A stretch of DNA of 64,000 nt from Legionella sp. Lineage in GTDB: Bacteria > Pseudomonadota > Gammaproteobacteria > Legionellales > Legionellaceae. The stretch covers positions 26,331-90,330 of the forward strand of contig PEQK01000015.1 of assembly GCA_002786165.1 (NCBI GenBank), in the 5' to 3' direction. The notes under the pieces were generated by a model that ran no database searches, had not been told where the DNA came from, and saw only the letters and a list, made by a program, of their open reading frames with translations. Positions 1 through 64,000 of the stretch are shown piece after piece; the first letter of the stretch is position 1; each line of letters opens with the position of its first letter. The position numbers were made by a program, and so were the translations under genes.

Positions 1-83
1 TGCGTAACGTGAGTAATTAATATCAACAATATTGTTACATTGATAACAAGCGTGCGATTTGTTAAAATTCGTTCTGTTTTATT

Positions 84-1067
84 ATGATTTATTACCTCAT
101 GTTTTCTAAAGTTGTAGCAACAGAGCAACCAAAATTATTGTCCCCATTAATTCAAGCAATAAACAATGAAGATGTTGCTGCCGTTTTACGTATTCTTGAT
201 AAGCTTAAACATGATTATATTCATAATGATAGTTCTCATAATGCTCAGATAACTATTGAGCGATTCAATGGAATGAAACATCTAATCCAGTATAGTGACG
301 CTAATGAAAAGACCTTATATTTGTTACGTATGTTTTTGGATTATGAGAAGGATGCATTGCTCGGGATTAGTTTTTTACGCGGTTGGTCAGAGACTTTGTG
401 TGAGCCCGCGCTTTTTGTGGCAATCAAGTACGATAAGAAAGAATTTTACTTGAATATATTAAAACATCCAAATGCTACACTCAATTTTACACGTTTTGGA
501 TATACACCTTTAAGCTATGCTGCTTTTTATGATAAGCATACGATGTTTAATGAAATATTAACAGATCCAAGAATGGATCCATGGTTGCCAGATAATATTC
601 GTTCATTATTATGCCGAGAACAAGAGGAAACTCATACGGATGCCATACAAAACAATCAAATCTATCGTAATGAATTTATAAGATTTTTTGCTTGTCGTAC
701 GTGCAATAACCCAGAAAAAACACGACAATTATTTCGGAATGCACCTGACATACTCAGTCTATTTGCGAATCATCAAAAATTATTATCTGACTTCATATTA
801 AAAGATAGCTTACCTAGCTTGGAAAGCAGTTATGAAGATAAGCGAGATTATTTTGAAATGCTCGTCAGAATTAGCGACTCAGAAGGGCAAGATCCATCAA
901 CGCAAGATCCTTTTTATATGGTATTTGCAGAAGCCAAAAAACAAGCAGCAACTCCAAGTATATTTATATTTAATTTTTTTGGAAATACTGAGCATACTGG
1001 ATCAGAGGTATTGGATAAGATTAAAGCTAGAGTAGAGATGAGTTCTAGCCAGAAACTGTTGAAATAA
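84..1067 (+). CDS. Ankyrin-like repeat protein, candidate effector
   Basis: This 327-residue protein has no recognised enzymatic motif. Residues about 100-175 look like degenerate ankyrin repeats: a helix-rich segment beginning EPALFVAIKYDKKEFYLNIL is followed by a second unit containing GYTPLSYAAFYDKH, which has the ankyrin TPLxxAA core. An earlier unit near residues 20-45 (LSPLIQAINNEDVAAVLRIL) is weaker. There is no signal peptide or membrane segment, so a cytosolic or secreted scaffold is likely. No good ribosome binding site precedes either the first ATG or the ATG five codons later, so the start is uncertain. Bacterial ankyrin proteins of this size are common among type IV effectors of Legionella and Coxiella; that role is inferred. 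Confidence 0.6.
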   Translation: MIYYLMFSKVVATEQPKLLSPLIQAINNEDVAAVLRILDKLKHDYIHNDSSHNAQITIERFNGMKHLIQYSDANEKTLYLLRMFLDYEKDALLGISFLRGWSETLCEPALFVAIKYDKKEFYLNILKHPNATLNFTRFGYTPLSYAAFYDKHTMFNEILTDPRMDPWLPDNIRSLLCREQEETHTDAIQNNQIYRNEFIRFFACRTCNNPEKTRQLFRNAPDILSLFANHQKLLSDFILKDSLPSLESSYEDKRDYFEMLVRISDSEGQDPSTQDPFYMVFAEAKKQAATPSIFIFNFFGNTEHTGSEVLDKIKARVEMSSSQKLLK

Positions 1068-1362
1068 CAAGCTGGCCAAGCGCATTGGTAATTTATCAAT
1101 CAAATTAAGCATTCATTATCAGCCCCGGAATAACAGAATGAAAATTATATTTGAATCTTGATTGGATAATAAATTGAGTAGCAAATAAAGTGGGCCAAAA
1201 ATGAATTTCATTCGCAGTTAATTCGGGCCAATTTTATGCTCTGATTGCGGGCCGAGGTGTTTTTGATTGCGAGCCCTTACATATATCACTTAGTAAAAAC
1301 GCCCTTGATCATTTGCCAAATATATTTAATCATGACTATATCTCATTGGCAAAAGGATGTGC

Positions 1363-2604
1363 GTGAAAACTCAAATGACACCCCCACACCGAGCGTGGTA
1401 TTTCCTGCTGTGTTACTGCGCCTATAGTGCTTACACACTGGATTTTGTCATTCGCAAAGCCATACAGCCTCAGCTCATGGAATTGTACCATCTGAGCGCA
1501 CCAGAACTTGCAGCACACTATCATATGGTCTATTGGGGGCTAGTGGCTGGTACCATTTTATTTGGCTGTTTGGTAAATATGCTTAATTTTCGCACCTGTT
1601 TTATTTTAATTTGGGTGTGCCAGATTTTAGGGCTTGTGAAGTTATTGGCACTATCTCCCATCATTCTCACCACCCCTATGATTCATCAATTCAAATCAGG
1701 CATATTCCTTATGGGGCTAGCTGAGGGCGGTATTTTTGCATTGATTCACCCCCTTATTGCCTTGATATTTCAGGTGCCAGGACAAAGCAAAGTAAAATTC
1801 ATGGCCTATTTGCATACCAATTGGCCTTTATTTACGGTTATTGGTGTTTTATTTGAGCAAACAATCGTGCATTATCATCTGGATTGGTATTTAAATATTT
1901 ACGTTATTCTTATTTTTCCTTGTTTATATCTGGTGTTGGCCTTATTTTTACCATTACCCAGCCATTCATTGAAACACCACATTCCTCTGTCTTCTCGAAT
2001 CAAATCGACCATACGTCCCGGATATTTTCTGTTGTTTTTTTGTATGCTTTTTGCAACGACCATTGAAAATAGTCCGCAAGTTTGGATTAGAAATGTCATC
2101 GAATCTCATTTACAGATCAATGGCATCAATAGTTTGTTTTTTTTGATATATGGATCTAGTTTACAATTCATCTGTCGTTTGTTCGCAGGATCCATCACAC
2201 AACGAATTTCACCGCCTGCATTACTGTGTATTGCGTCTGTATTGTGTGTCATGAGCTTATATTTACTGAGTATTTCTAACCAAACCACATGGTCAATCAT
2301 CCCCGCTGGAATTTTTGCAGCCAGTATTGCCTTATATTGGCCAATTTATATTGCGATCATAGCAGATCGTTATCCTTTATCTGGAGGATTTGGCATGGGG
2401 TTAATGAATAGTGCAGGGTTTCTTTCGATGATATTAACGGTACCAACCGTAGCCAAGTTATCTCAATTAGAAGGTCTCAGTGGGGCTTTTTTAATTTTAA
2501 CTTGGTACGGCATTCTCACCTTGATTTTATTATCTGCTGTGTATGCTTTTTTCAGATCTCAAGGCGGATATAAAGTGTTTTCTTATTCCGAGCGTTCTTT
2601 ATAA
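1363..2604 (+). CDS. MFS-family permease
   Basis: A polytopic membrane protein of about 413 residues with roughly twelve hydrophobic segments and a late glycine-rich helix (GGFGMGLMNSAGFLSMIL), as expected of the major facilitator superfamily. The substrate cannot be told from sequence. The start is taken at GTG 1363 because AAAAGG sits six bases upstream; an ATG six bases earlier would leave that site no spacing, and ATG 1375 is another option. The gene converges on psd and the two stop codons overlap by six bases, so neither has its own intergenic terminator. It resembles the many MFS nutrient permeases of Legionella-type intracellular bacteria, but that is only a general resemblance. Confidence 0.75.
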   Translation: MKTQMTPPHRAWYFLLCYCAYSAYTLDFVIRKAIQPQLMELYHLSAPELAAHYHMVYWGLVAGTILFGCLVNMLNFRTCFILIWVCQILGLVKLLALSPIILTTPMIHQFKSGIFLMGLAEGGIFALIHPLIALIFQVPGQSKVKFMAYLHTNWPLFTVIGVLFEQTIVHYHLDWYLNIYVILIFPCLYLVLALFLPLPSHSLKHHIPLSSRIKSTIRPGYFLLFFCMLFATTIENSPQVWIRNVIESHLQINGINSLFFLIYGSSLQFICRLFAGSITQRISPPALLCIASVLCVMSLYLLSISNQTTWSIIPAGIFAASIALYWPIYIAIIADRYPLSGGFGMGLMNSAGFLSMILTVPTVAKLSQLEGLSGAFLILTWYGILTLILLSAVYAFFRSQGGYKVFSYSERSL

Positions 2605-3465
2605 AGACGATTTTTTATGACCCATAGCCTGACCCAATCGAATATCATCCCCTGCTTTGAGATGCTCTAGCCACGCCATTTGCTGCGCATTTTCAAACAA
2701 TAACACCACCGTGGAACCTAATTTGAAATACCCCATTTCCATGGCTTTTCCAAGAACCACCGTAGCGTGCTCAGGGTTTTCCGCATAGTTTACACGACGC
2801 AAAGTCGAACCCCGTGGCAAATCACCTTGCCAGGCGGCGCCAATGCTACCTACAATCGCAGCCCCCACCAAGACCATGGCCATCAACCCAAATTCGGTTG
2901 AAAATATAGCCACCATTCTTTCATTTCTAGCAAACAAATTAGGCACCACACGAACCGTGGTAGGTTGCACCGAAAACAAAGAGCCAGGGACATAAATCAT
3001 GTCTTGCAATTGCCCTTCTACCGGCATGTGGACCCGATGATAATCTTTGGGAGATAAATAAAGGGTTGCAAAACATCCCGTTTGAAAGCGTGAAGCAAGC
3101 GATGCGTCCCCACCCAATAATGCCTCTACGGAATAATAATGGTTTTTGGCCTGTAATACTTGCCCCTGAGACAAATACCCTATTTCACTGATACACCCAT
3201 CCACAGGAGAAATAATATCCTCAGAAGCAATAGGGCGTGCTTCAGGCTTTAATCTTCGAATAAAAAAGTCATTAAACGAAGCATAATTCAATGGATTGGG
3301 CTCCAAAGCTTCAGTCATATTGACTTGATATCTCGTGACAAAATCTTGAATCAGATAATTTTTAATTCTAGTCACTCGAAGATTAGCCATAAAGCCGGCA
3401 AATTTATTCAATGCACGTTTGGGAATCAAGTATTGAGGTAACGTTTTGAGAAAATCAGATGTCAT
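2599..3465 (-). CDS. psd: Phosphatidylserine decarboxylase
   Basis: Converts phosphatidylserine to phosphatidylethanolamine at the inner membrane. The 288-residue length matches proteobacterial Psd. The N-terminal half contains the conserved NYASFNDFFIRRLKPEARPI region and SPVDG; YHRVHMPVEG lies in the middle. The C-terminus carries the LGST self-cleavage motif (YFKLGSTVVLLFE, around residue 250), whose serine becomes the pyruvoyl cofactor of the alpha chain. Assignment is firm. The gene stands alone, convergent with the MFS gene. Confidence 0.96.
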   Translation of the reverse strand: MTSDFLKTLPQYLIPKRALNKFAGFMANLRVTRIKNYLIQDFVTRYQVNMTEALEPNPLNYASFNDFFIRRLKPEARPIASEDIISPVDGCISEIGYLSQGQVLQAKNHYYSVEALLGGDASLASRFQTGCFATLYLSPKDYHRVHMPVEGQLQDMIYVPGSLFSVQPTTVRVVPNLFARNERMVAIFSTEFGLMAMVLVGAAIVGSIGAAWQGDLPRGSTLRRVNYAENPEHATVVLGKAMEMGYFKLGSTVVLLFENAQQMAWLEHLKAGDDIRLGQAMGHKKSSL

Positions 3466-3657
3466 AAAATAGATTCGATAAAAGGTAAGATTTTACTTGT
3501 CAAACTAACATTTGACCAGCTTTATATGGCCTCTATGGGTGCCCTCTAGTAAATCTATCGTTTGCAGTATAAAATCTCATCTACCGTAAATTAATTTTTA
3601 AATATATCCTTCACTTCGCTCAGTATGACGAGTCAAGGGAATCAAGAGGATGATAGC

Positions 3658-3984
3658 ATGAGTGCACATATTAAAGTTGTAAGTGATAGCAGTTTTGAAC
3701 AAGATGTTATTTCTGCCAGCAAACCCGTTTTAATTGATTTTTGGGCTGAATGGTGCGGACCTTGTCGTGCTTTGGGGCCTATTTTTGAAGAAGTATCGAA
3801 TAGTCATCATGATAAAATTGAATTTGTAAAAATGAACATTGATGAAAATCCAGAAACTCCCGCTAAGTATGGCGTCATGAGTATTCCTACATTGATTCTA
3901 TTTAAAAATGGTCAAGTGGAAGCCATGAAAATGGGATTATTGTCTAAATCTCAGTTGGTTGCCTTTATCGATAGTAATATTTGA
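3658..3984 (+). CDS. trxA: Thioredoxin
   Basis: A 108-residue classical thioredoxin, the general cytoplasmic disulfide reductant. The active site WCGPC has cysteines at residues 33 and 36, preceded by VLIDFWAE; the cis-proline loop MSIPTL and the FKNGQ turn follow. An upstream in-frame ATG exists at 3625, but the start at 3658 gives the normal family length and has AGAGGA about seven bases upstream. The next gene begins directly after its stop codon, so the two are probably translated from one message. Confidence 0.95.
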   Translation: MSAHIKVVSDSSFEQDVISASKPVLIDFWAEWCGPCRALGPIFEEVSNSHHDKIEFVKMNIDENPETPAKYGVMSIPTLILFKNGQVEAMKMGLLSKSQLVAFIDSNI

Positions 3985-4725
3985 TTGAAACAGTTCATCA
4001 TCATCGCCAATGGGCCTTTTTTGGCCCAAGACATTATTCAAGAAGCCATCCAAGATAGGCAGATTATCGCTTTGGATGGCGCTGCAGACAAATTATTAAC
4101 CATCAATATCAAACCGGATGTTATTTTAGGTGATTTTGATTCTATTCATCCTAAAACCCAAGCGTATTGGGGGATCACACAGACCTTTGTTGCCATGTCA
4201 GAGCATGCAAAACCCTATATAGGACATCATGGTGTTAAAATTGTACCCGCGAAAGATCAATCCACCACCGATTTGGTAAAAGCCATCCAATATTGTGATC
4301 AAGAGCAAGCACAAGACATTAGTATTATTTGTGCTACCGGTGGACGAGAAGATCATCACGAAGCAAGCAAATTAGCGCTGCAAAGCGAATATCGCGCTGA
4401 TCGCCCCATCATTATTCATAGCGAACAACAAACCTTGCGTTGGGCAGAGCATGAAACAATTACGCTACACGGCGAAGCGGGCGATCATTGTGGTTTTGTT
4501 GCCCACGGTACAGGTCGTGGATATTCAAGAGGTCTCATGTATCCTTGCCGTAACATCCCCATCAGTTTATGCAACCGTTTGAGTCAGAGCACCGCTCAAA
4601 TTACCATCGAAGGTGCTGCTCTATTGATGATGCCGCCCCAATTGTTGGCCCAACGCAAAATCATGCGCGCCAATGAAGCAGTGTTAATGCAATGTTTGGA
4701 CAAAATAAAATTATTGTCTTTTTAA
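3985..4725 (+). CDS. Thiamine pyrophosphokinase
   Basis: Transfers pyrophosphate from ATP to thiamine to make thiamine diphosphate. The family motifs are all present in order: IIANGPF at the N-terminus, LDGAADKLL, the metal/nucleotide motif ILGDFDSI, the STTDLVKAI segment and ATGGREDH. The C-terminal beta-rich domain follows (residues about 150-246). Length 246 fits. Translation appears to start at a TTG immediately after the trxA stop codon, so expression should depend on coupling to trxA. The Legionella/eukaryote-type TPK fold is clear; the gene name varies between organisms (thiN or tnr3), so none is given. Confidence 0.87.
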   Translation: MKQFIIIANGPFLAQDIIQEAIQDRQIIALDGAADKLLTINIKPDVILGDFDSIHPKTQAYWGITQTFVAMSEHAKPYIGHHGVKIVPAKDQSTTDLVKAIQYCDQEQAQDISIICATGGREDHHEASKLALQSEYRADRPIIIHSEQQTLRWAEHETITLHGEAGDHCGFVAHGTGRGYSRGLMYPCRNIPISLCNRLSQSTAQITIEGAALLMMPPQLLAQRKIMRANEAVLMQCLDKIKLLSF

Positions 4726-4825
4726 ATATGAATTCACTTAAATCCACAAATAGATCAACATGGCAAACAAAAAAACAAAAATATGATATAATCCCCTAAA
4801 TACTCTATTTGAAGGTCATTTTACT

Positions 4826-5641
4826 ATGTACAATCCCAATGATTCACTTTCGAATCCAGTCGCAATCACTGGTGATGACCTTATCAATTATTATACAACT
4901 GATAATGTCTTTCAACCCATCGTTGATCATATGTTTCCTATGGATACATGGCAGTGTATGGCATCTTTTGCAAAAGATAATGACTTTAACATAAGCGACA
5001 TATCGGCTTTCAAAGAATCGTCTAATAACATGATACTTGATGTGACACGCGGTTTACGTGAGACTAAAAACAAGTATGAACAGGAGATATCAGGATATCA
5101 ATTGTGTGAATTGAACTTTCAAATTCAGTTCAAAAACCATATCACCCGCACTGAAATAACCTACATCATCCATGCCAATGCATCAAAAAAAACCATTCAC
5201 TTTGCCCAAAAACCAATTGAAGAAACTACGGTTATCATCGACGAGACTTCTAAGGTTTATCCGCCAGAAGATATCCCCGGGATTATCGAAAAGGTACGGT
5301 CTAGTGAAACATCCTTTAACGCAAGTGACATACTCAAAGAACGATTAAACAATGATCCGAATTGGAAAGGGGAAGACATTGAACAAATGGGTACTCGTAC
5401 TAAAAAACTATCTGTATTTGAAATAACGACTTCGCCTATTCTTTTCTTTCGCCCAGCAAATCAGATAACCGATCAATCAGCAGAGCACGCACCTCCTTTA
5501 GAAGTTTCGTGTAAAAATAAAAAAAGAGAGGTAGCGATGTACCAAGAGCGTTTTTTTTACACGTGTCAGAAGACATCACAACCGTCGCTTACCCCTCAAG
5601 AACAAACCAATGATCTATCGATGTCAGGATCTACAAGTTAA
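4826..5641 (+). CDS. Hypothetical protein
   Basis: I do not recognise this 271-residue protein. It has no signal peptide, no membrane segment and no repeat that I can see. It is polar, with mixed alpha/beta character through residues about 1-200 and a low-complexity, Ser/Thr/Gln-rich tail. The start is preceded by GAAGG eleven bases upstream. A TATAAT hexamer at 4787-4792 could be its -10 box, but I see no convincing -35. It stands alone between the thiamine gene and a convergent hypothetical gene. A secreted or accessory role is possible from context only. Confidence 0.55.
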   Translation: MYNPNDSLSNPVAITGDDLINYYTTDNVFQPIVDHMFPMDTWQCMASFAKDNDFNISDISAFKESSNNMILDVTRGLRETKNKYEQEISGYQLCELNFQIQFKNHITRTEITYIIHANASKKTIHFAQKPIEETTVIIDETSKVYPPEDIPGIIEKVRSSETSFNASDILKERLNNDPNWKGEDIEQMGTRTKKLSVFEITTSPILFFRPANQITDQSAEHAPPLEVSCKNKKREVAMYQERFFYTCQKTSQPSLTPQEQTNDLSMSGSTS

Positions 5642-5762
5642 TAAAACCAAAACAACATCCGATTGACGATAAACCCGGTAGCCTTATGTGCGAAAACAAC
5701 CAAGTAACCAATTCAATAAATGAGTTACACAGCCGCGCCCAGAAAGGCAGGAGTTAGGCGAG

Positions 5763-7478
5763 TTAAAACGCCATACCTGAATTAAACTCATCATCTGAGT
5801 TTAATTCAGGTACTTTAGGACATTTTGTCAGAGAAATATATGGCTCTGTCTTAGACGCTCTTATCTTGTAGCAACCCTTATCGTGAGCCACCCTATATCC
5901 CTGAACTGGCGTCTGCTTATTCGTTAGGGAATCCCAATAAGCATATTGGGTTTTATTAACTTTGCGCAATTCTTGTTCATTACCTAATGTATCAACAAAG
6001 TAACCTAACCTCGTTGAATTTGTTCTTTCCCATTGCTTACGGTTGCCATTTTCAGATTGCTTTTTCAACGAAGTTGCGAACATGCTTTGCTCCGACACCG
6101 ATAACGCTTTTTTTGCTGATGGCGGAGGAGGTAATGATGACTCCAAATCACTCTGAAATAATGAATCAAATACCTCGTTATCTTTTTCCTGCTCAAAATA
6201 AAGCGTTAATTTACCAGAAGGATTATAATTGATTTTTTCTATCTCTGTATTGTTTGTGGTATAGATAGTAGCCTTTAGAGATAGAGTTTGATCATTGAAA
6301 TCTGAGGCCAAATAAATAACCCCTAACTCTAAATCACAACATAGAATATGATTCCCAAGACTTGGTTCTTTTTTAAAATCACCAATAAGTAAAAAATAAT
6401 GAAATATGTTCAAATCGTTTTGTTTTATCTTTGTTTCAGTGGAGGCTAATTGAAACAATTCTTTTTGCTTAGGATATAAATATCGTAAATACCCTAGTGC
6501 ATAAGACGCCAATAATTCACTATCCCCGCACCGTAATTGATGTAATTTTGCTTGATAGATGCTCAACGCAAATTTTTTCTGAAACTCACTTTCGGGGTAA
6601 ATATATTTGAAGTGAGCATTTTTGTACTCCCTAAGAATTTGCAGTGTATCCTTTATTTTCTTGGCATATAGAGGATAGGGCAGTTTATTGACAGAACCTT
6701 CTGGAAAACGCTCAAAGCACTTTTGAAAAACCTCCTGCGCAAAAGGCAAATACTCATGCGACGCCATAGAGGGAGAAAAAAGTGAAAAGGATCTCTGTAC
6801 GAGTGAATCATATTTTAAATAATGTTCTTTAGGAGGAATAGCAATGTCTCCTGAAAGATAATCATAATCAAATGCGGCAAGTGTTATTTTGTCAGATTGT
6901 TGGAGCAACCCGTACGTTTTAAGCTTAAGGTGTTGCGCTCTAAGTTTGCCAAAATCTGATCCCAAATAAACTTCTCTTGACCAAAAATCACAAACTATAA
7001 AAGTGTCAAAATTGCTTTTCTCAACGTCATAAGGCAACCCGGTCCCAATCAACAACAGAGAGTGCGATCTTGGAAAAGAGCCAGAATAGTCTTTGTGAAT
7101 CACAGAAGACGGTATGTCTTGCTGAATAGTGACCAAATGAAAGAGCGCTTTGCTATCGGGATAAGTAGTACGAAGATATCCCAACAAATAATTTGTCAAT
7201 AATTCAGCGTCCCCACTTTGCAATTCGCTAAAAACCGTAGTGTAACCTTTAGACGATGATTGCTCAGAAATATACTTTTCGTGTTGATCTTTAAATTGAT
7301 TACTCTTTATTAGGGTAGAAATGATCGTTTCTTCTTCATCCAAAGCAGAGACCCGAGTAGCAGCGCCTTTTGGGAAACGACGATCTAACTCTTGAAAAGC
7401 GAATTGTGCATACTCAAAAAGAGGCCGAGATGCGAGTTTATTATCATACAAATATGTTGGTTCGTTTTGAGTATGCAT
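5763..7478 (-). CDS. Hypothetical protein with two tandem homologous domains (possible papain-like fold)
   Basis: A 571-residue protein built from two copies of a domain of about 180 residues. The copies align well: SGDAELLTNYLLGYLRTTYP (residues 88-107) against CGDSELLASYALGYLRYLYP (317-336), then HSLLLIG (139-145) against HYFLLIG (360-366), then CDFWSREVYLGSDF against CDLELGVIYLASDF. A Cys-Gly-Asp/Glu helix followed by His and then Asp is the order seen in papain/transglutaminase-like folds. The second copy keeps Cys317, His360 and Asp382; the first has Ser88 in place of the Cys. The last 130 residues are unrelated and polar. TGGAG lies eight bases before the ATG. Fold and catalysis are inference; no known family is recognised. 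Confidence 0.65.
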   Translation of the reverse strand: MHTQNEPTYLYDNKLASRPLFEYAQFAFQELDRRFPKGAATRVSALDEEETIISTLIKSNQFKDQHEKYISEQSSSKGYTTVFSELQSGDAELLTNYLLGYLRTTYPDSKALFHLVTIQQDIPSSVIHKDYSGSFPRSHSLLLIGTGLPYDVEKSNFDTFIVCDFWSREVYLGSDFGKLRAQHLKLKTYGLLQQSDKITLAAFDYDYLSGDIAIPPKEHYLKYDSLVQRSFSLFSPSMASHEYLPFAQEVFQKCFERFPEGSVNKLPYPLYAKKIKDTLQILREYKNAHFKYIYPESEFQKKFALSIYQAKLHQLRCGDSELLASYALGYLRYLYPKQKELFQLASTETKIKQNDLNIFHYFLLIGDFKKEPSLGNHILCCDLELGVIYLASDFNDQTLSLKATIYTTNNTEIEKINYNPSGKLTLYFEQEKDNEVFDSLFQSDLESSLPPPPSAKKALSVSEQSMFATSLKKQSENGNRKQWERTNSTRLGYFVDTLGNEQELRKVNKTQYAYWDSLTNKQTPVQGYRVAHDKGCYKIRASKTEPYISLTKCPKVPELNSDDEFNSGMAF

Positions 7479-7649
7479 AAATATGACTCCATTTTAAAAC
7501 AAGATAAAACCAACAGATAAGACTTTAGTGCGCCCTAAAAAGTAAGTCCTGCTCAAGAAAATGATGAATAATATTTCATTATGACTACTAATTCAATATT
7601 TATACGGTAATAAAAGGCAACATCACTAATAGAAAAACATCTATTTACA

Positions 7650-8612
7650 TTAAGATAATTTAGGAGAAAGCGACGATATGGGACCTAATGATGTACGAGG
7701 TCTAGTGGAAGAAAAAAAAGCATAGCGAATCATATCTGCAAACTCATGGCGTTGCTGCTTTACAGCTAATTTGTACGGGGTTGTACCCAATAGGGTAGGT
7801 TGCGTGCATAAAACGCTAGGATCTGCCAACAAATAGGCCAACACATCACGACGACCATTAAAAACAGCTAGCCATACAGGCGTTACCCCACTCACTGTGA
7901 CATAATTATGATTTAAATCGTCTCGTTTTTTTAGACTTTTCATGCAGTCTAGATGCCCACAATAAGTCGCTATGGTATAAGGCGTATACCCAGTCGCATC
8001 TACCGTGTTGACATCTACTGCGACATGGGAAACCAAATAATCGACCACAGGGGCATGGCCGTATTTGGCTGCAATAAATAAGGGCGTTTCGTTTTGTTTG
8101 TTTTTTTGATTCAGGTTCACACCATAATCCACCAAAAATTGGATTAGGTCTAAATCTGCACCCAAAGCGGCTTGGCATAAAGAAAGCTTGCTGTGGCTCA
8201 TGATAAAAAGTTGTAAAAATACGTTGTTTTGCATCAACTCAATAAACAGTGATCCTTGGTTCGTTTGAGATAAATACGATATCAATTGGTTTGAATTGAT
8301 TTTATTGATGTAAAAGTTTACGTTGGGCAATGTGATGATGGTTGTCAAAACCAATGTAGGCCATTGTTTTTTCAGAGCCAATAATAAAAATGCGATCTTA
8401 AGCCACTCTAACTCCGTCAGAGGCTGTGAATCACGTAGGCTATAATTGATGATTAAAGCTGTGATAGGTTGTCGATCTTGCGGATTGGTGAGCTTTTTTG
8501 TTGTTAAAAAATACTCGGCTAACGACAAAAAATCATAAGAGTGCCCTGTATTGGTGATCACCGGTAATATCATTTTTTCTAAGCTGATAGGACAATCGAA
8601 TGATTTAGGCAT
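7650..8612 (-). CDS. U-box plus ankyrin-repeat protein, candidate E3 ubiquitin ligase effector
   Basis: Residues about 4-60 form a U-box: FDCPISLEKM, PVITNTGHSYD, then NPQDRQPIT and a closing INYSLRD. This is the eukaryotic E2-binding domain of E3 ubiquitin ligases. From about residue 165 come three to four ankyrin repeats (ETPLFIAAKYGHAPVVDYL, GYTPYTIATYCGHLDCM, GVTPVWLAVFNGRRDVLAYL, GTTPYKLAVKQ). The design recalls LubX-type effectors of Legionella, with ankyrins as the likely substrate reader. There is no signal peptide. The start is ATG 8612; an in-frame GTG three codons upstream is possible and neither has a strong ribosome binding site. It probably acts in a eukaryotic host cell, since bacteria lack ubiquitin. 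Confidence 0.85.
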   Translation of the reverse strand: MPKSFDCPISLEKMILPVITNTGHSYDFLSLAEYFLTTKKLTNPQDRQPITALIINYSLRDSQPLTELEWLKIAFLLLALKKQWPTLVLTTIITLPNVNFYINKINSNQLISYLSQTNQGSLFIELMQNNVFLQLFIMSHSKLSLCQAALGADLDLIQFLVDYGVNLNQKNKQNETPLFIAAKYGHAPVVDYLVSHVAVDVNTVDATGYTPYTIATYCGHLDCMKSLKKRDDLNHNYVTVSGVTPVWLAVFNGRRDVLAYLLADPSVLCTQPTLLGTTPYKLAVKQQRHEFADMIRYAFFSSTRPRTSLGPISSLSPKLS

Positions 8613-8673
8613 CGTAATCACTAAAAAATAAAAAATTATATCACAATGATTTAAATTTATCCATATATGGTTG

Positions 8674-8790
8674 TTAAAAGCCTTTTTTTGTCGATTTTTT
8701 AGGCGATGCAGATGCAGTTGTTTTTTTCTGAATGCTTTGTTTCAAAAGAGCAATAAAATCCACCACATCTCGTTTGTGACATGAAATTGA
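8674..8790 (-). pseudogene. Remnant resembling the C-terminus of bacterial Ku
   Basis: On the minus strand, one frame reads about 35 codons ending KRDVVDFIALLKQSIQKK, then a Ser/Ala/Lys-rich tail (SPKKSTKKGF) and a stop at 8674-8676. A VVDxxxLLKxSI helix followed by a basic tail is typical of the C-terminus of bacterial Ku, the end-joining protein. No start codon or upstream Ku domain is present; the nfeD-like stop codon lies just upstream. I read it as the leftover end of a deleted gene. The match is short and the identity is tentative. Confidence 0.35.
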
Positions 8791-8824
8791 GGTGCAAATT
8801 AATGCTATTTTAGGGTCCCGCTTA

Positions 8825-9265
8825 CTAAGGAGTAATAGAGTGTACAATCAACACAGTGCCTTCAATCCCCACAACGCGAACAGTTGCCCCCAAAGGCAAC
8901 TCTTCCTCACATTTTACCTGCCAGATGGTATCCCCCACAATGATTCTCCCTGTGCCATGGGTCAGGGCAGACTGCAGTGTAAACTGTTGTCCAATGAACT
9001 GTTCCGCCCGTTTATTTAAAAAAGGCTTGTCTGAGATGCGCGTGCGGCGATGTTTTAAAATAATTTTCCAACACAGGGCATCTAATACTGCTAAAACAGC
9101 AAATATAATGAATTGGGCGCTTAAAGACAGACTGGTAAATATCAATGGTAAAGCCGCTACAATACAGGCTGACACTCCAAAAAACAGCAGAAAACCAGAG
9201 CCTGTCATAATTTCAATCAGGAAAAACAACACCCCAAGACCAATCCAATACAGAGCGTGATCCAT
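8825..9265 (-). CDS. NfeD-like membrane protein (QmcB/YbbJ type)
   Basis: A 146-residue protein with two to three hydrophobic segments at the N-terminus (residues about 5-85) and a small beta-rich OB-like domain at the C-terminus (LHGTGRIIVGDTIWQVK-like strand, then LPLGATVRVV and the final VEGTVLIV). This is the short NfeD family that pairs with SPFH proteins. The start at 9265, one base after the stop of the stomatin-like gene, fits translational coupling; the frame stays open further upstream but that would overlap the partner gene heavily. The pair is thought to act in membrane microdomain organisation or membrane protein quality control. Confidence 0.82.
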   Translation of the reverse strand: MDHALYWIGLGVLFFLIEIMTGSGFLLFFGVSACIVAALPLIFTSLSLSAQFIIFAVLAVLDALCWKIILKHRRTRISDKPFLNKRAEQFIGQQFTLQSALTHGTGRIIVGDTIWQVKCEEELPLGATVRVVGIEGTVLIVHSITP

Positions 9266-9266
9266 A

Positions 9267-10175
9267 TTATTTATCCTGCCCAAATGATGCTTTAGCCAGC
9301 TCTGCAATCCCTGCAATTGACCCAAGGACCGTGCTCGCTTCTAGCGGCATAAGAATCACTTTTTGATTATCCGCCGAAGCAATTTTTCCTAAGGCATCGA
9401 TGTATTTTTGAGCGACAAAATAATTGATGGCTTGTACACTCCCTTCTTTAATAGCACCAGAAACCATATCGGTAGCCTTTGCTTCAGCCTCTGCCAATCG
9501 CTCTCTCGCTTCTGAATCACGGTAAGCCGCTTCCTTTTTTCCTTCTGCCTGTAAAATTAAGGCTTGTTTTTCACCTTCAGCACGTAGGATGGCAGATTGA
9601 CGCTGTCCTTCTGCTTCTAAAATGGTCGCACGCTTATCACGCTCGGCTTTCATTTGGCGGCCCATGGATTCGACCAAATCTTTGGGGGGCGCAATTTCTT
9701 TAATCTCAACCCGAGTGACTTTGATACCCCATGGCGTCGTGGCTTGATCAACCACGGTCAACAATCTTGTATTGATTTGATCGCGTTGGGACAACATACT
9801 GTCCAAATCCAACGACCCTAATACCGTACGAATATTTGTCATAATCAAATTACGAATGGCCATTTCTAGATTTTTAACTTCATAAGCAGCTTTTGCACAA
9901 TCCACCACTTGATAAAATATCACCGCATCCACTCGAACCATCGCATTATCGGAGCTGATGATTTCTTGCGCTGGAATATCCAGGGTTTGCTCCATGAGGC
10001 TCAGCCTCACCCCTATTCTATCCATAAAAGGAACGATAATGGCAAGACCGGGGGACAATGTCTTGGTATAGCGACCAAAACGTTCTACCGTAGACTCATA
10101 CCCTTGTGGTATTTGCTTCACGCCCATAAAAAGAAGCATCAGGGCTAAAGCGACAATTAATCCAGTAACTAACAT
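9267..10175 (-). CDS. qmcA: SPFH/stomatin-family membrane protein
   Basis: A 302-residue stomatin/prohibitin homologue. It has an N-terminal membrane anchor (residues 1-20), the SPFH domain (PQGYESTVERFGRYTKTLSPG, then RVDAVIFYQV and ALGSLDLD-like ring-contact region), and a long Ala/Glu/Lys coiled coil with repeated AEGxxxA units (residues about 185-245). A C-terminal hydrophobic turn follows. Length, order and the downstream NfeD partner match QmcA (YbbK). It probably forms large rings at the inner membrane that associate with FtsH-type proteases; this is family knowledge. Confidence 0.88.
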   Translation of the reverse strand: MLVTGLIVALALMLLFMGVKQIPQGYESTVERFGRYTKTLSPGLAIIVPFMDRIGVRLSLMEQTLDIPAQEIISSDNAMVRVDAVIFYQVVDCAKAAYEVKNLEMAIRNLIMTNIRTVLGSLDLDSMLSQRDQINTRLLTVVDQATTPWGIKVTRVEIKEIAPPKDLVESMGRQMKAERDKRATILEAEGQRQSAILRAEGEKQALILQAEGKKEAAYRDSEARERLAEAEAKATDMVSGAIKEGSVQAINYFVAQKYIDALGKIASADNQKVILMPLEASTVLGSIAGIAELAKASFGQDK

Positions 10176-10458
10176 TTGTGATCCTCGTTGATGAAAAACG
10201 TATTTGAATTGACCTCATTAGCGCCTTTTAATTTATCTATCTTCGTAGAAACGACTACGTCAAAAAGCGTTTAAAAATAACTATACATGGTATCGTGTTA
10301 CAAACAAGACAAAGATCGTCATGCATCTCATTGAATTATGACACAAATCTAAAAAGCCAAACCAGAGTTAAAAATTAAATCTGATTTGAGGAAAAACCTT
10401 ATAGACAGGTTATTGGGCCTTCAATAAAATTGTGCTACAAAACATACGGATGTGTTCA

Positions 10459-11715
10459 ATGGAACTAAAATCTTTCATTACTGATGCTGATGACTCACTG
10501 TTCTCTCTTTACAATTTACCCTATGGTATATTTTCTTGCAATCACAATGAAAACTATCGGGTGGGCGTTGCTATCGGCAATCAAGTATTAGATCTTGCCT
10601 GTTTAGAGCACGCTGGACTTATTAAGATTGCAAATAAAAAAAACATTTTTAATCAAACATCACTCAATATTTTCGCAGGACTAGACGCACAAACACGGTT
10701 ACATATTCGTAATAGAATTCAATTGTTATTAAGCATCAACAACGATGAATTGCAAAAAAACAAGTCGTTACGTTCAAACGCGCTCATTAGCACTGAAAAA
10801 ATTACGATGGCACACCCATTTCAAATAGAAGGATTTTCCGATTTTTACACGTCAGAACACCATGCCACAAACGTTGGCAAGCTGTTTCGAGATAAAGACA
10901 ACCCACTGTTGCCAAATTGGAAGTATTTACCCGTAGGATACAATGGGCGAGTCAGTACGATTAATTTATCTGGTCACGCCATACGAAGACCCAAAGGACA
11001 AATCAAGCATCCGGATCAACATACACCAGTTTTTTCTGAGAGTAGAAAGCTAGATTTTGAGCTTGAAATGGGAGTTTTTGTTGCTCAAGGCAATCCAGAT
11101 GGCACACCAATATCTGTTGATAAAGCCCGGAAGCATATTTTTGGGTTGGTATTATTAAATGATTGGAGTGCCCGTGATATTCAAGCTTTTGAATATCAAC
11201 CTTTAGGCCCATTTTTATCTAAAAGTTTTGCAACATCTATTTCACCCTGGGTCGTCCCTTTGGAGGCATTGCAAGACTACTGCACGCCGATGCCAATACA
11301 GCAACCAGAACCTGTTGATTATTTAAAACAAAAAGAACGTTCATTGATCGACATTAAATTAAAAATTCAAATACAACCTAAAGATTCGACTTTAATAACG
11401 ACCGTATGTGAGACAAATTTCTCCGAATTATATTGGAGCATGGAACAAATGTTAGCGCATCACACCATTAACAATTGTATTATGAAAACGGGGGATCTAC
11501 TAGGCACAGGGACAATCAGCGGCTCCGACAGCCAATCTTGGGGTAGTCTTCTAGAAAAAACGTACAATGGAACACAACCTATACAACTGGATGGGGGTGA
11601 AACACGCCATTTTTTAGAGGATGGAGATTCAGTCATTATTACAGGCTATTGTGATAATGGAAAACATAAATTAGGATTTGGAAAAGTTGAGAATAAGATA
11701 GTAGCCGCATCTTAA
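10459..11715 (+). CDS. Fumarylacetoacetase-like hydrolase
   Basis: Looks like a full-length fumarylacetoacetate hydrolase, the last enzyme of tyrosine breakdown (fumarylacetoacetate to fumarate plus acetoacetate). The N-terminal domain begins SFITDADDSLFSLYNLPYG, like animal FAH. The catalytic domain has DFYTSEHHATNVGKLFRD, the metal-binding DFELEM, NDWSARDIQ and SKSFATSISPW. The start at 10459 gives about 418 residues, close to the 419 of human FAH; an open frame reaches GTG 10432. No homogentisate dioxygenase or hydroxyphenylpyruvate dioxygenase gene is nearby. It is followed by an exporter gene on the same strand and lies beside the phosphonate operon, so a role on another oxo-acid is possible but unsupported. 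Confidence 0.83.
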   Translation: MELKSFITDADDSLFSLYNLPYGIFSCNHNENYRVGVAIGNQVLDLACLEHAGLIKIANKKNIFNQTSLNIFAGLDAQTRLHIRNRIQLLLSINNDELQKNKSLRSNALISTEKITMAHPFQIEGFSDFYTSEHHATNVGKLFRDKDNPLLPNWKYLPVGYNGRVSTINLSGHAIRRPKGQIKHPDQHTPVFSESRKLDFELEMGVFVAQGNPDGTPISVDKARKHIFGLVLLNDWSARDIQAFEYQPLGPFLSKSFATSISPWVVPLEALQDYCTPMPIQQPEPVDYLKQKERSLIDIKLKIQIQPKDSTLITTVCETNFSELYWSMEQMLAHHTINNCIMKTGDLLGTGTISGSDSQSWGSLLEKTYNGTQPIQLDGGETRHFLEDGDSVIITGYCDNGKHKLGFGKVENKIVAAS

Positions 11716-11762
11716 AAAATACAGTATCACCAAACAACACCATACTCACTGGAGCATAACTG

Positions 11763-12944
11763 TTGATCAAAAAAGCAAAAATATACTCTAGCATATTTTT
11801 ATTTAGCCTCATATTTTTAACACCTATACCTAATTTTGGCACAGATGTTTATTCGCCATCTTTACCCGAGATAGCCAAAAGCCTATCAAGTAGCGATGAG
11901 TTAATAAAACTCAGCGTATCAATTTACTTAATCATGTACGGAATAGGACAGCTTTTTTTTGGAGTCCTCTCAGATGTATACGGTAGAAGAAAATTATTAC
12001 TTCATGGCTTAGCACTATTTACTATATTTAGTTTTATTGCCTCTTATTCAAATAGTATTTACATACTACTAGCAGCAAGAATAGCTCAAGGCTTAGCTGT
12101 ATCGATCATATCGGTATTAACGAAAGCAATCATCACAGACAAATATTGCGGACGTAAACTCAAAAAAGTATCCACTTACAAGGTTAACGCTCAAGTATTA
12201 AGCATTATTTTAGCACCACTTCTTGGCAGCTATATTCAGACTATTTCGAATTGGACGTATTCTTTTGTATTTTTAGGAACATATGGTGCAATAGGATGGT
12301 TTTGCGCTTTGTTGTTTATTCCAGAAACGTGTAAGAAAAAATCAAAACTTAACATCAAACTTGTTTTTCTTAGTTTAAAATACATTTGTTCACATGAGAC
12401 GTTCATGTTGCTCACCATAGATACGGCAATTTTATATTCGATCATAGGATTATTAGGCGTACTAGGGCCATTTATCTTACAAGACACCATGAAATATGGA
12501 CCATTGACCTATGGAATTTCAGCACTATTCTGTGGTTTATCTTATATGAGTGGCTCCATAGTATCTTATCGCCTTACTCCCAAAGGTTTGTTTTATCTTT
12601 CTTCTGTCATATTCATGGTATCGTCCATGGTATTGATTTTATCAACACTATGGACCGTGATATCGGTCTTTTTGTTTGTTATTCCCGTATTACTCATAAT
12701 GGGCGCTTGCGGCTTATTACTCCCAAGAATGATGAATTACACGCTCAACGTATTCAGACTAAAAGCAGGGGGCGCTGCAAGTGCTGTATTTGGTGCTTTG
12801 GTGATGTTTGGTATGGGACTAACATTAAGTATCAGCGGTTTTGTAAACACTAAGAGCTTGGCTCCTATAGGTTGTTTTTATTTTTTATTATGTTCGATTT
12901 GTATTTCCATATTAAGCTTTAAAAAATTATATCAACATTTATAG
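11763..12944 (+). CDS. Bcr/CflA-type MFS drug exporter
   Basis: A 393-residue transporter with twelve predicted membrane helices. The N-terminus has TDVYSPSLPEIAKSL, and the loop between helices 2 and 3 reads GVLSDVYGRRKLLLHG, the signature of drug:proton antiporters such as Bcr. GGAG lies nine bases before a TTG start. It runs from 48 bases after the fumarylacetoacetase-like gene and ends seven bases from the convergent end of the phosphonate operon. Position suggests it may export the product of that operon or give self-resistance; MFS pumps that expel fosfomycin are known, but the specificity here is inference. Confidence 0.8.
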   Translation: MIKKAKIYSSIFLFSLIFLTPIPNFGTDVYSPSLPEIAKSLSSSDELIKLSVSIYLIMYGIGQLFFGVLSDVYGRRKLLLHGLALFTIFSFIASYSNSIYILLAARIAQGLAVSIISVLTKAIITDKYCGRKLKKVSTYKVNAQVLSIILAPLLGSYIQTISNWTYSFVFLGTYGAIGWFCALLFIPETCKKKSKLNIKLVFLSLKYICSHETFMLLTIDTAILYSIIGLLGVLGPFILQDTMKYGPLTYGISALFCGLSYMSGSIVSYRLTPKGLFYLSSVIFMVSSMVLILSTLWTVISVFLFVIPVLLIMGACGLLLPRMMNYTLNVFRLKAGGAASAVFGALVMFGMGLTLSISGFVNTKSLAPIGCFYFLLCSICISILSFKKLYQHL

Positions 12945-12951
12945 ATCGTTT

Positions 12952-13566
12952 TTACAGCAAAGTGTCTGCTTTCGGCATAGAAATAAGTTCATCGCCTAAT
13001 TGTAAGTATTTGCCGTAACCCACTCTTGCGATCAACTGCATTTTTTTCAGATCGATGAATCCGTCAGTCATGACCGACGGATTCACATGAATACCTTTTA
13101 CCTTACCAATCACCATTTTATTAACATATTTTTCTGAGTCACTGGGTAATTGAATTGAGTCGTGGTATTCGCACTCTAAATGTATAGGAGAATCTTTTAC
13201 TCTTGGCACATGAATCAAATGCGAAGGCTCATAATCGATGTTTGCAAAATCAAATTCATTGACCGCTCTCAAAAGAGAGGCAGACGTTAGATTCATAGCT
13301 TCCATTAATTGCAAAGTCACAATGTTGATGACAAATTCGCCAGTTTCTTCTATGTTTTTAAGCGTATCCTTCGGCCCGCCTTCTATATGAGCTTTAGTTG
13401 TTGAAAACAAAACCATGGCTGGATTTTCACAAACGATATTAAAATAGCTAAAAGGGGCAAGATTAGGTATGCCAAATTTACTGACCGAACTTATCCATGC
13501 AATTGGTCTTGGCACAACACAAGCGTTCAGCAATCCTTTGGGCATGTCTTTCAAGGTATAAAACAT
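12952..13566 (-). CDS. Flavin reductase-like, FMN-binding split-barrel protein
   Basis: A 204-residue protein of the flavin reductase-like domain family: PRPIAWISSV near the N-terminus, then NLAPFSYFNIV and ENPAMVLFS, the usual FMN phosphate and isoalloxazine contacts, and DTLKNIEETGEFVINIV. It is the last gene of the minus-strand operon, four bases after the dehydrogenase stop, with AGG of its ribosome binding site inside the end of that gene. Such enzymes deliver electrons from NAD(P)H through FMN. A link with the neighbouring non-heme iron epoxidase, as a reductant source, is inferred from position. Confidence 0.8.
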   Translation of the reverse strand: MFYTLKDMPKGLLNACVVPRPIAWISSVSKFGIPNLAPFSYFNIVCENPAMVLFSTTKAHIEGGPKDTLKNIEETGEFVINIVTLQLMEAMNLTSASLLRAVNEFDFANIDYEPSHLIHVPRVKDSPIHLECEYHDSIQLPSDSEKYVNKMVIGKVKGIHVNPSVMTDGFIDLKKMQLIARVGYGKYLQLGDELISMPKADTLL

Positions 13567-13570
13567 TTTT

Positions 13571-14473
13571 TTAACCTATAATGATGGGAGTATTGATTTT
13601 ATTTTGTATATGATGAAAACACTCGGTTTGATCAGCCTGTGCTCCAAAAACTTTTTTGGTTGCTTCAAACAAATCGATGGTCATTTTCGATAAAACCAGA
13701 TCTAGTTCTGTCTGCTTTAACAAAGCATGCGCCAGAAAAAGGTCTTTGGTTCTTACATCAAGAGTAACAGCAACATGCTCTATATTTTCCGCTAACCTAT
13801 TCAGTAAAATATCCATATAAGCTGACTTTCCTCTGGCTGTTGTTAGCACAGCTCTTAAAGTATCGATATCAAATCCAAGCTTCAATCCTAAAGAAACAAC
13901 CTCCGATGCACCATGTAAATTGATACTCTCAGCTAAATTGTTAATAATTTTTAATTTTTGAGCATCACCATTATTGCCAACATAATGAACACTTGAGCAA
14001 AAATGTTTTAATAGGATAACAGCTTGTCCAAATACATCCAAATCCCCAGCACAAATAGCCGTCATCGTACCATTTTTTGCTCCTTCTTGGCCCCCCGACA
14101 CAGGGCTTTCGAGATAACTGATGTTGAACGCCTGAAGTCTTTTAGAAACATCTATGGCAAAATCTGGAGACGTGGTACTCAAATCAATGAGGGTGATTTT
14201 TTTTTGAGTCACATCCAAGTATGGCGCATTTGCAAGAATTAACTCTTGAAAAGCATCCTCATTTCCTAGGCAAACAAAAATTGTTTCACAATGCAATATA
14301 TCCAATATCGAATCCGCCTGTATCGCGCCCTGATCTACCAACGGTTTACATTTGTTTTTTGTTCTATTATAAATTTTTACTTGAAAATGCTTTGATAGCA
14401 ACTGTTCTACGATCGCAGAACCAAGAATTCCTGTACCAATCCAACCAATTATCGCTGATGCGGGATTATTCAT
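13571..14473 (-). CDS. Beta-hydroxyacid dehydrogenase, Psf3-like (2-oxopropylphosphonate reductase candidate)
   Basis: A 300-residue NAD(P)-dependent dehydrogenase of the 3-hydroxyisobutyrate/6-phosphogluconate dehydrogenase superfamily. The Rossmann loop is G13-T-G15-I-L-G18 in IGWIGTGILG; the substrate loop ESPVSGGQEGAKNGTMTA is at about 122-139; the catalytic lysine is Lys175 in KIINN, with Asn179 nearby. In the pseudomonad fosfomycin pathway a reductase called Psf3 reduces 2-oxopropylphosphonate to (S)-2-hydroxypropylphosphonate just before epoxidation. Its place directly downstream of the HppE homologue supports the same role here. The start is ATG 14473; an in-frame TTG lies seven codons upstream. 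Substrate is inferred. Confidence 0.8.
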   Translation of the reverse strand: MNNPASAIIGWIGTGILGSAIVEQLLSKHFQVKIYNRTKNKCKPLVDQGAIQADSILDILHCETIFVCLGNEDAFQELILANAPYLDVTQKKITLIDLSTTSPDFAIDVSKRLQAFNISYLESPVSGGQEGAKNGTMTAICAGDLDVFGQAVILLKHFCSSVHYVGNNGDAQKLKIINNLAESINLHGASEVVSLGLKLGFDIDTLRAVLTTARGKSAYMDILLNRLAENIEHVAVTLDVRTKDLFLAHALLKQTELDLVLSKMTIDLFEATKKVFGAQADQTECFHHIQNKINTPIIIG

Positions 14474-14520
14474 GATAATGAACTCTGTTGACAATAAATA
14501 TAATTAACTAAAACGGTGAT

Positions 14521-14569
14521 AATGACAAACTCACATAAAAAATTTATGTTTCATTGAGAGTCTGTCATT
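14521..14569. promoter_or_regulatory. Inverted repeat between the HppE-like and Psf3-like genes
   Basis: AATGACAAACTC (14521-14532) pairs with GAGTCTGTCATT (14558-14569) with one mismatch, and the loop itself holds a nested arm ACATAAA/TTTATGT. It lies in the only sizeable gap inside the minus-strand operon after the PHP gene. It could be an RNA processing or attenuation hairpin, or a binding site. No U-run follows on the minus strand, so a simple terminator is unlikely. Confidence 0.45.
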
Positions 14570-14585
14570 AGCCCCATAACACTAT

Positions 14586-15134
14586 TTAATAATTCACCGC
14601 GATAAGTTCCGAATTATCTTCCATAGCCATAAAACTGTGAGGGACATTTGGAGATACATAGGCTGAATCACCGACATTAAGCTCCACGTTTCTTACGCCA
14701 TTGTCAGTTTTCCAATCCATTCTGACTTTGCCTTTGGTAACATAAACCAGCTCTTTAGAATCATGTCCGTCATTTAACGTAATTTTATCGATATCTTTGC
14801 AGTGTAAATCTACTCTAAGTGCCATCAAATTTGGTTCCGTTTTTGTCGTAGCCAAATGATTATAGGTATAGTACTTCACCCCTCCTTTTTCACTCACTCT
14901 ATGAAACGAGTCATTTTTTCGACTAATTTTAATCCCATCATCCAGATCATTTTCCACAAAAAAATCTTTCACGGGGACAGCTAATTTATCTGACAAATGT
15001 TTTAACTCAGTAAAATTTTTAAAAATAACATCGCCATTTTTAACCTCATAATCACGGATGATCTGATCTGGCAACATTTTCCTACTCGCTACGAGCGATT
15101 CAACAACATGTTGTTTAATAGCTAAATTTGTCAT
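14586..15134 (-). CDS. HppE homologue: (S)-2-hydroxypropylphosphonate epoxidase (fosfomycin synthase type)
   Basis: An N-terminal helical domain (residues about 1-60) precedes a cupin (about 85-182). The active-site pattern of HppE is present with its spacing: Asn121, His124 and Glu128 in NDGHDSKEL, then His166 and Phe168 in VPHSF; His124, Glu128 and His166 are the expected iron ligands. The substrate tyrosines are Tyr88, Tyr89 and Tyr91 in KYYTYN, and Lys19 lies where HppE has its phosphonate-binding lysine. NDLDDG (62-67) and the ending LIAVN also match what I recall of Streptomyces HppE. The position of its Arg97 holds Lys83. The protein is 182 residues against about 190-200 for known enzymes. 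AAGGAG sits seven bases before the ATG. HppE closes the epoxide of fosfomycin using iron and peroxide. Confidence 0.88.
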   Translation of the reverse strand: MTNLAIKQHVVESLVASRKMLPDQIIRDYEVKNGDVIFKNFTELKHLSDKLAVPVKDFFVENDLDDGIKISRKNDSFHRVSEKGGVKYYTYNHLATTKTEPNLMALRVDLHCKDIDKITLNDGHDSKELVYVTKGKVRMDWKTDNGVRNVELNVGDSAYVSPNVPHSFMAMEDNSELIAVNY

Positions 15135-15160
15135 ATTGCTTCTCCTTAGTTGAATAAAAA

Positions 15161-15885
15161 TTATGAAATAAGATGCTTTCTATATGCGCTAGAAATCTGC
15201 ACCAACTGCTCTGCTTCAGGCGAAATACTAATACTAACTTTATTGGTTTTTATAGCATTTTTAAACATTGAGAACCCAAAGACATCATCACTACACATGG
15301 TGTATCCCACGCCTATTTGAGCCCATGTGTGTGCATCACTTCCTGCTACAAAATTTTTTTTAAGGCTTGTAGATAAATTTCGGTATTTTTCTTTTTGCAC
15401 AATATCTTTTGCGGGTAACTCAATGGCGTCTAAAAGATGTGATTTTTCTTCTATATGATTTATCCACTTTCCTGGCCTGTAGAGATGATGGCCTACTATA
15501 ACGAAACTATCCGTTGCAGTTGAAACAGTATCAAGGAGACTTTCTAGGGTGTAGTATCCTTTATTTTTATTTAAACTCTTTAGAATACTAGTTGCGTGTG
15601 CAATCCAACATCAGCACCACCGCTCAGAGCAACTTCAGCACCAGAAGTAGCAATTAAGCCATTGGGCAAGCGTACAACACCTTCATCCAACAACTCGCCT
15701 CCTAATATGTTATTTAAAAACAAATCATTCAATAAATGCGAATAATGAATCGCATCTAAATGCTCCGTACAACAAACAACATCCAAATCCTTCATTCTAG
15801 CAATATCAAAATAAAAATTGATTGATTTCCAGTCAGGCTTAGACTCTTTCGTTAAGAAAAGATGAGTATGTGTATCTATTTTCAT
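15161..15885 (-). pseudogene. PHP-superfamily metalloenzyme (PsfC-like candidate), frameshifted
   Basis: The N-terminal part reads KIDTHTHLF, CTEHLDAIHY and SGAEVALSGGADVGLH, then hits a stop near 15582. Continuing in another frame from about 15600 gives ATSILKSL, VIVGHHLY and the PHP hallmark GSDAHTWAQIG, ending at 15161. Joined, the two parts make about 240 residues with a complete set of PHP metal ligands (His6, His8 at the N-terminus). The frames meet at a short CA-repeat, and removing two bases restores the frame. The start is ATG 15885, with AAGG eight bases upstream. A PHP-superfamily enzyme, PsfC, performs oxidative decarboxylation of 2-phosphonomethylmalate in pseudomonads, so this is the likely counterpart. 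It may be a real lesion, a recoded gene or a sequence error. Confidence 0.75.
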
Positions 15886-15908
15886 AAAATTAGCCTTATT
15901 CATTATAA

Positions 15909-16796
15909 TTATTCAGTTATTTTGATTGCCTTAGCCGCATAAGTTTCATAATTTGCGTTATGCAGATCCATACCTTGCAAATCAAATAACTCACCTACTG
16001 TTGCAATATCTGCTTCGATAAAAGCAGTGGTTTCTTGCGTTATAATATTTTTGAAAGTTTTTTTGACAGCAGTCACACTTGCTCTAATACCTTGATTTGC
16101 ATAAATGACACCTTTTATTGTTGCGTCAATAAAGTCAGTCACTTTGGTACCATAGTATGTGGTTGGAACAATAAAGACAGGTAAACTACCTTTGTATAAC
16201 CGCATAAAATTAAAAATTTCATCCGGTTTTTGCTGTTTGGAATGAATCAATAGGGCGTCTGCGCCAGATTTTTCATAAGCTACAGCCCTTTTGAGAGCCT
16301 CGTCCATCCCTGCGCCTGCAATCAATGCTTCTATTCTTGCAATAATCATAAAGCTGTCATTTTTCTTAGCCGCATTAGCTGCTATTAGTTTGGCAGAAAA
16401 ATCTTCAATAGATACTAGGTTTTGTCCTGAATTTACGAAGCTATTTATTTTAGGAAAATGTTTGTCTTCTATACATATGGCGGCAATACCCCTGTCTTCA
16501 TATGATTTCACCAAATGAATCACATTATTGATATCACCAAACCCTGAATCGCAATCAGCGATCACAGGAATATCAACAGTCTTGTTTATCATATCTGCAA
16601 TTTGCAAACATTCACTCATAGACAATATATTCGCATCTGGCACACAATAAGAAGAAGCAATTTCAAATCCACTGGCCCAAATGGCGTCAAATCCAGCCAT
16701 TTGAGCAAGTCTCGCGCTTAAACCATTATGTGCGCCAGCTAAGCGAATGATTTTATTATTTGCTAGTGTTTCACGCAGCAGAATACTTTTATTCAT
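15909..16796 (-). CDS. Phosphoenolpyruvate phosphomutase (PEP mutase)
   Basis: Catalyses rearrangement of phosphoenolpyruvate to phosphonopyruvate, the C-P bond-forming first step of nearly all phosphonate biosynthesis. The diagnostic EDK-x5-NS motif is complete: Glu110-Asp111-Lys112 to Asn118-Ser119. It separates true mutases from the related isocitrate and phosphonopyruvate hydrolase groups. Metal-binding Asp81 and Asp83 lie in ADCDSGFG, and WASGFE (40-45) closes the active site. The 295-residue length is typical. ATG 16796 was chosen because the family N-terminus (LRETLANNKIIRLAGAHNGL) follows and AAAGGA lies upstream; the longer open frame would overlap the preceding gene. It starts 13 bases after the synthase gene. 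Confidence 0.93.
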   Translation of the reverse strand: MNKSILLRETLANNKIIRLAGAHNGLSARLAQMAGFDAIWASGFEIASSYCVPDANILSMSECLQIADMINKTVDIPVIADCDSGFGDINNVIHLVKSYEDRGIAAICIEDKHFPKINSFVNSGQNLVSIEDFSAKLIAANAAKKNDSFMIIARIEALIAGAGMDEALKRAVAYEKSGADALLIHSKQQKPDEIFNFMRLYKGSLPVFIVPTTYYGTKVTDFIDATIKGVIYANQGIRASVTAVKKTFKNIITQETTAFIEADIATVGELFDLQGMDLHNANYETYAAKAIKITE

Positions 16797-16809
16797 ATCA
16801 TGGCATCCT

Positions 16810-17958
16810 TTAATAAGAGAGCATTTCTTTTTCAGACAGATGACGATAAATATCAATCAGTTCAGACATGGTTAAAGATGTATTTTTTAACATAGATTTT
16901 TTTCTAACTTCTTTTAAACAAATGTCCAAAAGAGATTCATCCACCTCAATGTTTTCATGTTCTAATGTATGTTGAATGGCGTTTTTACCACTATGTTTTC
17001 CTATGACAATTTTTCGTTCTCCACCGACAATGTCAGCATCAAAAGGTTCAAATGTTGTCGAATGCCTTAGAGTGCCATTGGCATGAATGCCTGATTCGTG
17101 CGCAAATACGTTGGTACCTGTAATTGGATGCCAAGGATATAAAGGCGCATTAGAATAATTAGCCACCAAGTGTCCTAAACGAGTAAGCTTACTCAAATCA
17201 ATACCCAAATCAATCTGATGTAACTGCCTTAGGGCCACAATGACTTGGGCAAAATCTGGCATCCCCGCTCTTTCTCCTATACCATTCACAGTCACATGAA
17301 AATACTGCGCCCCCGCATCTAAAGCCGCGAGGGTATTTGCTACAGCCAAACCAAAATCATTATGGGCATGACTCTGAAGAGGAATCGACGAAACTTTTTT
17401 TATCGCCCTAATAATTTTTTGATATTTTTTGGGATAAAGAACACCTATGGTGTCAGACAAACGCAACCTATCTGCACCAGCTTCTTCGACAACACAGGCA
17501 TAATCTTGAAGGAAAGATATTTCAGTTCTACCCACGTCCTCAGCGCTAATAGAAACATATACATCTTTGTTTTTTGCGTAGTTGATTAATTCTTTTGCTT
17601 TATTTAAAAGCCAGGTTCGATCTTTTTGTATGCTATTTTTCAAATGCACATTCGACGTTGGTAGGCCAATATGTACCGCCTTAAATCCCAAAGATATGGA
17701 AAAAGCCACATCATCTAAAACGCCTCTGTTCCAAGCTATGGCAGTCACATTATCATTTATAGCCATATCTTTAATGCATTTTATTGCCTCTAACTCCTCT
17801 CCACCCATAGCAGGGATACCCACTTCAAGCCATTGCACACCAATATCTACAAGTGCTCTGTAAATATCAATTTTAACTTTTTTATTGAAAGCAAGCCCTG
17901 GCGCTTGTTCTCCATCTCTAAGCGTTGTATCTTCTATTATGATGTTGTTTTTTATCAT
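16810..17958 (-). CDS. Homocitrate synthase-like acyltransferase (2-phosphonomethylmalate synthase candidate)
   Basis: A 382-residue member of the DRE-TIM metallolyase group. The N-terminal DTTLRDGEQAPG (10-21) has the catalytic Arg14 and metal Asp15; LEVGIPAMG follows; the metal-binding HAH is His197-Ala-His199; NGIGERAGM and HESGIHANG complete the family pattern. By sequence alone it would be called homocitrate synthase. Being first in an operon with PEP mutase and an HppE homologue, it more likely condenses acetyl-CoA with phosphonopyruvate to give 2-phosphonomethylmalate, as Psf2 or FrbC do. ATG 17958 is preceded by AAAGGGG eight bases away. Substrate is inferred; the enzyme class is firm. 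Confidence 0.85.
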   Translation of the reverse strand: MIKNNIIIEDTTLRDGEQAPGLAFNKKVKIDIYRALVDIGVQWLEVGIPAMGGEELEAIKCIKDMAINDNVTAIAWNRGVLDDVAFSISLGFKAVHIGLPTSNVHLKNSIQKDRTWLLNKAKELINYAKNKDVYVSISAEDVGRTEISFLQDYACVVEEAGADRLRLSDTIGVLYPKKYQKIIRAIKKVSSIPLQSHAHNDFGLAVANTLAALDAGAQYFHVTVNGIGERAGMPDFAQVIVALRQLHQIDLGIDLSKLTRLGHLVANYSNAPLYPWHPITGTNVFAHESGIHANGTLRHSTTFEPFDADIVGGERKIVIGKHSGKNAIQHTLEHENIEVDESLLDICLKEVRKKSMLKNTSLTMSELIDIYRHLSEKEMLSY

Positions 17959-18313
17959 TGAAAAACCCCTTTCAAAATATGACATCCCTTTATTTTTCAA
18001 ACTGAGTATGACGAATCCTATCTACATACAACCATGAAAAATATGATGAAAAATTCTACTACTGAAAAATGAATATGTTGAGGCTAGGGTTTTATACAAT
18101 CTAATCATCATTATCCCCAGTTAAAATTCAACTAACCTGATATCTGATAATGGTTTTCATGAAATGATGAGCGGCATAGGGCCTGATCAAGGGTATTGGT
18201 CATCTGTGATTGAAGAGCGACGTCCAGGGTAGATGATGTTTATTTAAAAGACAATTTTCGTCTTTAAGATACGAAAAAGACCTCTTGGATTGCAATAAGG
18301 TCTGACCACCATA
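17959..18313. other. Gene-free region upstream of the phosphonate operon
   Basis: About 350 AT-rich bases lie between the start of the phosphonomethylmalate synthase candidate and the stop of rlmL. The operon promoter should be here, on the minus strand, but I see no strong -35/-10 pair. Weak hairpins are present at about 18249-18268 (AAAGAC/GTCTTT) and 18268-18294 (AGACCT/AGGTCT); the first could end rlmL transcription on the minus strand. No coding frame of note was seen. Confidence 0.4.
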
Positions 18314-20443
18314 TCAGGATAGGCTATCCCTATTTCTAATCAGAAAACACTGATGAATTTTACTATTGCGCTTAAAATCCACATCAATGGTTTCTTTGGT
18401 GATATCTTGAACTATATAATCCTGCGCAATCATGGCGTCTAATTTAAATTGACGTAAATTAGTTGAAAAATACAACACCCCTTTGGGGGTGAGCAACGAC
18501 ATACAAGCTCGGATCAATTGCTCATGATCTCGAGCAATATCTAAGGTTTGAGTCATACGCTTTGAATTAGAAAAACTAGGCGGATCCAAGTAAATCACGT
18601 CAAAATGATCGCGCGTGAGTCCCAACCATTCTAAACAATCATATTGGATAAATTGGTGCCTAGAAGGCGCTAGGCTATTCAAACGAAAATTCTCTTCAGC
18701 CCAAGTCAGATAAGTGCGTGACAAGTCAACATTGGTAGTTAAAGCACCCGCTAATGCCGCACGGACACTGGCTGTCCCCGTGTAACAAAAACAATTTAAA
18801 AACCGCAGTCCTGGCGTCAAATTGCCAAAACGTCGGCGTAACAAACGGTGATCTAAAAATAAACCCGTATCCAAATAATCATGTAAATTCACGTAAAACA
18901 AGGCACTGTCTTCTTTTACGGTTAATAATTGCCGTTCTTCTGCTATTTTTTCGTATTGCTGCGTTCCTCGTTGGCGGGCCCGTTGTTTCACCACAATATG
19001 ACTTGGTTTAAAGCCTAAAACATCTGGGACCACTTTCAAGACATCTTGGCGACGTTGTTCCGCTTTATCTTCAGGAATAGAGGCAGGAGGCGCATATTCT
19101 TGAAGCACAGCAAAGTCTTGATATACATCAATCGCATACGCATACTCGGGTAAATCCGCGTCATAGACACGATAACAATCAAGCTGCTGACGGTGCGCCC
19201 AAGCATTCAAATGCTTATGATTTTTTTTCAGTCTATTAGCAAACATTTGCGCATTTTCGGACAATGGCTTAGCAGGCGCATCCATACGCAAGCGGTTGGT
19301 AGGATCCAACGTCATACAATACAATTGACATGCCAAAGGACCATTATAAAATTTATATTGTTTATGTGATCGTAATCCTATGGCCCTGCCCAAACGAGGC
19401 TCAGAGGTTAATACCGCCGCGTCCCAATTTGCAAATGACCGATGCAAGACCTCGCCTAATGTTTGATAAAGCGGCATTAAGGTGTCTATATCGGACAAGC
19501 GCTCTCCATAGGGGGGATTAGACAACAATAACCCTTTGGCGCACGCCGCTTTTACATCACCTAAGATCAAAGATTGCACTTCAAAAGAGGTACAAGCAGA
19601 CACATTGGCGCGAGCAGCATTGGCTTTTGCCATTGCAATCGCACGAGGATCCTGATCAGTACCGTGTAGGATGACTTTAGCAGGCACATGTTGTTGCAGT
19701 GCAGTCATTCGACACTTTGCCCACAGTTGGGGATCATGCCCTAACCACGAGGGTAATAATTGATCTTGGCGCAACAAACCGGGCGCTATCTTTGCAGCCA
19801 TCATTGCAGCTTCAATCACCAAAGTACCAGAACCACAAAAAGGATCATGAAAACCATAGTCTTCGGTACAAGATAGTGGCCAGGGCGTTCGCATCAGCAT
19901 GGCAGCAGCCACGGTTTCTTTTATGGGCGCATGTCCAGCTTCTAATCGATATCCTCGTTGATGCAAACTATATCCAACCAAATCCAAATACACGGTTACC
20001 GTATCTTTGCGGACATAAGCACGTATTCTAATTTGTGCATGCTCACGATCAATGGTGGGACGTGGTAAGCCTTGATCGCGGCAATAATCAACCATACCAT
20101 CTTTTATAATCTGCGCCCCAAACATAGAATTACGAATGTTAGGAGAATCGCCCTGAAAATGAATAGCGAGCGTCGCATCAGTTTGAAACACATCGTTCCA
20201 TGCAAACTGTCGACATGCCGCCAGTACATCTTGCGGCTCAGCAGGCACCCCTTCAAATAAAACCAATAAGACCCGATTTGCAATTCTAGACCATAAGCAA
20301 ATCTGATAAATCATTTCAAGGCTGGCTATACCCGCTACCCCTTGAGGACTAATGCGCGTTGCGGCAAATCCTAACTGTTTTAATTCTTCTTCTAGAAGAT
20401 ATTCCAGCCCTTTTGGGCAGGTGACTAGAATAGCATGTGTCAT
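18314..20443 (-). CDS. rlmL: 23S rRNA (guanine) methyltransferase RlmKL
   Basis: A 709-residue bifunctional enzyme that makes m2G2445 and m7G2069 in 23S rRNA. The N-terminal THUMP domain covers about residues 45-155, followed by the RlmL Rossmann domain with FHDPFCGSGTLVIEAAM and the catalytic NPPYGERL at about 308-315. The C-terminal RlmK half has GLRFLNCFCYTGTASV and DPPSFSNSKRM at about 615. Size and both catalytic motifs match the gammaproteobacterial fusion. The ATG overlaps the stop codon of darP, so it sits in an operon with darP and the permease gene. Confidence 0.95.
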   Translation of the reverse strand: MTHAILVTCPKGLEYLLEEELKQLGFAATRISPQGVAGIASLEMIYQICLWSRIANRVLLVLFEGVPAEPQDVLAACRQFAWNDVFQTDATLAIHFQGDSPNIRNSMFGAQIIKDGMVDYCRDQGLPRPTIDREHAQIRIRAYVRKDTVTVYLDLVGYSLHQRGYRLEAGHAPIKETVAAAMLMRTPWPLSCTEDYGFHDPFCGSGTLVIEAAMMAAKIAPGLLRQDQLLPSWLGHDPQLWAKCRMTALQQHVPAKVILHGTDQDPRAIAMAKANAARANVSACTSFEVQSLILGDVKAACAKGLLLSNPPYGERLSDIDTLMPLYQTLGEVLHRSFANWDAAVLTSEPRLGRAIGLRSHKQYKFYNGPLACQLYCMTLDPTNRLRMDAPAKPLSENAQMFANRLKKNHKHLNAWAHRQQLDCYRVYDADLPEYAYAIDVYQDFAVLQEYAPPASIPEDKAEQRRQDVLKVVPDVLGFKPSHIVVKQRARQRGTQQYEKIAEERQLLTVKEDSALFYVNLHDYLDTGLFLDHRLLRRRFGNLTPGLRFLNCFCYTGTASVRAALAGALTTNVDLSRTYLTWAEENFRLNSLAPSRHQFIQYDCLEWLGLTRDHFDVIYLDPPSFSNSKRMTQTLDIARDHEQLIRACMSLLTPKGVLYFSTNLRQFKLDAMIAQDYIVQDITKETIDVDFKRNSKIHQCFLIRNRDSLS

Positions 20444-20916
20444 ATATAGGACCTAAGATAGCGAAAGAGTGCTTTTGTCGCTGTTTTTTGTTGTAGGGGG
20501 TTGGTGCTTGTGCGAGCTTTGCTGATCAATTGGCGTAATTGTTGAATATCTTCTGGGCGAAACATATCAATAAACTCACTGAGTGCAGTCGTACCTTCTT
20601 GAAGTAATCTCTCACGCCATAATTCTGTCGCATGAAATTCTGCCGTTTGTGCTTTATCAGAAGCTTGCATGTCTTCAAAAGCGGCTGTGATCGCCGGGTG
20701 ATCCGCTGAGCGCATCAATTTACCGATCAATTGAGACTGGCGACGAGCAGCGCCGTGACTTTTTATCGATTTGGCATCACGAATGGCGCGATATAAATTA
20801 TCCGTTAACGGCAAACTTTCTAAATCTTCAAGGGGTAAAGCAATTAATTGATTGCCCAGATTTTGCAAAGCATCTGCATCACGTTTTTTTTGTGATTTTG
20901 ATTTGGTATCATCCAC
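20440..20916 (-). CDS. darP: Ribosome-associated protein DarP (YjgA)
   Basis: A 158-residue, charged, helical protein of the DUF615/YjgA family, which joins the 50S subunit late in assembly. Typical segments are KSQKKRDADALQNLGNQL near the N-terminus, LPLTDNLYRAIRDAKSI, and GAARRQSQLIGKLMRS. The C-terminus ends in LRQLISKA and ALFRYLR, as in the family. It starts three bases after the upstream permease gene and overlaps rlmL, so a large-subunit maturation protein and an rRNA methyltransferase share one operon. Confidence 0.92.
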   Translation of the reverse strand: MDDTKSKSQKKRDADALQNLGNQLIALPLEDLESLPLTDNLYRAIRDAKSIKSHGAARRQSQLIGKLMRSADHPAITAAFEDMQASDKAQTAEFHATELWRERLLQEGTTALSEFIDMFRPEDIQQLRQLISKARTSTNPLQQKTATKALFRYLRSYI

Positions 20917-20919
20917 CTA

Positions 20920-21816
20920 TTAAGCCTCAACAATAGCAGGAACACGCTTAAAGCGTGTTTGCAAATAAGTACGAGAGATTGCAATCAGATTAAAACATAA
21001 AATGACAATCAGTAATCCATGCAACCAAGATACGGTCAAATAGTTGAACACAGGCAACGTGATAGCAACACCAATGCAGCCTCCCACGCTCAAAATCAAA
21101 ACTCGTTTCAAAGGCATATGTGCATCACCCCGCAAAAACATAAAAGTCGTGAGCGGTTGCTGCATAGCACCTGCTGTCATCATAATAGGGAAGGCTACCA
21201 AAGGAGAAACAGACAGAAGAAATAACACGGCTTGTACCATTGCAAACAAGCCAATACCCACCGACGTTAATGCACCACATAACATAACACCGAAAAATCC
21301 TAAAAGTAATTTCCATGAATACAAGGCCGTGGCCGTTCCACCTACAGGCAATAGACCCAGTTGATTGCTAATCAATAAACAGATGATAAAACTAAAACAA
21401 GAAATCATGGCCAAACGAATGGCTTGTTTGCCCATACGTGAGACAATTCCCCCTCCTAATAAACCACCAATACAGGTTCCTAATACCAAAACAACCAATG
21501 TGGTTAGATCAACTTCGACATATTGCATAAAAAACAATGACTCAATAGCACCTGGGATCAATTGTGCCCCATTATTCATGGCCGGTAATTCTTCATCTGA
21601 AAAAGTACCAAATATTTTAGCCAAGGCAATATTAACGGCAAAACTACCCATGCCCAAAGTATCCGAAATAAAAGCCAATATACCCGAGCCTAATAAGCGA
21701 ATGGTATCTTTGCGAGAAACGCGTACGGTAGGTTGCTGGCGCAGTTTATACACCATATACCCGCTGACAGATAACGTGAGAAATAAAATACCGAAAATAA
21801 TTGTGTAAATCACCAT
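20920..21816 (-). CDS. TauE/SafE-family permease
   Basis: A 298-residue membrane protein with eight to nine hydrophobic segments. Its two glycine-rich halves (GSGILAFISDTLGMGSF and the later GVMLCGALTSVGIGLFAMVQ), each with a reentrant-like loop, are the pattern of TauE/SafE sulfite or sulfonate exporters. The exact substrate is unknown. It begins an apparent operon with darP and rlmL, three bases separating it from darP; this looks like positional rather than functional linkage. Confidence 0.78.
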   Translation of the reverse strand: MVIYTIIFGILFLTLSVSGYMVYKLRQQPTVRVSRKDTIRLLGSGILAFISDTLGMGSFAVNIALAKIFGTFSDEELPAMNNGAQLIPGAIESLFFMQYVEVDLTTLVVLVLGTCIGGLLGGGIVSRMGKQAIRLAMISCFSFIICLLISNQLGLLPVGGTATALYSWKLLLGFFGVMLCGALTSVGIGLFAMVQAVLFLLSVSPLVAFPIMMTAGAMQQPLTTFMFLRGDAHMPLKRVLILSVGGCIGVAITLPVFNYLTVSWLHGLLIVILCFNLIAISRTYLQTRFKRVPAIVEA

Positions 21817-21910
21817 AAAAACGACCTCAAGCTGTAAAGAACTTGGATATAAAAGTCCAACATTATATCATTATAAATAAAATATAACCAATTTTTAAAC
21901 TATGCTTTTT

Positions 21911-22151
21911 CTACGCACCGTGACTTGTCCGCAGTATCTATACAATCCTACACAGGACTCAAACAGATACCGCGGACAAGCCGCGGTAAGTAGGGGTAAT
22001 CACCGCCATCGTCCCTATGCACCATGACTTGTCCAAAGTATCTATTCCTACACAGGACTCAAACAGATACCGCGGACAAGCCGCGGTACGTAGAGGTAAT
22101 CACCGCCATCGTCCCTACGTACCGCGGCTTGTCCGCGGTATCTATACAATC
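21911..22151. repeat. Tandem palindromic repeat, about 2.4 units of about 100 bp
   Basis: Two units of about 100 bases and a partial third. Each contains CACAGGACTCAAACAGATAC, then CCGCGGACAAGCCGCGG, then GGTAATCACCGCCATCGTCC. The arm GCGGACAAGCCGCGG also occurs reversed as CCGCGGCTTGTCCGCGG at about 22122-22138, and GACTTGTCCGCAGTATC in unit 1 is the reverse of GATACCGCGGACAAG. The block is much more GC-rich than its surroundings. It fills the gap between the permease start and the coxC end and has the look of a dispersed palindromic element. Confidence 0.85.
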
Positions 22152-22171
22152 TTATTTGGGACAGGCAATAT

Positions 22172-23044
22172 TTACAGCCAATACACAAAGATGAATAAGA
22201 ACAACCAAACCACGTCGACAAAATGCCAATACCAAGCAACAGCTTCAAAAGCAAAATGACGTTCAGGAGTAAAATGACCATATAAAGACCGTACCAAAAT
22301 CACGATCAACATAATGGTTCCAATGGTCACATGTAATCCGTGAAACCCGGTCAACATAAAAAAGGTAGTCCCATAAATCCCAGAATCCAAAGTCAAACTG
22401 AGGTCATGGTAGGCTTCTGAATATTCATAGGCTTGCAAGCCTAAAAACAAAATACCTAACAGAATAGTGCAAGCCAATCCTATTTCCAATTGACGACGCT
22501 TTTTATATTTTAACGCCCAATGCGCCCAAGTGATGGTGACGCCAGACGTCAGCAAAATAAGGGTATTAATGGCCGCTAAACCCCATGCACCCATCGCTTC
22601 ATGCGCACCAGCAAATTCTTGATTATTGGGATTAATCAGCAAAGGCCAAGCGGCTTTAAATTCTGGCCATAACGTTTCGTGCGTAATGGGATGTGCCAAT
22701 CCGCCAAGCTCTGGAATAATAAAATATCGAGCCATAAACAATGCACCAAAAAATCCACCAAAAAAACAAATTTCAGAAAAAATAAACCAAGACATGCCCC
22801 AGCGAAACGATCTGTCCACTTGTAAGTTGTAATGACCTTTTTGACTTTCATAAATAACTTGGCCAAACCAACCAAAAAACATACCAATCAACACACAAAA
22901 CCCTAATGTAAACACATAAGGCCCATACCAATTGTCGTGCAGCCATAATCCAGCGCCAACCAAGGTCGTGGTCAAACCAATCGAGCCAACCAAAGGCCAG
23001 TGGCTGGGTTGAGGGACATAATATTGATCAGGTGTATTCATCAT
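22172..23044 (-). CDS. coxC: Cytochrome c oxidase subunit III
   Basis: A seven-helix membrane subunit of the aa3-type terminal oxidase, 290 residues. The N-terminus QYYVPQPSHWPLVGSIGL, then DRSFRWGMSWFIFSEICFF and the ending FEAVAWYWHFVDVVWLFLF with its conserved histidine and tryptophan are typical. It is the last gene of a compact operon, six bases after ctaG. The start could be either of two adjacent ATG codons. Confidence 0.95.
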   Translation of the reverse strand: MMNTPDQYYVPQPSHWPLVGSIGLTTTLVGAGLWLHDNWYGPYVFTLGFCVLIGMFFGWFGQVIYESQKGHYNLQVDRSFRWGMSWFIFSEICFFGGFFGALFMARYFIIPELGGLAHPITHETLWPEFKAAWPLLINPNNQEFAGAHEAMGAWGLAAINTLILLTSGVTITWAHWALKYKKRRQLEIGLACTILLGILFLGLQAYEYSEAYHDLSLTLDSGIYGTTFFMLTGFHGLHVTIGTIMLIVILVRSLYGHFTPERHFAFEAVAWYWHFVDVVWLFLFIFVYWL

Positions 23045-23050
23045 TTTCTC

Positions 23051-23587
23051 CTAATTTTGAACCCTATCGGTCACATCAAATAATGCATATGCCAAAGTAA
23101 TAGTTTTTACCGATTCTGGTAAATCTGGGTCCAAATGAAACAACAAAGGCATGTCCATCGCTTCATGCCCATTTAACGTTTGCTGAGTAAAACAAAAGCA
23201 TTCAGTCTTTTTGATATATTTCGCTGCTATTCCAGGTGTCACACTTGGTATCGCCTGAACCGTCATACGATGATTGGTTTTGTTTTCAGCATAAAAAGCC
23301 AACCGAGCAATTTTTCCGGGGTGAATTTTAATCTCGGTTGTCTTCGGATAAAACGCCCAAGGCACACCACCGGTATTCGTCGCCACAAATTGTACCCGCA
23401 CCTCGCGCTCGCTTTGAATAAGAGGCTTAGACGCATCATACCCCTTGGTATCTAATACGACCTTACCATTAATACTTAAAGCCTTACACAAACTGTTATA
23501 AATAGGCACCAATGCAAACCCAAAGGCAAACATTAGGATACCCATCACCACCAATACTCCAACCCACTTTGTATGTTGCCGTCGCAT
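23051..23587 (-). CDS. ctaG: Cytochrome c oxidase assembly protein CtaG/Cox11
   Basis: A 178-residue copper chaperone that delivers copper to the CuB site of subunit I. One N-terminal membrane helix (residues about 10-30, with LVPIYNSLCK just after it) anchors a periplasmic immunoglobulin-like domain. The copper-binding pair is in ECFCFTQQTL, and the domain ends in MPLLFHLDPDLP, both Cox11 signatures. It lies between ctaD and coxC, with six bases on each side. Confidence 0.95.
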   Translation of the reverse strand: MRRQHTKWVGVLVVMGILMFAFGFALVPIYNSLCKALSINGKVVLDTKGYDASKPLIQSEREVRVQFVATNTGGVPWAFYPKTTEIKIHPGKIARLAFYAENKTNHRMTVQAIPSVTPGIAAKYIKKTECFCFTQQTLNGHEAMDMPLLFHLDPDLPESVKTITLAYALFDVTDRVQN

Positions 23588-23593
23588 GGGAAA

Positions 23594-25198
23594 CTATTTG
23601 ACCTCAGGAGGTACTGTAAAACTGTGATAAGGCGGTGGAGAGGGCAATGTCCACTCTAAGCCGTGCGCCCCTTCCCAGACTTGCGCATCTGTTTTTTTGC
23701 CATGTTTGACGGTACGGATCACATTGATCAAAAATAATAGTTGTGACACACCAAACACAAAGGCACCAATCGACACCACCATGTTAAAATTTGCAAATTG
23801 TAACGCATAATCAGGCACACGGCGGGGCATACCAGCCAACCCTAAGAAATGCATGGGAAAAAAGGTCACGTTCACAGAAATCACCGACAACCAAAAATGC
23901 CATTTCCCCATAGTTTCATTGTACATGTGGCCAGTCCATTTCGGTAACCAATAATAAATGGCGCCGAATAAGGCAAAGATAACCCCAGGTACCAGCACAT
24001 AATGAAAGTGTCCTACCACAAAATAAGTATCCTGGTATTGAAAATCAGCAGGAACCAAAGACAGCATAATGCCAGTGAATCCCCCAAACGTGAATAGAAA
24101 CAAAAACCCTAAGGCGAACAACATCGGTGTTTCAAACGTCATAGACCCTTTGTACATCGTAGCGGTCCAATTGAATACTTTGATACCTGTGGGAACTGCT
24201 ACCAGCATGGTGGTATACATAAAAAATAATTCCGCAGTCAACGGTACACCGGTGGTAAACATGTGATGCACCCAAACCACAAAAGACACCACTGCGATCC
24301 CCGCCAATGCATACACCATTGAGGCATAACCGAATAATTTTTTTCGACTAAACGTCGGGATAATTTCCGAAATCACTCCAAAAGCAGGCAATACCAAAAC
24401 ATACACTTCAGGATGGCCAAAAAACCAGAAAATATGTTGAAATAAAACAGGGTCACCACCACCGCTTGCTTCAAAAAAGCTGGTTCCAAAATGGCGATCG
24501 GCCAACATCATGGTCACAGCCCCAGCTAACACAGGCATGATAGCAATCAGCAGAAACGCCGTGATCAGCCACGACCAAACAAACAAAGGTAATTTCATCA
24601 TAGTCATGCCAGGGGCGCGCATGTTCATGATGGTTGAAATAATATTAATCGAGCCCATGATAGACGACAGTCCCATCATATGGATGGAAAAAATCATAAA
24701 ATCAGTACTGGGTGGCGCAAATTTGGTCGACAAAGGCGCATAAAAGGTCCAACCAAAGTTAGGCCCACCGCCCTGTTGAAATAAGGTAGAACCCAGTAAC
24801 AGGAAGGCAAAGGGCAACAACCAAAAACTCCAATTGTTCAATCGGGGCAAAGCCATGTCTGGCGCACCAATCATCAAAGGAATTTGCCAGTTGGCTATTC
24901 CAGTAAATGCCGGCATCACCACACCAAATAGCATGATTAAACCATGCAGAGTCGTCATTTGATTGTAAAAATTAGGATCAATAAAACGCTGTCCGGGCTG
25001 ATATAGTTCAATCCGCATCACCAATGCCATGCTACCGGCAATAAAGAAGCTCGCCAAGGCCAGCCACAAATAGAGCGTCCCAATGTCTTTATGATTGGTC
25101 GTAAATACCCAGCGCTTTATAAAGCCAATCAGGCCTTTGCCTTGTTGAGGACCATGATCATGATGATCAGTACCATGCGTTATCGCTGCATCACTCAT
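23594..25198 (-). CDS. ctaD: Cytochrome c oxidase subunit I
   Basis: The catalytic heme-copper subunit, 534 residues with twelve helices. The WVFTTNHKDIGTLYLWL start, HPEVYVLVLPAFG (CuB ligand and cross-linked tyrosine region), VWVHHMFTTG (two CuB histidines) and VGHFHYVL (heme a and a3 histidines) are all present. It transfers electrons to oxygen and pumps protons at the inner membrane. The ATG overlaps the stop codon of the subunit II gene. Confidence 0.97.
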   Translation of the reverse strand: MSDAAITHGTDHHDHGPQQGKGLIGFIKRWVFTTNHKDIGTLYLWLALASFFIAGSMALVMRIELYQPGQRFIDPNFYNQMTTLHGLIMLFGVVMPAFTGIANWQIPLMIGAPDMALPRLNNWSFWLLPFAFLLLGSTLFQQGGGPNFGWTFYAPLSTKFAPPSTDFMIFSIHMMGLSSIMGSINIISTIMNMRAPGMTMMKLPLFVWSWLITAFLLIAIMPVLAGAVTMMLADRHFGTSFFEASGGGDPVLFQHIFWFFGHPEVYVLVLPAFGVISEIIPTFSRKKLFGYASMVYALAGIAVVSFVVWVHHMFTTGVPLTAELFFMYTTMLVAVPTGIKVFNWTATMYKGSMTFETPMLFALGFLFLFTFGGFTGIMLSLVPADFQYQDTYFVVGHFHYVLVPGVIFALFGAIYYWLPKWTGHMYNETMGKWHFWLSVISVNVTFFPMHFLGLAGMPRRVPDYALQFANFNMVVSIGAFVFGVSQLLFLINVIRTVKHGKKTDAQVWEGAHGLEWTLPSPPPYHSFTVPPEVK

Positions 25199-26391
25199 TG
25201 CAAACCTCCAGATCGAGCTTTTTGAACCATTTTAGGTGTCGTATTTTGACTATGCCGTACAGCCCACACATCTTTCGGCTGTATCACATCGTTGGTATTG
25301 TTTTTCCAAGCATTACGCTCATAGGTGGTGATGGCTGCAACCTCTTCATCTGTCAATTGATCTGCATATGCTTGCATAGCAGAACCAGATACACCGTTTA
25401 AAATAATATCGATGTGACGTGAAATCGGATACCCCACTGCAACCGAACTACCTTTCAATGCTGGATAAACCGGTGGCATACCTAAACCAGAAGACAAATG
25501 GCAAGCGGTGCAGAATTGCTCATAAGAATGCTTGCCGAGTTTCATCAACTCTTCTCGTGACATATCAGGCTGGGGTTGCGCTTGGCGTTCCGCTGCTAAT
25601 TTTTGTTGGGATTGTTGCTCCTTGACCCAAACATCAAATTCCTCTTGGGGAACAGCTTTCACCACAATTGGCATGAACCCATGATAGATACCACATAACT
25701 CAGTACATTGCCCACGGTACACCCCAGGCTTTTGAATATTCGTCCAAGCTTCATGCATAAACCCTGGAATAGCATCGCGCTTCACACCCAATTCTGGAAC
25801 CCACCAGGAATGAATCACATCATTTGACGTCACCAAAAAGCGTATTTTTTTATGAATAGGGACCACCAAGGGGCGATCCACGTCCAGCAAATACCATTCA
25901 GACTTGGGGGTGCGATTATGAATTTCTGCATAAGGCGTCGATAAATTACTATAAAAATGAATATCTTGCTCTAAATATTGATATTGCCATTTCCATTGAT
26001 ATCCCACCACTTTGATGGTCAAGGCTGAATCATCCGTATTATCCATACGAATCAATACTTTGGTTGCCGGAATGGCCAATCCAATTAAAATGATAAACGG
26101 TATAACCGTCCAAAAAATTTCCAACCAAAGATGTTCATGAAATTCCGCTGCAGCATGACCACGTGATTTACGATGATACATCAAAGCGTAAATCATCACG
26201 CCAAATACAACAATCCCGATGCCCCCACACACAAGCATCGCAATCATATGCAAGTGATACATATCATGACTAAGGGGCGTCACACCTTGATACATATTCA
26301 TTTGCCAAAAATCCGCACTCGCAGCCACAGGGGCAATGAACAAGGCAGCAAGGCATCCTAAAAATTGATATAGAGTTACTCGGTTACGCAT
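25195..26391 (-). CDS. ctaC: Cytochrome c oxidase subunit II with fused cytochrome c domain
   Basis: About 398 residues. A signal peptide (VTLYQFLGCLAALF, cleaved near VAASA-DFW) and two membrane helices lead to the CuA domain, with GQCTELCGIYHGFMP near residue 235 and the upstream VIHSWWVPELG. A short linker joins it to a C-terminal cytochrome c domain with heme motif CTACH near residue 298, as in caa3-type oxidases. The start is ATG 26391, with GGGG upstream; ATG 26403 is four codons earlier. Both overlap the end of the preceding cytochrome gene, so translation is probably coupled. Confidence 0.94.
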   Translation of the reverse strand: MRNRVTLYQFLGCLAALFIAPVAASADFWQMNMYQGVTPLSHDMYHLHMIAMLVCGGIGIVVFGVMIYALMYHRKSRGHAAAEFHEHLWLEIFWTVIPFIILIGLAIPATKVLIRMDNTDDSALTIKVVGYQWKWQYQYLEQDIHFYSNLSTPYAEIHNRTPKSEWYLLDVDRPLVVPIHKKIRFLVTSNDVIHSWWVPELGVKRDAIPGFMHEAWTNIQKPGVYRGQCTELCGIYHGFMPIVVKAVPQEEFDVWVKEQQSQQKLAAERQAQPQPDMSREELMKLGKHSYEQFCTACHLSSGLGMPPVYPALKGSSVAVGYPISRHIDIILNGVSGSAMQAYADQLTDEEVAAITTYERNAWKNNTNDVIQPKDVWAVRHSQNTTPKMVQKARSGGLQ

Positions 26392-27688
26392 CCTTATCCC
26401 CATCTGCAGCCAAATTTATACGTTGTGATCGCGTCAATGAATGATCGAGAATATAATCGACCGCGGCTTTTATATCATTGTCTGAACAAGTCACGCAAGC
26501 GCCCTTGATCGGCATGCTATTGTATCCCTTGATGGCATGTTGATAAAGGCCATTCAAACCCGAGAGTTTATACCGCTGATACCAGTTTGAAGCATTGCCA
26601 ATCACGGGTGCGCTCATTTCACCACGTTGATGACAGATGGTACAAACACGCACGTACACTTGTTTGCCACGCCGTAGAGTAGGTGGTTTTTCGGAGGGCT
26701 CTAAAGCATATTCATCCTCACTGACCACGGTTTTTAAATAATTCGCTATCGCCAATTGATCCTCCCGTGTCAAATACCGCAAACTGTCATGATTGACTTC
26801 GGCCATAGGACCAGCAACCGGTCCTGCATCATTCAATAATTGGTTTTTAACAAACACATCAGCGATTTCTTCTTCGCTGATGCCAGCCAATCCGGCTTTG
26901 TTAATGCTTGGCGCCCAGTATCCGTCAATAAATCCACCACTCAGGTAATAACGATTTTTTGGAGAACCCAACGGATTCAAAGGGGTATGACACATGCTGC
27001 AATGGCCAAGACCATCGACCAAATATTTACCACGATTCCATTTCGCACTTTGTTTGGGATCGTTTTTATAGGGCTCGTTAGGATAGAAAAACAAAAGTTT
27101 CCAACCCCACAACGACAAACGTGCTCCAGGAAGATTAAAAGGGACAGGCAGCGATTTATTAGACAAACGTGCCGGGGGAATATGCTTAAAATAAGCATAC
27201 AAAGCACGCGCATCTTCTTCCGTCACGTTCGCAAAATACACAAAAGGATAGACAGGAAAATAATTTTCTCCATGCGGGCCCAAGCCTTCTCTCACAGCTC
27301 GCACAAAATCTGCTTCTGACCAACGACCAATACCTGTTTCATTATCAGGGGTGATATTTGGGCTATAAAATGTTCCAAACGGCGTTGCAATGGGTAATCC
27401 ACCCGCATACGCTGGTGTGTTGGCTTTCACATTGGTATGACAAGCAATACAGTCACCCACTTTGGATAAATATTCCCCATGCTGGATTAAGGCTTGCTCT
27501 GCTTCATCGGCGCCGGGGCTGGTTTTTGGATAAGCCGCATAGTATCCATCCACAATACCCAAGGCAGTCGCTGTCCCAGGAGGCGTAGCGGGTGGTTGGG
27601 TTTCATCGGCATAGGAAAGCGTCGTCAAACAGAGCGCCATCGTCATGAACCAGTACACACCTGGTCTAATTGCTGCAAAAAAATCCAA
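26384..27688 (-). CDS. Triheme cytochrome c of the membrane dehydrogenase subunit type
   Basis: 434 residues with a likely signal peptide (residues 1-28, ending LSYADE) and three cytochrome c domains. The heme motifs are CIACH (80-84), CSMCH (about 232) and CTICH (about 347). TPFGTFYSPNITPDNETGIG is the signature of the cytochrome subunits of gluconate or alcohol dehydrogenases. CVTC near residue 397 lacks the histidine and does not bind heme. No dehydrogenase subunit is present. Being first in the oxidase operon and overlapping ctaC, it more likely supplies electrons directly to the oxidase. That electron donor role is inferred. Confidence 0.85.
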   Translation of the reverse strand: MDFFAAIRPGVYWFMTMALCLTTLSYADETQPPATPPGTATALGIVDGYYAAYPKTSPGADEAEQALIQHGEYLSKVGDCIACHTNVKANTPAYAGGLPIATPFGTFYSPNITPDNETGIGRWSEADFVRAVREGLGPHGENYFPVYPFVYFANVTEEDARALYAYFKHIPPARLSNKSLPVPFNLPGARLSLWGWKLLFFYPNEPYKNDPKQSAKWNRGKYLVDGLGHCSMCHTPLNPLGSPKNRYYLSGGFIDGYWAPSINKAGLAGISEEEIADVFVKNQLLNDAGPVAGPMAEVNHDSLRYLTREDQLAIANYLKTVVSEDEYALEPSEKPPTLRRGKQVYVRVCTICHQRGEMSAPVIGNASNWYQRYKLSGLNGLYQHAIKGYNSMPIKGACVTCSDNDIKAAVDYILDHSLTRSQRINLAADGDKDA

Positions 27689-27832
27689 AATTTCTCCTTC
27701 AAAGAGAATAAAACCGCCATTTTATACTGGCGAACGCGTATCTTGCAATCATTCCACCTCATGTTATCATTTATAATCAAAAATCAACGTCGCTTGCAGG
27801 CTTATTTTTTATGGAAACAAAGAAGTAGTATT

Positions 27833-27925
27833 GATGTAGCAAAGCGTAATCAAGGGGGCGTATTTGTAAAACACCTTGATGTCGCATTTGAGTCGCATCC
27901 TCCCTTGATTACGCTGCGCTGCATC
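27833..27925. repeat. Palindromic element with 24-bp arms
   Basis: The left arm (27833-27856) and right arm (27902-27925) are reverse complements at 21 of 24 positions, with the shared core AGCGTAATCAAGGG. The loop is 45 bases and holds ACACCTTGATG, related to the arm ends. It lies in the divergent gap between the triheme cytochrome and the ARM-like gene. It resembles a small dispersed repeat; copy number in the genome cannot be seen here. Confidence 0.7.
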
Positions 27926-27933
27926 AAGGCTAC

Positions 27934-27979
27934 CACCTCAAATTTAGTGCTCTAAAAACATGAGAGCACTTTTTGGTGG
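27934..27979 (+). terminator. Strong hairpin with T-run in a divergent intergenic gap
   Basis: AGTGCTCT (27946-27953) and AGAGCACT (27963-27970) form a perfect eight-base stem with a nine-base loop, followed by TTTT. CCACC and GGTGG can pair outside it. It has the form of an intrinsic terminator reading rightwards, but no annotated gene reads into it from the left. It could end a small untranslated RNA or act as a leader attenuator for the gene at 28116. Confidence 0.5.
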
Positions 27980-28115
27980 GAAATTTAGATATTTGTATAT
28001 TTTCTTACAATCACCTCTTTCTTGACCTTACATGTCAATACGATAAAATGTGCAAATAAAAATCATATGGAATTTTTAATATCAAAATGTTTATCATTAC
28101 AAACGGAGCATCCTG

Positions 28116-30332
28116 GTGAGAAACAACCGAGAATCTATCGATCAGGCCGATGATAACGACATAATGAAAGAAACCACTTCAATTTTGAGCCCACATCATA
28201 TCCAGGACCTTCGTAACACAGCAATTAAGGGCTTCATCCTAGGTATATCCACAACAGATCATGAAAAGATAAAAAACCAAGCGTATGTGTTATTGTTGCG
28301 CCTTATTCATGCAGAGGCAGAGGACGCTTATATTCCTATGAAGGAAGAAGATATTTCTCTTTTCATAGAGCATTTATCAGAACCTTCTTATACACCAAAT
28401 CAAACCATTTTTTCCTTATTAGAACACATTATCTTTCGAAGACCCAATCACGTTGTTCTACGTCAACTCGATATCATACCATTCTTAATGAAACACTTGC
28501 AGTCGAAAGATCTCACCATAAGAAAATACGCTATCGAATCTCTAGTTGCTCTTTCTAATAATCCTGACAATTACTCTTGGTTGATGCAATCAAAAAAAAT
28601 TACCCATATTATTGAGTGCCTAGAATCTACAGATCCTTTTATCCAAGAACAAGCCAATGTATTCCTAACGAACATAGCGCGTGACACTGATCAGAGTATT
28701 GATATCCGCACATTATGTCTATTTATTCCGCTTATTGAAAACAACCTGGTTGTTCCAGCCGATATTATTTGCTTTTTTATTAAGCGATTGTATGATTTTT
28801 TTACTAAGGACGTTAAAAACCATACGGCCTTTTGCAAAATAGGAGGGATTGACTATTTGACAAAAAATCTGTCATCCACCCATTTGATGATAAAAAAGCT
28901 GAGTCTCCTTGCATTATTAAATCTTGCTAAAAAGCAAACAGTCTACACAAGCCTCTCAACAACACCTAGCATGATGAATTACCTATCACAATGCTTAGTG
29001 ATTAATGATGATTTAACAAGAAACTGCGCTATTTTAACACTAGAATTTTTTGCTCAAAATGAGAGCACTCACTCAAGCATCACGACCACATCAAACATGA
29101 TGAATAACCTCTCTCAATGTTTGATAGATCAAGATTCCTTAATAAGATACAACGCTATCTCAATACTCAGATTTCTTGCTCAAAGTGAAAACACACACAC
29201 TAGTATCACAACAACACCAGACATGATGAGGGGCCTCTCACAATGCTTGATAGATCAAGATTCTTCAATAAAAAATATCGCTACGATAGTACTACTAAAT
29301 CTTGCCCTAAATCAAAACACCCTCTTATTCATCACGACAACTCCAACCATGATGAATAGCATTTCACAATGCCTAATAGATCAAAATTCCTTAATAAGAA
29401 AGAACACTATTTCAGCACTACTACATCTCGCTCAAAACCAAAACACTTACGAAATCATCACGACGCCAAACATGATGATGAGCCTCTCACAATGTTTCAT
29501 CGATCAAAATTCTTCAACAAGACGCAGCGCTCTATCAATACTCATAGACCTTGCAGATAATCATAGTACTCACGACACTCTATTAGAAAGACCAGACATT
29601 TTGATAGCACTAACCCCTTGCTTACAATCCGAAGATCACTTAACACAGCAAAGAGCTCTCCGTGTATTGATAAAAATTGCGAATAACACGAATACTCATG
29701 ACACCCTATTGGCAACACCCGATATTTTCACAATGCTTCCTCATTGCTTAAGTTCTCAAGATGTTGATACAAGAAAAAATGCTATTATGTTCATACTACG
29801 GCTTGTGGAAAATCAAAATACTCATACACATCTCACCTCCCCCGACATACTAAACACACTCACGCAATGCTTAGCTTCCCAAGATGGGGAAACAAGAGAC
29901 TTTGCTGGTTTTTCATTAAACATCCTGAGTCATTCTATTTTAGTATCAGGATTTCATACGTTAAGACATCAATATTTTAATATCGATCCTCCATACCATG
30001 TGCTTCCAAGCGCCTCGGTGTATTTCTTCCTTTTAGAAAATATCTTTCGATGGTTAGGTATGTTTTTTGGCATGCTAAGTGTCATGAGCCTAATGTTGAT
30101 TCCTATATTTGGTTCGGCAATCGCTTTAGGGTATGCAGCAGCCATCCCAATAACCATAACCTATGGATACGTGGCTGGTGCGGCTTTACCTTTGTCTGCC
30201 ATTTGCTATGCTTCTGCTAGAAAAATAGGCTTTTTTGTTCCTAGACCACAGACAGATCAAGCGCCGACTGAGGCACCACAAGAAACTATGGACACAGAAC
30301 AGAGCCAAGCTGAGATATCAAATACCGTTTAA
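28116..30332 (+). CDS. ARM/HEAT-like repeat protein with C-terminal membrane segments
   Basis: 738 residues, GTG start with CGGAG about nine bases upstream. Residues about 60-280 are diverged helical repeats. Residues about 285-595 hold eight units of about 42 residues, each with a TTPxMMxxLSQCLIDQ-like helix pair and then an IRxNAIxxLLxLAQNQNTH-like helix, as in armadillo or HEAT solenoids. The middle five are close even at DNA level, suggesting recent expansion. Residues about 635-705 hold two to three hydrophobic segments, and a polar, Gln/Glu-rich tail ends the protein. It may be a membrane-attached binding scaffold or secreted effector; no function is known to me. Confidence 0.7.
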   Translation: MRNNRESIDQADDNDIMKETTSILSPHHIQDLRNTAIKGFILGISTTDHEKIKNQAYVLLLRLIHAEAEDAYIPMKEEDISLFIEHLSEPSYTPNQTIFSLLEHIIFRRPNHVVLRQLDIIPFLMKHLQSKDLTIRKYAIESLVALSNNPDNYSWLMQSKKITHIIECLESTDPFIQEQANVFLTNIARDTDQSIDIRTLCLFIPLIENNLVVPADIICFFIKRLYDFFTKDVKNHTAFCKIGGIDYLTKNLSSTHLMIKKLSLLALLNLAKKQTVYTSLSTTPSMMNYLSQCLVINDDLTRNCAILTLEFFAQNESTHSSITTTSNMMNNLSQCLIDQDSLIRYNAISILRFLAQSENTHTSITTTPDMMRGLSQCLIDQDSSIKNIATIVLLNLALNQNTLLFITTTPTMMNSISQCLIDQNSLIRKNTISALLHLAQNQNTYEIITTPNMMMSLSQCFIDQNSSTRRSALSILIDLADNHSTHDTLLERPDILIALTPCLQSEDHLTQQRALRVLIKIANNTNTHDTLLATPDIFTMLPHCLSSQDVDTRKNAIMFILRLVENQNTHTHLTSPDILNTLTQCLASQDGETRDFAGFSLNILSHSILVSGFHTLRHQYFNIDPPYHVLPSASVYFFLLENIFRWLGMFFGMLSVMSLMLIPIFGSAIALGYAAAIPITITYGYVAGAALPLSAICYASARKIGFFVPRPQTDQAPTEAPQETMDTEQSQAEISNTV

Positions 30333-31046
30333 ATAACGACCGCCATCAACTTGAAGGGTTTGACCTGTGACAAAATCATTAGAGACAAGATACATCACCG
30401 CTTGAGCGATATAGTGTGGATCACCATGGCGTTGCAGCAAAGTCTTAGCAAGAATATGCGCTTGAATCTCAGTGCTCAAATGATTGTCGCCTTCTGGCCA
30501 TGCTATCGCACCTGGCGCTATCGCGTTCACACGCACTTTCGGTGCAAACTCCAGGGCCAAAGCACGGGTTTGCATCGCCAAAGCCGCTTTTGATTGGCAA
30601 TAAACGGCGTAATCCCGCAAAGGCATATTTGCATGAATATCAGTGATGTTAATGATAGAACCAGTTGTCTGGCTCAAATGAGAAAAAGCCGCGCGGCTTA
30701 ATCCATAAGGCGCCTGAACATTGCATGCAAACATATCCAGCCAATCTGCGTCATCTCGAGAAAAAATGGAGGCATTATTGACCAATACATTTAATTGCCC
30801 AAATCGAGACACTGTTGCATGGATGATGTTTTGAACCGTACTGTGATCACGTAGATCAGCACGGACAGTACATGCACTGTTGGCACGCTCATCATTGAAT
30901 TGCTCGGCCAAATGTATCGCCGCTTCTTCGGAGTGATGATAGTGAATCATCACTGTAAATCCAGACTGGTGCAAGCGTGTTGCAATAGCGGCACCGATAC
31001 GCTTTGCAGCACCGGTGACCAAAGCCACCGGTGAAGATATACCCAT
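30318..31046 (-). CDS. folM: Short-chain dehydrogenase, pteridine reductase-like
   Basis: A 242-residue classical SDR. The cofactor loop is VTGAAKRIG, with the arginine typical of pteridine reductases (TGxxxRxG), not the usual glycine. NNASIF, YxxxK in YCQSKAAL and VNAIAPGAIAWP follow. This fits the FolM/PTR1 group, which reduces dihydrofolate or dihydromonapterin with NADPH. Its end overlaps the end of the convergent ARM-like gene by 15 bases. It follows the kgtP-like gene by four bases. An unrelated SDR function cannot be excluded. Confidence 0.75.
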   Translation of the reverse strand: MGISSPVALVTGAAKRIGAAIATRLHQSGFTVMIHYHHSEEAAIHLAEQFNDERANSACTVRADLRDHSTVQNIIHATVSRFGQLNVLVNNASIFSRDDADWLDMFACNVQAPYGLSRAAFSHLSQTTGSIINITDIHANMPLRDYAVYCQSKAALAMQTRALALEFAPKVRVNAIAPGAIAWPEGDNHLSTEIQAHILAKTLLQRHGDPHYIAQAVMYLVSNDFVTGQTLQVDGGRYLNGI

Positions 31047-31050
31047 CAGG

Positions 31051-32436
31051 TTACTCAGTTTTGCCAGAAGAACGTTTGAAACGTACTTTCAGACGATCTT
31101 TCATGCGAGGCATACGTGCTTTTTGTTCACTCTTGTCAACCAACGAAGTTTCTCGGGTATCTTTCATGAAAATATACACCAGTAAAGAGCAGGCAATACA
31201 AGCGGTCACATACCAGTAAAAACCACTTTCCATGCCATTGGATTTGAACCAAAATGCGATGTATTCTGCCGTGCCGCCAAACAAAGAAACGGTCACCGCA
31301 TAAGGCAAGCCTACACCCAGTGTTCTGATTTCCACAGGAAATAATTCCGCTTTTACCACTGCATTGATGGAGGTATAACCACTAACAATGATCAAAGCGA
31401 ACATGATATAAGCAAACGCACTCCAACAGGAGGTCACATGATTCAGTGACGTCAAGATGGGTACCGTAAAAATTGTCCCCAAGACGCCAAAAGCAATTAA
31501 TATCGGTCGACGTCCGATTTTATCGGATAACGCACCGACAAGAGGCTGTATCAGCATAAATACAAACAACGTTCCAGCAGACACGAGCGTAGAATCATCA
31601 CGGCTCAAGCCCACTGTATTGACCAAATATTTTTGCATGTACGTGCTATAGGTGTAAAAAGCCAACGTACCGCCCATGGTCAATCCCACCACAATGAAAA
31701 TTTCTTTGGGATAACGCCATAGCGTGCGAATCAACGCTTCTTTGCGTTGTGAAGGTTTTTTGGACAAAAATGATTCTGTTTCTTGCATGCCCAAACGCAA
31801 TCGCAAAGCAACCACAGACAATAGCGCACCAATCACAAACGGAATACGCCAACCCCATGATTCCAATTGATCTGTGGTTAAAAAACAATGTTGTAATAAA
31901 ATTAAAATCAATAAGGCAAACAATTGCCCAGCAATCAAGGTCACATATTGAAAACTAGAATAGAACCCTCGATGATTAGGCGTAGCCATTTCAGACAGAT
32001 ACGTGGCTGAGGAAGCATACTCGCCGCCCACAGACAACCCTTGCAATAATCTTGCAAACACCAAAAGAATAGGCGCAGCAATCCCAATACTTTGATAGCT
32101 AGGCGTCACCGCAATAATTAAAGAACCCACACACATGATGATCACGGATCCTATCAATGCTTTCTTACGGCCATGACGATCCGCATAAGATCCCATCAAC
32201 CATCCCCCCACCGGGCGCATAAAAAATCCAACTGCAAAAATAGCCGATGTATTCAATAATTGTGCTGTCAAATCGCCGTTAGGGAAAAATGATTTGGCAA
32301 AATAAATAGAAAAGGCAGCATAAACATACCAATCATACCATTCAATCAAATTACCAATAGAACCACGAACAATCGACTTTAAACGAGAGCGGGTCGTAAG
32401 ATGCCCTGGCTCTGCTTGCTTTTTAATGTCTGACAT
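31051..32436 (-). CDS. MHS-family MFS transporter, alpha-ketoglutarate permease-like
   Basis: 461 residues with twelve membrane helices and the metabolite:H+ symporter signatures: GNLIEWYDWYVYAAFSIYFA at the N-terminus, DRHGRKKAL in loop 2-3, GLSVGGEYASSATYL, and the second copy LSDKIGRRPILIAFG. The stretch YSTYMQKYLVNTVGLS resembles KgtP more than ProP, so 2-oxoglutarate or a similar dicarboxylate is the best guess. Such permeases are common in intracellular gammaproteobacteria living on host metabolites. Confidence 0.8.
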   Translation of the reverse strand: MSDIKKQAEPGHLTTRSRLKSIVRGSIGNLIEWYDWYVYAAFSIYFAKSFFPNGDLTAQLLNTSAIFAVGFFMRPVGGWLMGSYADRHGRKKALIGSVIIMCVGSLIIAVTPSYQSIGIAAPILLVFARLLQGLSVGGEYASSATYLSEMATPNHRGFYSSFQYVTLIAGQLFALLILILLQHCFLTTDQLESWGWRIPFVIGALLSVVALRLRLGMQETESFLSKKPSQRKEALIRTLWRYPKEIFIVVGLTMGGTLAFYTYSTYMQKYLVNTVGLSRDDSTLVSAGTLFVFMLIQPLVGALSDKIGRRPILIAFGVLGTIFTVPILTSLNHVTSCWSAFAYIMFALIIVSGYTSINAVVKAELFPVEIRTLGVGLPYAVTVSLFGGTAEYIAFWFKSNGMESGFYWYVTACIACSLLVYIFMKDTRETSLVDKSEQKARMPRMKDRLKVRFKRSSGKTE

Positions 32437-32546
32437 ACGCTTTCAATACTCCTCAAAAAATCAATACAACCGCGATGCATCGCATGGCAATATATGCAAT
32501 ATTCTGTCCAAACGCAATTCGCTTTGCTTATCACGGGTGAGTTTTT

Positions 32547-32777
32547 CTACATAAAACCCTTTTTTTCTACTTCTTGTGCTTTTTGTTCATTACGCTCTAA
32601 TTGCCGCTGATGCAATGCCTGCTCCAGGATCTGCTCAAATCTCGCCGCGATACTATAATAATATTGGCGACAAATGGAAATAATAATAGCCACATTTGAG
32701 ATCAATTTAGGGATTTTTTTAGAGTCAAACACCCAGAGAGCAACACCTATGGTTAATAAAAACTGTCCTAAGCTCAT
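32547..32777 (-). CDS. tatB: TatB-like Tat translocase subunit
   Basis: A 76-residue protein with one N-terminal hydrophobic helix (MSLGQFLLTIGVALWVF), a basic amphipathic segment (DSKKIPKLISNVA) and a long charged helix to the end. This is the plan of TatB, although the usual GPERLP hinge is replaced by DSKKIP. It overlaps tatA by an ATGA. The position after ubiE-ubiJ-ubiB-tatA supports the call. TatC does not follow. Confidence 0.65.
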   Translation of the reverse strand: MSLGQFLLTIGVALWVFDSKKIPKLISNVAIIISICRQYYYSIAARFEQILEQALHQRQLERNEQKAQEVEKKGFM

Positions 32778-32941
32778 GAAGATGGCTTGTTTTTATCATC
32801 AGACGACAAGGCGTCACGGAACTGTTTGATGGCAGTCCCAAGATCTGCGCCGATGGATTTTAATTTATTCGTTCCAAATAAGCCAACAATAATCATAAAA
32901 ATCAAAAATAATGACAATGGGCTAATCCCGCTTAATCCCAT
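32774..32941 (-). CDS. tatA: TatA Tat translocase subunit
   Basis: 55 residues: a short helix (SPLSLFLIFMIIVGLF), the FG hinge with basic residues (FGTNKLKSIGADLG), and AIKQFRDAL, the TatA consensus. It forms the pore-like oligomers for export of folded proteins. The start at 32941 directly follows the ubiB stop; a longer open frame upstream would lie inside ubiB and add nonsense before the helix. It is shorter than E. coli TatA because the acidic tail is reduced. Confidence 0.85.
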   Translation of the reverse strand: MGLSGISPLSLFLIFMIIVGLFGTNKLKSIGADLGTAIKQFRDALSSDDKNKPSS

Positions 32942-32943
32942 AA

Positions 32944-34596
32944 TTAACTCCTCAATCTCGGTTTGAATAGTGCGAGACATCCACCAAACAGGGCAAATCC
33001 CGCAGCAAACAACATCCACTCATCAGGTGACAACCAGTGCATATGATGTGCCGTAATCACCGCTGTTGTTCCTAAAAACACACCCAACCCCAACCCTCTG
33101 TATACCCCATTTTTTTCAATTAGGTTCAGGTCGATTGGACGTTCATTCTTCATTAAGCTGTTTTTTTGCTCTTTTAATTGCGACAATATATCATTAATCA
33201 AGCGCGGCATATAGGGGAGCTGCTCGATCATAAATGGAATATTTTCACGCATATGTTTAAAAAATGCCTTAGGGCCCATTTGTTCGCGCAACCAACCTTC
33301 TAAAAAGGGCTTGCCCGTATCCCATAAATTCAAATCCGGATAAATTTGTCGGCCAAGCCCCTCCACCGCAAACAATGTTTTTTGCAATAAAATCAGCTGA
33401 GGTTGGACTTCCATTTGGAAGCGTCGGCCCACTTGAAGTAATTGCAAAATCAATTGTGCAAATGAAATGTCTTTTAAAGGTTTTTCAAAGATAGGCTCAC
33501 ACACCGTACGAATGGCCGACTCAAATGCTTCAATACGCGTGTCGCGCGCCACCCACCCCGATTCCACATGCAACAGAGCAATACGCCGGTAATCTCGACT
33601 GAAAAAGGCATACAAATTTTCCGCCAAATAGCGTTTGTCATTATCGCTCAACATCCCCATGATACCGAAATCAACACAGATGTACTGGGGTTCCTGGGCG
33701 GATTCCTTCGACACAAAAATATTTCCAGGGTGCATGTCCGCATGAAAAAAACAGTCTCTAAATACTTGCGTGAAAAAAATTTCTAACCCGCGTTCAGCTA
33801 GTTTTTTAAGATTGATGTGATGATGGTTCAATTGCTCAATATCTGAGACTGGAATACCATGAATCCGCTCCATCACCATCACATTGTCACAAACATAATC
33901 CCAATAAATTTGTGGCACATATAACAAAGACGAGCCTTGAAAATTGCGTCTCAACTGCGCAGCATTTGCTGCTTCTCGTTGCAAATCCAACTCATCTAAC
34001 AAATGGCGTTCAAATTCGGCTACGACATCTTTCGGTTTTAAATATTTTGAATGAGACCAACGCTGATCAAGCACGCGGGCCATTCTTTTTAAAATACCTA
34101 AATCTCGATCAATGATATCTTTGATATTTGGCCGTAAAATTTTAATCACGACTGATTCACCGGTTTTTAAATGGGCAATATGGACTTGCGCAATAGAAGC
34201 AGATGCTAAAGGAATTGGATCAAATCCATCAAATACGGTGTAAGGTGATTGTCCATATGCTGCCTCAAGGATTGATAAAGCTTGCTCGCTTGGAAATGGC
34301 GGGACGTTATCTTGAAGTTTACGTAATTCTACCATGATATCCGGGGGCACAATGTCTGGCCTAGTCGACAACGCCTGTCCGAATTTAATAAAAATAGGAC
34401 CCAATTTTTCTAAGGTTTCTCTTAAAACCACGCCACGATGAAAGGGTTTGGTACGAAACCAATTCCAAGGATTTAAATAAACAATAAATCGAAAAGAAGA
34501 AAAATAATTTGTAGACACCAACACCTGATCCAAACCAGATTTGGCCAGAATATAATTGATATATAGCAATCGCCAAGCTTGTTTAATGGCAGTCAT
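32944..34596 (-). CDS. ubiB: Ubiquinone biosynthesis atypical kinase UbiB
   Basis: 550 residues of the ABC1/ADCK family, needed for ubiquinone synthesis. The kinase-like core shows LGPIFIKFGQALSTRPDI (the KxGQ motif), ASASIAQVHIA, the lysine in VVIKIL, and FHADMHPGNIF with VDFGIMG. Two hydrophobic helices close the C-terminus (residues about 495-545). It overlaps ubiJ by 14 bases. Confidence 0.95.
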   Translation of the reverse strand: MTAIKQAWRLLYINYILAKSGLDQVLVSTNYFSSFRFIVYLNPWNWFRTKPFHRGVVLRETLEKLGPIFIKFGQALSTRPDIVPPDIMVELRKLQDNVPPFPSEQALSILEAAYGQSPYTVFDGFDPIPLASASIAQVHIAHLKTGESVVIKILRPNIKDIIDRDLGILKRMARVLDQRWSHSKYLKPKDVVAEFERHLLDELDLQREAANAAQLRRNFQGSSLLYVPQIYWDYVCDNVMVMERIHGIPVSDIEQLNHHHINLKKLAERGLEIFFTQVFRDCFFHADMHPGNIFVSKESAQEPQYICVDFGIMGMLSDNDKRYLAENLYAFFSRDYRRIALLHVESGWVARDTRIEAFESAIRTVCEPIFEKPLKDISFAQLILQLLQVGRRFQMEVQPQLILLQKTLFAVEGLGRQIYPDLNLWDTGKPFLEGWLREQMGPKAFFKHMRENIPFMIEQLPYMPRLINDILSQLKEQKNSLMKNERPIDLNLIEKNGVYRGLGLGVFLGTTAVITAHHMHWLSPDEWMLFAAGFALFGGCLALFKPRLRS

Positions 34597-35200
34597 GATC
34601 TGTCGACAATTGGTTAAAATGTGCCATCAGGCGCTCGATGCGAAGCCCTAAATCATCAATATCTTGAAAAAAATCTTTCGTTTCTTGTAAGCCAGGAAAC
34701 ACGCGGCGTTCTTCTTGTAAATACTCCGTGACCGATCGCTTTAAAGACGACACCAATCGGCGGTTAAAATCATACCCATCTCGCATCCAAGAACCCACTT
34801 GGTGAGCGACCACATCACCCGTAAAATGCGCCAAATGGCCTTCCCAATCGATATCAATATTGTCAAATAACGCTTTTACTTGTTGACCCAACTCCACATC
34901 GCCTGAAATTCGAATACTGTCATTAAACAAAGAGCGTAGTTTGGAAGCAGGAAGCAAGCTTAAACGAATCAACCCCAACGGACTAGAATGGATGACTGTA
35001 TCGGGAATCCCTTCGTAATACCCCAATAATCTTATTTTTCCTTGTCGAAAATGAATAAAAAAATAGACATTCAACGGACTAATCACAATTTCTAACACTT
35101 TGCCTTCTAAAGGTTTGATCTTGATGGGCATGTCTTCATCTAAAGCTAATGCGCCATTCATGGCTTTTTGCAAGGCCAAAAGTGAATACTCTTTAATCAT
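34583..35200 (-). CDS. ubiJ: Ubiquinone biosynthesis accessory factor UbiJ
   Basis: 205 residues with an SCP2 sterol-carrier-like domain (residues about 15-115: ALDEDMPIKIKPLEGKVLEI to ISGDVELGQQVKALF) and a C-terminal helical region ending LGLRIERLMAH. UbiJ binds lipid intermediates for the aerobic ubiquinone complex. Sequence is weakly conserved in this family, so the call rests partly on its place between ubiE and ubiB, the standard order. Confidence 0.88.
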   Translation of the reverse strand: MIKEYSLLALQKAMNGALALDEDMPIKIKPLEGKVLEIVISPLNVYFFIHFRQGKIRLLGYYEGIPDTVIHSSPLGLIRLSLLPASKLRSLFNDSIRISGDVELGQQVKALFDNIDIDWEGHLAHFTGDVVAHQVGSWMRDGYDFNRRLVSSLKRSVTEYLQEERRVFPGLQETKDFFQDIDDLGLRIERLMAHFNQLSTDHDCH

Positions 35201-35212
35201 AAGTCAGTCATC

Positions 35213-35962
35213 TCAATATTTGTAAGCGATATGTAACGCCACAATGCCACCGTTTAAATTATGATAATAACAATCATCAAACCCTGCTGCTTCAATCATG
35301 GATTTTAGGTCGTCTTGATTAGGATGCATACGAATCGATTCTGCCAAATATCGATAAGAATCTTCATCTTTTGCGACCCATCGACCAATTTTAGGTAAAA
35401 TATGAAACGAATACCAGTCATACAGCGATTTTAGCCCAGATAGGGTCGGAGTAGAAAACTCTAAAATCATAAGCTTTCCTCCTGGTCGACAAACGTCATA
35501 CATAGAACGCAAGGCTGCGGCTTTATCCGTGACGTTTCTTAATCCAAATCCCATCGTAATACAATCAAATAGATTAGGTTCAAACGGCAAACATTCCGCA
35601 TTCGCTTGAACATACTGGATCGGATAATACCCTTGATCCAACAATCGATCGCGTCCTACAGATAACATGCTGGCATTGATATCGGCCAAAATCACTTGGC
35701 CAGTGGGTCCCACAGCATCGTATAGTAAGCGGGTCAAATCACCACTCCCTCCAGCCAAGTCTAAAACACAATGACCTTTTTTGACTCTGGATAGTTCAAC
35801 ACAAAACCATTTCCACCAACGATGAATGCCCAAAGACATCAAATCATTCATAACATCGTATTGGTTTGCAACCGAATGAAATACTTCGGCCACTTTTTTA
35901 TGCTTATCCTGCACAGGCACCGATTGAAAGCCAAAGTGTGTCTGTTGATTGTCTTGCTTCAT
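35213..35962 (-). CDS. ubiE: Ubiquinone/menaquinone C-methyltransferase UbiE
   Basis: 249 residues. The family signature [17 protein letters not shown] at residues about 34-50 is followed by the SAM-binding [12 protein letters not shown], the second motif [20 protein letters not shown] and MILEFSTP. It methylates the quinone ring in ubiquinone synthesis. It heads the ubiE-ubiJ-ubiB-tatA-tatB operon. Confidence 0.96.
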
Positions 35963-36063
35963 GATACAACCCAGTTATAGATTTTCTCATTCCGATTGAT
36001 TGGCAGTGTAATAGATATTGCGCGAGTTTCAAAATTTATCATGAGTATCTGACGATTAAAGGT

Positions 36064-36741
36064 TCATTCAGAAACGATTGGTATACGCTTTCCTTTAAAT
36101 AGGGCGACACAGCCAACAACCTTGATGTCAACATCTGTTAAATGTTGTTCTAGCGTGACTTTAAGCGCATCTAATGTGTCGTTTTCATTGGAAAAAATTC
36201 CTTTTTTATTATAAAAAGCACATAAGCGTTTACTCATTTTAGTGTGAAGGTTGGTATTGACTAAAATTGTTGCGCCGAATAAAACGCCGCCAGGCATTAA
36301 CATAGAGACTGCATTTGCAATTGCAACTGATTTTGTAGCCATGCTACCGGGCAAGCAATGCAAAAGATAGTTTATGGAAACAGAGTTAAATTGCTGAAAT
36401 AACCTCTGGTTAGGTTTAAAAATATCATGAAGATACACATTCGGCATGATATTTTGTGATATATTTTTTGCGACCTCTAAACAATTTGGATTCAAGTCCA
36501 TCAGGGATAATTGAGCTTTCAATGGCCATTGATATTGTTTCAGATAAAAACCCGTGCCTACGCCAATATCTAAATGATTTGCCGTGGCACATTGATTAAA
36601 CTGTTCTTGCAGAATAGATTTTGAACATCTCCAAATCCAAGTGTTGGATATATCTAGGACCCAAAGGTCATAGAGCTTGAGCATAATAGGCGTATAGATA
36701 GCCTGTCCTTTTTTTATATCCGATTCATTGATTGATGTCAT
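36064..36741 (-). CDS. Class I SAM-dependent methyltransferase
   Basis: About 225 residues. The SAM loop is HLDIGVGTGFYLKQ, followed by the acidic LSLMDLNPNCLEVA and, later, INYLLHCLPG and MLMPGGVLFGATIL, a typical class I fold. QAIYTPIMLKLYDLWVL before the loop is a common feature of small-molecule methyltransferases of this kind. The substrate is unknown. The open frame extends 24 codons upstream, but ATG 36741 gives the usual domain start. It is a single gene just upstream of ubiE on the same strand. Confidence 0.75.
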   Translation of the reverse strand: MTSINESDIKKGQAIYTPIMLKLYDLWVLDISNTWIWRCSKSILQEQFNQCATANHLDIGVGTGFYLKQYQWPLKAQLSLMDLNPNCLEVAKNISQNIMPNVYLHDIFKPNQRLFQQFNSVSINYLLHCLPGSMATKSVAIANAVSMLMPGGVLFGATILVNTNLHTKMSKRLCAFYNKKGIFSNENDTLDALKVTLEQHLTDVDIKVVGCVALFKGKRIPIVSE

Positions 36742-36937
36742 TTTTGCTCGTATTATTGCTGGTGTTATAAAAGAATGGCATTTGAGTGACACACATTTCT
36801 GGGTTCGTGACAATCACAAAGGACTTTATCATTTTTATGAGGGATTCATCAAGCTGGGGTACATAGGCATTTTTTACTTACCTACACCTATTTCCTTTAC
36901 CTGAGGTTATCCTTAATTAGATTCTAAACTTGGTCAT

Positions 36938-36946
36938 TGATATAAT
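36938..36946 (+). promoter_or_regulatory. Extended -10 promoter for the small secreted protein gene
   Basis: TGATATAAT is a perfect extended -10 (TG-n-TATAAT) 41 bases before the ATG of the small gene. No clear -35 is seen 17 bases upstream, which extended -10 promoters can tolerate. Confidence 0.5.
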
Positions 36947-36987
36947 GTGGCGTTTTAAAAATGCCCATCACACATAGGAGAGTTGTC

Positions 36988-37110
36988 ATGACAAGGATAT
37001 CAAGCATTATTGGCTTATTTTTTTTCACAGCATTGCTATCATCACATTCTTTTGCAGAAGATGCTCGTTCTTCCTTTGATCCACCACCGCATCCTTCGCC
37101 CATCAGATAA
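36988..37110 (+). CDS. Small secreted peptide, 40 residues
   Basis: A very short gene: MTRISSIIGLFFFTALLSSH is a signal peptide with an Arg near the start, a hydrophobic core and a likely cleavage after HSFA. It leaves a mature peptide of about 17 residues that is acidic at first, then Pro-rich (FDPPPHPSP). AGGAG lies seven bases upstream and an extended -10 promoter precedes it. Similar tiny exported proteins occur in many proteobacteria with no known role. An open frame on the other strand has no comparable signals. Confidence 0.6.
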   Translation: MTRISSIIGLFFFTALLSSHSFAEDARSSFDPPPHPSPIR

Positions 37111-37204
37111 TCAAAACAATGCCACTGTCCCTGACGCACCAGTTGTCAAATATTCTCATCTGAGATATATAATAAAATAGAGATCTTTTTGCAAAGGGAC
37201 AGCG

Positions 37205-38170
37205 GTGCTAAGATATTTGACTCGAAAAAAATCCAAATCCCAAATCTACTCACCCGAACAGCCCATTGATCTAAAAGAAGCTGCTTGGATCGATCTCCTG
37301 AATCCGAGCCAAGAAGAAGAAGCGCTGATAGAGAAACATTTGAAACTCAATATCCCAACTCGTGCAGAAATGAGGGAAATTGAATTATCCAGTCGTTTAT
37401 ATTATGAAGCAGGGTCATACTTCATGACCGTCATTATGATCGCGCAATCGGATACGTCAATCCCCGTCCTTGATCCTGTCACTTTTGTACTTACAAAACA
37501 GCAATTGATTACCATTCGCTATATAGAACCACAGTCCTTCAAATTATTTAATATACATGCAGAAAAGCTAAACTCGGCTCATAGGGAACCCCTTTTTTTG
37601 TTGATTGAGCTTTTAGATGCCACGGTCGATCGCTTGGCAGATATCTTAGAGTTGGTGGGTCATCGATTGGACGACTATTCGGATGTGATTTTTAAAGCAG
37701 GGACCAACTCTCGCAAACATGACTACCAAAATCTCATGCAAAAAATTGGCTCAATTGGAGACTTAAACACCAAAGCACGCGAAAGCTTAATTACATTTTC
37801 GCGTGTTTTAGCTTATTTAGGACAAATCCCTGATAGCCGACTCAACAAAGAAAAACACCAACATTTACAAACCATCAGCACGGATCTCTCTTCTTTGGGT
37901 GATCATGCTAATTTTCTTTCCACAAAGATCAATTTTCTTTTGGATGCGACCTTGGGTATGGTCAATATCGAGCAAAATAACATCATTAAAATCTTATCCG
38001 TCGCGGCTGTTATTTTTCTGCCACCCACTTTAATTGCCAGCATCTACGGTATGAACTTTACCAATATGCCCGAGCTTTCTTGGAAATATGGGTACTTCCT
38101 TACCTTCGGTGTGATCCTGTTTTCAGCTTGGCTGCCTTATAAATATTTCAAACATCGAAAATGGCTTTAA
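37205..38170 (+). CDS. corA: CorA-family magnesium transporter
   Basis: 321 residues: a large cytoplasmic N-terminal funnel domain and two C-terminal membrane helices. The ion-selectivity motif YGMNF is followed by TNMPEL and the closing WLPYKYFKHRKWL basic tail. Pentameric Mg2+ (or Co2+/Ni2+) channel of the inner membrane. GTG start with AAAGGGA upstream. Confidence 0.92.
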   Translation: MLRYLTRKKSKSQIYSPEQPIDLKEAAWIDLLNPSQEEEALIEKHLKLNIPTRAEMREIELSSRLYYEAGSYFMTVIMIAQSDTSIPVLDPVTFVLTKQQLITIRYIEPQSFKLFNIHAEKLNSAHREPLFLLIELLDATVDRLADILELVGHRLDDYSDVIFKAGTNSRKHDYQNLMQKIGSIGDLNTKARESLITFSRVLAYLGQIPDSRLNKEKHQHLQTISTDLSSLGDHANFLSTKINFLLDATLGMVNIEQNNIIKILSVAAVIFLPPTLIASIYGMNFTNMPELSWKYGYFLTFGVILFSAWLPYKYFKHRKWL

Positions 38171-38183
38171 AAATGTATCGGCA

Positions 38184-38247
38184 TGTTATTTGCCGCATCT
38201 TGTATAGTGTTCTTTTTTTACATATACTACAAAAGTAGCAAATAACA
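38184..38247. promoter_or_regulatory. Promoter flanked by perfect 10-bp inverted repeat, toxin-antitoxin operator
   Basis: TGTTATTTGC (38184-38193) and GCAAATAACA (38238-38247) are perfect inverted repeats around a promoter with -35 TTGTAT (38200-38205), a 17-base spacer and -10 TATACT (38223-38228). A small CTACAAAAGTAG palindrome covers the start region. The layout suits autorepression by the antitoxin or toxin-antitoxin complex encoded just downstream; this is inferred. Confidence 0.55.
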
Positions 38248-38266
38248 ACATAAATGGTGATCAAAA

Positions 38267-38494
38267 ATGGGTGTACCTATACGAATTGACGAAACTATTT
38301 ATAATGATGCAAAAAAAGTTGCGCGAGCTGAATGTCGATCTATTCCGAATCAAATTGAGTTTTGGGCCAGAATTGGAAAATGTGCACTGGATAACCCTGA
38401 TCTTCCTATAGAGTTTGTGAGAGATCTTTTAATTTCAAAAAATCAAGATCGTTCATTAGCTGAGCCATTTGAATTTGAAGAAAACGATGATTAA
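38267..38494 (+). CDS. ParD-like antitoxin
   Basis: 75 residues. The N-terminus IRIDETIYNDAKKVARAECRS resembles a ribbon-helix-helix DNA-binding domain, and PNQIEFWARIGKCALDNPDLP is the hallmark of the ParD-like antitoxin family. The acidic C-terminal tail (EPFEFEENDD) would bind the toxin. It is immediately followed by, and overlaps, a RelE/ParE-type gene. Confidence 0.78.
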   Translation: MGVPIRIDETIYNDAKKVARAECRSIPNQIEFWARIGKCALDNPDLPIEFVRDLLISKNQDRSLAEPFEFEENDD

Positions 38495-38774
38495 AGATGA
38501 CATTGTGGTAAAACAAATGCCTTCTTTTAGAAGATCCTATAAAAAAATGCATAAACATCAAAAACCCTTCGTTCATCAAGCCATTCAAAACATCATAGCA
38601 AATCCCAAAATCGGTGAAATCAAGCGCGGTGATTTGGCCGAAGTATATGTATATAAATTTAAACTAGAACATCAAGATATGCTATTGGCTTATGAATGGG
38701 ATTCTACGCAAAGGCTACTTTTGGCTTTAGGTGTTCATGAAAATTTTTATCGTGATTTAAAAAAACAACGGTAA
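38487..38774 (+). CDS. RelE/ParE-superfamily toxin
   Basis: About 95 residues, rich in Lys and Arg, with the small RelE-like plan: FRRSYKKMHKHQKPFVHQAI helices, NPKIGEIKRGDL, then strands YVYKFKLEHQDMLLAYEWD and LLLALGVHENFYRDLK. The final GVHENFYRD is common in this family. ATG 38487 overlaps the antitoxin stop by eight bases, giving coupled translation. Whether it cleaves mRNA or blocks gyrase is not clear. Confidence 0.78.
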   Translation: MIKDDIVVKQMPSFRRSYKKMHKHQKPFVHQAIQNIIANPKIGEIKRGDLAEVYVYKFKLEHQDMLLAYEWDSTQRLLLALGVHENFYRDLKKQR

Positions 38775-38800
38775 GCAGCCTGTTTCCCAGTTAGTCACTT

Positions 38801-39568
38801 CTAAAACCCATTTTTCCATTGTCGTAACTCACGAAAAACGTCTGATGGATGAGTCAATGCACACTTCGCATAAACCTGGACGTTTTCAATCACTTCTGGA
38901 ACATGGCAACGCAAAAAAGGATTGGTGTCTTGCTCTTGATATAAAAAAGACGGCAAAGACGGTAGGCCTTTTTGTCGAATAGAGCTCACCTCTTTGATGC
39001 GTTGCACGATGGCTTGATTCTTCGGTTCCACCACACGTGCAAATCTTAAATTATCTAACGTGTACTCATGCCCACAATAGATATGAGTATGCGGTGGTAA
39101 TTGGGCTAATTTTTGTAAAGAAGCATACAATTGCTCTGCTGTGCCTTCAAACAAACGTCCACACCCCCCTCCAAACAATGTATCCCCACAAAATAAAGCA
39201 TTTTGAGTATGGTAGGCGATATGATCTAACGTATGTCCGGGAATCAAAATCGCTTGAAACTCTGGAAAATGATCAACGATAAATAGCTCCGCATCTTCCA
39301 ATCGTCTCGTCAACTCAGGTAAGCGACTATGAATAGACGACAGCACCGGCACAGAAAAAACCTGTAGGAGCGCAGCCAAACCATTGGTATGATCCCAATG
39401 ATGATGCGTGATCAAAATACCGGACAACCTAAGATGATGATGCTGTAAATAGTCAATCACAGGCGCCGCATCGCCAGGATCAACGACCCAGGCGACGTGA
39501 TGCTCATCATTGATGATAGTCCAAATATAGTTATCTTTTAAAGCTGGAATGGCCTCAATACGCATCAT
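38801..39568 (-). CDS. gloB: Hydroxyacylglutathione hydrolase (glyoxalase II)
   Basis: 255 residues of the metallo-beta-lactamase fold. The THHHWDHTNGL motif binds the two metals; LIPGHTLDHIAYH, LFCGDTLFGGGCGRLFEG and IYCGHEYTLDNLRFA are GloB-specific. It hydrolyses S-lactoylglutathione to D-lactate and glutathione in methylglyoxal detoxification. The call is firm. Confidence 0.96.
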   Translation of the reverse strand: MMRIEAIPALKDNYIWTIINDEHHVAWVVDPGDAAPVIDYLQHHHLRLSGILITHHHWDHTNGLAALLQVFSVPVLSSIHSRLPELTRRLEDAELFIVDHFPEFQAILIPGHTLDHIAYHTQNALFCGDTLFGGGCGRLFEGTAEQLYASLQKLAQLPPHTHIYCGHEYTLDNLRFARVVEPKNQAIVQRIKEVSSIRQKGLPSLPSFLYQEQDTNPFLRCHVPEVIENVQVYAKCALTHPSDVFRELRQWKNGF

Positions 39569-39588
39569 TCACGCGTCTCTAACACTGT

Positions 39589-40875
39589 TCAGTGTTTATG
39601 CTTACGAATATCATGCTCATCATGCACCCCTTTCAACAGAAAAGCACCAATGATTTGATATAAAGGCAATATGCTCAAAGCCAATTGATAACTCCATACC
39701 GTAAATCCCTGGCCCTGACTCATTTTACCAAAGGTATCCAATAACACCCCAATCAAAGGTTCTGTAATGGCATCAAAAAAGGCATCACTGGCATTGATAA
39801 GAGAAATGACCGTACCAGCTAGATACAACGGATTAGATTCTTTACCAATCACAAACACCATGGGAAAAGCACCTAAGCTAAATCCAAAGAAAAAGAGCAA
39901 ACAACCCACGATCCAAATAGGCAAAGGATGAATATAAATCACCATAGCCAATGCCAAGGCCGATATGAGCGTTGAATAAAACATAAAGGAACGACGGTCT
40001 TTGATCCTATTGGCAGCCATTGCAAATAAAGGGCTCGCAATCGCCAAACCCACAAACACCAGAGAAATTAGGGTTGAGGAGGTTAATTTATCCAAATGAT
40101 AGGCTTGTTGTAAAAAAGGATTTCCCCAAAGACCACAAAAGATCACCACTGGAGCAAACGCCAAACCACCGTAGCCAGTTAGCAACCAATTTTGCTTGCT
40201 TTTGATGATCAATAAAATATTATGCCAAATACTTTCCTGCGTTTCGGGTAGATGTGTAGAAGAAAAAACAGCCGGTTTGTCTTTGACAAACACGATAAAT
40301 AACAAGCTCAAAACAACACCAAACCATCCCAAATCTACCAGACTCGCTCTCCAGCCCACTTGTTGTATCAACCAAGCCAGGGGCATTTGTCCACAAATAG
40401 CCCCAACCATGGCCGCAGCCACTACCAATGAGGTCAACAAAGCATAATGTTTTTTATCAAACCATATCGACGCTAATTTGAAATACGCGATCGTTGCAAA
40501 TGACACGCCAACGCCAATCAAAGCACGCCCACCAATTGCGACATTTAAGTGCTCGGCTTGAGAAAAAATAAACATACCCGCGGCACAACATAAAATAGCG
40601 CCAGCCGTTATCCATTTTGTCCCAAAGTGATCGAGAATAATACCTACAAATAGGGGGACGATGAGATACGTCCAAAAATATACGCCTGACAATACGCCTA
40701 ATCCTAATCCTTGCAAATGAAAAGAACTCATCAATTGCATGGCCATGACGCTTGGAAAATTTTGTAAAATGTATTTATAAAATAAAAATATCGCACATAT
40801 ACTCAAAATAAGTACGGCACGTGATGTGGTAGGTATATATGTTAAGGATGCTGAGGCACCCGTTGATTTTTTCAT
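39589..40875 (-). CDS. MFS-family transporter
   Basis: 428 residues with about twelve membrane helices. Loop 2-3 reads GIILDHFGTKWITAGAIL and the second half has NRIKDRRSFMFYS. The overall form matches the Legionella-type MFS carriers often annotated as nutrient or phthalate-like transporters. Substrate unknown. The gene lies 20 bases upstream of gloB on the same strand, so read-through is likely. Confidence 0.76.
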   Translation of the reverse strand: MKKSTGASASLTYIPTTSRAVLILSICAIFLFYKYILQNFPSVMAMQLMSSFHLQGLGLGVLSGVYFWTYLIVPLFVGIILDHFGTKWITAGAILCCAAGMFIFSQAEHLNVAIGGRALIGVGVSFATIAYFKLASIWFDKKHYALLTSLVVAAAMVGAICGQMPLAWLIQQVGWRASLVDLGWFGVVLSLLFIVFVKDKPAVFSSTHLPETQESIWHNILLIIKSKQNWLLTGYGGLAFAPVVIFCGLWGNPFLQQAYHLDKLTSSTLISLVFVGLAIASPLFAMAANRIKDRRSFMFYSTLISALALAMVIYIHPLPIWIVGCLLFFFGFSLGAFPMVFVIGKESNPLYLAGTVISLINASDAFFDAITEPLIGVLLDTFGKMSQGQGFTVWSYQLALSILPLYQIIGAFLLKGVHDEHDIRKHKH

Positions 40876-41269
40876 GACATCTCCTGTTTAATCCATCAAT
40901 CAACATGACACTTGCCCCTAGGGCAGCTCAATGAATGATCCATGCAACCCCAGGGTTAGGAGAGAAAGAATAAAAACACCACATAGAAAAAAGAAATAAT
41001 GATAGCAGATCGCAACAACACAGCATCGTTGATGGTAAAACCTATGTGTTGTTGAGGGTTTGTCATGGTGTCAAAAGCAATCAATCTACAAGACAGCCAC
41101 TATACCGGCGTGAGGATATGAGGTCAAGCGCCTAAAAATTAAAATTTTTAAATCTCTTTAAATCCCCCCACCCTAACCCTCTCCCCTGCAGACTAGGGGA
41201 ATAATAGATTAGATTCCTTCTCCCTCACAGAGAAGGTGCCTGTGGGATGGATGAAGGCAATTTAGAATT
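40876..41269. other. Gene-free gap with a degenerate dispersed repeat
   Basis: Nearly 400 bases between an MFS start and the end of the giant-protein operon. At about 41165-41257 is a C/T-rich repeat (CCCTAACCCTCTCCCCTGC, then CCTTCTCCCTCACAGAGAAGG and GTGGGATGGATGAAGG). Its reverse complement matches the element at 55003-55048. No coding frame of note. Confidence 0.5.
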
Positions 41270-44200
41270 TTAGCCTGTGTTTCCAAACCCTCTTCTCTGC
41301 TGGCTGACATCAACAGCAGGCGCATCGGATGATTTTTGGTTATTTTTTTGAGTTCTAAATAAACCACTAAACAGTTTATAAGTAGAAGAAGCCATAGTGC
41401 TTTTCGTATGAGTGATGGGTGTTTTTTGCGTCAATGGATCAGCCGGTACTCTCACCGCATCATCTTCTGCATCAAATTGATTGAGACGACGTGTCACCAT
41501 TTTATCTGCATAGTCCAATTTATCTTCTTCAATATAAAACGCCCAGACAGAATACTCATGACTATGCCCAAACTGTTGATGAATAAGAACTAATTCTTGC
41601 TCAGATAAGACTCTTGGTCTATCTGTAGGTTGTAAAGCCTGATCAAATTGAGCCAACTGGCCATCATCTAACGCTATACTCGTCTTACTATCGAGTGTTT
41701 GATACATATAATACACTTCATTTACACCACGAGCTTGAACTCGTATATAAACAGCATTGTACTCTTCAAGTAATCGTCTTACTTCACCCTCATTAAAGTG
41801 CGATCTTAAAATAAGACCACAAGTACCTAAAGAAGCTTGTGGAAAAAGCGCCGCCTTGAGTCGGTAGGGATCAGAGACTTGCAGCAAATCAAGTGGCGTT
41901 TCCTCTGATTTATTAGACAAATGACGTAGGGATTTGAAATGACCAGCACTACGTTGCATGCGTTGTATATCTATTTGTTGCTCAGGTAAAAGTGACAAAA
42001 CATGTAGTAAGGTATCACCAGTTGCAGAGCATAAAGTAAACAATGCGGAGGGATTGGCCTCAATTGCGGCTACTAACGAAGAAATAGTCGTATAAGATAA
42101 ATTAAAATCGCCATTTATTTTAGCAATCAAAAGCAACCCATCATTTATCTTAGACCGCCGAATACAAAGATCTTGGTTGGTAATAGCCAACAATTGAGGG
42201 AGATTGGCATGTAGATCTGAAACTGCCCTATCAGAAAAAACGAGAATATGAAAATTAAGAATAAAATTTTTGATGAGTTCTATACTGGCTTGAATGGAAG
42301 GATTATTTACAATGAGCTCCGCATGATCACGTTCAAACCGTTGTAACTGAAGGGTACACTCTAAAAATTTCATAAAAGCAAACTGATCCGGTCTACTTGC
42401 CCAGGACGTATCGTACATTAATCCGTTTAATAGCTCACCTCTGACCTGTTCATCCAAGTAGCTCCAACCATATAAAAAATAAGACGTTAAAATAGCACCC
42501 CTAAAGAAACTACCAAACAAACTTAAAAACTCTCCATAGCCATCAGCAAAATGTTGTACTGCAAAAAAACAATCGCTGATTAAAAATTGATTGGCCTTTT
42601 GAATGTCATAGACATCCACAAGATGTGGATTGATGAGGCGAGTCGCCAAAGTACTCATATCCGCATGAATATCCCAATACGTATTGGCAAATCCATCCGC
42701 ATACTCCACGCTAATTTTTGACAATATCGTTTTGATTTCTTCTGAAATATCGTGATTATCGGGGAGATCCAATTCTTCAGGCATCGCATTTTTTAAAAGA
42801 TTTAATCTTTGTAATTGCGACACAAGATAGGTCATTGATTTTTTAGCATCTTGAGATAGTTTTTCTGCTGAAATCGTATAATGTTTGTACGCAAGATCTT
42901 TTCTACCTAATTTCTCAGCACACAATGCTCTAAAAAAATGAGCAATGGCGTAATGTGCATTTTCTAAATGCACACTCCGGATTAATTTTACAATATCCCA
43001 CCGACCAAACTCTGTATCCAAATAATCAGCAGCTTCATTGTATTGGCCCGCACTTAACTTTTCGCTGGCCTTATTGATTGCCTCTTCATAATGCAGCGCA
43101 TAAGATTTTCCAATGGTTGTTGTGACCAAAGTGGTAAGAAGGATCCCAGCTGCTATAGGCAGCGCCATGCCAGGAATGAGCGCAAAACCCGCCCCTGCAG
43201 CAATTTCAAACTCACCAAAGGCAACAATGGCGCCAAGAGTAGCCAACCCTGACACTGAACCAACCGCTGCACCTGTCAATTCAGTTTGCACCCATTCGGT
43301 CATAGTGCCTCTTTCTACAACCAAATCTTGGGTATCACCTCGTGCATGGGTTATGGTAAGAATTTTTGAAAGATAAGCATTTAAGTCTTGAATTGTAGTA
43401 GGAGTAATTCCCGTAATCCCTAATTCAGCAAAAGAAATAAAACAACCATCTTGCGGTGTGATTTCATTATTGGGTCTTCTAACGATGTAATTAAATCCCC
43501 GAGCCTGAGCATTAAATTTAATATATAAACGATGGGGTAAATAATCTCCATCGCGTGCGTCCCATAAAGCCAGATCATACACCCTATTCATTCTGACTGT
43601 GTTTTTCAAATCATTTCGAACGACGTGACTTTCACGTACCGAATCAAAACGCATCACATGTTTGTCTTCCGTGGTCGGACGTGTGCTTGAAAGACCTCGT
43701 TCCATAGGTTTTTGAGGGACTTTTGTTGAAAAATTTGTTAAATGAGAGGGGATATCAGAAATGACCTCATGTAACAGTTCCTTTAATCTTTCTATTCTAT
43801 AAACAGCCGGATCAGAAATGCGGTGCGCACTTAAATGCGGAAATAAATGAGAACGCATATCCTCAGGCAACGTCATGGGATCAACCAAATACAAATAAGC
43901 ATCATCTAATAGAGTCAAATGAATAGTGGTATTGAATCCATGTTGTGGCGTGTGCTGTTGCACGACGTCAGATCCTTGCAAATCATGATGAATCTGAATG
44001 TCAATCTTCATCATTTCGGCCAAACCATCCAATACCAAATCTACAAATAAAGGACTGTTGCTGCGTATAGCTTCAATGGCTGCAGATAATGCTGCCTGAT
44101 TTTTTTTGTATCTACGCTGATAATCAGCTTGGTGAGAGGTCAAATAATCGGCCAGTCTCGGTCTTAAATGAGAAGTAATTAATCCATCAAGACTTTCAGG

Positions 44201-44392
44201 AAAAACTTGATGGCTATAATTCGCTAAATCATTGTCTAACTGTCGCCGTATTTTTCGGTTGATCCTGCCAAACAATTGTTCGCATTTTTCTTCGTAGGTA
44301 TCATCTTCTAAAAGAGGTAATAACAAACCCAGCACAAATGCTGTAAAAACCTGATTATCCCCATTAGGGACGGCAATCGCTTGTAAACTCAT
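41270..44392 (-). CDS. Giant hypothetical protein, OTU-like N-terminus, membrane hairpin and TPR/ankyrin-like parts
   Basis: 1040 residues, not recognised as a whole. Residues about 1-170 are homologous to the start of the next gene upstream: NGDNQVFTAFVLGLLLPL at the front, LADYLTSHQADY, LAEMMKIDIQIHHD and IHLTLLDDAYLYLVDP. That order resembles an OTU cysteine protease in which the catalytic Cys and His are lost. Residues about 372-430 are hydrophobic and glycine-rich, probably two membrane helices. A TPR-like segment follows (SAGQYNEAADYLDTEFGRW), and near residue 795 a degenerate ankyrin unit (TGDTLLHVLSLLPEQQ). Last gene of a three-gene operon. The role, perhaps as a secreted effector, is inferred. 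Confidence 0.65.
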   Translation of the reverse strand: MSLQAIAVPNGDNQVFTAFVLGLLLPLLEDDTYEEKCEQLFGRINRKIRRQLDNDLANYSHQVFPESLDGLITSHLRPRLADYLTSHQADYQRRYKKNQAALSAAIEAIRSNSPLFVDLVLDGLAEMMKIDIQIHHDLQGSDVVQQHTPQHGFNTTIHLTLLDDAYLYLVDPMTLPEDMRSHLFPHLSAHRISDPAVYRIERLKELLHEVISDIPSHLTNFSTKVPQKPMERGLSSTRPTTEDKHVMRFDSVRESHVVRNDLKNTVRMNRVYDLALWDARDGDYLPHRLYIKFNAQARGFNYIVRRPNNEITPQDGCFISFAELGITGITPTTIQDLNAYLSKILTITHARGDTQDLVVERGTMTEWVQTELTGAAVGSVSGLATLGAIVAFGEFEIAAGAGFALIPGMALPIAAGILLTTLVTTTIGKSYALHYEEAINKASEKLSAGQYNEAADYLDTEFGRWDIVKLIRSVHLENAHYAIAHFFRALCAEKLGRKDLAYKHYTISAEKLSQDAKKSMTYLVSQLQRLNLLKNAMPEELDLPDNHDISEEIKTILSKISVEYADGFANTYWDIHADMSTLATRLINPHLVDVYDIQKANQFLISDCFFAVQHFADGYGEFLSLFGSFFRGAILTSYFLYGWSYLDEQVRGELLNGLMYDTSWASRPDQFAFMKFLECTLQLQRFERDHAELIVNNPSIQASIELIKNFILNFHILVFSDRAVSDLHANLPQLLAITNQDLCIRRSKINDGLLLIAKINGDFNLSYTTISSLVAAIEANPSALFTLCSATGDTLLHVLSLLPEQQIDIQRMQRSAGHFKSLRHLSNKSEETPLDLLQVSDPYRLKAALFPQASLGTCGLILRSHFNEGEVRRLLEEYNAVYIRVQARGVNEVYYMYQTLDSKTSIALDDGQLAQFDQALQPTDRPRVLSEQELVLIHQQFGHSHEYSVWAFYIEEDKLDYADKMVTRRLNQFDAEDDAVRVPADPLTQKTPITHTKSTMASSTYKLFSGLFRTQKNNQKSSDAPAVDVSQQRRGFGNTG

Positions 44393-46722
44393 GACAACAC
44401 TCCTATGCTCAGTTGAGAAGTCCGTTCACCCGAAAGAGCATCCTCATCCTCCACACGGTACGTGCCATCGACGCCCGTACCCCATATCAACATATCTGCA
44501 GCAACTTCAGACTCACGAATACGTCTACGTACATCCAATGGGGTACGAGATGCGGCCTCAGTTCCTAAAGCGATTATTTCCTGTATGGGAACCATAAGTG
44601 TCTGATGTAACGCCCTTGCTTGCATTGGATCTATTTTTTCTAAGGATTCATACGCCAAATTGAGTGTAAATAATAGGTTTTCAATCGATTGAGGTTCACT
44701 TAAAAAAGAGGTTTCACGGTATTTTTCATTACCATATTTTCTGTGCCGACTGATTTCAAATACAGCGCGAAGTTCGTAATACCAAGCAAACAACCGGGGA
44801 TAAACCAATTTGATCAATGGAGAAGGCTCAGGCTGTTCTTTAAATTGCGCCCAAGCTTCACCAATTTGTCCTGAATGAATCAACATATGAATGCTTTCTA
44901 GCATGCCTTTAAATTGTTTTGCCGTCGGAGATAGATTTTGGTGATTGGTTGGTAATTGTTCTTTTAAATTCTGTATTTTCTTCGTCACCTGCGGCAAAAT
45001 GTTTTCAAACCCTGTGTCTTTATAGTGACTTAAGATAAAACCACGTTCAACATATTTGTAATACAAGCCTTGGACATTAATCAAAGTTTCTAACGCAATG
45101 GTTTTTTGTCCATCATTTTTTGCTTTTGCATAAGCGCGCTGTAATATTCGTTCTTGTTTATGAATTTCGTCATGTTTGCTTCCTTCTACGATCAATTGAT
45201 CGAAACTTGGTTCAAAAACAGAAAGGCCATAGGAAACATATTGTTGCAACACAGAAACAGCAGGTACAGGCAAATTAATCGGCGTCCTTTCAGATACATC
45301 TGACGAATCGGATTCAAACCCTTTGACAAAGTTCAAACTAAGGCAGCGTGACGCTTCTTCTGTCCAGCGAAACTTGTACCGAACATGTATGACCAGTGCG
45401 CCATTTGTACTTGGTTCAATTTTATAGGAGGTGATAACAGGTGTCCCTGTATTTCTTTGTAAAGTTATTTCTTCGTAATCCCCTAAAAGACCAGCAAGAC
45501 CGATACCCAGGGTATGATTAAGATTTTCATAAGCCTCAACTCTTTGACCATTATTATTGATATAATGATTCAAAGTATACGGAGAGACATCCTGTGGTTT
45601 GGGTTTAAAATGAGTCATCATAAAAGAGCTACCTTGTGAAGAGTTTAACAGAGGTGTGGTTTCATTTTCATTTATATTACGTTTGTTAGAAGATGGAAGA
45701 CACTCCCTCGACTGTTTCGATATATATTCCGATATGTGGCGTTGACATATTGCGTCAATATCATCCACAAAAATAGAACCTTTTGATTGAATAAAATTAA
45801 ATTTACCACGTTGTATCCAAGATAAAAAACTTAGCACAGGTATTGAAATAGGAAACGTCAAAAAGACTAATATCACTCTTAAGGCAAAAGCACTAGAAGA
45901 TAGTTCATTTTCTCTTAAAATTTGAGCTGCAGTGATATGAGTATTAGCCAGATCATAAGGGCGTCGATGTAACCAATATGCCACATTATTAATATTATTA
46001 GCATAATGTAATTCTTTTAAAATTTTAATCTTTCTAGGATCTTTGGTTTGCGTCAAGTAAGTATTGCATAAGTCTTTAATGGTTTGCATATGAACAAGAT
46101 CATCTGCAGTTTTTGCAGGATAAAGCCCAAAATGGTGTGAAAAAATGTAATGCTTTGGTTTTAAATCAAGTTTTTTTACCAGTGTGTCTTCAAATAAACA
46201 ACTATATTGACCATATTTTATGATTAAATTCAAAACATCAGCATTGTTCTTTTCAGGATGATACTGAGAAAAACTCTCCGTATTGAGATGATCTCGATAT
46301 ACTCGTATTTCAACCCCTAATACCTTAGATAAAATAGCTAATTCAATATGATCATAGCGTAAACTATCAATGGATGTGTTGGTCCGTAAAGTGTTTATAA
46401 ATAAATCACGCTCTACTTCTGTCATATCATATTCATTAAATACCGATGGGTTATCACGAAGATAGTCCGCAGTTTGTGCTCGAATCTGCTCAACCAATGT
46501 GACAAAGGCATATGACAACCGAATAAAAGTATCATATTGAGGTATAATGGGCTTTTTCAAATCAGCATAAAGCTGAGGATCCGGCGCTCTACGAAACAAT
46601 CGTTGAAATATCTGATTAAACTCTGATTCAGATTTTTGACCTAATGGCAAAAGCATTTCTAATAAACAGGCTGTAAAAGCACTGTTGTACTTTCTATCTA
46701 TTGCAACCAGTCGCATCAACAT
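44389..46722 (-). CDS. Large hypothetical protein, OTU-like N-terminal domain
   Basis: 777 residues. The first 180 pair with the start of the downstream gene: YNSAFTACLLEMLLPL, IRAQTADYLRDNP, ELAILSKVLGVEIRVYRD and NLIIKYGQYSCLFED, in the order of an OTU fold but with no DGxC motif. A hydrophobic segment lies at about 277-302. The remainder is helical and has no known motif. The start overlaps nothing; its stop overlaps the next ATG by four bases, so the two genes are coupled. Function unknown. Confidence 0.62.
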   Translation of the reverse strand: MLMRLVAIDRKYNSAFTACLLEMLLPLGQKSESEFNQIFQRLFRRAPDPQLYADLKKPIIPQYDTFIRLSYAFVTLVEQIRAQTADYLRDNPSVFNEYDMTEVERDLFINTLRTNTSIDSLRYDHIELAILSKVLGVEIRVYRDHLNTESFSQYHPEKNNADVLNLIIKYGQYSCLFEDTLVKKLDLKPKHYIFSHHFGLYPAKTADDLVHMQTIKDLCNTYLTQTKDPRKIKILKELHYANNINNVAYWLHRRPYDLANTHITAAQILRENELSSSAFALRVILVFLTFPISIPVLSFLSWIQRGKFNFIQSKGSIFVDDIDAICQRHISEYISKQSRECLPSSNKRNINENETTPLLNSSQGSSFMMTHFKPKPQDVSPYTLNHYINNNGQRVEAYENLNHTLGIGLAGLLGDYEEITLQRNTGTPVITSYKIEPSTNGALVIHVRYKFRWTEEASRCLSLNFVKGFESDSSDVSERTPINLPVPAVSVLQQYVSYGLSVFEPSFDQLIVEGSKHDEIHKQERILQRAYAKAKNDGQKTIALETLINVQGLYYKYVERGFILSHYKDTGFENILPQVTKKIQNLKEQLPTNHQNLSPTAKQFKGMLESIHMLIHSGQIGEAWAQFKEQPEPSPLIKLVYPRLFAWYYELRAVFEISRHRKYGNEKYRETSFLSEPQSIENLLFTLNLAYESLEKIDPMQARALHQTLMVPIQEIIALGTEAASRTPLDVRRRIRESEVAADMLIWGTGVDGTYRVEDEDALSGERTSQLSIGVLS

Positions 46723-46737
46723 GCTATTTTCCTTATA

Positions 46738-49311
46738 TTACACAAATGTAAAGTCATTATTTAAATCTATTTTTTCAACTGTATGATCTGCCCGTGGTTT
46801 GGTATGAATAGGCGCAGGCGTCGATCTAAATAACAGGGGCCATGAACAACAGCTCGTGGTTACCTGTACCGCACTATTCTTGGAAGGAGGTGCGGTGGGT
46901 TTTTGAATGTTATTTTTGTCATCTTCACCAGTTGACTGTTGATCATTGACAGAGTCTTCTTTAGGTGTAGGCATACGGTTTGCATTTCGGATCTGTTGTC
47001 GTCGTTTCAGTTCGTCTTCTTTTGCTTTGATGTTGGCACGGCGTTCTTCGATACTGCTCATACGAGTCTCGGGTTCTAACTCTGAAAACGGATACTGGGC
47101 ATGAACCGTATACTGCCCTTCATCTTGTCTTTTGATGCGAATACTATCATGTTTACCACTGATAATGTCAGGAAGGGCCGTATGGCTGTCAGCACGAAAT
47201 AATAATTCTTCTTTTGCCATCAAAGACATAAACTTTGTCAATTCAAAATCAAAAAGCTCAATTGCACTTTTGTTTTCGCGTTTATATTCATTCATTTCAA
47301 CATGACTAATTGGAGTCAATCCTTGAGAATAGAATGCATCAAAAGCGTCAAACAAACACATATAGCGATAACGAAGCCCTGAAAATTTTTGCGCAGTATA
47401 ATACAAAGAGCCGAACCAAAAATTAGAATTAGGTCTGTTGTTGACCAAATCATTGTATTTTTTTATAACCGTTTCAAAAACATCTTGTTGTAAGGGAGAA
47501 TAAAAATGCATCTCATGAATCAATGGAATTGTTTGATATTTTTCAGAAAAAATGCAATCAGATGGTGTTCTATTGGATAAACAATCCAATGCTCTCGCTA
47601 AGCGATTTTCTTTTGGAATAAGTGTATCTCCATGTGATGGATTTTCAGACTGAAGAGACTTGGTAGTATTTCGTTGCTGTCCATGTGCTCGCAAACGATC
47701 GTATTCTTTTTTAGCAAGTTCATAAGTAGGTTCTTTTGTTTTGCCATGAAACTCACGATAAGATAAAACACTAGACATAAAATCAAGTTTACTGTGCTCT
47801 ATTTTGCTTGAGTTACTAGCATATTGCATCGATTTTATTTCTAATTGATCCATCAACGCATCTAAACTGGATTTACTCTGTTCCAATTCTTTTTTTAATT
47901 CGGTCTCAATATAAAAAATAGGCTGGTAAGCCTGAGCCATATTATTATAATGATTTTTTTTAGAACGAGGGATGAAATCATCATAATAATAAGCAGACCA
48001 AAATTGATGGAACTTACTTATAAAGGTATCTGAGGCTTCTCTAATACTAGATAATAATTCAGTTAATGTGGCTTTTCCTGCGGTATTTCCAAACATAAGA
48101 TCCGCACCAAAATTTTCATTCGCAACGGATGATTTGATGGAAGATTGGCTCACATAATACAACTCCAACGTTAAACGATGAAGTACTCTAATATGCTCTA
48201 AATAAAAATGTGATTTTTTTAAACCATCTGGAAAATGGGTTGTTGCAATTTGAGTAAAAGGCCTATTCCCCCAATTCAATTTGGACTTGATAAAATTAGG
48301 ATCGTCGGGATGCCTATCCTCTAAATGTTTTGCAATTTCGAGCAAGGAAAGCGGTCTGCTGGGATCAAGTTTTGAGTAATTTAAACCCGCCATTTGAAGC
48401 GTCAAATGTAACCACTCACCTAATTCTGTACGACGTATTTTACTTATCTTATGATCGGTACTGTTAGGATTCGAAAATTTATCGATCATAAAATGATCAC
48501 CTTCTGCAGAATCTATCAACAAATATAGAATCGTCAGAGAATGTCCGGCAAGGCCTAATAAATGTCTATCAATTTCTTTAATCAGATCGTTGTAACTTCT
48601 AGCATGATGTAAAACCAATAACTTGTCATAATGGTTTTGTAATAAATCTATGATTCTTTCAAGCGTTGAATGAGGATTGTTTCTATTTTTTTCCGTTTTA
48701 TAATTTGAAAAAACCGTATCTTTAACAGCTTTACAATAATCCAATTGTTGCTTGTAGGCAGCAAGGGCTTCGGTGCTTTTATCTATCAGATTGGGCGAAT
48801 TTTTGAGCAACCAATTGCTCAAGACAATATAAAACATAGACTCAATCCCATCAGCACGAACCATATAATATTTAGCGCGTAGGGCTAGATCCCCAACCAT
48901 GGATCTTTTACTAATAGAGTTAAATAAATTACTAATGTGCGCGAGCATCATGGAACGTACTTCATGATTCGGGGTACTATATTTTCTTAAAGTTTTAGCT
49001 TCTTTTTTTAATTGTAAACCTTGCTCTGCAAAATCAATCATGCCAGTAGGTTTTTTATTATTTAATGTCCAATCATCAGGTATTGGTTGACCAGGAAAAT
49101 GCTCATTCCAAACTTCTAATAATTTTGTGTAGCGAATGTAATCATCCTCACTCAATTGTTCAATGGGCTTGAGATTATTATAAATCGTACGGACAACCAA
49201 ATAGCCGCCATAAACCACTGCCCCTGCTACAACAACTTCAACGCCAGCGCGAGCAAGGGCTGAAACAACGGTATCTCCGCTTACTCTTTCAAACACATTT
49301 GATTGCATCAA
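46738..49311 (-). CDS. Large hypothetical protein with an N-terminal membrane helix
   Basis: 857 residues. Residues about 16-46 form one hydrophobic segment (VVVAGAVVYGGYLVVRTIY). The rest is almost entirely helical and charged, with a Lys/Arg/Glu-rich coiled region near residues 750-790 and a low-complexity tail with Cys-Cys (TTSCCSWPLL). It is the first gene of the three-gene operon; 15 bases separate it from the 777-residue gene. I see no domain I can name. Confidence 0.6.
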   Translation of the reverse strand: MMQSNVFERVSGDTVVSALARAGVEVVVAGAVVYGGYLVVRTIYNNLKPIEQLSEDDYIRYTKLLEVWNEHFPGQPIPDDWTLNNKKPTGMIDFAEQGLQLKKEAKTLRKYSTPNHEVRSMMLAHISNLFNSISKRSMVGDLALRAKYYMVRADGIESMFYIVLSNWLLKNSPNLIDKSTEALAAYKQQLDYCKAVKDTVFSNYKTEKNRNNPHSTLERIIDLLQNHYDKLLVLHHARSYNDLIKEIDRHLLGLAGHSLTILYLLIDSAEGDHFMIDKFSNPNSTDHKISKIRRTELGEWLHLTLQMAGLNYSKLDPSRPLSLLEIAKHLEDRHPDDPNFIKSKLNWGNRPFTQIATTHFPDGLKKSHFYLEHIRVLHRLTLELYYVSQSSIKSSVANENFGADLMFGNTAGKATLTELLSSIREASDTFISKFHQFWSAYYYDDFIPRSKKNHYNNMAQAYQPIFYIETELKKELEQSKSSLDALMDQLEIKSMQYASNSSKIEHSKLDFMSSVLSYREFHGKTKEPTYELAKKEYDRLRAHGQQRNTTKSLQSENPSHGDTLIPKENRLARALDCLSNRTPSDCIFSEKYQTIPLIHEMHFYSPLQQDVFETVIKKYNDLVNNRPNSNFWFGSLYYTAQKFSGLRYRYMCLFDAFDAFYSQGLTPISHVEMNEYKRENKSAIELFDFELTKFMSLMAKEELLFRADSHTALPDIISGKHDSIRIKRQDEGQYTVHAQYPFSELEPETRMSSIEERRANIKAKEDELKRRQQIRNANRMPTPKEDSVNDQQSTGEDDKNNIQKPTAPPSKNSAVQVTTSCCSWPLLFRSTPAPIHTKPRADHTVEKIDLNNDFTFV

Positions 49312-49456
49312 ATACCCTTATAAAATGATTTTATGTATAAAATTTGACATATATTATCATAAATAATATAAAAAATACATATTACAATCATTTTTTAAGA
49401 CGTATGTAAGTATCTACGTGAGAAAACTATCGTACGGATGAAAGGAGGTCACTCAA

Positions 49457-50041
49457 TCACATTTCTTCGATCAACCCTGCCTCGAGTAAATCATTTTTTA
49501 AGGTTTGATAAAGCGTTTGAAAGGTTTGGCTAAATGCAAGTTGTGGCCATTTGGTGTTGTCTAAGATAGGAATAGAAATGTGATAAGGGACATACGATTG
49601 TTTGGTTTGAAGCCGTTGGAAAATAGGGCAAATAGCATCTGCAGCTTTGGCTATTTTTGCTTCTATGCTCTCTTTTTTTTCAAATTCATACCATAAATTA
49701 TGAAGTTCTTCACCAAAAACAGGGTATATGCCCATTAATTTTAATAAAGCGTCTTGTTCTGCTTGTTCTTTGTTTTTTCTAGCTTCCACATCAAAAGCAA
49801 TCACATCACCCGCGTAAATTTCAACAATATCATGAATCAAAACCAATTTTATGGTTTTCAACTCATCAAATTCAGGAAACTCTTTTCTAAGTTCTGACGT
49901 AAGGATCACAATGATCATACTGGCTGACCAAGAGTGTTCAGCTGTACTTTCTTTTCGATCCGCGTGCGTGATGGTATTTCTAAACACCAGTTTCAGCTTA
50001 GTCATTTCTGCAATCAGCTGATAACTTTCTTGGATACTCAT
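49457..50041 (-). CDS. HD-domain phosphohydrolase (YfbR-like)
   Basis: 194 residues with the metal-binding HD pattern: STAEHSWSASMIIVIL (His), then LVLIHDIVEIYAGDVIAFD (His-Asp) and a later Asp in AADAICPIF. The family includes YfbR 5'-nucleotidases, which act on deoxynucleoside monophosphates. The exact substrate is not shown. It overlaps the upstream VOC gene by an ATGA, so the two form a small operon. Confidence 0.82.
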   Translation of the reverse strand: MSIQESYQLIAEMTKLKLVFRNTITHADRKESTAEHSWSASMIIVILTSELRKEFPEFDELKTIKLVLIHDIVEIYAGDVIAFDVEARKNKEQAEQDALLKLMGIYPVFGEELHNLWYEFEKKESIEAKIAKAADAICPIFQRLQTKQSYVPYHISIPILDNTKWPQLAFSQTFQTLYQTLKNDLLEAGLIEEM

Positions 50042-50412
50042 GCTTGCATAGAATATAAAGCAATAGCGTTGCCTTCACTATCAAGCACAATCGCACGATG
50101 ACCATAAGGTCCAATTTGCTGTTTTTCAGACAAAATAGGACGACCTTGTTCTTTGACGGCAGCAATAGCGCGATCAAGGCGATTTTCTACATTCAAATAC
50201 ACCAAAGGTCCATTTTGGGAAGGTTGACGATCGGACATAACGGCCAAACATCCTGATACATTGTCATCCGTGTGAGGTAATAAGCCAAATTCCATCCCGT
50301 GTTCAGCGATTTTTTGAACATTGGCATCCAATATTGCCGCATAAAATGCAATGGCACGATCTAAATCAATCACTGGAATATCGATCCAACAAAACGTGTT
50401 CTTTTGTGTCAT
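50038..50412 (-). CDS. VOC-family (glyoxalase/dioxygenase fold) protein
   Basis: 124 residues with the usual start FCWIDIPVIDLDRAIAFYAAIL and end GPYGHRAIVLDSEGNAIALYS, the beta-alpha-beta-beta-beta fold of glyoxalase I and relatives. The short form is probably a dimer; the ligand is unknown. ATG 50412 has GGA eight bases upstream; the frame opens at a TTG four codons earlier. FosA fosfomycin resistance enzymes belong to this superfamily, but this protein lacks an obvious FosA pattern. Confidence 0.78.
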   Translation of the reverse strand: MTQKNTFCWIDIPVIDLDRAIAFYAAILDANVQKIAEHGMEFGLLPHTDDNVSGCLAVMSDRQPSQNGPLVYLNVENRLDRAIAAVKEQGRPILSEKQQIGPYGHRAIVLDSEGNAIALYSMQA

Positions 50413-50510
50413 GCAAGTGTCCAAAAATCATGAACTGGTTTGTATGGTAACAGGCTCTAAAATAGCTCGCAAGGCACCTGACGATAAAATTTTTTTTATA
50501 TTTTTTTTGA

Positions 50511-50750
50511 GGTCGCAGTAATAATAATTAAATTATATATTTATATATTGTGTTTGTTATTAGTAACCTTTTTTCTGTGGTTAAGTTTTTATTTGTTATA
50601 AAAATCAAATATTTAATAGAAATTTAACGTGGGGTTAATTACGGTATATGATCCTTTTTACCTAAGCATAAATCAAGTATAAAAAAATATCACATACTTT
50701 ATGCAGATCTATTACAGGTCCCTCACTCATCTTCTCCACAAGTTATCAGG
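50511..50750. repeat. AT-rich direct repeat, copy 1
   Basis: About 240 bases starting GGTCGCAGTAATAATAATTA and ending TTCTCCACAAGTTATC, repeated at 50924-51161 with a few dozen changes. It has TGTGGTTAA (50576-50584), one base from the DnaA box complement TGTGGATAA, and TTCTCCACA (50732-50740), one base from TTATCCACA. TGATCCTTTTTA and AGATCTATTA lie between them. Confidence 0.8.
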
Positions 50751-50923
50751 TGTTAATAAAATAAGCGCTGCAACTCAAATTATGACCTCCTGATAGGATT
50801 GGGTATTTATTTACCAATAATATGACAATATTTTTATTGAACCGTTCTTTAACCATTTTTTAAAATTTAATGAAACCTTACTCACTTTTGTAACCAGCAC
50901 TATAAATTTTTTATCTTTTTTTG

Positions 50924-51161
50924 GGTCGCAGTAATAATAATTAAATTATATATCTATATATTATGTTTATTATTAGCAAATTTTTTTCTGTGGCTAAGTT
51001 TTTATTTGTTATCTAAATCAATGGTTTAATTCAAATGTAACATGGGGTTAGTTACGGTATATGATCCTTTTTACTTGAGCATAAATCGAGTATAAAAAAA
51101 TAGTCCTACTTTATGCAGATCTATTACAAGCCCCTCACTCATGTTCTCCACAAGTTATCGG
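50924..51161. repeat. AT-rich direct repeat, copy 2
   Basis: Second copy of the block at 50511-50750, same orientation. The near-DnaA boxes are TGTGGCTAA (50989-50997) and TTCTCCACA (51144-51152). TGATCCTTTTTAC and CAGATCTATTAC are both kept. Confidence 0.8.
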
Positions 51162-51234
51162 GTCATGATATCGCAAGCTTGTGTATTGTTTAAAATCGAG
51201 GTAAGGTCTCTTTTTTTATAATGATTGATACGAT

Positions 51235-52335
51235 ATGGCACTCAACGACTTGATTTTAACCAAAATAAAATCGCATCCTCCTCTATCATTTGCAGACTTT
51301 ATGCAATTGGCTTTGTATGCACCAGAAGGTGGCTATTATACGGTTGGCTTACAACACTTTGGTCAAGATTTTACAACAGCGCCTGAAATAAGTTCTTTGT
51401 TTTCTTATGCATTGGCTCATCAATGTAGAGATGTATTGTCTCAACTCATACATCCAGTGATCTTGGAGTTTGGGGCAGGATCTGGGCGTATGTGTATTGA
51501 TCTATTAACTCGGTTAGAACAACTGAACTGTTTGCCGGACACCTATTATATTCTTGAATTAAGTGGTCGTTTACAAAGTCAGCAACATCATGCCTTTGCG
51601 GAGGCTATTCCTCATTTGCTCTCTCGTATTACATGGATTCAATCTTGGCCAACCGCTTCTTTTGAAGGGATTATTTTGGCCAATGAAATATTAGATGCTA
51701 TGCCTGTCCATCGCTTTTTACGAACGGAAGATCAGTTATATGAAATTTGTGTGGATGAAAAAGAAGGTCATTTACAAGAAGTTTTAAAGATTTGTGACAA
51801 TGAGCCATTAAAGACTCATATTGCCAATACATTGCCCGAGAATCTATATCCCTACCAATCTGAAGTGAATTTATTTTTGGAAGATTGGATCAAACAATGT
51901 AGCGCTCTATTACAGAAAGGATTGATGCTGATTGTGGATTATGGTTTTCCGCGACATGAATATTTTCACCCGGATCGCCATCAAGGCACTTTGATGTGTC
52001 ATCACCATCATCGTGCGCATACTGATCCGTTGATTCATGTCGGAGAACAAGACATCACAGCACATGTTGAGTTTACCCATGTGGCTGAAGCGGCTGTTGC
52101 CGCTGGTTTTTCTGTTGCTGGGTTTACGTCACAGGCCTCTTTTTTGTTGGCCAATGGTTTGTTAAGCTTGTTAGAAGCTTGTCCTTCTGAACAATTATTC
52201 AAACAACAACAAGCCGTGAAGACGCTGCTCCAACCGAATGAAATGGGGGAGTTATTTAAAGTAATGGCTTTGACCAAAGCCTGGGATGAGCCTTTGTGCG
52301 GATTTCAAATGCAAGACAGACGAGCGAGTTTATGA
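51235..52335 (+). CDS. MidA/NDUFAF7-family SAM-dependent methyltransferase
   Basis: 366 residues. SFADFMQLALYAPEGGYYT at the N-terminus and FTTAPEISSLFSYALA are the family signature; the SAM loop is LEFGAGSGRMCIDLL, and ILANEILDAMPVHRF and LMLIVDYGFPRHEYF follow. In eukaryotes this family methylates an arginine of a complex I subunit; the bacterial substrate is uncertain. It overlaps the next gene by an ATGA. Confidence 0.88.
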   Translation: MALNDLILTKIKSHPPLSFADFMQLALYAPEGGYYTVGLQHFGQDFTTAPEISSLFSYALAHQCRDVLSQLIHPVILEFGAGSGRMCIDLLTRLEQLNCLPDTYYILELSGRLQSQQHHAFAEAIPHLLSRITWIQSWPTASFEGIILANEILDAMPVHRFLRTEDQLYEICVDEKEGHLQEVLKICDNEPLKTHIANTLPENLYPYQSEVNLFLEDWIKQCSALLQKGLMLIVDYGFPRHEYFHPDRHQGTLMCHHHHRAHTDPLIHVGEQDITAHVEFTHVAEAAVAAGFSVAGFTSQASFLLANGLLSLLEACPSEQLFKQQQAVKTLLQPNEMGELFKVMALTKAWDEPLCGFQMQDRRASL

Positions 52336-52829
52336 AAAATACTATGTATTTAACCACTGTAGAATTACAAAAAGAATCGATGAAATTTTCGGCAGGTCAC
52401 ACCACGATATTTTCTGCCACAGATCGTGAACCTTTACATGGTCATATGTACCAAGTGTACCTTGGGTTGACCACTTGGGTAAAAGAAGATGGTATGACGT
52501 TTGATTATCGCTATTATAAGAAAAAAATTCATGCCTTGTGCCAACATTTGAACCAAACGTTTTTAATGCCTGAATTTTCGCCTTATTTAATCTATGAAGA
52601 AGATGCTGATTACCTCTATTTTACGTTCAATCAAAAGAAAATTCCTTTTTTAAGAGAAGATGTGACCCTATTACCTGTCGTGAATATTACGGTAGAAGAA
52701 TTGTCTCGTTGGTTTGTGAGCGAATTGATACTTGAAACAGAAGAGTTGGAACGTCATCGTATTGAACAAATCGTGGTAAAAGTATTTTCTGCGCCAGGTC
52801 AGTCCGCAAGCCATACTTGGCATCGATAA
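52332..52829 (+). CDS. 6-pyruvoyl-tetrahydropterin synthase/QueD-family protein
   Basis: About 165 residues. MKFSAGHTTIF supplies one zinc histidine and PLHGHMYQVYL the other two. MTFDYRYYKKKIHALCQHL and VNITVEELSRWF, with a catalytic glutamate-like residue, complete the T-fold pattern. Members make 6-carboxytetrahydropterin for queuosine or act in pterin synthesis; which one is unclear. The catalytic Cys of QueD is not obvious. The ATG at 52332 overlaps the previous stop codon. Confidence 0.8.
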   Translation: MKNTMYLTTVELQKESMKFSAGHTTIFSATDREPLHGHMYQVYLGLTTWVKEDGMTFDYRYYKKKIHALCQHLNQTFLMPEFSPYLIYEEDADYLYFTFNQKKIPFLREDVTLLPVVNITVEELSRWFVSELILETEELERHRIEQIVVKVFSAPGQSASHTWHR

Positions 52830-54995
52830 ATGCCCATGTATCAAGTTGCGGTTTTACAAACCAATCGTGATTATTTTGATTATCTTGGTCCAGACGATTT
52901 GATCGTTGGCGCTCGTGTTTGGGTGCCCTTTCGTCAATCGACCAAATTAGGCATTGTGGTAGGCGTGGATACCGAACGCTCGTCCTCAGCCGAATTAAAA
53001 TCTATTGTGACTGTTTTAGATACGACGCCTATTCTCACTCAAGATATTTTAAAATTATGTCGATGGATTGCTCTGTATTACCAATCCCCTTTGGCCCTGG
53101 TTTTGGGGTTTGCACTCCCCAAAGTATGTCGTCAAGGCGAATCCATTCAATATGAAGTACAAACGGTCTATGAAATGGCGATGGCACTTGATGCTGCTCA
53201 TCAAGTCCTATCAACACGTGCGGTCAAACAACACGAGTGTTTGGATTATTTGGCAAACCAAGGTTCGGCAACCAAGGCTCAAATGGTGCACGCGGGTTTT
53301 TCAAGCCAAATCATTCAGGGCTTGTTGGACAATGGGCTCCTTCGTCAAACGATGCGACCTATTCTACCTTCCTCTTTTTCAACGGATGTGACTGTCTTAC
53401 CTTTGAATCAAGAACAACAAGCTGCTTATGACGCTATCATCACTTATTTAGATACTTATCATTGTTTTTTATTGGATGGTGTAACTGGGAGTGGTAAAAC
53501 CGAAGTCTATTTTCAAGTGATTGCCGATGTGTTGGCCAAAGGACGGCAGGTTTTGGTTTTGGTCCCAGAAATTGGGTTAACGCCGCAATTGCGCCAGCGT
53601 TTTCAAGCAAGATTTACCGAACCATTGGTCGTGATTCATTCTCAAATGTCTGATCGTGAACGTCAACAAGCTTGGTTGTGGGCGAAACAAGAAGACGTCA
53701 AATTGGTGTTAGGAACACGTTCAGCCTTATTTACCCCGATGCCAGGATTGGGTTTGATCGTGATCGACGAAGAACACGATGCTTCTTTGAAACAAATGGA
53801 AGGTGTGCGTTATCTGGCCCGGGATGCGGCATTGATGAGAGCTTATTTTGCGGATATCCCTATTATTTTAGGATCAGCCACCCCTTCTTTGGAAAGTTTG
53901 GCCAATGCGGCAAAAGGCAAATACACTCGCATCCGATTATTACAAAAAGCTTTAAATACGTTTCCCCTGCATTATCAAATTGTGGATTTACGTAGTCAAA
54001 ATTTGTTACACGGTTTGGCAACTGCGACATACACGGCCATAGAGCGTCATTTGTCGGCTGGACATCAAGTGTTGATTTTTCTCAATCGCCGCGGATTTTC
54101 TCCAGTTTTATTATGTCATTTGTGTGGTTGGAAAGCTGATTGTCCGCATTGTGATGCGCGTTTAACCGTTCATCGTGCTGCCAATCAATTGGTGTGTCAT
54201 CATTGTGGCTTTCATCAACCCCGTATGAGTGCGTGTCCTTCGTGTCAGAGCCGAGAACTTATCTTTATGGGGGTAGGAACTCAGCGTATTGAAGAATCGT
54301 TGGCCACGGTTTTTCCCAATACGACGATTGTACGAATTGATAGAGATGCTATCCGTAAAAAGCAGGCTTGGGATGAGCAATTATCAAAAATTCATATGGG
54401 GCATGCGCAATTGATTATTGGCACTCAAATGCTGGCCAAAGGTCATCATTTTTCACGCTTGTCCTTGGTTGTGATTTTAGACGCGGATTATGGGTTTTAT
54501 GATCAAGATTTTCGTGCGTTAGAGCGATTGGGGCAGTTGATCACTCAAGTGTCTGGGCGAGCTGGGCGTGCCGATGTACCTGGAGAAGTGTTGATTCAAA
54601 CACATGTGCCGGATCATCCTTTGTTAAATACATTGATTCAAAGTGGGTATGAGCCTTTTGCTGAATCCTTGTTGGCATCTCGCCAAGAAGCAGATTTGCC
54701 GCCTTGCTCTTTTTTGGCGTTATTGCGGGTTCAAGGAAAACAGCAAGAGAAAATTTTAGAGTTTCTTTATATGATTAAGCAAAAACTGGCTTTGTCTGAT
54801 CTCACGTTGATGGGACCAGCGCCAGCGCCTTTGGCCAAGAAAGCAGGACATTATCGCATGCAATTGTTGATCAAATCAGCCTCCCGTCAAAAACTTCAGT
54901 CCCAGCTCACGCTTCTAAGAATCCAGCTTCAGTCGAATACCTTGGCCAATGGGTTGCGTTGGAATATTGATGTGGATCCGATTGATTTGGCATAG
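52830..54995 (+). CDS. priA: Primosomal protein N', replication restart helicase PriA
   Basis: 721 residues. The N-terminal DNA-binding domain is followed by the helicase core: GVTGSGKTEVYF near residue 218, VIDEEHDASLK (DEEH box), and LGSATPSLES. A zinc-binding region with eight cysteines (CHLCGW, CPHC, CHHCG, CPSC) lies at about 430-473; VSGRAGRAD is motif VI. It reloads the replisome at stalled forks. The call is firm. Start ATG at the end of the preceding gene. Confidence 0.96.
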   Translation: MPMYQVAVLQTNRDYFDYLGPDDLIVGARVWVPFRQSTKLGIVVGVDTERSSSAELKSIVTVLDTTPILTQDILKLCRWIALYYQSPLALVLGFALPKVCRQGESIQYEVQTVYEMAMALDAAHQVLSTRAVKQHECLDYLANQGSATKAQMVHAGFSSQIIQGLLDNGLLRQTMRPILPSSFSTDVTVLPLNQEQQAAYDAIITYLDTYHCFLLDGVTGSGKTEVYFQVIADVLAKGRQVLVLVPEIGLTPQLRQRFQARFTEPLVVIHSQMSDRERQQAWLWAKQEDVKLVLGTRSALFTPMPGLGLIVIDEEHDASLKQMEGVRYLARDAALMRAYFADIPIILGSATPSLESLANAAKGKYTRIRLLQKALNTFPLHYQIVDLRSQNLLHGLATATYTAIERHLSAGHQVLIFLNRRGFSPVLLCHLCGWKADCPHCDARLTVHRAANQLVCHHCGFHQPRMSACPSCQSRELIFMGVGTQRIEESLATVFPNTTIVRIDRDAIRKKQAWDEQLSKIHMGHAQLIIGTQMLAKGHHFSRLSLVVILDADYGFYDQDFRALERLGQLITQVSGRAGRADVPGEVLIQTHVPDHPLLNTLIQSGYEPFAESLLASRQEADLPPCSFLALLRVQGKQQEKILEFLYMIKQKLALSDLTLMGPAPAPLAKKAGHYRMQLLIKSASRQKLQSQLTLLRIQLQSNTLANGLRWNIDVDPIDLA

Positions 54996-55002
54996 TTTTT
55001 CC

Positions 55003-55048
55003 CCTTCATCCGCCCTGCGGCCACCTTCTCCCCGGTGGGGCGAAGGGA
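55003..55048 (+). repeat. Dispersed repeat copy forming a hairpin after priA
   Basis: CCTTCATCCGCCCTGCGG leads into CCTTCTCCCCGGTGGGGCGAAGG, a GC-rich stem with one mismatch. It matches the reverse complement of the element at 41217-41257. It lies just after the priA stop and may also stop transcription there. Such CCTTCTCCC-type repeats are common in gammaproteobacterial intergenic regions. Confidence 0.6.
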
Positions 55049-55152
55049 TTTCGACCCTATTCTTTCAAAAGCACTGTATTTCTATAAAAATAGTGTGATA
55101 CAGTCTGCTTTTTTAGATTTCACAATGATAGTTATTTGAGTAGGAGATTAAC

Positions 55153-56292
55153 ATGTTTGGTAATAATAAAAACACAACACCGATGAGTCATAGGACTAAT
55201 AAGACTGCAAACACTCAAAATACCGTTAGTAGTATTGGTAGTGGCGGTGATTTTTTCTTTGTGGGTGATAGGGCCAAATTTTTTCAGCAATTTATAGCCC
55301 CTCAATATGGTAAGGCAGAAGTACGTTCTCCTGCTCCTAGTAATAATTTAATCTCAGAGTTTGATGATCAATATAGAAGTCTATCGCCCTCTCCTTCTGT
55401 ATTAGAGAACAATGAAGGCCTTGGTCAAGATGACATCAGCAGGCTTCAACAAAATATTATTGAGATAGATATTACCGATAGAAATCAACACACCAAACTG
55501 AGATCATTGGTGCAAGAATATGCTTCATTATTAATTGATGAATCTTATCCTATCATTAACAGTACTACAGATGTTGCATGTTTAGATCAAGCCAACACAA
55601 GATTATTAGCTGTGTTACGCGCGAGTCTTGATGTACCTGAAACAAACCAACGTCGTTATTATTTTGCAAGCCCAAGACAAAGATCTTATACTGCGCTAGC
55701 AAAATTTTTAGACAATCCTGCGTTGCATCCTTCTTTACGAGCTCAAACCAAATTATTACCTATAGACATTAAAAACACGCTAGGTACTATGTCTAGCCTC
55801 GTCAATATATTTTTTATGACGCTCCAATTGAGTGCCATGACCTCACCCGAAGATACTATTTTGCGAGATCGCTTAAAATTAGGTGTGGAATTAGAGTTAC
55901 AACACATTCAACAAGATAAAAATAAACTGATTCAATCTGAACATGTTGTGTTGCGATATTTGGGTAATCTGTTGTTGATTATCGGTGCAGCTATTGCCAT
56001 AGCAACCTTGGCCACAGTACTAGTCGCTTATTCAGGTGTTACGGTTCCTGCAGTGTTGATGTCTTATTTAGCTACGATTCAAGCAACGTCCTTTGTAACC
56101 CAAGGCCTTGCTTCCTTGACGGCACTTGTCGCTTCTGTAGGCGTTCAAGCGACTACCGCTCAAGCTGTAGCTGGTGCTGCGGCATTATCTGCTTCGGTTT
56201 GTACGCTATTTGGAGCTGCCGTACAGCCTGCTACGTTACGCCAGGATGCCACAAGAGCCGCAGAAGCAATTGAACGTACTCTGACGTGTTAG
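55153..56292 (+). CDS. Hypothetical protein with C-terminal membrane hairpins
   Basis: 379 residues. AGGAG sits about eight bases before ATG. The first 60 residues are Asn/Ser/Thr-rich and probably unfolded. Residues about 80-260 are helical. Residues about 262-360 are hydrophobic and rich in Ala, Gly, Val and Ser (LLLIIGAAIAIATLATVLVA, then SLTALVASVGVQA and AVAGAAALSASV), giving two to four membrane segments. A disordered front and a late hydrophobic hairpin are common in effectors that insert in host membranes, but there is no direct evidence of secretion. No family recognised. Confidence 0.6.
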   Translation: MFGNNKNTTPMSHRTNKTANTQNTVSSIGSGGDFFFVGDRAKFFQQFIAPQYGKAEVRSPAPSNNLISEFDDQYRSLSPSPSVLENNEGLGQDDISRLQQNIIEIDITDRNQHTKLRSLVQEYASLLIDESYPIINSTTDVACLDQANTRLLAVLRASLDVPETNQRRYYFASPRQRSYTALAKFLDNPALHPSLRAQTKLLPIDIKNTLGTMSSLVNIFFMTLQLSAMTSPEDTILRDRLKLGVELELQHIQQDKNKLIQSEHVVLRYLGNLLLIIGAAIAIATLATVLVAYSGVTVPAVLMSYLATIQATSFVTQGLASLTALVASVGVQATTAQAVAGAAALSASVCTLFGAAVQPATLRQDATRAAEAIERTLTC

Positions 56293-56304
56293 AGGCCTTC
56301 TGGT

Positions 56305-57099
56305 TCAAATTGCAATAGGGGCTTTGATGCCAGGATAAGGGTCATAGCCTTCCCAAACAAAATCTTCATAACAATAGTCAAATAAACTATCGGGTTGACG
56401 TTGAAGGTGGAGTTTGGGCAACCCTTTGGGGGTTCGTTGTAATTGTGTTTTGGCTTGTTCTAGATGGTTCAGATAGAGATGACAGTCGCCACCGGTCCAT
56501 ACGAAGTCACCTACTTCTAAATCGCAGATTTGAGCCATCATATGCGTTAATAAAGCATAGGATGCTATGTTAAAGGGAACTCCCAAGAACACGTCGGCAG
56601 AGCGTTGATATAATTGGCAAGACAGTCGGCCGTCTGCCACATAAAATTGAAATAAAGCATGGCAAGGCGCTAAAGCCATTTTGTCTAACTCTCCGACATT
56701 CCAGGCACTGACGATCAAACGACGAGAATCAGGATTGGTTTTGATTTGAGTGATCACCTCTTGTAACTGATCAATGTATCTGCCGTCCGCACTGGGCCAT
56801 GAGCGCCATTGTTTGCCATATACCGGACCTAAGTCACCGTTGGCATTGGCCCATTCATTCCATATCGTCACACCATGTTCGTTGAGATAGGCCACATTGG
56901 TGTCGCCGTTTAAAAACCATAACAATTCATGCACAATGCTGCGGGTATGCAGTTTTTTAGTGGTCAAAAGAGGAAATCCTTGGCGTAGATCGAACCGCAT
57001 TTGATGGCCAAAAATGGATAAAGTACCGGTCCCGGTTCGATCTTGTTTCTCTGTTCCTTCAGTGAGAATATGTTGTAGGAGATTAAGATACGTGTGCAT
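56305..57099 (-). CDS. thyA: Thymidylate synthase
   Basis: 264 residues, the same length as E. coli ThyA. The catalytic cysteine is in [12 protein letters not shown], and [19 protein letters not shown] binds substrate; [19 protein letters not shown] starts the fold. It makes dTMP from dUMP with methylene-tetrahydrofolate. It overlaps lgt by 17 bases, in the rppH-ptsP-lgt-thyA order of enterobacteria and Legionella. Confidence 0.97.
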
Positions 57100-57883
57100 G
57101 GCGTTTTTTGTCCTGTGCGTGGTTATAAAGCCAAAGACCCATGATAAACATGGGTATGGACAGCAATTGTCCCATAGTCAGCCAATTCAATGCAATAAAT
57201 CCGAGATGCTCATCAGGTTCACGACAAAACTCCACTCCAAAACGACACAATGCATAGGCCATTAAAAAAAGAGCTGATACCGATCCAGGTGGTCGTGGTT
57301 TGCGGGCGTACCACCAAATGATCACAAACAATAATAAGCCTTCTAAGCCAAATTCATACAATTGAGACGGATGCCTAGGCTGTTGGTCTGCTTCTGGAAA
57401 TATCATACCCCACGGCATTTGCGTGGCACGGCCCCATAATTCTCCATTGATAAAATTACCGATACGGCCTGCAGCCAAGCCCAGTGGGACCAATGGAATA
57501 GTAAAATCAGCAACCACCCAAAAGGGTTTTTTAATTTTTTTGGCAAATAGATAACCTGCGGTGATGACCCCAAGAAGGCCGCCATGAAATGACATGCCGC
57601 CCTGCCAAACTTTGAAAAGGCTCAGGGGGTGATGAACAAGCTCATGGGTATTATAAAACAGCATATATCCTATTCTGCCGCCAATTACTGTGCCCAATGC
57701 GGCGTAAAAAATCAAATCTCCAATTTGTTCGTCGGTCCATTTTAGATGAAAATGTTTGACCCGCCATTTGGCCAAAATCCAGGCCAAACTGAAGCCTAAC
57801 AAATACATCAAACCATACCAATGTACGGCAATAGGTCCCATGGAAAATGCAATGGGATTGATAATGGGGTACGCTATGCTCAT
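57083..57883 (-). CDS. lgt: Prolipoprotein diacylglyceryl transferase
   Basis: 266 residues with seven membrane helices. The Lgt signature [21 protein letters not shown] is present over residues about 135-155, and MSFHGGLLG and PRHPSQLYE are catalytic-region motifs. It attaches diacylglycerol to the lipobox cysteine of lipoproteins at the inner membrane. Its start overlaps the ptsP stop by four bases. Confidence 0.96.
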
Positions 57884-60174
57884 GTGGATTTTCCGCTGCG
57901 AATTAAATCACCTAGGCCTTGTTCTTCAAGGTTTTTTTGTAAATACAATCGAATTTCAGTGGGATGTTCTAGTTCCAACACATCCGCTAATATTTTACGC
58001 GCATGCATTAATGAGAAATTGCGAATGACCCATTTGATTCTGGGTAAGCTGGCTGAATTCATGCTAAGGGTATCAAACCCCATAGCCAATAATAAAATCG
58101 CCGCCAAAGGATCAGAAGCCATTTCTCCGCAAACACTGATTTTGACGCCCGCGGCATGTCCGCCCTCTACGATTTTCATCAAGGTACGCAGCATCGCGGG
58201 ATGGAGTGGATCATATAGACCCGCAACTCGAGCATTGTTGCGATCAATGGCCAGCAAATATTGTGTCAAATCATTGGTGCCCACGGATAAAAAGTCTACA
58301 CGTTTGGCCAATTCTTTGGCTTGACAGGCGGCGGCAGGTACTTCGATCATGACGCCCAAAGCCGGTTTTTCAATTTGACAACCCTCTTCCAGCAATTCTT
58401 CATAGGCTTGGTTGATCAAATACGCGGCTTCGTCCACCTCGCTCAATGTGGTCACCATTGGGAGCATGATACGCAAATTATTCAATTCTTCATTGGCACG
58501 CATCATAGCGCGTACTTGTAACAAAAATAGATCGGGATGATCGAGCATCACGCGAATGCCTCGCCATCCTAAATAAGGATTGGCTTCTTCGATGGGAAAA
58601 TACGGCAACACTTTATCCCCACCAATATCTAAGGTACGCATGGTGACGGAGCGCGGAGCAAATGCTTTTAGTGTTTGTCGATAGATGATGTATTGCTCAT
58701 CTTCGGAAGGAAAGCGGTCTCGACTCATAAACGGTACTTCGGAGCGATACAAGCCTACGCCCTCTGCCCCTACACTCATGGACATGCCTGAGTCCATGGC
58801 AAGACCCGTGTTGACGTGTAATGCAATTCGATGTTGATCTAAGGTTTCTGCGGGTTTGTCTCGTAAACTGATCAGGCTTTGATTCAGGGCGTCTTCTTTT
58901 TGAATCAGTTGTTTGTATTCGGTGAGGAGGATTTTGGTCGGAGAAACAAACACCTCACCATTGTCGCCATCTACAATAATGGCGCGTCGAGACAATTGAT
59001 CAAGTTTTAAGCCGCGTACGGCCATGACGGTTGGGATGCACATCGAGCGTGCCAAAATAGCCATATGAGAGCTGCTAGACCCATTGGCAGAGATGATGCC
59101 AGCCAAGTGACCTTCAGGAACTTCTGCCAGCGTCGCTGCTGAGATTTCATCCCCGACTAAAATCGTACGCCGTGGGTACTCAATTTCTTCATGTTGTGAC
59201 GATTGTAATTCTGCCAAAACCCGACGACCAATATCGCGAAAATCAGATGCTCGTTCACGCAAATATTCGTCGTTCATGTTTTCAAATTGGTGTATATGGC
59301 GTTTGATCACTGTTGCTAACGCTGCTTGTGCACCCAGATGCTCGTTACGAATTTCACGTATGACTTCCTCTCCCAAGCTGTCTTGGTCAAGGATACGTAA
59401 ATAGACATCGAATAAGGCATGCTCTTCATCTGCGACACTGGATTTGATGCGACGACTCAATCGATGCATGTTGTCACGTGCGGCTTGAAGGGCACGCAAA
59501 AAAATGGCAATTTCGCTTTCGACGTCATCCACAAAATGCCTGGGTACGGCATCGATATCAGCAGGCGGATAGATCACCACTGCGGTACCAATGGCCACAC
59601 CTGGGACCGAACTCATGCCTTTGAGGGCAATGGGTATGTGCTCGGTTTTTGCGGTACCTTGACTAGGTGGTTCGGTCAGTAACGCCAATTCACCGGTGGC
59701 TTCAGCATGGGCAATCATGCCGCCCAACTGAGCTGCCAAGGTGATCAAAAAGGCTTCCTCTGCATCATCAAAACAACGTTGATTGGTTTGTTGGGCCGTG
59801 AGAACGCCATAGAGTTTGCGATGTTGAATGATGGGCACGCCTAAAAATGCATGCAAATGTTCTTCTTTGAGCAAAGGATTATAATAAAAATCGGGATGAT
59901 CGCTGGCGTCGTCAATATTGATCGGTTCTTCACGACGACCGACCAAACCAATGACGCCTCGGTCCATAGAAACCCTTACTGAAAACTCTGCATCTTTATG
60001 GAGTCCTTTGGTGGCGATTAATACATATTCACGGTGTTTGTTGTCAATTAAAAAAACGGAAACTGCTTCAGCGTAGATAGCACTACTCACTCGCTCTACC
60101 AGCGTATTTAATGCGGCAAGAAGGTGCGGTGATGTCGTAACATCTTGAACAATACGTTTTAATATTTTAAGCAT
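57880..60174 (-). CDS. ptsP: PEP-protein phosphotransferase PtsP (enzyme I-Ntr)
   Basis: 764 residues: a GAF domain (about 1-165) and the enzyme I module. [20 protein letters not shown] holds the phosphorylated histidine near residue 365; [12 protein letters not shown] follows; the PEP-binding barrel has [27 protein letters not shown] and [18 protein letters not shown]. It starts the nitrogen-type phosphorelay that regulates metabolism and stress. It directly follows rppH, the stop and start overlapping by one base. Confidence 0.96.
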
Positions 60175-60704
60175 CAGACTTTGTGACCATGATGTCCTCG
60201 TTTACGACGTATACCCAGAGAGGTACGCCGTTTTTTTAATAAATATTCTAGCTCTTTTAATGCTTGAATATAGACTTGTTTTTTAAAAAAGATCACCAAG
60301 TCTTGCGGTTCCTTGTAATCAATCCAACGCCAGCTATCAAATTCAGGCGAGTTACTGAGATCTAACCGAATTTTTTGTTCGTTGGTGACGAGTTTGAGTA
60401 AAAACCATTTTTGTTTTTGGCCAATGACCAATGGGTCGGTACCGTGGCGTAAATATTGTTTGGGCAGACGGTATTTTAACCAGCGTTTGGTGACACCTAA
60501 TATTTCCACATCCGTACGCTCTAAACCGATTTCTTCTCCCAGCTCCCGAAATAACGCTTCAGTGGGTGTTTCGCCTGGCGCAAGGCCGCCTTGGGGAAAC
60601 TGCCAGGCATCATGCCCATAGCGCTTACCCCAGAATACACGATGAGAGTCATTTATCAAAATGATACCCACATTCAATCGATATCCAGCACGATCAATTA
60701 GCAT
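60174..60704 (-). CDS. rppH: RNA pyrophosphohydrolase RppH
   Basis: 176 residues with the Nudix box GGLAPGETPTEALFRELGEE followed by IGL, and the RppH start DRAGYRLNVGIILIND. WGKRYGHDAWQFPQGG is family-typical. It removes pyrophosphate from the 5' end of mRNA to trigger decay. First gene of the rppH-ptsP-lgt-thyA operon; divergent from dnaA, with 135 bases between. Confidence 0.95.
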   Translation of the reverse strand: MLIDRAGYRLNVGIILINDSHRVFWGKRYGHDAWQFPQGGLAPGETPTEALFRELGEEIGLERTDVEILGVTKRWLKYRLPKQYLRHGTDPLVIGQKQKWFLLKLVTNEQKIRLDLSNSPEFDSWRWIDYKEPQDLVIFFKKQVYIQALKELEYLLKKRRTSLGIRRKRGHHGHKV

Positions 60705-60781
60705 GATGTTTTTTTCTTAATAACAGCAACTCCGTAAGGAGTTATAAATTGTGTGATGATTTTTTCATAAAAGGTGAGAGT

Positions 60782-60810
60782 TTGGCAATAAGAACTTGTT
60801 TGGGTATAAT
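60782..60810 (+). promoter_or_regulatory. Predicted sigma-70 promoter of dnaA
   Basis: TTGGCA (60782-60787), a 17-base spacer and TATAAT (60805-60810) sit 30 bases before the dnaA start. The -10 is perfect and the -35 differs from TTGACA at one base. No DnaA box is seen in this short gap. Confidence 0.72.
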
Positions 60811-60839
60811 CGTCTGCTGAATTCTGTCTGGAGTTATCT

Positions 60840-62195
60840 GTGTCTGCGAATATCTGGCAGAAATGTTTGAGCCTGTTGCAAGAAGAATATCCGGCCCAAC
60901 AATTTAATACGTGGTTACGGCCTTTACAAGCAGAAACAAAAGACTCAACGTTGGTGTTGTTGGCGCCAAATCGTTTTGTGGTCGATTGGGTTAAAACTCA
61001 TTTTAATGCGCGCATCAACGAGTTGGTTCGTCAAATCAGCCCAGACACCATTACGCATGTGAGTATTGAAATTGGCACGAAGGCGGTGATTCCCAGTGAT
61101 AGCCCCGCAGCTGCAGCGCCAGCGCCTGAACAACGCAAATCTCCACAAGTGAAAAGTGCAGCTGACCCATACAATAATAGTTATTTGAATAAAAAATTTG
61201 TATTTGATAGTTTTGTCGAAGGAAATTCGAACCAATTGGCCCGAGCGGCCTCGTTGCAGGTGGCTGAGCGTCCCGGAGATGCTTACAATCCCTTGTTTAT
61301 TTATGGGGGTGTGGGGCTGGGTAAAACCCATTTGATGCACGCCATTGGCAATACGATTTTGAAAAACAACCCTGACGCAAAAGTGTTATATTTGCATTCT
61401 GAGCGCTTTGTTGCTGATATGGTGAAAGCCTTGCAAACCAATTCCATCAACGAATTTAAACGCTTTTATCGTTCTTTAAACGCTTTATTGATTGATGATA
61501 TTCAATTTTTTGCTGGCAAAGATCGATCTCAAGAAGAGTTTTTTCATACGTTTAATGCCTTGTTAGAAGGGCAGCAGCAAATTATTTTAACCAGTGATCG
61601 CTATCCCAAAGAAATTGAAGGGGTAGAAGAACGGTTAAAATCACGTTTTGGCTGGGGATTGACGGTTGCGGTTGAGCCGCCAGAATTAGAAACTCGTGTT
61701 GCAATTTTGATTTCTAAAGCCGAATTATCGAATGTGATATTGCCCTATGAAGTGGCCTTTTTTATCGCCAAACGGATTCGTTCGAATGTGAGAGAACTTG
61801 AGGGTGCCCTACGTCGTGTGATTGCCAATGCGCATTTTACAGGCAAACCTATTACGATCGAATTTGTGAATGATGCCCTGCGCGATTTGTTGGCGCTCCA
61901 AGATAAATTGGTGACCATTGAAAATATTCAAAAAACAGTTGCAGAGTATTACAAAGTAAAAGTAGCTGATATTTTATCAAAACGACGTAGTCGTTCTATT
62001 GCACGACCCAGGCAGATGGCGATGGCATTGGCAAAAGAATTGACCAATCATAGTTTGCCGGAAATCGGTGATCATTTTGGCGGTCGTGATCATACGACCG
62101 TGATTCACGCTTGTCGTAAAGTCAAAGAATTGATCCTAGAAGGTGGCGATTTTGCCGAAGACTATAAAAACTTGATGCGTACTTTATCGTCTTGA
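60840..62195 (+). CDS. dnaA: Chromosomal replication initiator DnaA
   Basis: 451 residues, GTG start with GGAG about seven bases upstream. Domain I ([21 protein letters not shown]) is followed by a linker rich in Ala/Pro, the AAA+ domain with Walker [17 protein letters not shown] near 155-162 and Walker [21 protein letters not shown], and the DNA-binding domain with [15 protein letters not shown]. It opens the chromosomal origin. It is followed by dnaN and recF in the standard order. Confidence 0.98.
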
Positions 62196-62243
62196 GGCAG
62201 GGTTGATTGAGTTTGGTCTTATTTTAAGAAGTGGAGGTTTATT

Positions 62244-63350
62244 GTGTTTGAATTGACAATCAGCAAACAGCAGATTTTAACACCCTTATTGATGGTGGCC
62301 GGCGCAGTAGACAAAAAGCAATCTTTGCCCATTTTGTCTAATATTTTACTGCAGCTGTCTGCGGATCACTTCAGTTTAACCGCCACGGATTTGGAGATTC
62401 AAATCACTGCAGTGGTCCCGTGCTCCTCTACTATGGTGGGTGCTGTGACAGTTCCTGCTAAGAAAATGATAGATATTTTTCGGTCTTTGGATGATGAAGC
62501 GCTACCGACCTTACATTATACGGGCACAACCCTCACTATAAAAACTGAACGTAGTCAATTCAAGCTCACGACCTTACCCGCTGTGGATTATCCTATCGCA
62601 GAAGATGAATCGAGCGAATTAGAGTTTTCCTTACAATCTTCAGATTTTATGCGGTTGTTGCAGGCGACCTCTTTTGCAATGGCACAGCAAGATGTGCGTA
62701 TGTATCTTAATGGTTTGTTTCTCGAAATCGATCCCAAATCGATCACTGCTGTGACGGCCGATGGCCACCGTATGGCTGTATGTCGACTCTCGGAAGAGGG
62801 ATTAGATCAACATCATCGTTTGTTGATTCCTAAAAAAGGGGTTCAAGAAATGATGCGACTATTGGCAACTGTAGCGCCTGAGGAACGCGTTGTGGTATCT
62901 GCCAGTAAAAATCATGTGAGTTTGGTCACCAGCCAATTTAGATTTTCTTCTAAATTGATCGAAGCACGATTTCCACCCTATGCCCGCGCCATTCCTAAAG
63001 ATTATGAACGTATTGTCCTTATTGATCGCGATACTTTAAAACGCGCTTTATCCCGTATTGTGATTTTGGCCAATGAAAAATTACGTGCTGTGGTATTGCG
63101 TATCGAACACAATTTATTAACTTTAGCGGCTTCCAACAAAGAACAAGAAGAAGGTGAAGAATCCTTGGTGGTTGAAACGCAAGGTGATCCTTTGACGATT
63201 GGCCTCAACGCGACTTATTTATTGGATGTGCTTAATTATTTTAATGATGGCGTATTGCGCTTGTCTTTTGGGGAAGCTGATAACAGTATTTTAGTACAAG
63301 CATTGAATGATGATCATTATTTGTACATCATCATGCCTATGAAGTTGTAA
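62244..63350 (+). CDS. dnaN: DNA polymerase III beta sliding clamp
   Basis: 368 residues, close to the family's 366. The three clamp domains begin with MFELTISKQQILTPLLMVAG, contain LPILSNILL and LTATDLEIQI, then AVTADGHRMAVCRL, and end with the typical YIIMPMKL. GGAGG lies upstream of a GTG start. recF begins at the last base of its stop codon. Confidence 0.98.
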   Translation: MFELTISKQQILTPLLMVAGAVDKKQSLPILSNILLQLSADHFSLTATDLEIQITAVVPCSSTMVGAVTVPAKKMIDIFRSLDDEALPTLHYTGTTLTIKTERSQFKLTTLPAVDYPIAEDESSELEFSLQSSDFMRLLQATSFAMAQQDVRMYLNGLFLEIDPKSITAVTADGHRMAVCRLSEEGLDQHHRLLIPKKGVQEMMRLLATVAPEERVVVSASKNHVSLVTSQFRFSSKLIEARFPPYARAIPKDYERIVLIDRDTLKRALSRIVILANEKLRAVVLRIEHNLLTLAASNKEQEEGEESLVVETQGDPLTIGLNATYLLDVLNYFNDGVLRLSFGEADNSILVQALNDDHYLYIIMPMKL

Positions 63351-64000
63351 TGCTGACTCAGATAAACATTCATGGCTTGCGTAATATTGATAGCTTGCAG
63401 TTGGAGCTGCATCCTCAGTTTAATTTCTTTTATGGTCCAAATGGGAGTGGTAAAACTTCCATTTTGGAGGCCATTTATTTGCTAGGAAGCGGTCATTCCT
63501 TTAGAACCAGAGAAATTGCGCCTCTAGTACAACAGGGGCTGTCTTCTTTTACGGTGTTTTCTAAAACCCAGCAACAAGATCGTGTCAGCGTACAAAAATC
63601 ATTGGATGGATCTACTCTAGTACGATTGAATCAACAACCGTGTCAACGCAGCTCAGAGTTGGCGCATTTTTTACCCTGTCAGTTGTTTTATCACGATTTA
63701 TTTCAAATCATCGATGCAGGTCCCAGTGTAAGACGTGGTATTTTAGATTGGGGATTGTTTCACGTGGAACATTCCTATCATGACACATGGAAAGAATATC
63801 GCGGTGTTTTGAAACAGCGTAATGCCTTATTGAAGCAAAAAGCAAAGTCGCAGTATTTTGTGCCCTGGGACAATCGTCTCGTGGATTTGGCCTATGAGTT
63901 GGATCGTGCGCGCACTGCCTATTTTAAAGATTGGTCACAGAGTTTTCAATCTTGCTTGCAGCCACTGACTGACACGCCTTGTAGCATTCGGTATGATAAA
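63350..64000 (+). CDS. recF: DNA repair ATPase RecF, N-terminal part (cut by the window end)
   Basis: The first 217 codons of recF are present with no stop. The N-terminus MLTQINIHGLRNIDSLQLEL and the Walker A loop YGPNGSGKTSILEAIYLLG, then GHSFRT, are typical; RRGILDWGLFHVEHSY matches the family's middle region. It loads RecA at gaps. The start overlaps the dnaN stop by one base. Confidence 0.93.
   Translation, partial: MLTQINIHGLRNIDSLQLELHPQFNFFYGPNGSGKTSILEAIYLLGSGHSFRTREIAPLVQQGLSSFTVFSKTQQQDRVSVQKSLDGSTLVRLNQQPCQRSSELAHFLPCQLFYHDLFQIIDAGPSVRRGILDWGLFHVEHSYHDTWKEYRGVLKQRNALLKQKAKSQYFVPWDNRLVDLAYELDRARTAYFKDWSQSFQSCLQPLTDTPCSIRYDK

What the first reader, a model, noticed from the sequence alone, without database searches (positions are those of the whole stretch)
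12952..17958. Pseudomonad-type fosfomycin (epoxy-phosphonate) gene cluster in a Legionellales-like genome
Minus-strand genes in order encode a homocitrate-synthase-like enzyme, PEP mutase (EDK-x5-NS intact), a PHP-superfamily protein, an HppE homologue, a beta-hydroxyacid dehydrogenase and a flavin reductase. Known pathway logic in pseudomonads is PEP to phosphonopyruvate (Psf1), condensation to 2-phosphonomethylmalate (Psf2), PHP-fold oxidative decarboxylation (PsfC), reduction of 2-oxopropylphosphonate (Psf3) and epoxidation (Psf4/HppE). Every step has a candidate here, and the Streptomyces-only enzymes (phosphonopyruvate decarboxylase, the radical-SAM methylase Fom3) are absent from the cluster. 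A fosfomycin-like product from a probably intracellular bacterium would be unexpected; whether it has been reported could not be checked.
Basis: partly seen in the sequence, partly recalled or inferred. Interest (0 to 1): 0.95.

Follow-up and report, generated by a model that had tools for sequence, protein, structure and literature searches.

The report
Broken fosfomycin cluster in Legionella relative
A Legionella-like bacterium carries recognisable versions of the genes that Pseudomonas uses to make the antibiotic fosfomycin, side by side in one block, but the gene for one key enzyme is split by a reading-frame break in this assembly, so the pathway is likely silent here and would need re-sequencing to tell.

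Summary
The six minus-strand genes at 12952-17958 exist and form a tight block. HppE is closest to Pseudomonas Psf4 (PDB 5u55) and keeps the iron ligands; the dehydrogenase is closest to 5u5g (recalled as Psf3); the homocitrate-synthase-like enzyme groups with cluster-borne homologues, not with the four housekeeping synthases tested (NifV was not in that tree); PepM keeps EDK-x5-NS. Its N piece (15580-15903) and C piece (15161-15598) match adjoining halves of crystallised PsfC (7rty) but lie in different frames. In a control, 0 of 27 genus-conserved window stretches were split, so an assembly slip is possible but not the default. HppE is in 1 of 143 genomes of the family (this one); the slot between thiN and rlmKL is variable; PepM is of another subfamily than in the P. 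fluorescens cluster. Self-resistance cannot be judged: no FosA found, murA probably in an assembly gap. Reading: a horizontally acquired, mosaic psf-type fosfomycin operon, likely recently inactivated at psfC. A fosfomycin-like cluster in sponge chlamydiae was already reported (PMC9666466).

The parts
16810..17958 (-). psfB/psf2-like 2-phosphonomethylmalate synthase (homocitrate-synthase-like, 382 aa)
   Evidence: HMGL-like + HCS_D2; 55% to the homologue in the P. fluorescens PS833 cluster L007; starred clade 100/99 with L006, L007, L008, away from two IPMS and two homocitrate synthases. Best NCBIfam model NifV, 397.5 bits, cut-off 462.9
15909..16796 (-). pepM, PEP phosphomutase (295 aa from ATG 16796)
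   Evidence: PEP_mutase; 5unc E 1.9e-82; EDK-HFPKI-NS, whereas phosphonopyruvate hydrolase 2dua has TS at that place. TIGR02320 scores 301.4, under its cut-off 319.55
15580..15903 (-). psfC, N-terminal piece (PHP superfamily, 107 aa, ends at a stop in its frame)
   Evidence: 7rty PsfC residues 4-102, E 9.5e-17; 46% to L007 PsfC over 99 residues
15161..15598 (-). psfC, C-terminal piece in another frame; no start codon at its head (first ORF start listed in that frame is GTG 15400)
   Evidence: 7rty residues 106-243, E 2.2e-14; 30% to L007 PsfC; ORF list; no slippery heptamer before the first frame's stop in the 81 bases scanned
14586..15134 (-). hppE/psf4, predicted (S)-2-hydroxypropylphosphonate epoxidase (182 aa)
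   Evidence: 5u55 Psf4 E 1.1e-44, 45%; H124, E128, H166 invariant in 25 of 25 aligned rows; model pLDDT 90.9, best fold match 5u55
13571..14494 (-). psf3-like NAD(P)-dependent beta-hydroxyacid dehydrogenase
   Evidence: 5u5g E 4.8e-51 against 1.4e-32 for the next chain; 37% to 5u5g, 41% to the Priestia cluster gene, 31% to the PS833 one. 5u5g is labelled 6-phosphogluconate dehydrogenase; that it is Psf3 is recalled
12952..13566 (-). flavin reductase-like protein (204 aa), last gene of the block; role inferred
   Evidence: Flavin_Reduct PF01613; 3bpk E 3.5e-28; no homologue at E 1e-4 in the stretches held of L005-L009
11763..12944 (+). MFS transporter, Bcr/CflA-like; possible exporter, convergent with the block
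   Evidence: TIGR00710 187.3 bits, under its cut-off 200.9; not similar to the MFS protein of the L007 cluster
10432..11715 (+). fumarylacetoacetase, flanking; likely not part of the pathway
   Evidence: TIGR01266 532.5 bits, cut-off 375.3
3985..4725 (+). thiamine pyrophosphokinase gene, one border of the variable slot
   Evidence: TPK_catalytic; nearly abuts rlmKL in genus relative G005
18314..20443 (-). rlmKL, other border of the variable slot

Best explanation
This is a block of genes related to the Pseudomonas-type (psf) fosfomycin genes, in a Legionella-like genome, likely acquired by horizontal transfer and likely inactive as assembled because its psfC gene is split by a frame break. The predicted route, by homology and not assayed: PepM turns PEP into phosphonopyruvate; the PsfB-like synthase adds an acetyl group to give 2-phosphonomethylmalate; PsfC (di-iron PHP fold) oxidatively decarboxylates it to 3-oxo-4-phosphonobutanoate, which loses CO2 to give 2-oxopropylphosphonate; the Psf3-like dehydrogenase reduces that to 2-hydroxypropylphosphonate; HppE closes the epoxide to give fosfomycin. 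The flavin reductase would supply reduced flavin and hence peroxide for HppE, and the neighbouring MFS protein would export the product (both inferred). With psfC broken the flow should stop at 2-phosphonomethylmalate. Five of the six genes keep open frames, so the loss is likely recent.
For: Genes and order; families. HppE: Psf4 best by sequence and fold, iron ligands kept, MPnS domains split off 96/84. PsfB: 55% to PS833, starred clade. PsfC: both pieces match 7rty, each with its own metal-binding motifs. Psf3: 5u5g best. PepM motif. The core order psfB-psfC-psf4-psf3 is shared with PS833 L007; here pepM stands between psfB and psfC. Horizontal gain: HppE in 1 of 143 genomes of the family, own included; PepM at E 1e-40 in none of the 33 other family genomes; G+C 0.367 against 0.386 upstream and 0.434 downstream; thiN and rlmKL nearly abut in G005, and none of the five relatives' stretches round rlmKL holds the block (one of them, L054, is only 5 kb). 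Break: different frames, no start at the head of the C piece, no split gene among 27 checked stretches. HppE neighbours elsewhere: a FosA-like gene beside the 61%-identical HppE of L005 (Fos_GSH 151.4 bits, cut-off 180), and beside HppE in L006 and L008 a kinase of the FomA/isopentenyl-phosphate-kinase type. Chemistry up to 3-oxo-4-phosphonobutanoate and 2-oxopropylphosphonate from PMC12871164 (passages seen); the later steps are recalled.
Against: No product, expression or enzyme data. PepM is of another subfamily than that of PS833 (30%); Psf3 is only 31% to PS833, with long, unsure branches. PepM scores under its NCBIfam cut-off, and the PsfB-like enzyme's best NCBIfam model is NifV, also under cut-off; no NifV row was in the tree. 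The kinases of L006 and L008 score best as isopentenyl phosphate kinase, over its cut-off, and far under that of FomA, so they are weak witnesses for fosfomycin. No resistance gene in the block; no FosA in the genome (best E 0.06). The frame break rests on one assembly without reads, so it may be an error; that it is recent is inference. Direction and donor of transfer are not shown.
Confidence: 0.72

Rival explanations
1. The frame break in psfC is a sequencing or assembly error, or a variant present in only part of the population, and the living bacterium has a complete psf-type pathway that likely makes fosfomycin.
For: The other five genes are intact; both PsfC pieces keep their metal-binding motifs and the C piece has no stop before its natural end; only one lesion is seen. 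The genome is a 22-contig draft.
Against: 0 of 27 genus-conserved window stretches are split over frames, so such errors are rare here; no long single-base run lies before the first frame's stop at the break (sequence).
Confidence: 0.22
2. The operon is a phosphonate cluster of the 2-phosphonomethylmalate kind whose end product is not fosfomycin but another epoxide or a hydroxy-phosphonate.
For: Clusters sharing PepM, PsfB and PsfC can make other products, such as flavophos in Burkholderia (PMC12871164, passages); PepM and Psf3 here are distant from PS833.
Against: HppE and Psf3 homologues together are the two late fosfomycin steps; HppE keeps all ligands and is nearest Psf4; the related HppE locus L005 carries a FosA-like gene.
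Confidence: 0.08
3. Another protein of the genome bypasses PsfC, so that the pathway works without it.
For: The Bacillota HppE clusters L006 and L008 have PsfB-like, HppE, Psf3-like and PepM genes and no match to the PsfC N piece in the stretches held (the C piece was not sought there), but a 248-257 aa protein in that place, of no known family (L008 copy scanned), so PsfC may be replaceable in principle.
Against: No such protein stands in this block; a flavin reductase has no activity of this kind that I know of. A second PsfC was not sought genome-wide.
Confidence: 0.04

Closest known systems
psf fosfomycin cluster of pseudomonads (P. syringae PB-5123; the locus compared here is P. fluorescens PS833, L007)
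   Same: PsfB, PsfC, Psf4/HppE and Psf3 homologues in the same relative order; a PepM in the block; no phosphonopyruvate decarboxylase among the block's genes
   Different: psfC broken; pepM of another subfamily and in second place; flavin reductase added; the FAH-fold and MFS proteins of PS833 have no homologue in the minus-strand block; no resistance gene in the block
HppE clusters of Bacillota (Salinibacillus kushneri L006, Priestia flexa L008)
   Same: HCS, HppE, Psf3-like and PepM homologues; PepM (50%) and Psf3 (39-41%) here are closer to these than to PS833 (30% and 31%)
   Different: they have an unassigned 248-257 aa protein after the HCS gene, plus FomA/isopentenyl-phosphate-kinase-type and dTMP-kinase-like genes; the HCS here is closer to PS833
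HppE locus of an alphaproteobacterial MAG (L005)
   Same: HppE 61% identical
   Different: PepM with a cytidylyltransferase-like N part, decarboxylase-like and iron-alcohol-dehydrogenase-like genes (read by eye from the ORF list), i.e. nearer the Streptomyces route as I recall it; a FosA-like gene
Fosfomycin-like cluster of sponge-associated chlamydiae (PMC9666466)
   Same: Putatively endosymbiotic bacteria with a PepM cluster scored as fosfomycin-like (0.61 similarity, 50% PepM identity, as the passage says)
   Different: Only passages seen; the gene content was not compared here
Flavophos (bsf) cluster of Burkholderia (PMC12871164)
   Same: PepM, 2-phosphonomethylmalate synthase and PsfC homologues
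   Different: Per the passages seen: a beta-ketoacid cleavage enzyme and an EamA transporter; the word HppE does not occur in the main text

Membership tests
psf-type fosfomycin biosynthetic cluster | PepM with EDK-x5-NS | tested here: met
   EDK-HFPKI-NS; but TIGR02320 score under cut-off
psf-type fosfomycin biosynthetic cluster | 2-phosphonomethylmalate synthase (PsfB/Psf2) distinct from housekeeping synthases | tested here: met
   Starred clade 100/99 with three cluster-borne homologues; two IPMS and two homocitrate synthases outside. NifV not in the tree; NifV is the best NCBIfam model, under cut-off
psf-type fosfomycin biosynthetic cluster | Intact psfC (di-iron PHP-fold oxidative decarboxylase) | tested here: not met
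   Recognised in two pieces in different frames; homology met, intact reading frame not met
psf-type fosfomycin biosynthetic cluster | Psf3-type reductase of 2-oxopropylphosphonate | tested here: inconclusive
   5u5g best by a wide margin, but the small tree is unsure; activity not tested
psf-type fosfomycin biosynthetic cluster | Absence of Ppd and radical-SAM Fom3 from the cluster | tested here: met
   None among the eight proteins scanned at 10435-18000; the rest of the genome was not searched
psf-type fosfomycin biosynthetic cluster | Self-resistance gene (FosC/FomA kinase; recalled) | tested here: inconclusive
   None in the block; no FosA in the genome; a kinase was not sought genome-wide; murA probably in a gap
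psf-type fosfomycin biosynthetic cluster | Makes fosfomycin | not testable with these tools
   Needs chemistry
HppE (hydroxypropylphosphonate epoxidase) | Two His and one Glu iron ligands in a cupin | tested here: met
   H124, E128, H166 invariant in 25 of 25 rows; that these are the ligands is recalled from S. wedmorensis HppE
HppE (hydroxypropylphosphonate epoxidase) | Closer to HppE than to MPnS/HEPD, with the N-terminal helical domain | tested here: met
Phosphonopyruvate hydrolase | TS in place of NS after the EDK loop | tested here: not met
   Query has NS, 2dua has TS

The most novel reading that the evidence does not exclude
A Legionella-like, probably protist-dwelling bacterium carries, in part of its population with an intact psfC, a mosaic psf-type operon and makes the MurA inhibitor fosfomycin, perhaps to keep rival bacteria out of its host cell; the broken copy read here would be a population variant.
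Probability: 0.15. Interest if true: 0.82.

Novelty: new variant of a known kind. Interest (0 to 1): 0.5.

Why it matters
Fosfomycin is a clinical antibiotic with few known producers. A psf-type block in a Legionella-like genome widens the range of its genes, suggests that the block is built from separately exchanged parts (PsfB/PsfC/HppE with a different PepM), and catches it with one lesion at the step that defines the pseudomonad route. Whether that lesion is real decides between a lost and a living pathway in a bacterium that likely lives in protists.

Tried and rejected
Housekeeping origin of the HCS, PHP and cupin proteins: rejected within the rows tested. Phosphonopyruvate hydrolase instead of PepM: rejected on the NS motif. 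Programmed frameshifting in psfC: the only slippery heptamer in the 81 bases scanned (at 15575) lies after the first frame's stop, so it cannot serve. Two separately translated halves: the C piece has no ORF start listed before GTG 15400, which would leave out its HH motif. Loss of murA as self-resistance: one EPSP-synthase match in this genome against two or three in all five genus relatives (in that call four other genomes of 32 also had fewer than two, G010, G014, G038 and G041, so drop-outs occur); a relative's MurA finds only the same AroA-like gene at 25%; the neighbouring nif3-like gene gave nothing (which itself warns that an empty answer without a positive control shows nothing) and MlaE only a 31% match. 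A missing stretch of assembly is likelier than loss; the names MurA, AroA, nif3 and MlaE are mine from the sequences. FosA in the genome: best E 0.06, 28%, taken as unrelated. The fumarylacetoacetase as a pathway gene: unlikely, it passes its equivalog cut-off, though the PS833 cluster also holds an FAH-fold protein. HppE in plasmid and phage records: no match; in viral contigs none. Structure of the Bacillota 248-aa protein: pLDDT 42.5 from two rows, unusable. Rfam: nothing at gathering score in the window. Papers: searches (Legionella or Legionellales with fosfomycin or phosphonate terms, intracellular symbionts) listed no title or abstract start that describes such a cluster in Legionellales; of their hits I saw passages of PMC9666466 only. 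Searches were seen as listings, with passages of PMC12871164 and PMC12256460 (nothing on a fosfomycin cluster in the passages). The two primary psf papers are not held.
Full report
What is there. Minus-strand genes at 12952-17958 form one tight block: homocitrate-synthase-like, PepM, PHP, HppE, beta-hydroxyacid dehydrogenase, flavin reductase, with gaps of 4 to about 110 bases. A Bcr/CflA-like MFS gene and a fumarylacetoacetase gene lie on the plus strand beyond the end of the block. The window is part of contig 10 of a 1.95-Mb draft in 22 contigs, 97.5% complete. The nearest named organisms by RlmKL are Legionella species at 59-61% (three names readable among 120 rows, most rows unnamed or with the name cut off).

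Identity of the enzymes. HppE (14586-15134) matches Psf4 of Pseudomonas (5u55) at E 1.1e-44, ahead of MPnS (2.6e-21), Streptomyces HppE (5.7e-17) and HEPD (8.6e-11). H124, E128 and H166 are invariant in 25 of 25 rows of the family alignment; Y91 is invariant and K19 nearly so (their roles are recalled). In the tree the two MPnS domains split off (96/84); many inner forks are open, and the nearest rows by path are P0002-P0006. Nine relatives are 61-69% identical; the only one of these with an organism name is P0009, an alphaproteobacterial MAG (the search scored 60 candidates and kept 25). The model has mean pLDDT 90.9, and the first seven Foldseek matches are Psf4 chains (TM 0.57-0.65 with rmsd near 11 A, probably because the helical domain is placed differently in a single-chain model; that is inference). 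The PsfB-like synthase is 55% identical to the one in the P. fluorescens PS833 block and joins the cluster-borne clade (100/99), not the two IPMS and two homocitrate synthases given; its best NCBIfam model is NifV at 397.5 bits, cut-off 462.9, and NifV was not in the tree. The dehydrogenase is nearest 5u5g (E 4.8e-51, next 1.4e-32), which I recall as Psf3. PepM has the NS of mutases, not the TS of the hydrolase, and scores 301.4 against a cut-off of 319.55.

The break. The PHP gene ends after 107 codons, and the rest is open in another frame. Searched apart, the N piece matches 7rty PsfC residues 4-102 and the C piece 106-243. Beside full-length PsfC homologues (16 found, 244-259 aa; the L007 protein and 15 of them aligned) the pieces keep the motifs DTHTH, TEH, GAE and GLH (N) and HH and SDAH (C). 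The C piece has no ORF start until GTG 15400, and no slippery heptamer lies before the stop in the bases scanned. As a control I took ORFs of at least 150 aa from 15 stretches of five genus relatives: 89 matched the window at 45% identity or more over 80% of their length in one frame, covering 27 distinct window stretches, and none met the test for a split over two frames. Rows under 45% identity, and rows with low coverage without a second piece, were in neither count, and the block itself has no relatives in that set. So errors of this kind are rare in the window, but a single error is not excluded.

Origin. HppE was found in 1 of 143 genomes of the family (E 1e-10), 1 of 369 drawn from the class and 1 of 398 drawn from the phylum (E 1e-20), in each case only this genome. 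PepM at E 1e-40 was in 2 of 55 genomes, the own one and G044 of another family. In G005 thiN and rlmKL nearly abut; in G003 and G004 the slot holds other ORFs; in G002 thiN was not within the stretch; in G001 the contig ends near rlmKL. G+C of the block is 0.367, upstream 0.386, downstream 0.434. The parts have different nearest kin: PsfB nearest PS833 (89/92); PepM about equally near the two Bacillota rows (50%) and 5unc (49%), while PepM of PS833 and of L005 form a separate pair (100/100); Psf3 nearer to Bacillota (39-41%) and 5u5g (37%) than to PS833 (31%), in a tree with long, unsure branches. I read this as horizontal gain of a mosaic block into a variable slot.

Function and status. The chemistry up to 3-oxo-4-phosphonobutanoate and its breakdown to 2-oxopropylphosphonate is as described in the passages of PMC12871164; the last two steps are recalled from work on Psf3 and HppE. 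The role of the flavin reductase is inferred: HppE is recalled to use hydrogen peroxide, which reduced flavin can yield. No homologue of it was found in the stretches held of the five loci (L005 and L008 are short, and L009 is a weak match). Since psfC is broken, the likeliest state of the locus as read is a recently silenced pathway. Self-resistance cannot be judged: no FosA, and murA lies in what is probably a gap.

What is new. The kind is known: psf-type fosfomycin clusters in pseudomonads, and a fosfomycin-like cluster in sponge chlamydiae (PMC9666466, passages). New here, as far as the searches named in Tried and rejected go, are the host lineage, the mosaic make-up, the added flavin reductase and the broken psfC. 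Because intact psfC was tested and not met, I do not file the locus as a complete psf pathway, only as a variant related to one.

Noticed in passing
L008 5269-11058 and L006 8009-15203: Priestia flexa NBRC 15715 and Salinibacillus kushneri carry HppE blocks with PepM, a PsfB-like synthase, a Psf3-like dehydrogenase, a FomA/isopentenyl-phosphate-kinase-type gene, a dTMP-kinase-like gene, and a 248-257 aa protein of no Pfam or NCBIfam family (L008 copy scanned) after the synthase gene, where psfC stands in PS833: a candidate new enzyme for that step.
   Followed up: partly
L005 420-6659: An alphaproteobacterial MAG has HppE (61% to the window's) with a PepM fusion, a decarboxylase-like gene, an iron-dehydrogenase-like gene and a FosA-like glyoxalase (Fos_GSH 151.4 bits, cut-off 180): a different, Streptomyces-like route beside the same epoxidase (enzyme names other than FosA and PepM read by eye).
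   Followed up: partly
L007 11461-13499: The P. fluorescens PS833 psf block holds an FAH-fold protein and an MFS-like protein between psf3 and pepM; the FAH-fold protein could be the decarboxylase of 3-oxo-4-phosphonobutanoate (inference).
   Followed up: no
G000, whole genome: murA, its nif3-like neighbour and the mlaE orthologue of a genus relative were not found in the assembly, probably one gap.
   Followed up: partly
window 7650-8621: Protein with ankyrin repeats and a weak U-box match, of the look of a host-directed protein; lies in the same variable slot.
   Followed up: no
window 5763-7478 and 41270-49311: Large proteins; G+C is about 0.35 at 46-52 kb. The 571-aa one has no Pfam match; the three at 41270-49311 were not scanned.
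   Followed up: no
L004 (G044): Another genome of the class has a PepM homologue (44%) inside a 561-aa open frame, perhaps a fusion.
   Followed up: no
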